DNA of 34,258 nt from a virus. Below, one piece after another: positions 1-34,258 of the stretch (positions are counted from its first letter, which is position 1; the number at the start of each line of letters is the position of its first letter). The stretch covers positions 1 through 34,258 of the IMG/VR virus record IMGVR_UViG_3300033143_002059; one strand, 5' to 3'. The notes beneath the pieces were generated by a model. That model was not told the origin of the DNA, ran no database searches, and saw only the letters and a program-made list of their open reading frames with translations. Made by a program: the position numbers and the translations under genes.

Positions 1-2
1 TC

Positions 3-137
3 TGGACGAAGTGGTTGCTGGTTGAGTCGGACCCGTACACCGCAGAGGACGGCAAAGAAGTGCTCAACTACCAACCGCAATTCTCGCAGGCTGGCGCAAG
101 CGTCTTTGCGCTCATGGAATTGGATAGCGACGACTAA
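3..137 (+). CDS. C-terminal fragment of an unknown protein (5' end outside the window)
   Basis: The frame starting at base 3 is open from the window edge to a TAA at 135-137 and encodes about 44 residues, including KWLLVESDPYTAEDGK and the acidic end FALMELDSDD. The other two frames either close at once or give a low-complexity Arg/Ser/Thr-rich product. The acidic C-terminus is seen in many phage DNA-metabolism proteins, but I do not recognise the family. About 200 bases (138-336) follow with no convincing gene, terminator or promoter before the next start codon, so this gene probably ends a transcription unit or a gene block. Confidence 0.5.
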   Translation, partial: WTKWLLVESDPYTAEDGKEVLNYQPQFSQAGASVFALMELDSDD

Positions 138-336
138 ACAATCCCCGCTCAGGGCGGCGGGCGAGCCGGCACAAACGCTCTCATGGCGTGTCGCCCGGTA
201 TGTCTCGCGGAAGCGGAGCCGAAAGGGCTTTGACAAGCGCCTGCCCTAAGGTGTCAGCGACATTGCAGCGGCTTCAGAAGCGCCCAACGCACTCGCCTCA
301 GCCCGCCGTCCTGAGATTTTTGATAGGAGTTTTAAT

Positions 337-552
337 ATGAACGCAGCTACACGAACTGACGAAATGCACGTCGGACGCCTAACAGGTTTTCGCTGTAATC
401 ATTGTGGGGCGTGTATTTATATCAATCTGGCGGGTTTGCATTGGTGCCCTGGTTGCGGGGCAGAACCAAGTGATGCGAAAAAGAATCTTTTCCAGCTAGA
501 CGATTTAGTTTTTCTTCCTATTCCTGAAAAAATGGAGGAACAGAACGCATGA
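337..552 (+). CDS. Small zinc-ribbon protein
   Basis: The 71-residue product carries two CxxC pairs, CNHCGAC near residue 20 and CPGCGAE near residue 38, the classic treble-clef or zinc-ribbon spacing. These four cysteines probably bind one zinc ion. AGGAG at 325-329 lies 7 bases before the ATG and supports this start. The stop overlaps the next start as ATGA (549-552), so the gene is translationally coupled to 549-764. Phage zinc ribbons of this size are usually of unknown function, often nucleic-acid binding; no precise role can be given. Confidence 0.75.
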   Translation: MNAATRTDEMHVGRLTGFRCNHCGACIYINLAGLHWCPGCGAEPSDAKKNLFQLDDLVFLPIPEKMEEQNA

Positions 553-764
553 CCACCCGAACGCTTAACGACATCCTGCTGGAAGTGCAGACGATTCAGC
601 TAATTGACCTCACGGTCAAAGACGCCGACGCCGCACGAAAGGAACTGCTGAATCTGTGGCAGGAAACGGTAGATCTCACGAACCGCCAGCATGGACGCCA
701 GTGGCAGCGCATTTCAAATTTGGAGGACAAGCTGACGGCTATCAGAGAGGTGTTGGACGCATGA
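549..764 (+). CDS. Small charged, probably helical protein
   Basis: The 71-residue protein is rich in Leu, Asp, Glu and Arg with heptad-like spacing (LLEVQTIQLIDL, then LEDKLTAIREVLDA), suggesting one or two helices or a short coiled coil. A GGAGGA motif at 534-539 precedes the ATG at 549. It overlaps both neighbours by four-base ATGA junctions, which strongly supports it as a real gene in the same operon as the zinc ribbon and the RusA-like gene. No family is recognised. Confidence 0.7.
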   Translation: MTTRTLNDILLEVQTIQLIDLTVKDADAARKELLNLWQETVDLTNRQHGRQWQRISNLEDKLTAIREVLDA

Positions 765-1114
765 AGATCATTATCGAAAACGAGCGGATGCCATCTTGGA
801 ACGGTGATTACGCTGGCAGGCATTGGAGCGCCCGCAATGCCATCGCCGCAGAAAAGCATCTGCTGGTAAGGTCGCAGATTGACCCGGACATCCAGCCGTT
901 TGACAAGCCAGTCGCAATCACAATGATCGCCACCTACAAAGATCATCCCGTGGATTCGTGCAATATGATGGCTAAGCTATACACGGACGGGCTAATCGGC
1001 TGGGCTATTCATGACGACGATCTGCGCTATGTAGTCAAAATAACCACAATCCCGCGCCTGGGCGATATGAACCAGGTGGAGATTATCATTGAAGAAGTGG
1101 AGGAATTATCCTAA
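761..1114 (+). CDS. RusA-like Holliday junction resolvase (divergent)
   Basis: The 117-residue product has the size and layout of RusA-family endonucleases: an N-terminal strand, a loop with HWSARNA, then HPVDSCNMMAKLYTDGLIG and DDDLRYV, followed by a beta-rich C-terminus. In E. coli RusA the active site is D70, D72, K76 and D91. Here D65, N68 and D85/D86 align with D70, N73 and D91, but the D72 position is Cys67 and the lysine is displaced by one (K72). The family resolves branched DNA before packaging. I chose the ATG at 761 because it makes an ATGA overlap with the previous stop; a longer upstream reading lies inside the preceding gene. Confidence 0.75.
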   Translation: MKIIIENERMPSWNGDYAGRHWSARNAIAAEKHLLVRSQIDPDIQPFDKPVAITMIATYKDHPVDSCNMMAKLYTDGLIGWAIHDDDLRYVVKITTIPRLGDMNQVEIIIEEVEELS

Positions 1115-1254
1115 TGTTACTATTCATTCTCGGCTTGCTCATCGGTATCCTGGCGACGTTCCTGTTTCACGTCTACGCATCGAAGCGACTGCGGCGTCTA
1201 TACATGGAAGCGCAAGGGCTGAATCAGGTGTTTTATGAGGCGGGCGGGGAATGA
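1114..1254 (+). CDS. One-helix membrane protein, 46 residues
   Basis: The ATG at 1114 overlaps the preceding TAA (TAATG), and GGAGGA at 1098-1103 gives a Shine-Dalgarno site. The product begins MLLFILGLLIGILATFLFHV, a clear transmembrane helix, followed by a positively charged stretch (ASKRLRRLY) and a soluble tail ending EAGGE. The positive-inside rule suggests that the C-terminus is cytoplasmic. Phages encode many such small membrane proteins (holin-like, superinfection exclusion or unknown). There is no endolysin next to it, so a holin role is not supported. Confidence 0.65.
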   Translation: MLLFILGLLIGILATFLFHVYASKRLRRLYMEAQGLNQVFYEAGGE

Positions 1255-1264
1255 TAAACCTGAC

Positions 1265-1293
1265 TTGACACAGCACTGACGTTTTGACATAAT
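1265..1293 (+). promoter_or_regulatory. Sigma-70-type promoter for the sigma-factor operon
   Basis: A perfect TTGACA (1265-1270) is followed by a 17-base spacer and CATAAT (1288-1293), one base from TATAAT. Transcription would start near 1300, giving a leader of about 24 bases before the sigma-factor ATG at 1324. A second TTGACA at 1284-1289 overlaps the -10 region but has no well-placed -10 box. This is the best host-type promoter in the window and lies in one of its few gaps. Confidence 0.7.
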
Positions 1294-1323
1294 AAACGTG
1301 GAGAGTAACTACTATCGCTATTT

Positions 1324-1905
1324 ATGAGCGCCGACGTCGACGAATTATATCAGCTTTACTACGCCACCGAACTGCGCTGGTTGCAGTCCCGTGTCAAATG
1401 CCCATCTGACGCAGAGGACATCCTTGCTGACGCCTTCGTCAAAATATGCGCTTACCGCCAGAAATACCCGGACAGAATGATCAACTACCCCCGCACCTGG
1501 CTGCGCACCATCATCGCCAATTGCTTGACAGACCACTACCGCTACTGGTCACGACGCCCCGTTATCAGCGACATGGATATCGACTTCGACCTTGACGACC
1601 TGCCCGATTGCAACGGCGATTTGATTGAGCAGAATTTTGATGATGACTGGCTGGCACAACAGGACTTAATCGAGCGCTTGCGGGCCGTCGTTGAACACGC
1701 TGATCTACCAGAGAGAGAACAATATCTGCTGTCCCTGCGTCTATCTGGATACAGGTATCAAGATATCGCCGATCTACTCAACCTCACTTCCGCATCATCC
1801 GCCCGTGGCATTTTCTTTCGGGCGAAACGCCGCCTGAATAACCTCGTGCAGTCTACCACCATCCCCGACAGCGGCTATCATGCCGACTGCGTGACACTAT
1901 CATGA
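1324..1905 (+). CDS. ECF-like RNA polymerase sigma factor
   Basis: The 193-residue protein has the two-domain plan of ECF sigma factors. Region 2 spans roughly residues 5-75 (ELYQLYYATELRW, then DAEDILADAFVKI and the basic TDHYRYWSRR). An acidic linker follows (DMDIDFDLDDLPD). Region 4 lies at about residues 128-175 (LPEREQYLLSLRLSGYRYQDIADLL, a helix-turn-helix, ending FFRAKRRL). It would direct RNA polymerase to phage promoters. It sits behind a sigma-70-type promoter and upstream of the packaging operon, as expected for a middle-to-late switch. The nearest GGAGAG (1300-1305) is rather far from the ATG, so initiation may be weak or nearly leaderless. Confidence 0.85.
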   Translation: MSADVDELYQLYYATELRWLQSRVKCPSDAEDILADAFVKICAYRQKYPDRMINYPRTWLRTIIANCLTDHYRYWSRRPVISDMDIDFDLDDLPDCNGDLIEQNFDDDWLAQQDLIERLRAVVEHADLPEREQYLLSLRLSGYRYQDIADLLNLTSASSARGIFFRAKRRLNNLVQSTTIPDSGYHADCVTLS

Positions 1906-2078
1906 CAACATCGGACACAATCACAATCACCGCTGACCCCGCCACCTGGAGCAAGGCGCTCTGGGCTGTGCGGATGCAAGCGGCCAAACTGCCACTGGAT
2001 AGCGGAGCCGTTGACGTGGTGGCGGCGTTGGATGATATGATGTCTTGGGCGAAGAGCTTGCCGGGACGGGCGGAATGA
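1902..2078 (+). CDS. Small hypothetical protein, 58 residues
   Basis: The ATG at 1902 forms an ATGA overlap with the sigma-factor stop, and its own stop (2076-2078) overlaps the ATG of the ParB-like gene in the same way. The product begins MTTSDTITITADPATW and ends MMSWAKSLPGRAE; the middle (KALWAVRMQAAKL) looks helical. The chain of overlaps is the main support. No family is recognised; a sigma-factor partner is possible only by position. Confidence 0.55.
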   Translation: MTTSDTITITADPATWSKALWAVRMQAAKLPLDSGAVDVVAALDDMMSWAKSLPGRAE

Positions 2079-2650
2079 GCGACGACAGAATTGAGATAAA
2101 ATACATGCCGGTTACTGATGCCGTGCTATGGGACAGGAACCCGAAGCAGCACGACATCGGCGCGCTGGTGGAAAGCATCAAGCGTCACGGCTTCGTAGAC
2201 CCGCCGAAACTAGACGCCACGCTTGGCGCTTTTGTGTATGGCAACGGACGCACAACGGCGCTTGCTTTGATGATGCAAGAGGGCGGCGACCCGCCACGGG
2301 GCATAGGACTGGACAAAGACGGCGCTTGGCTGATGCCGGTGAAGGTTGGTGTCGATGCTGATAGCGTGGCGGCTGCTGAATCGCTGGCCGTCGACCACAA
2401 TAATCTCACGTTGTCGGGCTCTGATTTCATGCCATGGGACGTTGCTCGTTTATGGGACGGCGACGCTTACATTGACCTTCTGCAATCGCTGGCAGAGGAT
2501 GACGAGCTACCGGTCACGGTTGACGGCGATGATCTGGACGCGCTGTTGCGGGAGCTGGAAGCGCCAGAGTTCAAAGAATACGATGAATCAATAGCAGATG
2601 ACGTGGAGTTCATCGAGTGCCCATCATGCGGTCATTCCTTCCCAAAGTAG
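2075..2650 (+). CDS. ParB-like nuclease-fold protein with C-terminal zinc ribbon
   Basis: The 191-residue protein starts MSDDRIEIKYMPV and shows the ParB/sulfiredoxin-fold layout: WDRNPKQHDIGALVESIKRHGFVDPPKLD, followed by the GNGRTTALAL box corresponding to the ParB GxxR motif. The middle is acidic, and the C-terminus has a CPSCGHSF zinc-ribbon half. I prefer the ATG at 2075 (ATGA overlap) to an upstream start at 2045. Phages often place such proteins next to DNA methyltransferases, where they are thought to bind or process DNA. The next gene starts inside this one. Whether it is a nuclease, an NTPase or only a DNA-binding protein cannot be told here. Confidence 0.75.
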   Translation: MSDDRIEIKYMPVTDAVLWDRNPKQHDIGALVESIKRHGFVDPPKLDATLGAFVYGNGRTTALALMMQEGGDPPRGIGLDKDGAWLMPVKVGVDADSVAAAESLAVDHNNLTLSGSDFMPWDVARLWDGDAYIDLLQSLAEDDELPVTVDGDDLDALLRELEAPEFKEYDESIADDVEFIECPSCGHSFPK

Positions 2651-3723
2651 ACGACTATCCCGCTCTGTTGGATGAGATGTGGCAATTGCACCTCGCGCCA
2701 CGGGCTGACGATGCGCCCACTGTTATCAGCACGTTTGCGGGTGGTGGCGGTTCATCGCTTGGCTATTCGATGGCTGGCTTCCGTGAGTTGCTTGCAGTCG
2801 AGTGGGATGACAACGCCGTGCAGACATTCAAGCTAAACTTTCCAGACGTGCCGGTCTATCATGGCGACATTGCAAAGCTGAGCGTGGCTGAATGCTTGCG
2901 CTTGGCAGACGTGAAAGCTGGCGAGCTTGATATCTTAGACGGCTCACCGCCATGCCAAGGGTTTTCGACTGCTGGCAAACGTGTAATGGATGATTCTCGC
3001 AATCAGCTTTTTCGTGAGTTCGTGCGCTTGCTGCGAGGTCTGAGGCCAAAGGTATTTGTAATGGAGAACGTTAGTGGCATGGTGAAAGGCAAGATGAAGC
3101 TGGTATTTGCCGACATCCTGCGAGAGTTAAAGGCAAGCGGTTATCAAGTATCGGCAAGGCTGCTGAATGCTATGTATTTTCGAGTCCCGCAATCTCGACA
3201 GCGTGTTATCTTCATCGGCGTTCGTGATGATTTGGGGATTGCGCCGACGCATCCGGGGGCGGAGTGTGGGAATATCACTGTGAGAAACGCAATTATGTGC
3301 AAGAATCATCCTATTCATCATGGCGTTTTAGCACCAAAGTTAAATGGAAAATTTGGTGACTTATCAAAACAATTAAAACCAGGGCAATCTATATCTGATT
3401 TGACAGGCAGTTATGGACACGGAAACCAGAGACTATCAGCAAGTGAGACCAGTCCAACATTAGTGAAGACGGCATGTTTTGGCGCACCGAAAATGATACA
3501 TCCTAAAGAGGACAGAGGATTGTCAATTGGGGAGGCTAAACAATTGAGTGCATTCCCAACCAAGTTTGATTTGATTGGAAATTATACTCAACAATGGGAA
3601 CGCATCGGCAACAGCGTCCCGCCTCTTTTCATGGAGGCAATCGCCCGGCATATCAGAACGTACATTCTCGACATGATACCAGACAATACCCCGCACCTCA
3701 TCCCGGAGCCGTCCGATGGCTAG
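2626..3723 (+). CDS. DNA (cytosine-5-)methyltransferase
   Basis: The roughly 365-residue protein carries the ordered C5-methyltransferase motifs: motif I (TFAGGGGSSLGYSMAGF), motif IV with the catalytic cysteine (GSPPCQGFS), motif VI (ENV), motif VIII (QSRQRVIFIG) and a C-terminal IGNSVPP (motif X). It methylates cytosines in DNA, probably to protect phage DNA from host restriction; no restriction enzyme is adjacent. The start may be ATG 2626 or GTG 2617, both overlapping the ParB-like gene. In my base counts, 3301-3420 and 3541-3600 (target recognition region) are about 35% GC against about 65% at 2701-2760, suggesting that the specificity domain was exchanged separately. Confidence 0.92.
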   Translation: MRSFLPKVDDYPALLDEMWQLHLAPRADDAPTVISTFAGGGGSSLGYSMAGFRELLAVEWDDNAVQTFKLNFPDVPVYHGDIAKLSVAECLRLADVKAGELDILDGSPPCQGFSTAGKRVMDDSRNQLFREFVRLLRGLRPKVFVMENVSGMVKGKMKLVFADILRELKASGYQVSARLLNAMYFRVPQSRQRVIFIGVRDDLGIAPTHPGAECGNITVRNAIMCKNHPIHHGVLAPKLNGKFGDLSKQLKPGQSISDLTGSYGHGNQRLSASETSPTLVKTACFGAPKMIHPKEDRGLSIGEAKQLSAFPTKFDLIGNYTQQWERIGNSVPPLFMEAIARHIRTYILDMIPDNTPHLIPEPSDG

Positions 3724-3756
3724 ACACGAGAATAATCAACGCATACGGCGGCAAAA

Positions 3757-4212
3757 ATGAGTCAGCCGGAAAGCAAAACCAGTCAGCGACGCATGACGGC
3801 AAAAGAGCGCGAGTACAAAGCGCTTGAGTTGCGTAAGGCTGGTGCGGGCTATCAGGTGATAGGCGACCAGTTGGGTATGACAGCTTCCGGCGCTTACCGT
3901 GCTGTCATGCGCTCACTGAAGAAATTAAACGAGAAGATCAGCGAAGAAGCGCTTGAAGTGCGACGCCTTGAATTGGAACGCCTGGACGCCATGTTGATTG
4001 CGCTCTGGCCACAAGCGCGCAAGGGGAATCAGGGCGCTGTGGACCGTGTGCTGCGCATCATGGATCGGCGGGCGAAGTTCCTGGGGCTGGATGCACCAAC
4101 AAAACAGGAACACCATGTCACGGTGACAGAATCCGACCTTGATAAATTATCCGATGCACAGATTGACCGCTTGATAGGTGGCGAAAGTTATGCTAGCGTC
4201 ACTGGAACCTGA
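3757..4212 (+). CDS. terS: Probable small terminase subunit (helix-turn-helix)
   Basis: The 151-residue protein has an N-terminal helix-turn-helix (EYKALELRKAGAGYQVIGDQLGMTASGAYRAVMRSL, roughly residues 24-58), a long charged helix (EEALEVRRLELERLDAMLIALW), and a C-terminal tail. This matches small terminase subunits, which bind the packaging site and hand DNA to the large subunit. It directly precedes the large terminase gene and overlaps it by 23 bases. A tiny open frame at 3716-3760 ends in an ATGA overlap with this start but encodes only 14 residues. The assignment rests mainly on domain layout and position. Confidence 0.7.
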   Translation: MSQPESKTSQRRMTAKEREYKALELRKAGAGYQVIGDQLGMTASGAYRAVMRSLKKLNEKISEEALEVRRLELERLDAMLIALWPQARKGNQGAVDRVLRIMDRRAKFLGLDAPTKQEHHVTVTESDLDKLSDAQIDRLIGGESYASVTGT

Positions 4213-5817
4213 GGCGCTGCTAGCATACAAGTCGAAGCGGATTCGTAAGCGACTAACGAAAAAAGAGATTGTCGCCCTCCTCCCCTGGACGCAACGACAT
4301 CGCGCATACCTGAATCCAAACACAGCCTTCGACCTCGACCATCACCGCTATCTGAGAGGCATCTACGAGGACGGCAACCAGGAACGGGTGATCATGAAAT
4401 CGGGACAGGGCGGGGCGTCTGAATATTGCATATCATACGCCCTGCACGCTTGCGACCAGCGGGAAATGGATGTGCTCTACCTGCTGCCCACTATCGGCGA
4501 TATATCCGATTTCTCGCAGATGCGTATCAATCCGGCGCTGGCGGCCAGCGATTATCTAGCCGATATCGTGCAGAACGTGGACCGGGTGCGACTGAAACAG
4601 ATACGCAACCAGCATTTGATTCTACGTGGCGCACAGGTGCATGGCGGCAATACGGCAGGCGAGCGGCGCGGCGTGTCGCAACTCAAAGCGGTTCCCGCCG
4701 ATCTGGTTGTCTACGATGAATTTGACGAAATGCCCTTGGGCACTCGATGCACAAGGAACAGCTATGGGTGAGCACGCCGACATATCCCGGCATGGGAATA
4801 CACAACAAATGGATGCTTAGTGATCAGCGTCTTTGGTTCATCGCCTGCGGCGCCTGCGGCCATCGCCAGCATCTTACCATCGATCACGTCGTCACTGAAT
4901 CCGACGAACTTGAGCGCCCGGTCGCATGGCACGGGCAAGATGAGGGGCGGGCCTGGTGTGCTTGCGGCAAGTGTGGGGCGGAACTGGATCGGTTGGCCGA
5001 TGGCGAGTGGGTGGCCAGTTATCCGGACCGGGACATTGCCGGCTATTCATTCAATAAACTTGCCACGGCGCAAACCGAACCGCTGGCGGTTGTGAAGGCG
5101 CTGCAGACAACGGACGAGAGCAAGCGCCAGGAGGCATTCAATCAGGACTTAGCCCTACCATATCGCCCTCGTGGTGCGGGCATCACTGACGACGTTCTGG
5201 TAGCCTGTCAGCGCCCCTACGCCCACGGGCCAGCGCCCGGCCTGGCTGGCATCGTCATGGGCATGGATGTCGGGCGTGTGCTAAACGTGGTCATTCGCTC
5301 AAAGCCCGATCTGCACACTGGCGAGCGTCGCCAATTGTACGCGGGGGAGGTGATGACATTCGAGGACGCCGGGCAGCTGGTGCGGCAGTACGGCGTGAGC
5401 CTATGCGTGGTCGATGCCTTGCCGGAAACGAGGGAAGCGCGCAAGTTTCAGGAATCGCTACCCGGCGGTATCGTCTGGCTTTGCTATTATCACCAAGGCG
5501 CGCGTGGCAGCAAGCAAGCGGATCCCGCCGTCTGGGATTGGAGCGCGTTCGTGGTTACAGCAGACCGCACGCGCACGCTTGACGAAACCATGAGCCGTTT
5601 TATGGAAGGCAAAAACATATTGCCCGCACACATTGAATCAGTGCAGAATTACGCTGAGCAACTAAAGGCTCCTGTACGCACGCAGCGCAAGCAACCGGAC
5701 GGGACAGACGTAGCGGTTTATGTTGAGGTCTCGGCAGACCATTACGCCCATGCAGAAAACTACAGTACAATTGCCAGTATGCAAGCGGTTGCCGGGGCTG
5801 CTGCTATCATGCGTTAG
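4190..5817 (+). pseudogene. terL: Large terminase subunit, GpA-like, broken by an internal frame shift
   Basis: Two adjacent frames together make one large terminase. The first (4190-4771) contains the unusual Walker A of GpA-type ATPases (MKSGQGGASEY, about residue 65) and Walker B (LVVYDEFDEM). The second (in frame before 4747, ending at 5817) resumes with LGHSMHKEQLWVSTPTYPGMG, has a zinc-binding region (CGACGH and CACGKCG) and a nuclease-like half with MGMDVG and VVDALPETREARKF. About ten residues normally found between Walker B and the STPT strand appear to be missing at 4731-4746, which suggests a small out-of-frame deletion rather than a one-base slip. The enzyme powers DNA packaging and cuts concatemers. 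An assembly error is the alternative. Confidence 0.8.
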
Positions 5818-5851
5818 CGAACGAACGCCCGCCGTCAAGCGTCAAAATCAG
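5817..5851 (+). promoter_or_regulatory. Bipartite intergenic element, copy 1 (possible phage ECF promoter)
   Basis: GCGAACGAACGCC, three variable bases, then CGTCAAGCGTCAAAA. The same 31-base layout recurs at 8201-8231 with only the three middle bases changed. ECF sigma factors typically read a GAAC-containing -35 box and a GTC-containing -10 box. Here GAACGA (5819-5824) and GTCAAA (5841-5846) are separated by 16 bases. The element begins on the last base of the terminase stop codon and lies about 110 bases before the portal start. The promoter role is inferred. Confidence 0.45.
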
Positions 5852-5888
5852 TGACGTGATACTTCACGTTGATCCACTTTCTCCTTCC

Positions 5889-5939
5889 TGAATCGGTCCC
5901 GCGTTTATGCGACTTGGGCAGCATAGCGGGACCGATTCA
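5889..5939 (+). repeat. Long perfect inverted repeat in the terminase-portal gap
   Basis: TGAATCGGTCCCGC (5889-5902) pairs perfectly with GCGGGACCGATTCA (5926-5939). Inside, TATGC (5906-5910) pairs with GCATA (5921-5925), leaving a 10-base loop and a small bulge. No T-run follows on either strand, so it is not a standard intrinsic terminator. It would lie in the 5' leader of the portal transcript, between the bipartite element and the AAGGA ribosome site at 5950-5954. A processing, stability or protein-binding role is possible. Confidence 0.7.
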
Positions 5940-6445
5940 AAGCCCAACTAAGGATTCTATTTCATGGCAGATACAACCAGCCGCCAGCCTCGCACACAGG
6001 CGAACAGGCGCGTGATCAGGAATTGCGGGACTTTGCGAAACTTGAGCCGATTCTAGCGGGCGCTGTGGCTACGATGTCGTCGAAGGCAACGGCGCTGGAT
6101 TGGCAGATTTCAGGCGGACGCACGCGGGTGCGTCAATGCCAGGAAGTGTTGGCAGAGGCCGAAGATGGCGAAGGCTGGAGCTATTGGCTGGATCGCTTGG
6201 TGCAGGATTACGTTGTCACCGATATGGGCGGCGTTAGTGAACTTGGCAGAGATGGCGAGCGGGGACCGGTGACTGGCCTGTACAATCTGGACGCTGCAGC
6301 CCTGCGCTTGACTGGCAACACCGAAGTACCGATCCGCTACTATCCGCGGGTGGGCAACAGTCAAGGCATCCCCCTTGAACCTGACGACTTTTTCCGTGTA
6401 ATCGACATGCCCAGCCCGGAGGAGAATCGTTTCGGCTTGGGATTC

Positions 6446-6473
6446 AGCGCCGTTAGCCGAGCGCCGTTAGCCG
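6446..6473 (+). repeat. 14-bp tandem duplication inside the portal gene
   Basis: AGCGCCGTTAGCCG occurs twice back to back (6446-6459 and 6460-6473). Fourteen is not a multiple of three, so the reading frame changes here. Removing either copy joins the two halves of the portal into one smooth protein sequence. This identifies the exact mutation or assembly artefact. Confidence 0.95.
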
Positions 6474-7314
6474 TGCATACAAGGCGGCCAAAATCCTGCT
6501 GGCATTGTATCAATACGAGGATGAGCAATTGGCAGACCTACCGCCGCAGGGCATCGCCAGCATCACCGGCATGACGATGGATGACGTCAACAAAGCATTC
6601 GACCTGTACGAAGCGAAGCGCTCAAGCCGCGACCAGCTCACATTTAAGGGCGTTCTGTGGCTGGCAGCGCAAGCGAATCCCATGACGCCTATCGGCGTAA
6701 ACCTGACGCCATTCTCCACAATGCCCGACCACTTCGACAAAACGGAGGCGATCCGTATCTATGTTTACACTCTGGCCCTTGATTTCGGGCTGGATGTGCG
6801 GGAACTGTGGCCAGCATCGCAGACCGGCGCAACGATGGCAGAGGCAGAAATTCAGCATCAAAAGGCCAAGGGGAAAGGTTTCGGGCGCATGATGTCGAGT
6901 ATTGAGCGGGTGATCAATTGGGATATCCTGCCCAACGGTCTCGACTTCATCTTCGACCACCAGGACAGCCAGGATGACCTACTCCGCTACCAGGTGCAAC
7001 AACAGGCATTCGAGAACGTGCGCAAGCTGTGGGAGCCGGTCATGGGTGCAGAGGGCATCATCACGACCGAAGAAGCGCGGCGCATGTTGGTCGAGGATGG
7101 CACGTTACCCGACTGGCTCAGCCCCACGTCAGACGTGGTTGTGCATAGCATCGAGGAAAAAGCGATCTCGACACTGGTGGCACGGGCCGGGCTGCAAGCT
7201 GGCGAGGATCTCGTTTCTATCAACAGCGTCGGGGATATCAACACGGTGTGGAGTGGTCGCAAGCAATACACCATGCCGCTGCCACGTCCCGCTTTTGTGT
7301 CTGGCGCCGTCGAT

Positions 7315-7338
7315 GAGGTCGACGCCTCCGACCCTTTC
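7315..7338 (+). promoter_or_regulatory. Predicted -1 ribosomal frameshift site joining portal to MuF
   Basis: The canonical slippery heptamer C CCT TTC (7332-7338) lies in the correct phase of the portal frame, with a TAA three codons later (7348-7350). A -1 slip enters exactly the frame of the MuF domain, which is open from 7317 and has no ATG, GTG or TTG until 7602, deep inside its domain. GAGG (7315-7318) lies 13 bases upstream, where Shine-Dalgarno-like stimulators act in bacteria. A small CGGGT/ACCCG hairpin (7360-7376) lies farther downstream. The chaperone site at 26137-26160 has the same GAGG-N13-CCCTTTC layout. Confidence 0.7.
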
Positions 7339-8198
7339 GTCGGTCGCTAAAAGAATACACGGGTGACAACGACCCGCTGGACAAAGAACGGCGGCGAGCA
7401 GAGCGGGCTATCGCACTGGCGTTCTATGAGGCTTTCCGCAAGCAATTAGGGCGTATCCGCAAGCAATTAAAAAAAGAGCGTTACGCCTTACTGGCAGAGC
7501 AAACGGCAGCGGTCGAGGGGCGGGCGTTAAGCGCTGGTCGTGACATCGCGGTTGATTGGGTATTCGAAGAGAATGCGTTACGGGCGTCTGTTGCACCAGC
7601 GTTGCAAGAGGCACTAACGGAAGCACTGGAATCAGCCACAGACGAAGCGCTTGAGCTTGGGCTAAAAGTAGCATGGGATGTGCATAACGCCGAAGCGTCA
7701 AAGCTGGCGCGTGAATATACCTATGATCTGGTCACACAGATTAACGACAGCACGAAGAAGCAATTAGGCGAGGCACTCGGGCGCTGGATCGATGGAGACG
7801 AGGAGTTCACCGAACTGGTTGAGCGTATTCGCAAGATCGTTCCTGACAATCCCTACCCGTTCATCAAAGACAGAGCCGAAACGATAGCGGTCACTGAGGT
7901 GACGCGGGTCTATGCCGATGCACGTTGGGCCAGCCTGAAAGCATCGGGGAGCCAGTTCGCAAGGTGGAAAACGTCGGAGGACGCTTTGGTTTGTGAAATT
8001 TGTCAGCCATTGGGAGCAGCTAACGGCGGCTTGGGTGCCAGAGGCAGCGTTGCAACTGGTATTTTCATCCATCCCGAAACGGGCGCTCAGGTCATGTTGC
8101 CTGCGCATGTAAATTGTCGTTGTCACCAGGTTGCCGATCCAATAGAACTAGAACAAGCGGTCGGGATTTTTAGGGAACCTAAAGAGCCGGGTGCATAA
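7332..8198 (+). CDS. MuF-type minor head domain (SPP1 gp7/Mu gpF family), read by -1 frameshift from the portal
   Basis: The frame from 7338 encodes about 286 residues: a charged helical N-terminus (DKERRRAERAIALAFYEAFRKQ), a helical middle, and the MuF signature CEICQPLGAANGG followed by ETGAQVMLPAHVNCRC, with paired cysteines and the HxNCRC end. MuF proteins are minor virion components bound to the portal and may enter the host with the DNA. No usual start codon exists upstream of 7602, so translation probably comes from the portal by frameshifting, giving a minor portal-MuF fusion of roughly 740 residues. A TTG start at 7602 would delete the N-terminal third. An accidental one-base deletion between separate or fused genes is the alternative. 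Confidence 0.8.
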   Translation, partial: PFRRSLKEYTGDNDPLDKERRRAERAIALAFYEAFRKQLGRIRKQLKKERYALLAEQTAAVEGRALSAGRDIAVDWVFEENALRASVAPALQEALTEALESATDEALELGLKVAWDVHNAEASKLAREYTYDLVTQINDSTKKQLGEALGRWIDGDEEFTELVERIRKIVPDNPYPFIKDRAETIAVTEVTRVYADARWASLKASGSQFARWKTSEDALVCEICQPLGAANGGLGARGSVATGIFIHPETGAQVMLPAHVNCRCHQVADPIELEQAVGIFREPKEPGA

Positions 8199-8200
8199 TT

Positions 8201-8238
8201 GCGAACGAACGCCAAGCGTCAAGCGTCAAAAGAATCAG
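8201..8238 (+). promoter_or_regulatory. Bipartite intergenic element, copy 2 (possible phage ECF promoter)
   Basis: GCGAACGAACGCC, three variable bases (AAG), then CGTCAAGCGTCAAAA matches copy 1 at 28 of 31 positions with identical box spacing; ATCAG follows both copies. It starts two bases after the MuF stop. If GTCAAA (8225-8230) is a -10 box, transcription would start near 8237, about 11 bases before the ATG at 8248. Confidence 0.45.
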
Positions 8239-8247
8239 AGGATGACG

Positions 8248-8715
8248 ATGCCCGCTTATTTGAACCTAAAATCAGCTATCCGCACTGAAATTCATGCAGC
8301 GCTAAATGAGACCGGCAAATATGTCGTCACCCAAGCCGCGACCTATCCACCAGCGCCAGCAGGTAGCACTTACAAGAGGACTAGAAATCTTGGTCGCAGC
8401 ATCACGAAAGGACCAGTTGAGCAGAAAGGAAACACCTACTCGATTGAAGTAGGAACCGGCAAGAACATCCCTTATGCGATTTATGTCGAGCACGGTACCG
8501 GAATTTACGGTATCAAAGGCCAGCCAATCAGACCCAAGAAAGGCAAATTTCTAGTCTGGAAGGCAGCAAGCGGACAGATGATTTTTGCGAAACAAGTATC
8601 AGGCTTCCCCGGTTGGCACTTCATGGAAAAGGCAGTCACCGGCAAAGAATCACAAGCCTATTTCAAGGCTCGTATTGAGCAGATAATACCAAACATAATT
8701 GCTAAATCAGGATAA
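8248..8715 (+). CDS. HK97 gp10-like minor head or neck protein
   Basis: The 155-residue protein begins MPAYLNLKSAIRTEIHAALNETGKYVV and contains the conserved block IPYAIYVEHGTGIYG with a later GWHFMEKAV, both typical of HK97 gp10-like proteins that act in head-tail joining or tail completion. I place the start at ATG 8248, six bases after GAGG (8238-8241); ATG 8242 lies too close to that site, and an ORF extending to 8191 would run through the conserved intergenic element. It stands between the MuF domain and the head genes, rather than next to the tail genes as in HK97. Confidence 0.7.
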   Translation: MPAYLNLKSAIRTEIHAALNETGKYVVTQAATYPPAPAGSTYKRTRNLGRSITKGPVEQKGNTYSIEVGTGKNIPYAIYVEHGTGIYGIKGQPIRPKKGKFLVWKAASGQMIFAKQVSGFPGWHFMEKAVTGKESQAYFKARIEQIIPNIIAKSG

Positions 8716-8721
8716 CCAACT

Positions 8722-9033
8722 ATGCCAGCATCAAACCCCGTTCGCTCCGTTGACGCATCCCTTCACCACATCGAGACGCATCATTATGCCAGCCTTGCCG
8801 CTGCGCAAACCTACACCGTGCCAACCGGCGGCTTGCTTGTTTATCTGGACGCCACATCTCAGAACGTGCGCTACAGGTTGGACGGCATTGACCCAACGGC
8901 GGCTATCGGTGGGCGCATCATTGCCGACACCGGGCCGGTCGTGTTGCCGATACGACAAACGCATACGATAATTTTCATTGAGGAAGCCGGCGGCGCTACG
9001 CTGGATATCTTGGTTCTAGGGATGTTGACATAA
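8722..9033 (+). CDS. Small beta-rich virion protein, possibly capsid decoration
   Basis: The 103-residue protein is predicted to be mostly beta strands: LHHIETHHYASLAAAQ, TVPTGGLLVYLDAT, VRYRLDGIDPTA, GPVVLPI and TIIFIEEAGGATLDILVLG. The pattern VRYRLDG, PTA, then IIFIEEAG resembles small phage structural proteins encoded near capsid genes. It starts seven bases after the preceding gene and ends three bases before the protease-scaffold gene. Decoration or head-associated function is inferred from fold pattern and position. Confidence 0.5.
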   Translation: MPASNPVRSVDASLHHIETHHYASLAAAQTYTVPTGGLLVYLDATSQNVRYRLDGIDPTAAIGGRIIADTGPVVLPIRQTHTIIFIEEAGGATLDILVLGMLT

Positions 9034-9035
9034 TC

Positions 9036-10559
9036 ATGCCATACGCCGACATTGACGATTCCACCTTACCCCGCTCCGTGCAACAACTACCCAAGCGCCT
9101 TCGTAATTTGTGGCTGTCCGTATTCAAAGCTCAGGACAGCGACGACGAAGGCACAGCGCACAAAAGCGCCTGGTCTGCTGTGCGCAAAGAAGCGAAACAC
9201 AAAAAGCCCGATGCACCATCAAAGGACACGCACATGATGAACGCCTTGAAATCAATCGCTTTGAATGATTGGGAAGATTCAGTATCATCCGCGTTTCATG
9301 AGGCGACTGGTGGGCGCTGGTGGGCACTGGCGGTCTATGACGATCATGTCATTGCCAGACCGGACGGGCCAACGGAGATCGGGGAAGAGCGAACAAAGCG
9401 AACCTACCGAGTCAACTACACCGGCACAACCAAAACAGCAGCGGACGGGCAGACTGAGTTTGTTACAGATGTTGAGTTTGCACCTCGCGACACTTGGATC
9501 CCCGTTATCCCAACTTTTGCCGCTATCATGCTGGTGGAGGAAAAAGAAGCGGACGAGGGGCGGCGGCGCTGGCTGGGCGTCAGTTCCGGCGGCTTTGAGG
9601 ACAGAGAAGGCGAGATCGTATCGACTGCATTTCTGGACGATGCCCTGGACCGGGCGGAGAAGTCGGGCGAGCGCGGTGACCTGCGCATCTGGCACATTCC
9701 CGGCAGCAAAGTCGGCGGCTGTGACTACCAGGTCATGCACGAAGGATTCCTACTTGAATCCGGTTTGATGGACGATAGCGCCGCCGGGCGTAATGCGACC
9801 GCTTGGATGCAAGAAAACAAAGACGCTCGGTTATCAATTCAATTCATGTATAAAAACCGCTCGACTGCCGGGGTCTATTCACCACCCGGCGCAATTGTCG
9901 AGCGATCAATTTTACCACCCGATGTAGCTGCCTTTCCGTGGGCTGGCATCACCCTCAAGGAGTATGAAATGTCTCAACAGATCAATGATGAGAAGCGGCA
10001 AAAGCTGCAAGAAATCATCGGCGAGGACGAGGCCACCGAGGTGCTGGACAATCTGGAAAGTGGCAGCACACAGCTAAAGGCGGCCAATGTCCGATTCAAA
10101 GAAATCGACGCCGAAGAAAGCACAGAAGACGCAGAGATCGCCGACGTTGACGCACCCGCGGCCGAGACCGAGGACGAAGCGCAAACAGAAGTCAAAGAAG
10201 TAGACGCCGAGGTTGTAGATGAGCCGGTTGTCGAAACTATCGAAACCTTTGATTTCGAGTTGAACGAAAAAGCCATCGCCGACATTGCCGGCGCTGTGGT
10301 AGCACAGATTAGCCCGCTGATCGAGCCTTTGGTTGCCGAAATCGAAAGATTGCGCGCCGCGACCAAGGAGATGGGCGCAGACCTGGCAGGTATGGTCACT
10401 ATCGAGGAGCAACGGATTGCAGAGAAGGCGGCACAACTACCGCGCGCAACCGTTCGCCGTATCGTTAGACCGACCAAAACGAAGGAAGCCAGCGCAGATG
10501 CGAACAGCGACAACCCGACAAACATGCTGGAGCAGGGCGTCAATACGCTTTATAGCTGA
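9036..10559 (+). CDS. ChaB domain fused to prohead protease and scaffold
   Basis: Residues 1-50 form a ChaB-like domain (LPKRLRNLWLSVFKAQ, DEGTAHKSAWSAV). Residues 160-312 resemble an HK97/XkdF-type head maturation protease, with His220 in RIWHIPGSK and Ser267 in ARLSIQFMY as candidate catalytic residues and ERSILPPDVAAFPWAGIT as the end of the fold. Residues about 318-480 are strongly acidic and helical, as in scaffolding regions, with a basic tail containing RATVRRIVR. The protein would shape the procapsid, then cleave itself or the scaffold. It directly precedes the major capsid gene. The 507-residue length suits a fused protease-scaffold. Confidence 0.75.
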   Translation: MPYADIDDSTLPRSVQQLPKRLRNLWLSVFKAQDSDDEGTAHKSAWSAVRKEAKHKKPDAPSKDTHMMNALKSIALNDWEDSVSSAFHEATGGRWWALAVYDDHVIARPDGPTEIGEERTKRTYRVNYTGTTKTAADGQTEFVTDVEFAPRDTWIPVIPTFAAIMLVEEKEADEGRRRWLGVSSGGFEDREGEIVSTAFLDDALDRAEKSGERGDLRIWHIPGSKVGGCDYQVMHEGFLLESGLMDDSAAGRNATAWMQENKDARLSIQFMYKNRSTAGVYSPPGAIVERSILPPDVAAFPWAGITLKEYEMSQQINDEKRQKLQEIIGEDEATEVLDNLESGSTQLKAANVRFKEIDAEESTEDAEIADVDAPAAETEDEAQTEVKEVDAEVVDEPVVETIETFDFELNEKAIADIAGAVVAQISPLIEPLVAEIERLRAATKEMGADLAGMVTIEEQRIAEKAAQLPRATVRRIVRPTKTKEASADANSDNPTNMLEQGVNTLYS

Positions 10560-10613
10560 GCAGCTTAAGTCTATCGACGCTGTAGTTACAGCAACCAATA
10601 CCGGAGTATTATT

Positions 10614-12029
10614 ATGACTGTCAATTTAGACCTGACGCGTCTGCTCGAAGTCGCCAAGGCTACCGGCGCCCTTTCCGGGAATTATCCCGGTTCGGCTCCC
10701 ATGCCTGGCCTGATGAGCAAAGAAGCGTCATTAACCCTGTCGACCATGGGGTCGATGTATGGATGTTGCGGCTTGTTTACGGCCTGCGGAGATAATGACC
10801 TGTTGTCTCTCAGTGTCGAAGATGAGCCGTTCCTGGACTGGTTGGGATGGCAAGCGAACAACGAATGCAACCAGTTCGTTAAGCTGATCACCTACATTTG
10901 GCCCTCTGGCACCGCCGCTGGCAGCGCATCCGCTGGCACCGCTGGCGCTTGTGACGACCCGAACGGCGTAGAATTTGGCACTTGCGAGATTTTGCTTCCC
11001 GATAAGGGGCGCCTCAAAAGAGCCGGGCCAGTTCGTGACCTGACCGAGAACAACCGCAAAGTCTGCGACGAGTATCCCGTATTCACTAAAGACGGGCAGA
11101 AAATCAACGATGAACTGATGTGGTCGCTGACCCTGGCAGGCGTCACCGTTAAGCAAGATTTGAAACGGATGATCGTCACCGGTAACGCTGCCACAACCAA
11201 CCAGTTTAGCGGTCTCGAAACGCTGGTGAACACCGGTTATGTCAACGCTCACAATGGCCAGTATTGCACCTCGATGGATAGCCAGGTGATCAACTGGGCC
11301 AACCAACCGATGAGCTATCAGCCGAACGGTACGCACAACTTCGTCGATTACTTGATCGACACTGTGCGGCGCATCCGCCAGCGAGCGGCATGGGCCAACA
11401 TGGGCGGCATTAGCCTGGGCGACCAGGTTATCATGCTTCCCACGTATCTGCGTGACTGTTTGCTCGACAGCTTCACCTGCTGGAGCGTCTGCAAGGACAG
11501 CGATCTTGACCAACTGGCTACGCTTGAGGCTCGCACTTTCCGCAACAGCCTTAACGGCGGCACTTACGGCATGGGCCAGATCACCGTTGACGGTGTGCCC
11601 GTTCCGATTGTGACTTACGACTGGCAGGCAATGACGCAAACAGCGCCATACCACGTCGGCGATATCTATGTTCTGACCAAAAAGATCGGCAACGTGCCGG
11701 TTCTCTGGGGCCAGTACATCGACATGTCACAACCCGCAGCCGCATTCCAGGAACAAGCCGGATACGCGCATTACAAAGCGCTTGACGGTGGTAAGTTCCT
11801 TGCCTACTGGAAAACGGACAACGAATGCACGCAGGCGGTGCTGACCTTCCGACCGAATCTGTACTGCTCCGCCCCTTGGGCGCAAGCACGCATTTATGAC
11901 GTTGGCTGCGACCGCCCGCTCAACCCGATCAGCCCTGATCCCACGGCCACCTACTATGCCGAGGAATACCTCGACACAGCGGTTTGCCCCGAGGATTACC
12001 TGGTCACTCTGGAAGACGTTGCGCAATAG
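10614..12029 (+). CDS. Major capsid protein, cysteine-rich
   Basis: The 471-residue protein follows the protease-scaffold, as major capsid genes do, and has GGAG at 10603-10606 before its ATG. It contains blocks resembling a group of phage capsid proteins: LSLSVEDEPFLDWLGW, PNGVEFGTCEILL, GPVRDLTENNRKVCDEYPVF, MIVTGNAATTNQFSGLETLV and WGQYIDMSQPA. An HK97-type fold is likely. It has 15 cysteines, including a CC pair near residue 51 and a cluster (RDCLLDSFTCWSVC), which is unusual for a capsid protein and hints at disulfides or metal binding. The identification rests on position and remembered family resemblance. Confidence 0.75.
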   Translation: MTVNLDLTRLLEVAKATGALSGNYPGSAPMPGLMSKEASLTLSTMGSMYGCCGLFTACGDNDLLSLSVEDEPFLDWLGWQANNECNQFVKLITYIWPSGTAAGSASAGTAGACDDPNGVEFGTCEILLPDKGRLKRAGPVRDLTENNRKVCDEYPVFTKDGQKINDELMWSLTLAGVTVKQDLKRMIVTGNAATTNQFSGLETLVNTGYVNAHNGQYCTSMDSQVINWANQPMSYQPNGTHNFVDYLIDTVRRIRQRAAWANMGGISLGDQVIMLPTYLRDCLLDSFTCWSVCKDSDLDQLATLEARTFRNSLNGGTYGMGQITVDGVPVPIVTYDWQAMTQTAPYHVGDIYVLTKKIGNVPVLWGQYIDMSQPAAAFQEQAGYAHYKALDGGKFLAYWKTDNECTQAVLTFRPNLYCSAPWAQARIYDVGCDRPLNPISPDPTATYYAEEYLDTAVCPEDYLVTLEDVAQ

Positions 12030-12077
12030 CGCATAGTCTTTCACCCACTGCAAAAACACTCAGGCGGCGGGCGGAGC

Positions 12078-12331
12078 AATCCCCCGCCGCCGAAACCATA
12101 CCCGCCATGTTACGAACCGGACTTCCAAGCCATCGCCTGCACCTACTCGGACGCCAATCTAAAGCGTCTGGCAGCTCACCTGCTCCGCCCGCCGCGTCTC
12201 GTGACATCTTCGACTTCTGGCAGGCTGACGGTGAACTAGGTGAGTATCCACCCTACAACGTAGACACCGGCGGCTTTGACTACTGGCAAGCCGACAATGA
12301 ATTTCCCGCAATTGAGTGCGAAACGACATGA
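12078..12331 (+). pseudogene. Small surface-protein gene with WxAD repeats, start lost and frame shifted
   Basis: Two overlapping readings look protein-like. In the capsid-gene phase, 12078-12239 gives KPYPPCYEPDFQAIACTYSD and NLKRLAAHLLRPPRL, with no usual start codon. From about 12190 the next phase gives DIFDFWQADGELGEYPP and GGFDYWQADNEF, ending in an ATGA overlap with the next gene (12328-12331). The second half matches the N-terminus of the protein at 18839. A single gene with one base lost near 12185-12200 explains both halves. An alternative is a separate short gene from ATG 12107. The 302 bases between the capsid gene and 12331 hold nothing else that I can support. Confidence 0.5.
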
Positions 12332-13764
12332 CATTATATATGATTAGAGCCACGGGGAACGACGGGCACGCTGGCACAGCGCCCGGCACGGCATGGCTGA
12401 CGGTAGACCATGCCGCTAACACTGTGGCGGCTGGCGATATCGTTTGGATTTGCGGTGGCACGTATCGGGAGACTGTGACCATTGACCCCTCGGGTACATT
12501 GGGAAGCGAGATAGAATGGTACGGCGATGTTGACGGCGCAATCACTGGTGATGCTGGCTTGGTTGTCATAACGGCATTGGATGCAAATAGTGGGGGAACT
12601 GGAACTGGTTCGATCCTTGATCTCAATGGCAAAAAATGGAATGAATTTTACAATCTAATTTTTACGGGATCAGGGACAGGATCGGGGGACGATATAGTTG
12701 CTGGGGTAACAGGAAACAATAATTATGAGGGTATTTTATTCGATACCTGTTTTTTTGACGATGTATCAGATTCCGGGAATTACTCACTAGTAATAAATTA
12801 TAATATTCCCGACGCAATCACCGGGAATAAACCGAAGTGCGTTAATTGTGTTTTTAACGGGCTTGTTGAGATCGCCTATTTAGCTATGGCGGCTGGTGAT
12901 GTTGCGTGCGGTTGGGGTTTTGAAAATTGCTTTTTTCTACGCGTTGTCACCTTCGATGGTCCTGCCGCCAGCACAGACGGAATTACGGGTTATGAACTTA
13001 TCAACTGCACCGGGTTAGCGGAAACATTAGTTATTGCGTCAGATCAGTGGAATACAGGCGATACAGGAGAAATCAGGAATTGTTGCATTGCTGGTGCTGG
13101 AGTGCTTCAGTCAATTGTTGCCGATGGCGGGACTTGGACAACATCCGATAGCCAACACAAAACCGAAATTGCTTATACGGGTTCAACAGCGCTTAGTTTG
13201 AATTTGCTTGGATTCATGGTCGAACCAATCCTGCGGAAAGTTTTTGGCACAACGCCATACGGTGCGCTGGAGCCGATTTGGGATCATAACGGTGGTGGCT
13301 TCAAAAGCCCCGCAATCGATGCAGGGAACGCAACCTATGCACCCGCCACAGACCTTTACGGAAACCCGCGACCAATGGGACGCGTAAGCGATGACATTGG
13401 CGCTGTTGAATCACGCCGACGCATAGCGCAGGAAACGACAACAACACGCACCGGCGCTAACGCTGGTGTGTTTGAAGGCGCTGGCTACCATGACATCATT
13501 CTGCCGGTTGCGGCAGCGCTTACGGTTGTAACCGTATACGGACGCTATGACAGCAACTACACCGGCGACAATCCAATCATCCGAGCGCTGGATATCCCCG
13601 GCGTTGCTGATCAATTCGATGATATGGCGGGACCGCCCGACAATTGGGAACAGATAAGCTGCTCGTTCACACCTACAGCGGCGGGAACGGTGCGAATAAG
13701 ATTGGAAAGCCGTGACACATCGGCAACCGGCAAGGCATTTTTTGACGATATGGCGGTGGCGTAA
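12328..13764 (+). CDS. Beta-helix virion surface protein (pectate-lyase-like)
   Basis: The roughly 478-residue protein starts at ATG 12328 (ATGA overlap); a GTG at 12316 is the alternative. The N-terminus (GNDGHAGTAPGTAW, GDIVWICGGTYRETVTI) is the entry of right-handed beta-helix proteins of the DUF1565/pectate-lyase-like type. Ladder-like repeats with alternating Asn, Cys and hydrophobic residues follow. Residues around 335-367 (SPAIDAGNATY, DLYGNPRPMG, DDIGAVES) are the typical end cap of such repeats. The last 110 residues resemble a carbohydrate-binding beta-sandwich. A capsid or tail fibre that binds or cleaves glycans is likely. Bases 12601-12850 are locally AT-rich. Confidence 0.65.
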   Translation: MTLYMIRATGNDGHAGTAPGTAWLTVDHAANTVAAGDIVWICGGTYRETVTIDPSGTLGSEIEWYGDVDGAITGDAGLVVITALDANSGGTGTGSILDLNGKKWNEFYNLIFTGSGTGSGDDIVAGVTGNNNYEGILFDTCFFDDVSDSGNYSLVINYNIPDAITGNKPKCVNCVFNGLVEIAYLAMAAGDVACGWGFENCFFLRVVTFDGPAASTDGITGYELINCTGLAETLVIASDQWNTGDTGEIRNCCIAGAGVLQSIVADGGTWTTSDSQHKTEIAYTGSTALSLNLLGFMVEPILRKVFGTTPYGALEPIWDHNGGGFKSPAIDAGNATYAPATDLYGNPRPMGRVSDDIGAVESRRRIAQETTTTRTGANAGVFEGAGYHDIILPVAAALTVVTVYGRYDSNYTGDNPIIRALDIPGVADQFDDMAGPPDNWEQISCSFTPTAAGTVRIRLESRDTSATGKAFFDDMAVA

Positions 13765-13767
13765 ACT

Positions 13768-14610
13768 ATGGCCAGCTTCCCCGAATGGGTGACGGTTGCA
13801 GAGGCGAGATCCCGTTACGGTGACGACATTGAGGATATCACCAACGCCGATTTGCGCCGTGAACTGGATAACATGACGGCGGCAATGGAAGATTTGCTTG
13901 GTCACACTTTCGGGCGCGCTGCCATCATGCAATCGTCAGCGGCGGACACGGTTGAGGTCACAGCATTGGCGCTCATTGTTGGCGGTGACACCTACACCCT
14001 GACCGATTACGATACACTGCTGGAGCTTGAGATAGCGGTCAATGCCGGGGGCGGCGATTATCAGATGGAGCTATTGGCGGGCGTGCGGTTGGATATGCCA
14101 ACTTCATTCCTGCGGGAATTTACCGCGACCGCTTGCGGGCCAACCTATGACCTGCGGCAAGTGCTGAGCATCTCGCACACCTACTACAAAGCCACGGGCG
14201 GCGAGTCTCACGTCTTCCTACCGTTGCCACTGTATAGCGTCAACAGCATCACCGAAAGCGGTACGGTGCTGGCGACGACCGCCTACTGGGCGCAAGTCGG
14301 CAAATCATACGTGATCAAGAAATATTGCACGTGCGTTGACGATGCTTGCCAGCATCCGCGCGGGCGCTGGAAGCAAACTTACCCCGACAATCTCATCATC
14401 ATCTATCGGCCCGTTTATTGGCTCAACATCCCTGCCAGCTTACAGGCGGCGGTGTTGCAGGCTTACGGCATTTCCCGCGACGTTGGCGGCTACACCAGCG
14501 AAAAATTCCTGTCCTACAGCTACAGTCGTCAAGGACAACCGGCGATGACTGTATCACAGGCGCTGACCCAATCCGGGATCGAGCGTTATCAGGTCAAATC
14601 GACATTCTGA
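13768..14610 (+). CDS. Head-tail adaptor (gp6/gp15-like)
   Basis: The 280-residue protein has a helical N-terminus (WVTVAEARSRYGDDIEDI and LRRELDNMTAAMEDLLGHTFG), a beta-rich middle insertion, and a C-terminus (IPASLQAAVLQAYGISRDVGG) that resembles the closing helices of head-tail connector proteins. These rings sit under the portal and start the neck. A short cysteine cluster (CTCVDDAC) lies at about residue 190. It starts three bases after the beta-helix gene. The remaining neck genes do not follow; a 9.6-kb cassette separates them. Confidence 0.65.
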   Translation: MASFPEWVTVAEARSRYGDDIEDITNADLRRELDNMTAAMEDLLGHTFGRAAIMQSSAADTVEVTALALIVGGDTYTLTDYDTLLELEIAVNAGGGDYQMELLAGVRLDMPTSFLREFTATACGPTYDLRQVLSISHTYYKATGGESHVFLPLPLYSVNSITESGTVLATTAYWAQVGKSYVIKKYCTCVDDACQHPRGRWKQTYPDNLIIIYRPVYWLNIPASLQAAVLQAYGISRDVGGYTSEKFLSYSYSRQGQPAMTVSQALTQSGIERYQVKSTF

Positions 14611-14612
14611 AT

Positions 14613-17258
14613 ATGGCTAAAATTCCAGCAAATCGCAGCGTTTGCATCTTACCGACATTCCACGAAGGAGCATTGGGCGGGGTGGCGCGACATATCGCGG
14701 GGCTGGTGCAGTATCTACCGGACTACGGCTGGGCGGTTGTCGAGGACGTTGCGGAAGCGGATATTGTGCATACGCACGCAGCGGAGCCAGCGGTAGACGT
14801 TGACGTTTACACGAATCACGGCATACATCCGATCCAGGAAAGGATGGCAGATTGGCAGAGCCTACAGAACCGCACGATCTTTGATTCAATCAAATATGCC
14901 AGAGAAGTAATCGCCGTCGCTGATTGGACGGCGGATAACTGGCGCGACTTGACCGGCGCATCCCCGCACATCATCCCCAACGGCATTGACCTGGGCGATT
15001 GGGACGGCCTGCAGGCGGACGGGCGCTGGCGCTCTGCGCTGGGCATCACCGATGAAACGCCGATCATCCTTTGGGGAAAGGTTGTTCTGTCCGACGTATG
15101 CGACCCCACGCCTGCGCTCGAATTGGCGTTACGGCGCCCTGAGGTGGCGGTCGTTATGACGGCCAGCGTCTCGCAACTACCGCAAGCGCCCGATAATGTC
15201 TATCTGGTCGGGCGGCAACAATACGAGCAGATGCAACACTTGATCGCAGAGTGTGATATTTATCTGGGCACAACGAAGGAAAATCACAGCGTGCAAGTGC
15301 TTGAGGCGATGGCTTGCGGCAAACCGGTTCTGGGTTACGCTTGGGGCGGGACTGTTGAGACAATCACAGACGGCGTTCACGGGCGGCTGGTTGAGCCTGG
15401 CGACATGGACGCACTCGAAACGGTGCTTGACGACGTGTTGGATAATGCCGACACCTACGGCAAAGCGGGGCGGGCACTGGTCGAAGATCGCTATCAATTA
15501 CAGGACATCACAGAACGCACAGCCAGGATTTATGATATGGCCTACAGCGCCAAACAGCACGAAGAAAAAGAAGGCGTGATTTGTTCAATTGTGATTCCGG
15601 TCTACAATAAAGCGCCGTTTGTCGGGGAGGCTATCCAGTCTGCGCTTCTCCAACAACACGCCCCGAACTATGAGTTGATTATCGTTGACGATGGTAGCAA
15701 GGACAACAGCCTGGCAGCAATCAGAAAGGCGATCAAAGACCAATCAACCGCCGCCATTGCCGTGACAGTGGTCAAACAGCAAAATAGCGGCGTATCTGAG
15801 GCGCGCAATAACGGAATCAGGCGAGCGCGTGGACGCTATATCTGTTGTCTGGACGCTGACGACCGCATTCATCCTCATTTTTTGCAGAGGCTATCGGCTG
15901 CGCTGGACGCCGATCCGGGGCTGGGCATCGCCTACAGCGACATGGTGACGTTTGGTCACACGCCCGGAAAGGGCAATTGGCAAGGACACATTAAAGCGTC
16001 TGAGTACGATTTCGGGCTGATGAAGCAACGCAATTTTATCCCCTGCTGCAATCTATTCAGGCGCAAAGCCTGGGAACGGGCGGGCGGCTACCGCAATATC
16101 AATCCGAGTTGGGAAGATTACGAATTCTGGTTGCGCTTGGGCAAGCTGGGATGGTACGGGCAGCGGGTACCGGGCGGTCTGTTCTTCTATCGCAAGCTGT
16201 TTCAGGAAGGGCGGGACTACGAAGCGAAAGATCATTCGCTTTACTTGCGGGCGCTGGTCAATAGCTTGCACCGGGACATCTACCCGCCAATGGTAAGCGT
16301 GGTCATTCCCTGCTACGAACACAGTCAATTCCTTGACACGGCGATCCAGTCGGCGTTACAGCAGACGTTCGCCGATCTGGAAGTCGTTGTCGTTGATGAT
16401 GGTAACAAGCCAGAAGAGGCGGAAGAGATAGCCAATATTGTATCGTTTTATGAATTGAGCGACGTGCGTCTGGTGCGTCTGGAAGAGAATCAGGGCTTGG
16501 CGGCGGCTCGCAATGCTGGCATCGAAGCGGCAAAAGGAAAATGGATCGTACCGCTGGACGCCGACGACATGCTGGATAAATCGTTTGTCGAGACTACCAT
16601 GCGAACGCTGCGCATGGATGAGGGCAGCTTCGCCTACACGGACAGCTATCTCTGGTATCCAGATGACAACAAAGAAATATTGCTTGAGGCGAACGATTAC
16701 GACTTCACTGAGATGTTGAAACACATCTCTTGGTCATGCACGATCATGCTTGCCAAATCAGCCTGGACGCTGGTCGGCGGTTACTCGGAGGAGATGAGCA
16801 AGATCGGGGGATGGGAGGATTGGGATTTCGCTATTGCACTTGGCGAGATTGGCATTTGCGGTCTGCACGTAGCAGAACCGCTATTTTATTATCGACAACA
16901 TTCTGAGACGCAAATGCGCAAAACAGCGTATGCCGTCAAACCAAGATTACAGGAAACACTTAGGCGGCGACATGCTGCCGTGTACCGAGGAGAGAGGACT
17001 ATGGGTTGCTGTGGAAGTTCAAGCAATAAAACAGATCCAACCATCGACCAATTACAAGCGGCTGCGGCTGCAATGCCTGAATCTGAGGACGGGCAACAGA
17101 TCGTCCGTTACACCGGTCGCTCAAGCGCACCCCGTCACTGGTCGACGCCAAGCGGCGCAACCTATGAGTTTTATCGCTTCCGCCCGCTGGTGGCTATGCC
17201 CGCAATTGACGCCGCCTATTTCCAGACAAAGCCCGATTTTGAGATTGTACCCGCATAG
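14613..17258 (+). CDS. Trimodular glycosyltransferase GT4-GT2-GT2 with a small phage-type C-terminal domain
   Basis: The 881-residue protein starts at ATG 14613, just after the adaptor; a longer in-frame extension lies inside that gene. Residues 1-310 are a GT-B (GT4-like) enzyme: FHEGALGGVARHIAGL, IPNGIDLGDW, and the donor-binding block VLEAMACGKPVLGYAWGG. Residues 324-555 are a GT2 domain (CSIVIPVYNKAPFVGEAI, DDGS, DADD). Residues 560-790 are a second GT2 (VSVVIPCYEHSQFLDTAI, DDG, PLDADD). Residues 797-881 (MGCCGSSSNK to the end) resemble small phage neck-region proteins. It probably builds a short glycan on virion proteins or modifies host glycans. The last domain may also be made alone (see 17001-17258). 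Confidence 0.88.
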   Translation: MAKIPANRSVCILPTFHEGALGGVARHIAGLVQYLPDYGWAVVEDVAEADIVHTHAAEPAVDVDVYTNHGIHPIQERMADWQSLQNRTIFDSIKYAREVIAVADWTADNWRDLTGASPHIIPNGIDLGDWDGLQADGRWRSALGITDETPIILWGKVVLSDVCDPTPALELALRRPEVAVVMTASVSQLPQAPDNVYLVGRQQYEQMQHLIAECDIYLGTTKENHSVQVLEAMACGKPVLGYAWGGTVETITDGVHGRLVEPGDMDALETVLDDVLDNADTYGKAGRALVEDRYQLQDITERTARIYDMAYSAKQHEEKEGVICSIVIPVYNKAPFVGEAIQSALLQQHAPNYELIIVDDGSKDNSLAAIRKAIKDQSTAAIAVTVVKQQNSGVSEARNNGIRRARGRYICCLDADDRIHPHFLQRLSAALDADPGLGIAYSDMVTFGHTPGKGNWQGHIKASEYDFGLMKQRNFIPCCNLFRRKAWERAGGYRNINPSWEDYEFWLRLGKLGWYGQRVPGGLFFYRKLFQEGRDYEAKDHSLYLRALVNSLHRDIYPPMVSVVIPCYEHSQFLDTAIQSALQQTFADLEVVVVDDGNKPEEAEEIANIVSFYELSDVRLVRLEENQGLAAARNAGIEAAKGKWIVPLDADDMLDKSFVETTMRTLRMDEGSFAYTDSYLWYPDDNKEILLEANDYDFTEMLKHISWSCTIMLAKSAWTLVGGYSEEMSKIGGWEDWDFAIALGEIGICGLHVAEPLFYYRQHSETQMRKTAYAVKPRLQETLRRRHAAVYRGERTMGCCGSSSNKTDPTIDQLQAAAAAMPESEDGQQIVRYTGRSSAPRHWSTPSGATYEFYRFRPLVAMPAIDAAYFQTKPDFEIVPA
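17001..17258 (+). CDS. Possible independently translated 85-residue C-terminal domain
   Basis: Inside the trimodular enzyme, ATG 17001 follows GAGGAGAGAGG (16987-16997), a strong Shine-Dalgarno sequence with eight bases between GGAG and the ATG. The product begins MGCCGSSSNKTDPT and contains QQIVRYTGRSSAPR and SGATYEFYRF, which resemble small phage proteins found near neck genes. It could be made both as the enzyme's tail and as a separate protein, possibly linking the enzyme to the virion. The resemblance is from memory of the pattern; dual expression is inferred. Confidence 0.5.
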   Translation: MGCCGSSSNKTDPTIDQLQAAAAAMPESEDGQQIVRYTGRSSAPRHWSTPSGATYEFYRFRPLVAMPAIDAAYFQTKPDFEIVPA

Positions 17259-17269
17259 GAGAATCGATC

Positions 17270-18232
17270 ATGCCAACTGTTTACAGCTATCCGACATATG
17301 AACAATCATACGAAACATGGAGGATGCGCGGGGGCGGTCCCGCTCATCACCAGGTGATGAAAAGCAAATATCTGGCATTCAATGATTGGGATGTTACCTA
17401 CGAGATCGGTGATGCCGATATCGTCCACGGGCACGGTGTCACCAGCCTGCCCGGTATGGACGTGCTCACAATTCACGCCGTATGGCCCACGCACATCTAC
17501 CCGGATCATCCTGCATTTTGGGATGAGCATAACGCCAAGATGGCAGCGGTCATGCAGCAAGTCGGGCAAGTGGTAGCGCTATCAGAATACACCGCCGGGC
17601 TATGCCGCGAACTGGCAGGCGTTGACGTGACGGTTGTTCCCCAGGCTATCGACCCGGAGGAGTGGGAGGATGAGCCAAATTACGATATACGCACCCACTT
17701 GGGTATCCCCGCCGACATGCCGCTGGTCATCTGGGGCAAGAACGCCGTTGACGTATTGCGCGACCCCACGGCGGCGGTGAAGTTGGCAGAGGCTAAACCA
17801 GACATCGCCGTGGTGATGACAGCAGAGCGTGACCAGGTGATCGCACAATCGGGGCAAATGCTTACAGAGAACGTCTTTTGCATCGGTACGCTGGCATTCC
17901 CCGCCATGCGCAACCTGCTACATGCCTCCGACATCTATCTGGCCACAACCATCGAATCAAGCGGGCAAGGACACCTCGAAGCTATGTATCTTGGCAAGCC
18001 AGTTCTGGGTTACAAGTGGGGTGGCGTTGCTGATACGGTTCCCGTCGGGCGTTATGGCGCTGGCGAACTGGTTGAGCCGGGCGACATTGACAGCTTGATC
18101 GACGCCTTCGATCTGGTCTGGCGGCGACGCAAAGGCTACGGAAGAAAGGCGGCGGCAACTGTGGCAAAATCGTACACATGGCCAGTCGTAATTGACCAAC
18201 TAATCGCAGTCTATGAAGAGGCAATGCAATGA
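17270..18232 (+). CDS. GT4-type glycosyltransferase
   Basis: The 320-residue GT-B enzyme has an N-terminal acceptor half (RGGGPAHHQVM, ADIVHGHGVTSLPGMDVL, VVALSEYTAG) and a donor half with VVPQAIDPEEW, PLVIWGKNAVDV, and the E-x7-E-like block ESSGQGHLEAMYLGKPVLGYKWGG. It should transfer a sugar from a nucleotide-sugar donor. Much of it parallels the GT4 domain of the preceding gene, suggesting duplication. AGGAG at 17257-17261, overlapping the previous stop, supports the ATG at 17270. It is coupled by an ATGA overlap to the methyltransferase. Confidence 0.88.
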   Translation: MPTVYSYPTYEQSYETWRMRGGGPAHHQVMKSKYLAFNDWDVTYEIGDADIVHGHGVTSLPGMDVLTIHAVWPTHIYPDHPAFWDEHNAKMAAVMQQVGQVVALSEYTAGLCRELAGVDVTVVPQAIDPEEWEDEPNYDIRTHLGIPADMPLVIWGKNAVDVLRDPTAAVKLAEAKPDIAVVMTAERDQVIAQSGQMLTENVFCIGTLAFPAMRNLLHASDIYLATTIESSGQGHLEAMYLGKPVLGYKWGGVADTVPVGRYGAGELVEPGDIDSLIDAFDLVWRRRKGYGRKAAATVAKSYTWPVVIDQLIAVYEEAMQ

Positions 18233-18834
18233 GTGACTTCACCGTTTATGAATTGGCACAACAGCAATGGGACAACGAACAAGGCAGCGCCGATCTGGTT
18301 GAGCATTTCCAGACATCGGACAACAAAACGGAGGCCGAAAAGATGGTCGCCGGATTGGTTGCCAATCTCGACCAACATGCCACCATCGTCGACCTCGGAT
18401 GTGGCCCTGGGCGCTATGTGGCGGCCCTGCCAGCGTTCCGCACCTACAAAGGCTATGACACCTCAGATCACCTTTTAACGGCTGCCAGGACGGCAAACAA
18501 AGGCGTCAAGGGCGTTCGCTTTTTCAACCGTGATCTATTCGAGGGCGCTGATTACAAAAGACCCGTTGACGTGGTGCTGAGCATCGACACCAGCCGCCAC
18601 TATCATTATCCGTTGCCTATGCTGGATGAGCTGGTCGAGCTATGGCCGGCGCGGGCGTATGTTTTCTCGATCTTGCACGGTCCAGAGGATACGCAATTGA
18701 TAAACGGGCGCTGCCTGGCAACCGCAGACGTTGACGCCTGGATGGACGGCAAGCATATCCCCGTGCAGATTGACCAGCCAATCAGCGGCGGCATGTTCGT
18801 TCGTTATATCGTTCTGGAACGAGAGGCCGATTGA
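18229..18834 (+). CDS. Class I SAM-dependent methyltransferase
   Basis: The 201-residue protein has the Rossmann-type motif I VDLGCGPGRYV at about residue 56, GYDTSDHLLTAA as motif II, and DVVLSIDTSRHYHYP in the motif IV position. There is no DNA-methyltransferase DPPY or PC motif, so small molecules, sugars or proteins are more likely substrates. Its start overlaps the GT4 gene, which suggests that it decorates the same glycan, for example by O-methylation of a sugar. That pairing is inference from gene order. Confidence 0.8.
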   Translation: MSDFTVYELAQQQWDNEQGSADLVEHFQTSDNKTEAEKMVAGLVANLDQHATIVDLGCGPGRYVAALPAFRTYKGYDTSDHLLTAARTANKGVKGVRFFNRDLFEGADYKRPVDVVLSIDTSRHYHYPLPMLDELVELWPARAYVFSILHGPEDTQLINGRCLATADVDAWMDGKHIPVQIDQPISGGMFVRYIVLEREAD

Positions 18835-18838
18835 CATA

Positions 18839-19531
18839 ATGGCTGATTCATCCAGCTTTGATTATTGGAGCGCTGACGGCGAATTAGCCCTATACCCGCC
18901 GCATGTGAACGCGGGTAGCTTTGATTATTGGAGCGCAGACGGAGAACTGGCAAGCTATCCACCAGGGACCGCAGTGGCAAACGATCCCGGCACAGCCGCC
19001 AATGATAATGATACCGGTACAATTGACTGGACAGACCCCGACAACGTGCTTGCCGACGATGCCAATGACGCCGAATTCACGGCGGGCGCTGGCGCTACGA
19101 CCTCGCACTATCTGAAAGTGACAAATTTCGGTTTTGCGCTTCCCGCTACAGCAACAATCAACGGCATTAAAATGAGCATGAAAATTGAGGCTGAAAGCGC
19201 TGACAATATGTATGATGACGGCGTGTATATCGTCAAAGATGATGTTATCGGCACCACCGATATGTCAAGCGCCACGGCATGGCCCACGACTGAAAGTAGA
19301 ACAGAGCGCGGCAATCCGACAAACAAGTGGGGCGAGTCATGGAATCATCTTGACATAAACAAAACCGGCTTTGGGGTCGCTGTTTCGGCCATTGGCGAAA
19401 ACAACAAAAAAGCCTGGATCAACCATATCAGAATGATCGTTTACTACACCGAAATGGAATCAGGAAGCGTCGGGCAGGTTGTATCACGAATACCGATCAA
19501 TACTAAAATCGGAGGTTTATTAACGAGATGA
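18839..19531 (+). CDS. Virion surface protein with WxADGE repeats and a beta-sandwich
   Basis: The 230-residue protein begins with two near-identical motifs, SFDYWSADGELALYPP and SFDYWSADGELASYPP, the same motif as in the disrupted gene after the capsid gene. The rest (GTAANDNDTGTIDW, SHYLKVTNFGFALP, ATINGIKMSM, INHIRMIVYYTE) is a beta-sandwich domain often found in phage and secreted proteins. ATG 18839 lies four bases after the methyltransferase stop. A structural or receptor-binding role is likely. It overlaps the next gene by ATGA. Confidence 0.65.
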   Translation: MADSSSFDYWSADGELALYPPHVNAGSFDYWSADGELASYPPGTAVANDPGTAANDNDTGTIDWTDPDNVLADDANDAEFTAGAGATTSHYLKVTNFGFALPATATINGIKMSMKIEAESADNMYDDGVYIVKDDVIGTTDMSSATAWPTTESRTERGNPTNKWGESWNHLDINKTGFGVAVSAIGENNKKAWINHIRMIVYYTEMESGSVGQVVSRIPINTKIGGLLTR

Positions 19532-22347
19532 CATATCTAGGCGATTTCTTAGAGGATTCAGTTTTATACTTTGCCTGGTCAACCAATGACGGCGACGGGG
19601 CAAGTATTACGCGCTCCACCGATGGCACGATCTCAATCTACAAAGACGACGGCACCGGGCAATCAGTGGCAGGCGTTACGGATACTGAGGATTTCGATGC
19701 TGTGACTGGCGTCCACATGTGCAAGATCGACACCAGTGCAGATGCGTTTTACGCCACCGGTCACGACTATACGGTCGTTTTGTCGGCTGCCACCATCGAC
19801 ACACAAACCGTCAATGCCGTACTGGCTCATTTCAGTATCGAGAATCGTTTCACCGAAGTGGATGTTGTCGCAATCAGCGGGGACACCGTCGCGGCCGATA
19901 ATCTTGAGTTGCAATATGACACAACCGGCTTGACTGGTGACACCTTCCCCGCTACACAGGCGGCGGTTGGCAATCTGACTTCTGGCTCCGCTGCTATCAA
20001 CACTACGGCCAAGAGCGCCCCGGACGGCTTTGTTCTCACAACCGGACTAAATGAGGCCAATGACGAGGACAGCACGCACGCCCTCGACGGCACAACTCAC
20101 GACCTCGAAGATAACGGCGGAACAACGGACGCCTATTATATTTTCGATGTGGGCGGTAACGGTGTTCCGGTTTCCATCACCTGGCACGGCTACGCACAAT
20201 CACAAGGCGATTCCTACGCCATTTATGCCTACAATTGGGTCGGGACAGCGTATGAGCAGATCGGAACGATTGTGGCGTCAAACGGCACGACGATAAGTGC
20301 AGAGATATTTGACCTTACAAATGCGCATGTCGGCACTGGTGCCAATATCGGGCTTGTGCGCTTCCGCTTCCAATCTACGGACGGGACAAAATTCGCTACA
20401 GACCGTATCACCTGCTCTTATGCCGTGGTCGCTGAATCGGTTGGCTATGCTGACGGCGCTATTTGGGTAGACTCTGCCGGTACGGCTGGCAGTGAGAATT
20501 ATGTCAATGGCACGGCTGACAATCCCTGCCCGTGGGCTAATGCTCTTGTCATCTCGGCGTCGTTGGGAATCAAGCGTTTCCACATCGCCAGCGGCGTGAC
20601 AATTACACTGGCGGCAAACTCAGACAATTACACGCTCCTGGGCATGGGCTGGACGCTGGCGCTGGGCGGGCAATCCATCGAAGGCGTGTTTGTTGAGGGC
20701 GCTTCGGTTGCTGGCATCGGCACAGCGACGGTAACGATGCCTCGCTTTGAGAAGTGCGGGATCGGCGTGGTCACAATGCCGCCAAGTATCCTGCGCTGGT
20801 GTGGCATTGGCGCTGGCGCCGGGCAATTCACAGCCGGAAGCGCCGGGCAGTATTTTATTATCGATTGCGTGTCGATGGTTCCCGGTTCTGGCTCGCCTGT
20901 GTTTGTTTTTTCTGGAATGGGATCGACCACGGGAATCAATACGAGGCGCTGGAGCGGTGGAGCACAGTACACCCTAGACACGCAATGCACGTTATCGCAT
21001 GAGGTGGTGACAGGTGGCGGAACTACAATCACGCCAGCAGATGCCAATGTTGAGATTCGAGGCATCACCCGATCCGTGACGCTGAATCTATCGGATACGG
21101 ACAGCGGTAACGTGATTCAGTTCGTAGGAACTACCGGGCCAATCACCATCACGGCGTCTGGCGCTGCTGACAATGCTACCGTCAACCTGTACGGCGTTTC
21201 GGCTTCGCTTGCAGATGCCGGGCACGGCACAACGAACGATTACACCGTCAATCAGGAAAATATCAACATCGAAGCCGACACCGCTTTAACCGACTACGAC
21301 CCGCCGACGAAATTAGAAATGGATAGCGGCTTCGCAGCATTGAACGATCTCACGGCGGCGCAAGTCAACGCAGAGGTTGACACGGCTCTGGCTGATTACG
21401 ACGGGCCAACGAAAGCGGAGCTAGACAATGCAGTCGCACCACTGGCCACATCGGCGGCGCTGGCTACGGTTGACGGCAACGTTGACGCTATCCTGCTGGA
21501 CACGGGCACAGACGGCGTGCTGCTGGCCAATGACGCAATCACACGAGACAAATACGACGAAAGCACAGCTTTCCCGCTCAGGGCGTCTGACACGGGTAGC
21601 ACGGAGGTGGCTCGCACCGGCGCTGACGGTGATTCGCTGGAAACGATAAGCGACGAAATCGCAGCGCTCAATGACGTCTCGCTTGTGGATGTAAATGCTG
21701 CGGTTGACATCGCACTGGTAGACATCCATCTGGATCATCTTCTCGCAGTCGATTACGACCCGGCCAGCAAGCCGGGCGTAGCAACGGCGCTGCTAAACGA
21801 ATTGGTCGAGGATGACGGCGGCGTTAGCCGTTACACAGAGAACGCACTGGAAGAAGGCCCGACGGGTGACGTTACGGTATCGGCGGCGGCGGTGTGGGCA
21901 TACGTGACCCGCACGTTGACCGGTAGCACGGGCGGCATCACAATCATCTCTGCTGTGAGCGGTTCAAAGATTACGGTCTATGCAAACGATACTTGGTCAT
22001 TTACTCTGACCGATTCCGACCTTGCTCTGACTGATTACGAGGCGCTGGCGTTCGTGGTTCGAGGCAATACCGGCGAAGATGATGACGCTATCCTGATTGT
22101 GCGCGACGACGATGGCCTGGTGCGCATCGGCGGCGCTGCTCCAATCAATGCAGCCAACGGCACGCTGACGAACATCGCTACGGCATTCTCGGTACTGATT
22201 GCCATCGACGAAACGGACATCGAGACGTTCGGGAACAAGACTTGGTTCCTCAAGGGATTCGACACGACGCCCGCCACGGATGAAGGCTACACGCTGGCAA
22301 CCGGCACGTTCACGATCAACCGCCCCGGCTTGCAGGCACAGGAGTAA
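19528..22347 (+). CDS. Large tail fibre or spike-like protein
   Basis: The 939-residue protein opens with a beta-rich domain (LGDFLEDSVLYFAWSTND, SISIYKDDGT-like, FYATGHDYTVVLSA) resembling N-terminal domains of phage receptor-binding and baseplate proteins of the BppU type. The middle (residues about 300-590) looks like a beta-helix. Residues 590-700 contain repeated alpha-helical segments (LTAAQVNAEVDTALADYDGPTK). The C-terminus from about 775 is a beta-sandwich. It is a probable fibre, spike or other surface protein. Its place in a glycosyltransferase cassette suggests that it may be a substrate. GGAGG precedes the ATGA start. Confidence 0.6.
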   Translation: MTYLGDFLEDSVLYFAWSTNDGDGASITRSTDGTISIYKDDGTGQSVAGVTDTEDFDAVTGVHMCKIDTSADAFYATGHDYTVVLSAATIDTQTVNAVLAHFSIENRFTEVDVVAISGDTVAADNLELQYDTTGLTGDTFPATQAAVGNLTSGSAAINTTAKSAPDGFVLTTGLNEANDEDSTHALDGTTHDLEDNGGTTDAYYIFDVGGNGVPVSITWHGYAQSQGDSYAIYAYNWVGTAYEQIGTIVASNGTTISAEIFDLTNAHVGTGANIGLVRFRFQSTDGTKFATDRITCSYAVVAESVGYADGAIWVDSAGTAGSENYVNGTADNPCPWANALVISASLGIKRFHIASGVTITLAANSDNYTLLGMGWTLALGGQSIEGVFVEGASVAGIGTATVTMPRFEKCGIGVVTMPPSILRWCGIGAGAGQFTAGSAGQYFIIDCVSMVPGSGSPVFVFSGMGSTTGINTRRWSGGAQYTLDTQCTLSHEVVTGGGTTITPADANVEIRGITRSVTLNLSDTDSGNVIQFVGTTGPITITASGAADNATVNLYGVSASLADAGHGTTNDYTVNQENINIEADTALTDYDPPTKLEMDSGFAALNDLTAAQVNAEVDTALADYDGPTKAELDNAVAPLATSAALATVDGNVDAILLDTGTDGVLLANDAITRDKYDESTAFPLRASDTGSTEVARTGADGDSLETISDEIAALNDVSLVDVNAAVDIALVDIHLDHLLAVDYDPASKPGVATALLNELVEDDGGVSRYTENALEEGPTGDVTVSAAAVWAYVTRTLTGSTGGITIISAVSGSKITVYANDTWSFTLTDSDLALTDYEALAFVVRGNTGEDDDAILIVRDDDGLVRIGGAAPINAANGTLTNIATAFSVLIAIDETDIETFGNKTWFLKGFDTTPATDEGYTLATGTFTINRPGLQAQE

Positions 22348-22350
22348 ACG

Positions 22351-23031
22351 ATGAACGTCTGCCCGATTGTGATGGTACGGAATGAGCAGTATTATATCCG
22401 GCAAGTTCTGCAACCGCTGGCCAGAGCCTTTGATTTGGTTCTGGTCGGCGATACCGGGTCCACAGATGGCACGGTGCGTATTGCTCGCTTGGTTGCGCCC
22501 AATGTCGAGGTTGTCGAGTACGGCCCGCAGAATATGACCGCGCTTACACAGGTGCGCAAGTGGCTTTGCGATATTGCCCTTGAGCGGGGCTATGAATACG
22601 CCATGCAGGTGGACGGCGACGAATTGATCCACCCGCTGGCATTGGCACAACTGGCGGCGCTGGAATTGCCACCAGGGAAACGGGCGGGCTTTACGACGAT
22701 GGTGAGCGTTGATCTTGACGATAATCGCAATTGGTTGCGCCTGGATGATTTCTACAATCGTCTGGCATTCTACCCGCTGAATGAGCGGCAAGTTGGCACC
22801 TATCCGTTTGAGTGGCCCGCTTGTTTCAAGCATCCGACAACCTATCATTACTTCGAGACGCCGCCGGGGCTATCTTCTCACGGCTTGCACCTGCATCGCT
22901 TACAGCGCAGCCCGAATGATGAACAGGTTTATCGTCGTCAGGAAAAACAAAAGCAATTTGCGATGAAGGATAAAGAGGGCGTCGAAGTGCTGAATCGCTT
23001 GGGATCATCGTGGACGGAGCTTCTAAAATGA
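22351..23031 (+). CDS. GT2-type glycosyltransferase
   Basis: The 226-residue protein has a GT-A fold signature: the N-terminal CPIVMVRNEQYYIRQVL, FDLVLVGDTGSTDGT (nucleotide-binding loop) and the DxD-like QVDGDELIHP that binds the metal and sugar nucleotide. It resembles family 2 enzymes that add a single sugar. It starts three bases after the large fibre gene and overlaps the phosphatase-superfamily gene by ATGA, linking fibre, sugar transfer and hydrolase in one operon. Confidence 0.85.
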   Translation: MNVCPIVMVRNEQYYIRQVLQPLARAFDLVLVGDTGSTDGTVRIARLVAPNVEVVEYGPQNMTALTQVRKWLCDIALERGYEYAMQVDGDELIHPLALAQLAALELPPGKRAGFTTMVSVDLDDNRNWLRLDDFYNRLAFYPLNERQVGTYPFEWPACFKHPTTYHYFETPPGLSSHGLHLHRLQRSPNDEQVYRRQEKQKQFAMKDKEGVEVLNRLGSSWTELLK

Positions 23032-23927
23032 GGCTATTATTCATCGGATTGGATGGCTTGGGCCTGACACGAGCAGAACGCTATCTGCTCGCCAACCTAC
23101 CGGACGCCTTGCGCTGGGGTGAATTGAGCGCCGAGCCGGGCGACCTTTGCAACACCGGTCCGAGTTGGACAAGCATCTTTACCGGTCAGCCAGCAGCGGA
23201 GCATGGCATCACCAGTTTGGTCGGAACGCCCAAGGACGGCTCGAAGGTGTTCAGGGATTTGCCCGGTCAATATCTGTTTGAGCAATTGCCAGGGACTACC
23301 GGTTGCATGAACATCCCCACGACCTATCCACCACGCGCCAGGTCTGGCGATTGGATGATTTCGGGCTATCCGTTCCAGCCCGTAAGCACGCCGGCAAACC
23401 TGTTGAATGGCTTGGATTATGTCTCAGATTACGCAAAGGCCGTCAACCTGCAACGCGCAGACCGAGGTGAATCATGGTTCTGGCCGGATGAAAACGAATT
23501 GCAGCAAGCGTTCACAATCATGCACATGATCGAGGAAATAAGGCTATCAACCCTGCGACGGTTGCCGGCGGTCGACAATCTATTCGTTGCCAATTGCATG
23601 TATGATCGGGGCGGGCATTTATGCCACGACCTTGACGAACACGAGCAAACCGAACCGCTGAATTATGCGGCGAAGCGTGTTGCGGATTGGGCGCTTCGAG
23701 TGATTGCACGTTTCCCCGCTCAGACGACAGTGCTTTGTAGTGATCATGGTTGGTCACAGGCTGAAAATCGACACGCACCTGGTGGATTCTATGCCATGTT
23801 CGGCGCTGGCGTTGAACCGGTACGGGTGGATCTCAAAAACTACGAATTGAAAGCGGTTATTGAGGACGCCTTGCTCGCAACCGATCCAGACGTTCACGAA
23901 CGCATGGAGGCGCTAGGCTATGTTTGA
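23028..23927 (+). CDS. Alkaline phosphatase superfamily enzyme (type I phosphodiesterase-like)
   Basis: The 299-residue protein starts MRLLFIGLDGLG with Asp9 as a metal ligand. GPSWTSIFTGQPAAEHGI contains the usual Ser/Thr nucleophile position (Thr48). MYDRGGHLCHD and SDHGWSQAENRHAPGGF supply the second metal site. This is the pattern of type I phosphodiesterases, nucleotide pyrophosphatases and phosphoglycerate mutase-like enzymes. There is no signal peptide, so it acts in the cytoplasm or on the virion. It may process sugar nucleotides or transfer phospho-groups onto glycans, but the substrate is unknown. I use ATG 23028 (ATGA overlap) rather than GTG 23010. Confidence 0.8.
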   Translation: MRLLFIGLDGLGLTRAERYLLANLPDALRWGELSAEPGDLCNTGPSWTSIFTGQPAAEHGITSLVGTPKDGSKVFRDLPGQYLFEQLPGTTGCMNIPTTYPPRARSGDWMISGYPFQPVSTPANLLNGLDYVSDYAKAVNLQRADRGESWFWPDENELQQAFTIMHMIEEIRLSTLRRLPAVDNLFVANCMYDRGGHLCHDLDEHEQTEPLNYAAKRVADWALRVIARFPAQTTVLCSDHGWSQAENRHAPGGFYAMFGAGVEPVRVDLKNYELKAVIEDALLATDPDVHERMEALGYV

Positions 23928-24249
23928 TTTCATCGTCACGGCGCTGGCCACATGGCGGCTGTCCTTTATGCTGGCTGAAGAGGATGGCCCGTTTGCCATC
24001 TTCGCCCGCTTCCGTCACGCCGTTGGCTTGCGTCAGACAGCCGTCAGGGAAAATGGCGCTGTCGAGGTGGCAATGGTGGCGCAATCGCCAGTAGCGGAGC
24101 TGTTCGCTTGCGTCTGGTGTCTGTCCGTATGGATTGCGGCGCTAATGACGTTGCAACCGCTTCGCCCCGTACGTTCCATCCTGGCAATTAGCGGCGGGGC
24201 TATCATTATTCAGGAGGCAATCCATTGGCTAGTCTATCGACAAAGGTAA
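23920..24249 (+). CDS. DUF1360-like membrane protein
   Basis: The 109-residue protein has the DUF1360 pattern: an N-terminal helix ending in ATWRLSFMLAEEDGPFAIFARFR, a conserved CVWCLSVWIAALM with paired cysteines, and a final helix beginning AISGGAIIIQEAIHW. DUF1360 proteins are small inner-membrane proteins of unknown role. It overlaps the phosphatase-superfamily gene by eight bases and the next gene by 25. It closes the glycosylation cassette. Confidence 0.75.
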   Translation: MFDFIVTALATWRLSFMLAEEDGPFAIFARFRHAVGLRQTAVRENGAVEVAMVAQSPVAELFACVWCLSVWIAALMTLQPLRPVRSILAISGGAIIIQEAIHWLVYRQR

Positions 24250-24656
24250 AAAAGATATTCAATCGCGCATGGCGGCGCTACGGTAAGCCGGTGGCGACGG
24301 TCGTGCGTCCGATCTCAGAATGGAACCTGCCTGCCGGCTTCGCTTACGATTCAACCTATGATCGCATCGTCGATGTTGACACCGTACCGCTCAACAATCC
24401 AGAAGCGTATTGGGTGACTGATTCCGTTTACATTGTCCCGAACGCTTATTCGGGCGACCTCAAGCTAATGATCGCAGTGGGAGCCATCCCCGCCGGTACT
24501 ACCGAATTCGGCGTGCTGAGCACTGACCTGGAAACGATTCAGGACGCCCACGCGATCCAGATAGACGGCGATTGGTATGACGTTATTGATACCGCTCATT
24601 CCCCTATCGGCACCGATGGCACATGGGCGCTTGTGCGCGTTTCACGAAGGAGTTGA
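24225..24656 (+). CDS. Neck protein, probable head-tail stopper-like
   Basis: The 143-residue protein starts with TTG at 24225, chosen because a perfect AGGAGG (24211-24216) lies eight bases upstream; no ATG fits better. It has a basic helical N-terminus (VKKIFNRAWRRYGKPV) and a beta-rich rest including HAIQIDGDWYDVIDTAHSP and TWALVRVSRRS, which resembles small head-tail closure or stopper proteins. Its position before the terminator-like and tail-tube genes supports a neck role. It overlaps the DUF1360-like gene by 25 bases. Confidence 0.55.
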   Translation: MASLSTKVKKIFNRAWRRYGKPVATVVRPISEWNLPAGFAYDSTYDRIVDVDTVPLNNPEAYWVTDSVYIVPNAYSGDLKLMIAVGAIPAGTTEFGVLSTDLETIQDAHAIQIDGDWYDVIDTAHSPIGTDGTWALVRVSRRS

Positions 24657-24658
24657 TT

Positions 24659-25078
24659 ATGTTAAGCAAATTACTGGAATGGCTGGCAGATGAATTGGAA
24701 ACGGCATTGACGTTGGATGTGATAAAAGCATTCCCGATCTGGCGGCGGCAAGGCGTAACGAACACAGACCCGGCAACGGCCAGCCTGCCCACTGGCTCGC
24801 TGTTCCTTGCTGAGAGTAACCGCACGTTGATCAAGCGCGTGGGCGCGGGACCAGGGCAGCGTCAGGCAACGTTTGAATTTTACGTCTTTTGTCGCCATGA
24901 ACGGGAATTGACTGACGCTATCGACAATCTGGAATCATGGAGCGAACGAACAGCAGCCGCAAGCGTCAATTCTATCAGAGTGGCTTTGCAGATTTCAGTC
25001 GGCACACGACTACCCAACGAACACGGATTACAACAGGAAGAACACGCTTTTTTCTGTCCAATCATCATTTCATGGTGA
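24659..25078 (+). CDS. Tail terminator-like protein
   Basis: The 139-residue protein has an N-terminal helix (MLSKLLEWLADELETAL), then strands with FPIWRRQGV, LFLAESN, RQATFEFYVFCR and a helix around ELTDAIDNLESWSE, the usual order of tail terminator and tail completion proteins. AAGGAG at 24646-24651 supports ATG 24659. It directly precedes the tail-tube candidate. These proteins cap the tail tube when the tape-measure length is reached. The assignment is from layout, not strong motifs. Confidence 0.5.
   Translation: MLSKLLEWLADELETALTLDVIKAFPIWRRQGVTNTDPATASLPTGSLFLAESNRTLIKRVGAGPGQRQATFEFYVFCRHERELTDAIDNLESWSERTAAASVNSIRVALQISVGTRLPNEHGLQQEEHAFFCPIIISW
24942..24978 (+). promoter_or_regulatory. 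Degenerate third copy of the bipartite element, inside a gene
   Basis: GCGAACGAAC and AAGCGTCAA match the intergenic copies, followed by ATCAG, but the boxes are one base closer and the region encodes part of the terminator-like protein. It lies about 120 bases before the tail-tube gene. It may be chance. Confidence 0.2.
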
Positions 25079-25091
25079 AGGAGTTCTACAC

Positions 25092-25598
25092 ATGGCACGT
25101 GACAGTTTTGACCATTCATTAGACGTTCGGCAGCAATATCTGTCACTCGTCTATCATTCTTTTCCTGGCTCTGGCGTCTGGACGCTTCTAAACCAGGGGC
25201 GCACAGTCAGCCCGTCGCAGTCGGCGGATGAACAGGAGTACAGCCGCATTGGCGACAAGAGCAAGCTGAAAGTCGCCGGTACAGTCACCACAGATGTAAC
25301 CGTGCAGGTCTACGTTCAGGACGATATCAGCGAACTGGCTATGCTGATTGGCACCACTGTGATAGGCGCTGGCTGGGCTGGAACTGAAGAGATTCAGCTT
25401 GATCCCACCGAAGCCCACGATCTGAAGATCGTCAATTTCAACGGTATCACGGCAGCCGCTGACATCCTCTCGAACGAGTATATCAACGAGTTCAAGCCGT
25501 TCAACCTTGGCCCGCCATTGGAGGCCGAAGGTGACGTGCGTATCGCTGATATCAGCGGCGCGGCTGCCAGCTACTACATCATACCAGAAGCGACATAG
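25092..25598 (+). CDS. Probable major tail tube protein
   Basis: The 168-residue protein is beta-rich with few repeats: YSRIGDKSKLKVAGTV, TVQVYVQDDISELAMLIGT, HDLKIVNFNGIT, and a strand-rich end (AASYYIIPEAT). Its size, the preceding terminator-like gene and the following frameshifting chaperones place it where siphophages encode the tail tube. The absence of a sheath gene beside it argues for a non-contractile tail. AAGGAG (25077-25082) lies upstream of ATG 25092. Confidence 0.6.
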   Translation: MARDSFDHSLDVRQQYLSLVYHSFPGSGVWTLLNQGRTVSPSQSADEQEYSRIGDKSKLKVAGTVTTDVTVQVYVQDDISELAMLIGTTVIGAGWAGTEEIQLDPTEAHDLKIVNFNGITAAADILSNEYINEFKPFNLGPPLEAEGDVRIADISGAAASYYIIPEAT

Positions 25599-25608
25599 GT
25601 CTTGAGAT

Positions 25609-26196
25609 ATGCAAATAATCAAGATCGATGAACCGATCACCATGCAGGCAATCGAGGATGGTTTCATCGTCCACTTCAGCTATGCCGACAAGGATTTTTA
25701 CTTACGTCCTCCAAACACGGCTGAACTGGACGATGCTAACACTACGCTACGCCTCGCCCGCGCCAAATTCGTTGACCGCTACGCTGACGACCTGATTGAT
25801 ATCCCGCCTTCCGATGCTGACATAAAAGCATTGGAACGGGCTTTGACAACGGCAGAGGAACGCTTTGCCGACGCCGAAGATGGTTCGGTCGCCAAGCTGC
25901 GGGCCAGCTATCAGGTGGCATCATTGCAGCGCAATCTCGAAGACCGCACGCAACTGGACGAACAGGCTGACGAGGTGGCGCTGCTGGCGCGTGACCGCGA
26001 ACTGGCGTTCGTTATGTTTTGCAATGACAAGGGAAACAGCCTTTTCATAGCCAGACTCGAAGACACCGTGAAGCGCTGGCACCAGCTATCGATCCGGGTC
26101 AAAGACCGGGCAAGGCCGGGCATCTGGCGAGTGCTTGAGGCGCTCGATAACGTCCCTTTCGCATCGGACCCCACACCCGCAGAAAATACCGACTAG
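25609..26196 (+). CDS. Tail assembly chaperone (gpG-type, zero-frame product)
   Basis: The 195-residue protein begins with beta strands (KIDEPITMQAIEDGFIVHFSYADKDF is one of its longer readable stretches, residues 5-30) and then long charged helices (ADIKALERALTTAEERFADA; ARDRELAFVMFC), the usual make-up of tail chaperones. These coat the tape measure protein while the tail polymerises. Its last codons contain a -1 slippery site, and a second frame runs on to 26414, just ahead of the tape measure gene. This is the conserved G/GT arrangement of long-tailed phages. Confidence 0.8.
   Translation: MQIIKIDEPITMQAIEDGFIVHFSYADKDFYLRPPNTAELDDANTTLRLARAKFVDRYADDLIDIPPSDADIKALERALTTAEERFADAEDGSVAKLRASYQVASLQRNLEDRTQLDEQADEVALLARDRELAFVMFCNDKGNSLFIARLEDTVKRWHQLSIRVKDRARPGIWRVLEALDNVPFASDPTPAENTD
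26137..26160 (+). promoter_or_regulatory. Predicted -1 ribosomal frameshift site in the tail chaperone gene
   Basis: C CCT TTC (26154-26160) is a canonical X XXY YYZ heptamer in the correct phase of the 25609 frame, 11 codons before its TAG. GAGG (26137-26140) lies exactly 13 bases upstream. A -1 slip opens a frame to 26414. The same layout occurs at the portal-MuF junction. Confidence 0.8.
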
Positions 26197-26414
26197 CGCA
26201 GCAATTCAACACCTGGCCGTTTTCAACGCCACCAGGCGAGCTAAACGCTCTGCAATCAACCTTGCTTCATGAGGCTTTGCAGTCAGAGAGCTTGCCAGCC
26301 ACGGTTGATCCAAAGACCGGCAAGAAATCGGCGCCAATGGCTCCGAAGCTATCACGGGCGGCATTGCTGCAAATCGACGAAGCGCACAGCGAAAGCATCC
26401 ACGGCACCACATAG
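26154..26414 (+). CDS. Tail chaperone extension (gpGT-type, -1 frame)
   Basis: After slippage at 26160 the ribosome reads 84 further codons: RIGPHTRRKYRLAQQ, then FNTWPFSTPPGELNALQ and a helical C-terminus ending ESIHGTT at TAG 26412-26414. The extended product would be about 268 residues. There is no start codon or ribosome site for separate expression near the beginning. In lambda the T part recruits the tail tube protein to the tape measure complex, so the same role is expected here. The region between 26197 and the tape measure gene is thereby explained. Confidence 0.8.
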   Translation, partial: PFRIGPHTRRKYRLAQQFNTWPFSTPPGELNALQSTLLHEALQSESLPATVDPKTGKKSAPMAPKLSRAALLQIDEAHSESIHGTT

Positions 26415-26445
26415 GGGATCGGGTTCTGACCCGGTTCCCTATTTT
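26411..26445 (+). terminator. Hairpin with T-run between the tail chaperone and tape measure genes
   Basis: ATAGGGGATCGGGT (26411-26424) pairs with ACCCGGTTCCCTAT (26429-26442) over 14 positions, counting two G-T pairs, with one internal mismatch and a TCTG loop. Four Ts follow (26442-26445). It includes the stop codon of the chaperone extension. It could be an intrinsic terminator or attenuator lowering tape measure expression, or an RNA processing site. Confidence 0.55.
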
Positions 26446-26459
26446 ACAAGATAACGATT

Positions 26460-29400
26460 ATGGCACTAACTGTTCAAGGACAAATTATATTAGAGGACAT
26501 GTTCAGCGCCACGTTGGACGATCTACAAACTGGTCTTGAGCAATCCAAAAAGGAAACGGAAGAGCTTGGCGACGAGCTTGACGATTTAGGCAAAGCGACG
26601 GGGCTAGACCCGCTGCTGAGCGATATCGATGAATTGCAAGCACGAGCAAAGGCGGCGGCGGTTACGGCGGACAAGCTGGGACGTGAATTTTCAGAGATAC
26701 CGGCACAATCGCGCGTCGATGAACTGACGGCACAGATTGGACGCTTGCAAGCGAAAGCGCGTTCCGGCGTCAAGTTGTCAATCGGGGAAATCTCAGAATA
26801 CGAAAATCTGAATGGTGAATTGACTAGGTTACAGCGGGGGCTGGACGGCGTTACAGGCAAAGCAACGGTGACCACGGGCATCATGCAGAAATTGACAAAA
26901 GTGGCGGCGTTGGCTGGCTTGTCATTCGGGGCGATGCAACTAGGGCGCGCTGCCTGGGGGATGTTGGAATTTGGCGCGGCTACCGCTGACGCCAGAGAGA
27001 GTTTCGAGGATTTGGCCCGCAATTCTGGCGTCAATGCCCAGCAGCTAATATCAGACATGAAAGATGTTAGTCATGGCGCAGTAATGGAAGCCGATTTAAT
27101 GAAGACGGCCAACCTTGCCATGATGGCCAGCGGCAAAGACTTGGCCGATAATCTACCGCGACTTTATGAGGGCGCTCGCCTCGCAGCAAAAGCAACCGGG
27201 GAAGATGTCGGGCACATCTACGACACCCTGATTCGTGGTATTGTGCGCGGTAGCCCGTTGCTCATTGACAACGCAAACATATTTATCAAAGCTGGCGATT
27301 CAGTCGAGCGATACGCTAAATCGCTTGGCAAAACGACGGAGGAACTATCTACAACTGAGCGCATGATGGCGACGCTCAACGCCGTGCTCGCACAGATTGA
27401 CAAGAATCTGGCGGGGGCTGGTGACAGCGCCGCAACGCATTCAGAACAAGTTGCAAGCATTGGCATCGCCTGGGATGAGGCAAAAGCGGCAATGGGTGAG
27501 TATGCAGTCGAGAAGGGCGCGGCTGACGCACTTGGCACTGCGGCGATGAATATTCGTTCGCTCGCCGAAGGAGCCTACGGGGCGACAGAAGAATTTGAGG
27601 TGATGAACAAGGGAATACACGCGACGGGTTTGGCGATAGAACAATTACTTGTCGGTGATACCATGCTGGGATTAACGACGCTCGGTAGAGCAATTGCCAG
27701 TTCGTTTTTGACAGCAGAGGAGGAGGCGAAGGCGGTTGATTTAGTTCTAAACGACTTGGGAATCAGCCTCGCACAGATCGAGGGGCTGGATATGGATAAT
27801 GTCGCCGCGCTCGTAGCGCAGATAGCGAAAATCAGCCCACAAAAAGCGCAGGAATTTGCGGACGCTATCGAGGAGGGCGGACAGCAAGCGCTATACGCCG
27901 CCGAAGTCTGGCACAAGCTCAACAAGGAAATCGACAATCAGGTTGACGTGGCGATTAAGTTTAACCCGAGCAGTATTGAGGGTTATGTCAATCACCTAAA
28001 TGCTTTGGCAGCGGCGCAGGATCGGACAACTTCCGCCATAAGATTTACTACTGATGAATTGCGCGAAGAGCATCGGGCAATGCTGGCGGCGTCAGCGACG
28101 ACCAACGATCTGAGCGGTAGCCTGGAAGATGTGATCCGGGCGGCAAACAAGCCAATCAGCATTGAGGCTAAAACACAAGGATTTGAGCAGTCACTTGCCA
28201 GAGTGGAGGGCGGGCTGGTGGGCTTGTCCGATATTGTGTCATCGGATGAATTGACCGCCACGCGGGCAAAGGTTCTGGCGGAGCTAAAAACGCTTTACAC
28301 GGGCATGGGTGACATAACAGACTTTGAAATGCAACTCATTGCCGGGCGTTATCTAGATGGCTGGGATGATATTATATCGGGTACAAGGTCGGCGCATGAC
28401 AAGCTGCTGGCAGGGCAGAAAAGCCACGGTGTTAAAATGGCGGCGTCTGCGTCCAGTATCCAGAGCGCTATCGAGCAAGCGTTAGCTGGTAGCGTCAATG
28501 TTACAGCTGAGGACATGGCCCTGGCAGACGCCGGGCTGTACGAGGACAAGGTTCTTGAATCGGCCCGACAACTGAACGCCGTTGCGGCCCGTGGCTTTGC
28601 GGAACTTGACTTGCACCCTGATTGGTACGCTCTTTTTGACGTACCGGAGGATGTGGTCAAATCGTGGCCAGAGGATGAACTAAAGGCAAAAGCGGCGCAA
28701 TTGAGTGCAGATATTGTTGACCTGGTTCGCCCGGATAAAATCAACTGGGATGCCTTCATTGGCGAGTACCAAAAGATTCAGGAACGGCAAGCGGCAAAGG
28801 AATTGACCATCGACATTGCCGTCGATAAGCTGGTAGCATCTGGCGCGCTGGATAAATCGACAGATGAGATACGCAAGGACATCGCCGCGCAGTTAGGTTT
28901 AGAATTGCCGACCATGACGATGGATACCCTGTTCGCTGTGGAGTCTGGCACATATGCCAATATACAGGCTCAAGCACTGGAAGGAAACACGGCAGTAGTC
29001 CTACCGGTTGAATTGGCGTATACGCCAGACGAAGAAAACCTGACCAAGAAATTAGCCGCCGTCGATACGGATATGGAAACTATCATGCTCGCTGTTGAGC
29101 CTGTACTGGGCGAACTTGACGACCTGCCCACTCAGACGGTAACGGCGGATCTGGTATTGCCAAAGACGTTGCCGGAACTGGCGCTGATTGCAAATCTCGA
29201 TCTGACGTTACCGGATGCGCTACCGGAATTGTCACTGGTCACAGCGCTCGATCTTACGTTACCAGACGCCTTGCCCGAACTGGCTCTGATTGCCAATCTC
29301 ACCCTGGTTATGCCGGATGAGTTGCCGGAGCTACCAGACCTGACGCTTGACACAGACCTGAATCTGGTACTGCCAGCGATATTGCCAAGCGTGACGCTGG

Positions 29401-31016
29401 CGGCCAATCTGGACTTATTCCTACCGGATGAATTGCCGACATTGCCCGACCTGACCCTGATCACGAATCTTGATCTTGTGTTGCCGGAAATATTGCCCGG
29501 CGTGACGCTGGCCACCGACCTCGATCTGGCGTTGCCGGAATCATTGCCGGAACTGGCACTGGTCGCAGGTATTGATCTTACGTTGCCCGACACGTTACCG
29601 GAACTGGCATTGGTCGCCAATCTGGATTTGATTCTACCGGACGAATTGCCGGAAGTGCCCGACCTGGCGCTAGGTGCAGATGTTGAATTGACGTTGCCAG
29701 CGGTTTTGCCATCCCTGCTACTGAGCGCCGCGCTTGACTTGCAGGTGCCGGAATCGTTACCGGAATTAGCACTGGTCACGAATCTTGACGTGGTGATGCC
29801 TGAGGTGTTGCCAGACACGCTGCCCGACTTGACCATAATCTCCAATCTTGATTTGGTACTGCCGGAAACGTTGCCGGAATTGACGCTGGATGCACCTCTT
29901 GAGCTTGCGTTGCCTGACACGTTGCCTAAACTGGCATTGATCGCCAATCTTGAATTGGTACTGCCGGAAGAACTGCCGGAAATGCCAGACGTGACGCTGG
30001 CTGCTGACCTCGATCCAACGCTGCCAGAAATATTGCCAGACGTGACGCTTGCGGCTGTCCTTGATTTGCAAGTGCCGGAGGTGCTACCGGAACTGGCGCT
30101 GGTCACGAATTTGGATGTGATACTACCTGAGATATTGCCCGACACATTGCCAAGCGTGACGCTGGATACCGCCCTGGATTTGACGCTGCCAGAATTATTG
30201 CCTGAGCTAACACTGGACACGCCGCTAATTCTGACGTTGCCCTACGTATTGCCGGAATTGGCGCTGACCGCTAATCTCGATCTGGTGTTGCCGGAAGAGA
30301 TGCCTGAGTTGCCCGACATGGCGATTGGGGCCGATGTTGACTTGACGATGCCAGAGGTGTTGCCCGGCGTGACGTTAGCCGCTGCGCTTGACCTGCAAGT
30401 GCCAGAGACATTGCCAGAACTGGCGATGGTCACGAACCTTGACATAATATTCCCTGAGACATTGCCAGAGCAGACGGTAGCGGCGGCGCTGGCGTTTCCT
30501 GAGACATTGCCGGAATTGACGCTGGACACGGCTCTTGATCTGGAATTGCCTGATACGCTGCCAGAATTAACGCTGGTTGCACACCTCGATCTTGTTCTAC
30601 CAGAAGAGATGCCGGTGGTCGACATTGGCAAAGCGGACGCCAGCAATATCGAAGTGCAATCAAACGCACCGGTGGCGCTGGAAACGGCCACCGCAATCAC
30701 GCCAGACATCGACCTCGACAGCATCTACGACGAAGGGTTGAGCGCAGCCGATCAATTTATGGGCGGCTTCGATAGCGGTCTGCTGGACGCTAATCCCGGT
30801 TCCTCAATTTATGCAATCATCGCCGGGTCAATCGATTCCAATGAGGACGAATATATGGGCATCGGCACCCGTTTAGGCACAACGATATCAGGCGCTTTCA
30901 GCGACGCGATGGAGGCGGGCGTGGGCAACATACGGCAGGACATGGCGCGAATCATCGCCCCGGAAGTCGCCGCAATTCTTAGCCGCCAGCAAGGCGGGAG
31001 GGGGCCGATAGACTGA
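26460..31016 (+). CDS. Tape measure protein with a long beta/proline-rich repeat region
   Basis: The 1518-residue protein follows the frameshifting chaperones and is by far the longest gene, as expected for the tape measure. Residues 1-130 are coiled coil (LQTGLEQSKKETEELGDELDD). A hydrophobic, glycine-rich part (AALAGLSFGAMQLGRAAWGM, about 143-165) and the helical block AATADARESFEDLARNSGV are typical of tail-length proteins. Helical regions continue to about 880. Residues 889-1383 are 28 leucine/proline-rich units, described separately. The C-terminal 135 residues are helical and charged. The protein sets tail length and is carried inside the tube. At about 1.5 angstrom per residue for a helical tape the tail would be roughly 200 nm, but the repeat region may not be helical. 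Confidence 0.88.
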   Translation: MALTVQGQIILEDMFSATLDDLQTGLEQSKKETEELGDELDDLGKATGLDPLLSDIDELQARAKAAAVTADKLGREFSEIPAQSRVDELTAQIGRLQAKARSGVKLSIGEISEYENLNGELTRLQRGLDGVTGKATVTTGIMQKLTKVAALAGLSFGAMQLGRAAWGMLEFGAATADARESFEDLARNSGVNAQQLISDMKDVSHGAVMEADLMKTANLAMMASGKDLADNLPRLYEGARLAAKATGEDVGHIYDTLIRGIVRGSPLLIDNANIFIKAGDSVERYAKSLGKTTEELSTTERMMATLNAVLAQIDKNLAGAGDSAATHSEQVASIGIAWDEAKAAMGEYAVEKGAADALGTAAMNIRSLAEGAYGATEEFEVMNKGIHATGLAIEQLLVGDTMLGLTTLGRAIASSFLTAEEEAKAVDLVLNDLGISLAQIEGLDMDNVAALVAQIAKISPQKAQEFADAIEEGGQQALYAAEVWHKLNKEIDNQVDVAIKFNPSSIEGYVNHLNALAAAQDRTTSAIRFTTDELREEHRAMLAASATTNDLSGSLEDVIRAANKPISIEAKTQGFEQSLARVEGGLVGLSDIVSSDELTATRAKVLAELKTLYTGMGDITDFEMQLIAGRYLDGWDDIISGTRSAHDKLLAGQKSHGVKMAASASSIQSAIEQALAGSVNVTAEDMALADAGLYEDKVLESARQLNAVAARGFAELDLHPDWYALFDVPEDVVKSWPEDELKAKAAQLSADIVDLVRPDKINWDAFIGEYQKIQERQAAKELTIDIAVDKLVASGALDKSTDEIRKDIAAQLGLELPTMTMDTLFAVESGTYANIQAQALEGNTAVVLPVELAYTPDEENLTKKLAAVDTDMETIMLAVEPVLGELDDLPTQTVTADLVLPKTLPELALIANLDLTLPDALPELSLVTALDLTLPDALPELALIANLTLVMPDELPELPDLTLDTDLNLVLPAILPSVTLAANLDLFLPDELPTLPDLTLITNLDLVLPEILPGVTLATDLDLALPESLPELALVAGIDLTLPDTLPELALVANLDLILPDELPEVPDLALGADVELTLPAVLPSLLLSAALDLQVPESLPELALVTNLDVVMPEVLPDTLPDLTIISNLDLVLPETLPELTLDAPLELALPDTLPKLALIANLELVLPEELPEMPDVTLAADLDPTLPEILPDVTLAAVLDLQVPEVLPELALVTNLDVILPEILPDTLPSVTLDTALDLTLPELLPELTLDTPLILTLPYVLPELALTANLDLVLPEEMPELPDMAIGADVDLTMPEVLPGVTLAAALDLQVPETLPELAMVTNLDIIFPETLPEQTVAAALAFPETLPELTLDTALDLELPDTLPELTLVAHLDLVLPEEMPVVDIGKADASNIEVQSNAPVALETATAITPDIDLDSIYDEGLSAADQFMGGFDSGLLDANPGSSIYAIIAGSIDSNEDEYMGIGTRLGTTISGAFSDAMEAGVGNIRQDMARIIAPEVAAILSRQQGGRGPID
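29124..30608 (+). repeat. 28 tandem protein repeats (mostly 17 residues) within the tape measure gene
   Basis: Residues 889-1383 divide without remainder into 28 units of 15-21 residues, most of them 17, for example LPELALVANLDLILPDE. Each starts LP and ends with a second Pro followed by Asp/Glu/Ala and one more residue; LDL or a variant lies between. Twenty-residue units insert a PDL-type triplet, and 21-residue units insert DTLP. A six-unit block recurs: 29271-29594 (108 residues), 29595-29921 (109), 29922-30248 (109) and 30249-30557 (103). Copies differ at DNA level, so this is not a simple assembly repeat. Regular spacing of Leu and Pro suggests short beta strands and turns. Confidence 0.95.
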
Positions 31017-31387
31017 TGGCAACTACCTGGGATAATGGAGTGGATCCGGCGTATACCTTACCGAACCCTGACAAAGATGGCGTTTCGGCTGATCTGCAAT
31101 ATCATGGTTCAGCCGGGCGCACGCTTGGCGCAAGATTGCGGGTGGACAGCATCGCCCCGCAGACGGTGCGCGTTCCGATGAAATGGTCGATGGCCACAGC
31201 GGCGGAGCGAACCGATATCAAGGCGGCCTACGACGCTTGTGCTCATTTGATTTCAACCTTAACGCTTGAGGACGGCGATAGTTTCAGCGTGATTGCCTTT
31301 CAGAACGGCATGGTTGACCGCAAATGGTTCGCCTGGGATGATACGCCGTACTACCGGATCGAGCTTGTATTCGATGAGGTGGAGTGA
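31016..31387 (+). CDS. Distal tail-region protein
   Basis: The 123-residue protein starts in a one-base overlap with the tape measure stop (TGATG). It contains GVSADLQYHGSAGRTLGARLRV, VRVPMKWSMATAAERTDIKAAYDAC, and DTPYYRIELVFDEVE, a beta-rich layout with a central helix. Its position immediately after the tape measure is that of a distal tail protein or minor tail protein. The next gene starts in a TGATG overlap. The family is not recognised with certainty. Confidence 0.5.
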   Translation: MATTWDNGVDPAYTLPNPDKDGVSADLQYHGSAGRTLGARLRVDSIAPQTVRVPMKWSMATAAERTDIKAAYDACAHLISTLTLEDGDSFSVIAFQNGMVDRKWFAWDDTPYYRIELVFDEVE

Positions 31388-32937
31388 TGCAGACAGTCAA
31401 CAGCGACGGCGGGGCACTGAGCGCAGGCTTCACGACCGCCAGCGGGGCCACGTTTCGCAACATCACCCGCAAGATCGAGATACAATGGGACGGCAATAAC
31501 TGGACAGATGAAACGCTAAACGTCGATAGCCATAACGGCGTTTTTCAATTGTCACCGCCTGGGGATTCTGACCTGCTCGCGGCTGGCGATGTGGGTCAGG
31601 CGACGATCATCTTCCGTAATTATCAATGGCGTTACAGCGCTTACGGCACGCGGGGCGATGGCACATTACGCACGCCGGTTCTGCTGACAGATCGCAGCTT
31701 GCGGGGCATTGAGGTTAAGATCAGCCAGGGATTCTACACCAGCGGCTCGCCCTCTTCCCCGGCGGGCGCTGAATACGTGCAGATATTTCATGGCGTGATT
31801 TACAACTGGGCAGAGGATGACGCGCAAAAGCAATTCACATTGTATCTGCGGGATATGGGCCAGAAATATATGCAACAGCGGGGCAATACGACTGTGCGGG
31901 AAAGCCAGCGCATCGATACGTGGATCGGCATCATGGCCGACGCCGCCGGGGTTCCTGCAGGCGACCGTAATCTGGACGTATCGGTCTACACTGTGCCCTG
32001 GTGCTGGCTCAATGATGAATCGCCCATCGATGAAATATGGAACGCAACGCAGGCGGACGGCGGGCGCGTCTACTTCGATCATCACGGCGTTCTGCGCTTT
32101 GAGAATGCCTTGCACTGGCTCGATCATGATTCAAGCGTATGGACACTGGATGAGGACGATTTTAACAACGTTTTACCAGACCCCGTTACCGACAACCTCG
32201 CCAGCGACGTACAAGCGGAATGGTCGCCACGTCAGCAGGCATCGCTAACCGATGTCTACAAACTGGATGAGATGAAGATTATCCGCCCGGGCGAAACGTT
32301 GTCTTTTGACGTGTTATTCAGTCGTCCGGTTGTCACCCTGTTTGACCTGCGGGAAGAGGACGACTATCAGATAATCAATGCCGCCGGCGGGAACATGAAC
32401 GCCGACTGCGTGCTTGAGATCCCAACCGCCACCCGCTACGCTCAACGGGCGACCGTGACGCTGACCAACAATCACGGCTTCTATTCGGCGATGCTGATTT
32501 TCTTCCAATTGCGCGGGACTATCCTGATTGGCAGCAACAGCCAGGAGATTACAGTCCCCGTTGACCCGTCGCCCATCGACTACACCATAACCCGCTGGCT
32601 GCGTGGTAACATGTATATCCAGAGCGACAGCCATGCGCGGGCGCTGGCTACGTTCCTGGCAGAGAACACATGCGCCAAGATACGCCCTGACTGGCATCTA
32701 TCCGGCGTTTTAGGCGTCCCTCAATTTGAGCTAGGCGACCGGGTGACTTTCGACGATGATCGTGGTGTCGGCGCTCAGCGCGATGGCATGATCACCCGTA
32801 TCGCCTGGTCAGACAGCAAGGCGGGCGGTTTTCGGCAGGACATTGACATGATAGACGCCGAAGGGCTGTTTCCCTACTCAGATTATTTCATCATTGGCAC
32901 TGATACGCTTGGCAACAATGAGCGCTGCTACTACTAA
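31387..32937 (+). CDS. Tail tip or baseplate hub-like protein
   Basis: The 516-residue protein starts at ATG 31387, overlapping the previous stop by one base. Beta-rich sections (RKIEIQWDGNNWTDETL, QATIIFRNYQWRYSA, EVKISQGFYTSG) precede HGVIYNWAEDDAQKQFTLYLRD and DEIWNATQADGGRVYFDHHG, a pattern found in tail-tip and baseplate proteins, where hub domains recur. The end (FELGDRVTFDDDRGVG, ITRIAWSDSKAGGFRQDIDMIDAE) fits the closing hub domain. It would form the lower end of the tail and contact the receptor-binding parts. The exact family is not recognised. Confidence 0.55.
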   Translation: MQTVNSDGGALSAGFTTASGATFRNITRKIEIQWDGNNWTDETLNVDSHNGVFQLSPPGDSDLLAAGDVGQATIIFRNYQWRYSAYGTRGDGTLRTPVLLTDRSLRGIEVKISQGFYTSGSPSSPAGAEYVQIFHGVIYNWAEDDAQKQFTLYLRDMGQKYMQQRGNTTVRESQRIDTWIGIMADAAGVPAGDRNLDVSVYTVPWCWLNDESPIDEIWNATQADGGRVYFDHHGVLRFENALHWLDHDSSVWTLDEDDFNNVLPDPVTDNLASDVQAEWSPRQQASLTDVYKLDEMKIIRPGETLSFDVLFSRPVVTLFDLREEDDYQIINAAGGNMNADCVLEIPTATRYAQRATVTLTNNHGFYSAMLIFFQLRGTILIGSNSQEITVPVDPSPIDYTITRWLRGNMYIQSDSHARALATFLAENTCAKIRPDWHLSGVLGVPQFELGDRVTFDDDRGVGAQRDGMITRIAWSDSKAGGFRQDIDMIDAEGLFPYSDYFIIGTDTLGNNERCYY

Positions 32938-32940
32938 ACT

Positions 32941-34258
32941 ATGACCGTATACCCGCCACCTCCCACCTTCACCAACGGCCAGCGCATAAGCGCCAGCGCC
33001 CATCTCAACGCGCTTACCGATACTACCGGCTGGCTGATTGGCAACTACCAGCAAGAAAAAGCGCCATTTGAGCGCCGCAAAGGCAATGACTATCTTGACG
33101 AAGCCGGGCATTGGTATCGGGTCTTCACTGGCTACATCTACCACAAAGCGGACACGCTCGCCTACAATTTCGAGATTACAAAAGATACTGGCAGAACGGG
33201 TGAAATTCGTATCATGTATGGCGATGATGATTTGGTTCCGCACCTGACATTCACCGTCGGCGCTGGCTCATCCACCATGTCGGGCACGAAAGACGTTTCA
33301 GCAATTGCCGATGGCATCTTGCGCGTGACGGTTGACTTTCGGGCGCTGTCCAGTGGCACGCCAACTGAGAACCGGGGCGATGTTGATATCGATGTGGTCT
33401 ATCTGCGGGAAACGAAGTCACCGAGCTATGCGGCTTTTGCCAGCTTTGCAGATGCGACCACGCCATCAGCTGCGCAATGGCAAGCGCTATCGAGCAACGC
33501 CGATCTGATTTATGCGCAACTGACAGCGCCCCACGTGCCCATGATTGGCCTTGTGAAACAACGCGATCACGGCACAGCAACGATTTGGGAAGGGCTGATC
33601 ACGCATCGTCACGAGCGTTTTTTCTATGATATCCGCATGCGCAAACCGACCAACGACCGCGACCCTGAGCATGATTTCGTTTGTAGCACTTATGAGGTGT
33701 GGATCGACATTGACGGTACAGACGTTTTTCACGGCGGGGCTTATGTTGTCTCCGAGCAATTGGACGAATCCGAAATATCGATCACCTTTTACGGCACTGG
33801 ACAGAAATTAGCAAACGGCGATGTGCTTGTCACCGGCACCGAAAAAATATTACTAGGCGGCAAGTCTGGCGACACCTTCACCACCTGCACCCGGGGTTAC
33901 GATAGCACAACGGCAACCTGGCACGTTGCGCGCTCGCAATGGCAGATTGTGAATCCAGATGTAGTTTACACGCAAATCGCAGCGGACGGCGACGGTTGGG
34001 ATCGGAATTATAGCGGCGTGGCTGACATAAGCGCGCTGGGCTTGACAGATGGCAATGATTACGTGGTACGGGGGCGCACATTTCATGAAAACCACGAAGG
34101 GGAAGACAGCCGGGCAAAGAGTATGGTCGGCTTGCTATCTGAGCAAACAGAGGACATCGGCATTTCGGATTGGGTCGAGCCTATGATCGGCTGGGCGCAT
34201 GGTGATTTTGTGATTGGCGATGATGGCGTCAAGCGCATACGGAACAATCTTAACGCCC
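32941..34258 (+). CDS. Tail-tip or receptor-binding protein, 3' end outside the window
   Basis: The frame opens at ATG 32941, three bases after the hub-like gene, and stays open for 439 codons to the window edge. It begins MTVYPPPPTFTNGQRISASA and continues with HLNALTDTTGWL, a motif common at the start of phage tail-surface proteins. Beta-rich domains follow (YEVWIDIDGTDVFHGGAYVV, ISITFYGTGQKL), with a section TTCTRGYDSTTATWHV that resembles repeat linkers in such proteins. It is probably part of the tail tip or a host-recognition protein. No stop is visible. Confidence 0.6.
   Translation, partial: MTVYPPPPTFTNGQRISASAHLNALTDTTGWLIGNYQQEKAPFERRKGNDYLDEAGHWYRVFTGYIYHKADTLAYNFEITKDTGRTGEIRIMYGDDDLVPHLTFTVGAGSSTMSGTKDVSAIADGILRVTVDFRALSSGTPTENRGDVDIDVVYLRETKSPSYAAFASFADATTPSAAQWQALSSNADLIYAQLTAPHVPMIGLVKQRDHGTATIWEGLITHRHERFFYDIRMRKPTNDRDPEHDFVCSTYEVWIDIDGTDVFHGGAYVVSEQLDESEISITFYGTGQKLANGDVLVTGTEKILLGGKSGDTFTTCTRGYDSTTATWHVARSQWQIVNPDVVYTQIAADGDGWDRNYSGVADISALGLTDGNDYVVRGRTFHENHEGEDSRAKSMVGLLSEQTEDIGISDWVEPMIGWAHGDFVIGDDGVKRIRNNLNA

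Follow-up and report, generated by a model that had tools for sequence, protein, structure and literature searches.

Arrangement of the glycan-enzyme cassette

Why should a run of glycan-enzyme genes stand between two neck genes of a phage? The question is raised by a virus record of IMG/VR, 34,258 bases long and classified as linear, which is here called the window in its entirety. In it, the head-tail adaptor Ad1 and the head closure protein Hc1 are indeed apart, separated by the approximately 9.6 kb of glycan-enzyme and surface-protein genes described in the original prediction, which was made from the sequence alone. All open reading frames listed at that time are present on the plus strand with intact frames (Table 1). 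The cassette runs from a GT4-GT2-GT2 fusion through a GT4, a methyltransferase, surfA, surfB, GT2b and PDE to DUF1360. The genes are packed on a single strand as claimed, with neighbor gaps between Ad1 and Hc1 of −25 to +11 nt. Overlaps of 4 nt join the genes starting at 17270 and 18229, 18839 and 19528, and 22351 and 23028, while PDE overlaps DUF1360 by 8 nt and DUF1360 overlaps Hc1 by 25 nt. Some gene starts had to be revised: surfA more likely begins at 18839 than at 18731, PDE probably at 23028 instead of 23010, and the start of the terminator-like gene was corrected to 24659.

Table 1. Features of the cassette and of the neighboring head, neck and tail genes in the window.
Feature	Position	Strand	Basis
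MCP, anchor for finding relatives	10614..12029	+	PHROG 212 major head protein in 4/8 family members, best E 0.024
Ad1, head-tail adaptor, left boundary	13768..14610	+	PHROG 442/783 head-tail adaptor in 4/5 family members, best E 3.2e-8
GT4-GT2-GT2 fusion with C-terminal CCG domain, fixed first gene	14613..17258	+	Pfam PF00534, PF00535 (twice)
CCG ("MGCCG") domain, possibly made separately from internal ATG	17001..17258	+	C-terminal side of GT2 in 8 loci
Second GT4 glycosyltransferase	17270..18232	+	PF00534, E 8e-10
SAM-dependent methyltransferase	18229..18834	+	PF13649, E 1.5e-7
surfA, W-x-x-DGE repeat surface-type protein, variable passenger	18839..19531	+	No family match
surfB, large fiber/surface-type protein, variable passenger	19528..22347	+	No family match
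GT2b glycosyltransferase	22351..23031	+	PHROG 13126 beta-1,4-glycosyltransferase, E 6e-7
PDE, alkaline-phosphatase-superfamily, phosphodiesterase-like	23028..23927	+	PF01663, E 1e-3, below cut-off
DUF1360 membrane protein with CxxC, fixed last gene	23920..24249	+	PF07098, E 2.5e-8
Hc1, head closure protein (stopper), right boundary	24225..24656	+	PHROG 161/82 Hc1 in 3/5 family members, best E 0.0016
Tail terminator-like protein	24659..25078	+	Position; weak PHROG 123 match in one member, E 0.16
Tail tube-like protein	25092..25598	+	Position; 55–62% identity in relatives; no family match

None of the neck proteins in the window has a family match of its own. Matches come from the families of their relatives, and these adaptor and Hc1 assignments support the Ad1–Hc1 split. 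Ad1 is 39–41% identical to its relatives; the MCP, whose match to the major head protein family is weak, shares 37–69% identity across the aligned relatives. Profile searches against solved structures with Ad1, MCP and Hc1 gave no match. An AlphaFold model of Ad1 was poor (pLDDT 51), and its top Foldseek matches, chains of the phi812 tail structure, had E-values of at least 0.006 over approximately 107 columns only; both were set aside as evidence. A Neck1/tail-completion protein (PHROG 5, E 2e-13) is encoded at 8191–8715, between a MuF-like gene and the MCP and away from the other neck genes, an order also present in L026, L029 and L011. Thus, the scattering of the neck genes is not confined to the Ad1–Hc1 gap.

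The cassette boundary in relatives

IMG/VR provided the relatives L002 (contig 3300005096_000523), L007 (3300027902_000001), L005, L011 and L012. Two more are genome contigs of an Anaerolineae MAG (L028) and a Caldilineae MAG (L029), and searching 396 genomes of the same class with the MCP alone added L109, L110 and L112. A GT search matched 75 loci, most of which share GT2 domains only and were left out. Scanning IMG/VR with the window's adaptor alone yielded no relative, and the MCP had no match in the annotated phage collection. Several relatives are fragments, as is the window itself, and four relatives (L002, L007, L028, L029) span the region from adaptor to Hc1.

It had been proposed to examine whether relatives gain or lose the cassette at this boundary. 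All four spanning relatives hold it at exactly this place, and no cassette-free Ad1–Hc1 pair occurs among them. The claim that the cassette splits the neck genes therefore holds as anatomy and fails as an event, since a relative without the cassette was never found; for the same reason, the idea of a recent insertion was rejected. The first cassette gene is the fusion with its C-terminal CCG domain in every case, preceded in L002 and L028 by a small HEXXH gene, and the last is always DUF1360. The overlap between DUF1360 and Hc1 is 14 nt in L007 and 25 nt in the window and the three remaining relatives (L002, L028, L029).

The HEXXH protein between adaptor and fusion (L002 6448–6783, L028 2238–2573) is SprT-like at a score below the cut-off, with a PHROG 1233 match (E 8e-15) for L002. 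At 7257–8637 of L011, the adaptor is matched in its N-terminal part only, and adaptor and GT fusion are separated by an Amidase_2 protein (E 2e-16). The reading of L028 5166–5560 and L029 12631–13056 as cell-wall hydrolases was made by eye, gained no support from Pfam and was rejected.

Between the fixed ends, the gene content varies. The window has a GT4, a methyltransferase, surfA, surfB, a GT2 and PDE; L002 a methyltransferase and PDE; L028 an unknown gene, a methyltransferase and a small membrane protein; L029 a methyltransferase and PDE between two unknown genes; and L007 a PIG-L deacetylase, a hexapeptide acetyltransferase, two GT2 and a second methyltransferase type. As the MCPs of L002, L028 and L029 are 86–89% identical and their interiors differ, the cassette interior turns over far more rapidly than the capsid. 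In pairwise comparisons, the identities of GT fusion, CCG and DUF1360 track those of MCP and Hc1 (r 0.90–0.98). Being driven largely by this one tight clade, the correlation lends some support to vertical descent. The membership of the cassette as originally given must be divided: the GT4-GT2-GT2-CCG fusion and DUF1360 are fixed, and the surface proteins, the second GT4 and the second GT2 are variable passengers.

Bacterial capsule and O-antigen loci have fixed flanking genes around a variable enzyme interior. The cassette is like them in its fixed ends and variable interior, but differs in having no detected flippase and in being sited within a virion operon. An alternative view of the same variability is that the Ad1–Hc1 gap is a general cargo slot, tolerating late passengers such as glycan enzymes, lysis genes and fibers without a single function. 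This would explain why the interior differs even at such high MCP identity, why L011 has an amidase next to its GT fusion, and why possible hydrolase and holin genes occupy the slot in L028. However, a mere cargo slot is improbable given that the fusion and DUF1360 are constantly present and constantly at the ends, and that GT plus CCG are kept down to an MCP identity of 21%.

Age of the module

Relatives found via the MCP alone, the cassette not being used, have GTs following the MCP wherever the contig is long enough. In the distant relatives (MCP 21–40% identical), these lie directly after the MCP: L110 (37%) encodes a GT4, a sulfotransferase and a GT2-GT2-CCG protein; L109 (40%) has a GT2-like gene immediately behind the MCP (by eye); and L112 (21%) continues with GT2-CCG, a methyltransferase, GT17, a GT2-like protein, DUF1360 and a Neck1-like protein (by eye). 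L012 (36%) carries a GT4, HNH, GT2-GT2-CCG, DUF1360, an epimerase, a Gfo/Idh oxidoreductase and a DegT aminotransferase, followed by a hexapeptide acetyltransferase, a GT2 and methyltransferases. Thus, the wider group has the module directly after the MCP, and the window's clade has the adaptor between the two. Presence of the cassette in all four spanning relatives, together with GTs after the MCP in the distant ones, indicates an old core module, not a recent insertion.

Two of these contigs deserve separate mention. The epimerase, Gfo/Idh, DegT and hexapeptide transferase genes of L012 (5426–10649) resemble a sugar-nucleotide pathway set in a phage, and its genome may be circular, as either end of the contig carries a piece of the MCP. 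The contig of L005 ends ahead of the cassette position; its MCP is followed by a glycosyl-hydrolase-core protein and Ser-Pro-rich repeat proteins, and virion-region proteins encoded at 14054–18904 bear long, mucin-like SPSASPSESPS repeats, which are possible carriers of O-glycans.

Enzymes and surface proteins of the cassette

Of the families that had been assigned, those of the fusion, the second GT4, DUF1360 and the methyltransferase are secure according to Pfam. The assignments of GT2b (E 1e-4) and of the phosphodiesterase-like enzyme are weaker, with scores under the Pfam cut-offs. For the fusion, Glycos_transf_2 scores E 2.7e-61 over two domains and Glycos_transf_1 E 1.7e-17, full-length identity to relatives is 52–57%, and the motifs are intact (DxD at 414 and 649, WEDY/WEDW at 500 and 734, E-x7-E at 223). 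Pfam scores and the DxD and E-x7-E motifs thus place the cassette GTs, as predicted proteins, in families GT2 and GT4. The closest solved structure is a bifunctional chondroitin synthase (E 5e-37). Chondroitin and heparosan synthases are bifunctional GT2-GT2 polymerases and share the tandem GT2 domains with the fusion. In the fusion, which is phage-encoded, a GT4 precedes this tandem and a CCG domain follows it.

The second GT4 shares 37–40% identity with the GT4 domain in the relatives' fusions, and the relatives have no such gene in that place. Homologs of the methyltransferase are found at the equivalent place in L002, L028 and L029 (40–41% identity). PDE shares 55–57% identity with its counterparts in the cassettes of L002 and L029, and GLDG, SDHG and DRxxHxxH-type motifs are visible. 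DUF1360 scores 34.3 bits against a Pfam gathering cut-off of 21 and thereby belongs to this family; with one to three hydrophobic segments, it is the sole predicted membrane protein of the window's cassette. The DUF1360 protein of L002 had no match in annotated phages.

As to the passengers, the N-terminus of surfA matches a sequence in L029 (E 5e-5), and surfB has a short match to the L007 protein immediately upstream of Ad1 (E 4e-5). The cassette of L007 also contains a GT2b homolog (36% identity). The window and L007 each have both GT2b and a surfB-like protein and L002, L028 and L029 have neither, which, with five genomes only, is a hint of a possible pairing. The beginning of the W-x-x-DGE repeat of surfA (18839–18950) recurs in small beta-helix-adjacent proteins (L002 2062–2292, L029 5634–5747).

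A C-terminal domain of the GT fusions

The GT4-GT2-GT2 architecture was borne out, and the first enzyme additionally carries an 85-aa C-terminal domain not listed in the original prediction. This conserved "MGCCG" domain, new here, lies behind the second GT2 and is present on every fusion. It opens at a conserved ATG in eight of eight loci, usually preceded by a GGAG-type, ribosome-binding-like sequence 4–11 nt upstream. In L012, TAAGGAGG stands upstream of the ATG at a spacing of 8 although the peptide differs from the RGER of the other loci; a match of this quality is equaled at 0.4% of the codon positions of that gene. In four loci, the upstream match is GGAG only, which is found at 30–40% of positions. 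These sequence features suggest that the CCG domain may also be translated as a free protein.

An AlphaFold model of the domain was fair (pLDDT 78) and gave no confident fold match; resemblances to GINS and PsaD folds (Z up to 5.5) are matches without meaning. The CCG domain of L002 had no match in annotated phages, and phiKO2 matches to that of L110 were at chance level. Among 400 Chloroflexota genomes, a CCG profile found the L029 genome only.

Proposed function of the cassette

The cassette most likely decorates the phage's own virion proteins, an assignment made here from genes alone and held with moderate confidence. It lies within the structural operon in every relative found, and none of its GTs contains a hydrophobic (transmembrane) segment. 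In six virus records, which are possibly fragments, neither GtrA (PF04138) or a Wzx-type flippase nor Tet/JBP (PF12851) was detected. Soluble GTs, these missing genes, the operon position and the mycobacteriophage precedent together favor cytoplasmic glycosylation of phage proteins. The original prediction of virion-protein glycosylation consequently remains the best reading, to which co-variation with the virion genes, the overlap with Hc1 and the tight spacing behind Ad1 add. The beta-helix, fiber and WxADGE proteins named there would be putative acceptors. The operon position is indirect evidence of the target, as the slot is shared with possible lysis genes in L028 and L011. Because the window and several of its relatives are fragmentary, genes for a flippase or for DNA hypermodification could lie outside.

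Phage GTs commonly modify host surface glycans. The cassette enzymes might accordingly alter a glycan of the host envelope, with superinfection block or receptor change as the outcome, as in the Gtr (gtrA/gtrB) serotype-conversion clusters of temperate phages, with which the module has in common its GT2 domains, including PHROG matches to GtrB-like O-antigen conversion. Yet such an activity appears unlikely here: unlike the Gtr clusters, the module has no membrane GT and no GtrA or Wzx match in any of the six records, possibly fragments, and it is located in the structural operon, co-varying with virion genes.

Glycosylation of modified phage DNA bases, as in T4-like and Tet-type phages, is very unlikely: the window does encode a C5-cytosine methyltransferase (2617–3723), and a thymidylate-synthase-family gene (PF00303) of one distant relative, in the genome of L012 (G002:C1:55337–55642), could serve hypermodification there, but Tet/JBP is matched in none of the six records and this hydroxymethylase family is missing from five including the window, the module stands in the head and tail gene block and not beside DNA-metabolism genes, and its deacetylase, acetyltransferase and sulfotransferase partners suit glycoconjugates. 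GTs that hypermodify DNA are known from phages (Pyle 2024, via PMC12619734), which is a point in its favor.

For virion glycosylation, we propose the following mechanism. The cassette would be an old, probably late-expressed module at the head/tail gene boundary of a siphophage lineage associated with Chloroflexota, bacteria that are probably the hosts of this virus family. The soluble GT4-GT2-GT2 enzyme would use cytoplasmic nucleotide sugars to assemble a short glycan on a phage structural protein, while still in the cytoplasm. Interchangeable interior enzymes (further GTs, methyltransferase, phosphodiesterase-like enzyme, deacetylase, acetyltransferase, sulfotransferase and whole sugar-nucleotide pathways) may vary or finish it. 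Translational overlap with Ad1 and Hc1 could tie the dose of the module to that of the neck proteins, and the CCG domain may dock the fusion on the acceptor or an assembly intermediate. We infer a role of DUF1360 and the timing of glycosylation as parts of this mechanism. A more specific version, in which free and fused CCG tether the GT to the particle in a capsule-locus-like cassette within the virion genes and couple glycosylation to head-tail joining, is doubtful.

The cassette's place within an already known kind of system, phage-encoded virion glycosylation, is thus plausible. Mycobacteriophages glycosylate capsid and tail-tube proteins by their own GTs, and those of Che8, Corndog and Myrna are thought to act on virion proteins (Freeman 2023, via PMC12363180, PMC12619734). 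In contrast to these, the GT4-GT2-GT2-CCG fusion and DUF1360 here frame a variable cassette in the Ad1–Hc1 gap. Of the 56 records, grouped by organism, that the GT fusion matched in the phage collection (E 1e-8), none was a mycobacteriophage. Should the proposal be true, an entire lineage of phages of uncultured Chloroflexota would have virion glycosylation as a core trait of long inheritance, its glycan chemistry diversifying in the manner of a surface-antigen locus against a slowly evolving capsid. Phage protein glycosylation would then extend past the mycobacteriophage cases, and a compact module, made up of a soluble GT fusion, a small conserved domain as its partner and a fixed membrane protein, would be available for probing acceptor choice.

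Further observations on head and tail genes

The frames of the terminase large subunit (4178–5817) and the portal (6023–7350) are each interrupted by a frame change in the window. Their counterparts in L110 (terminase) and L029 (portal) match in one frame, and the breaks are either an assembly error or real. Of the 471 residues of the MCP, 15 are cysteines, and many of these cysteines are conserved. In translation, the tape measure protein (26460–31016) displays a long Leu-Pro-rich repeat run, LPELxLxxxLDLxLP. Finally, the beta-helix gene is relocated: it follows the MCP in the window (12316–13764) and precedes the protease in relatives (L002 581–2065, L029 4162–5631), the window's protein being 35% identical to theirs.
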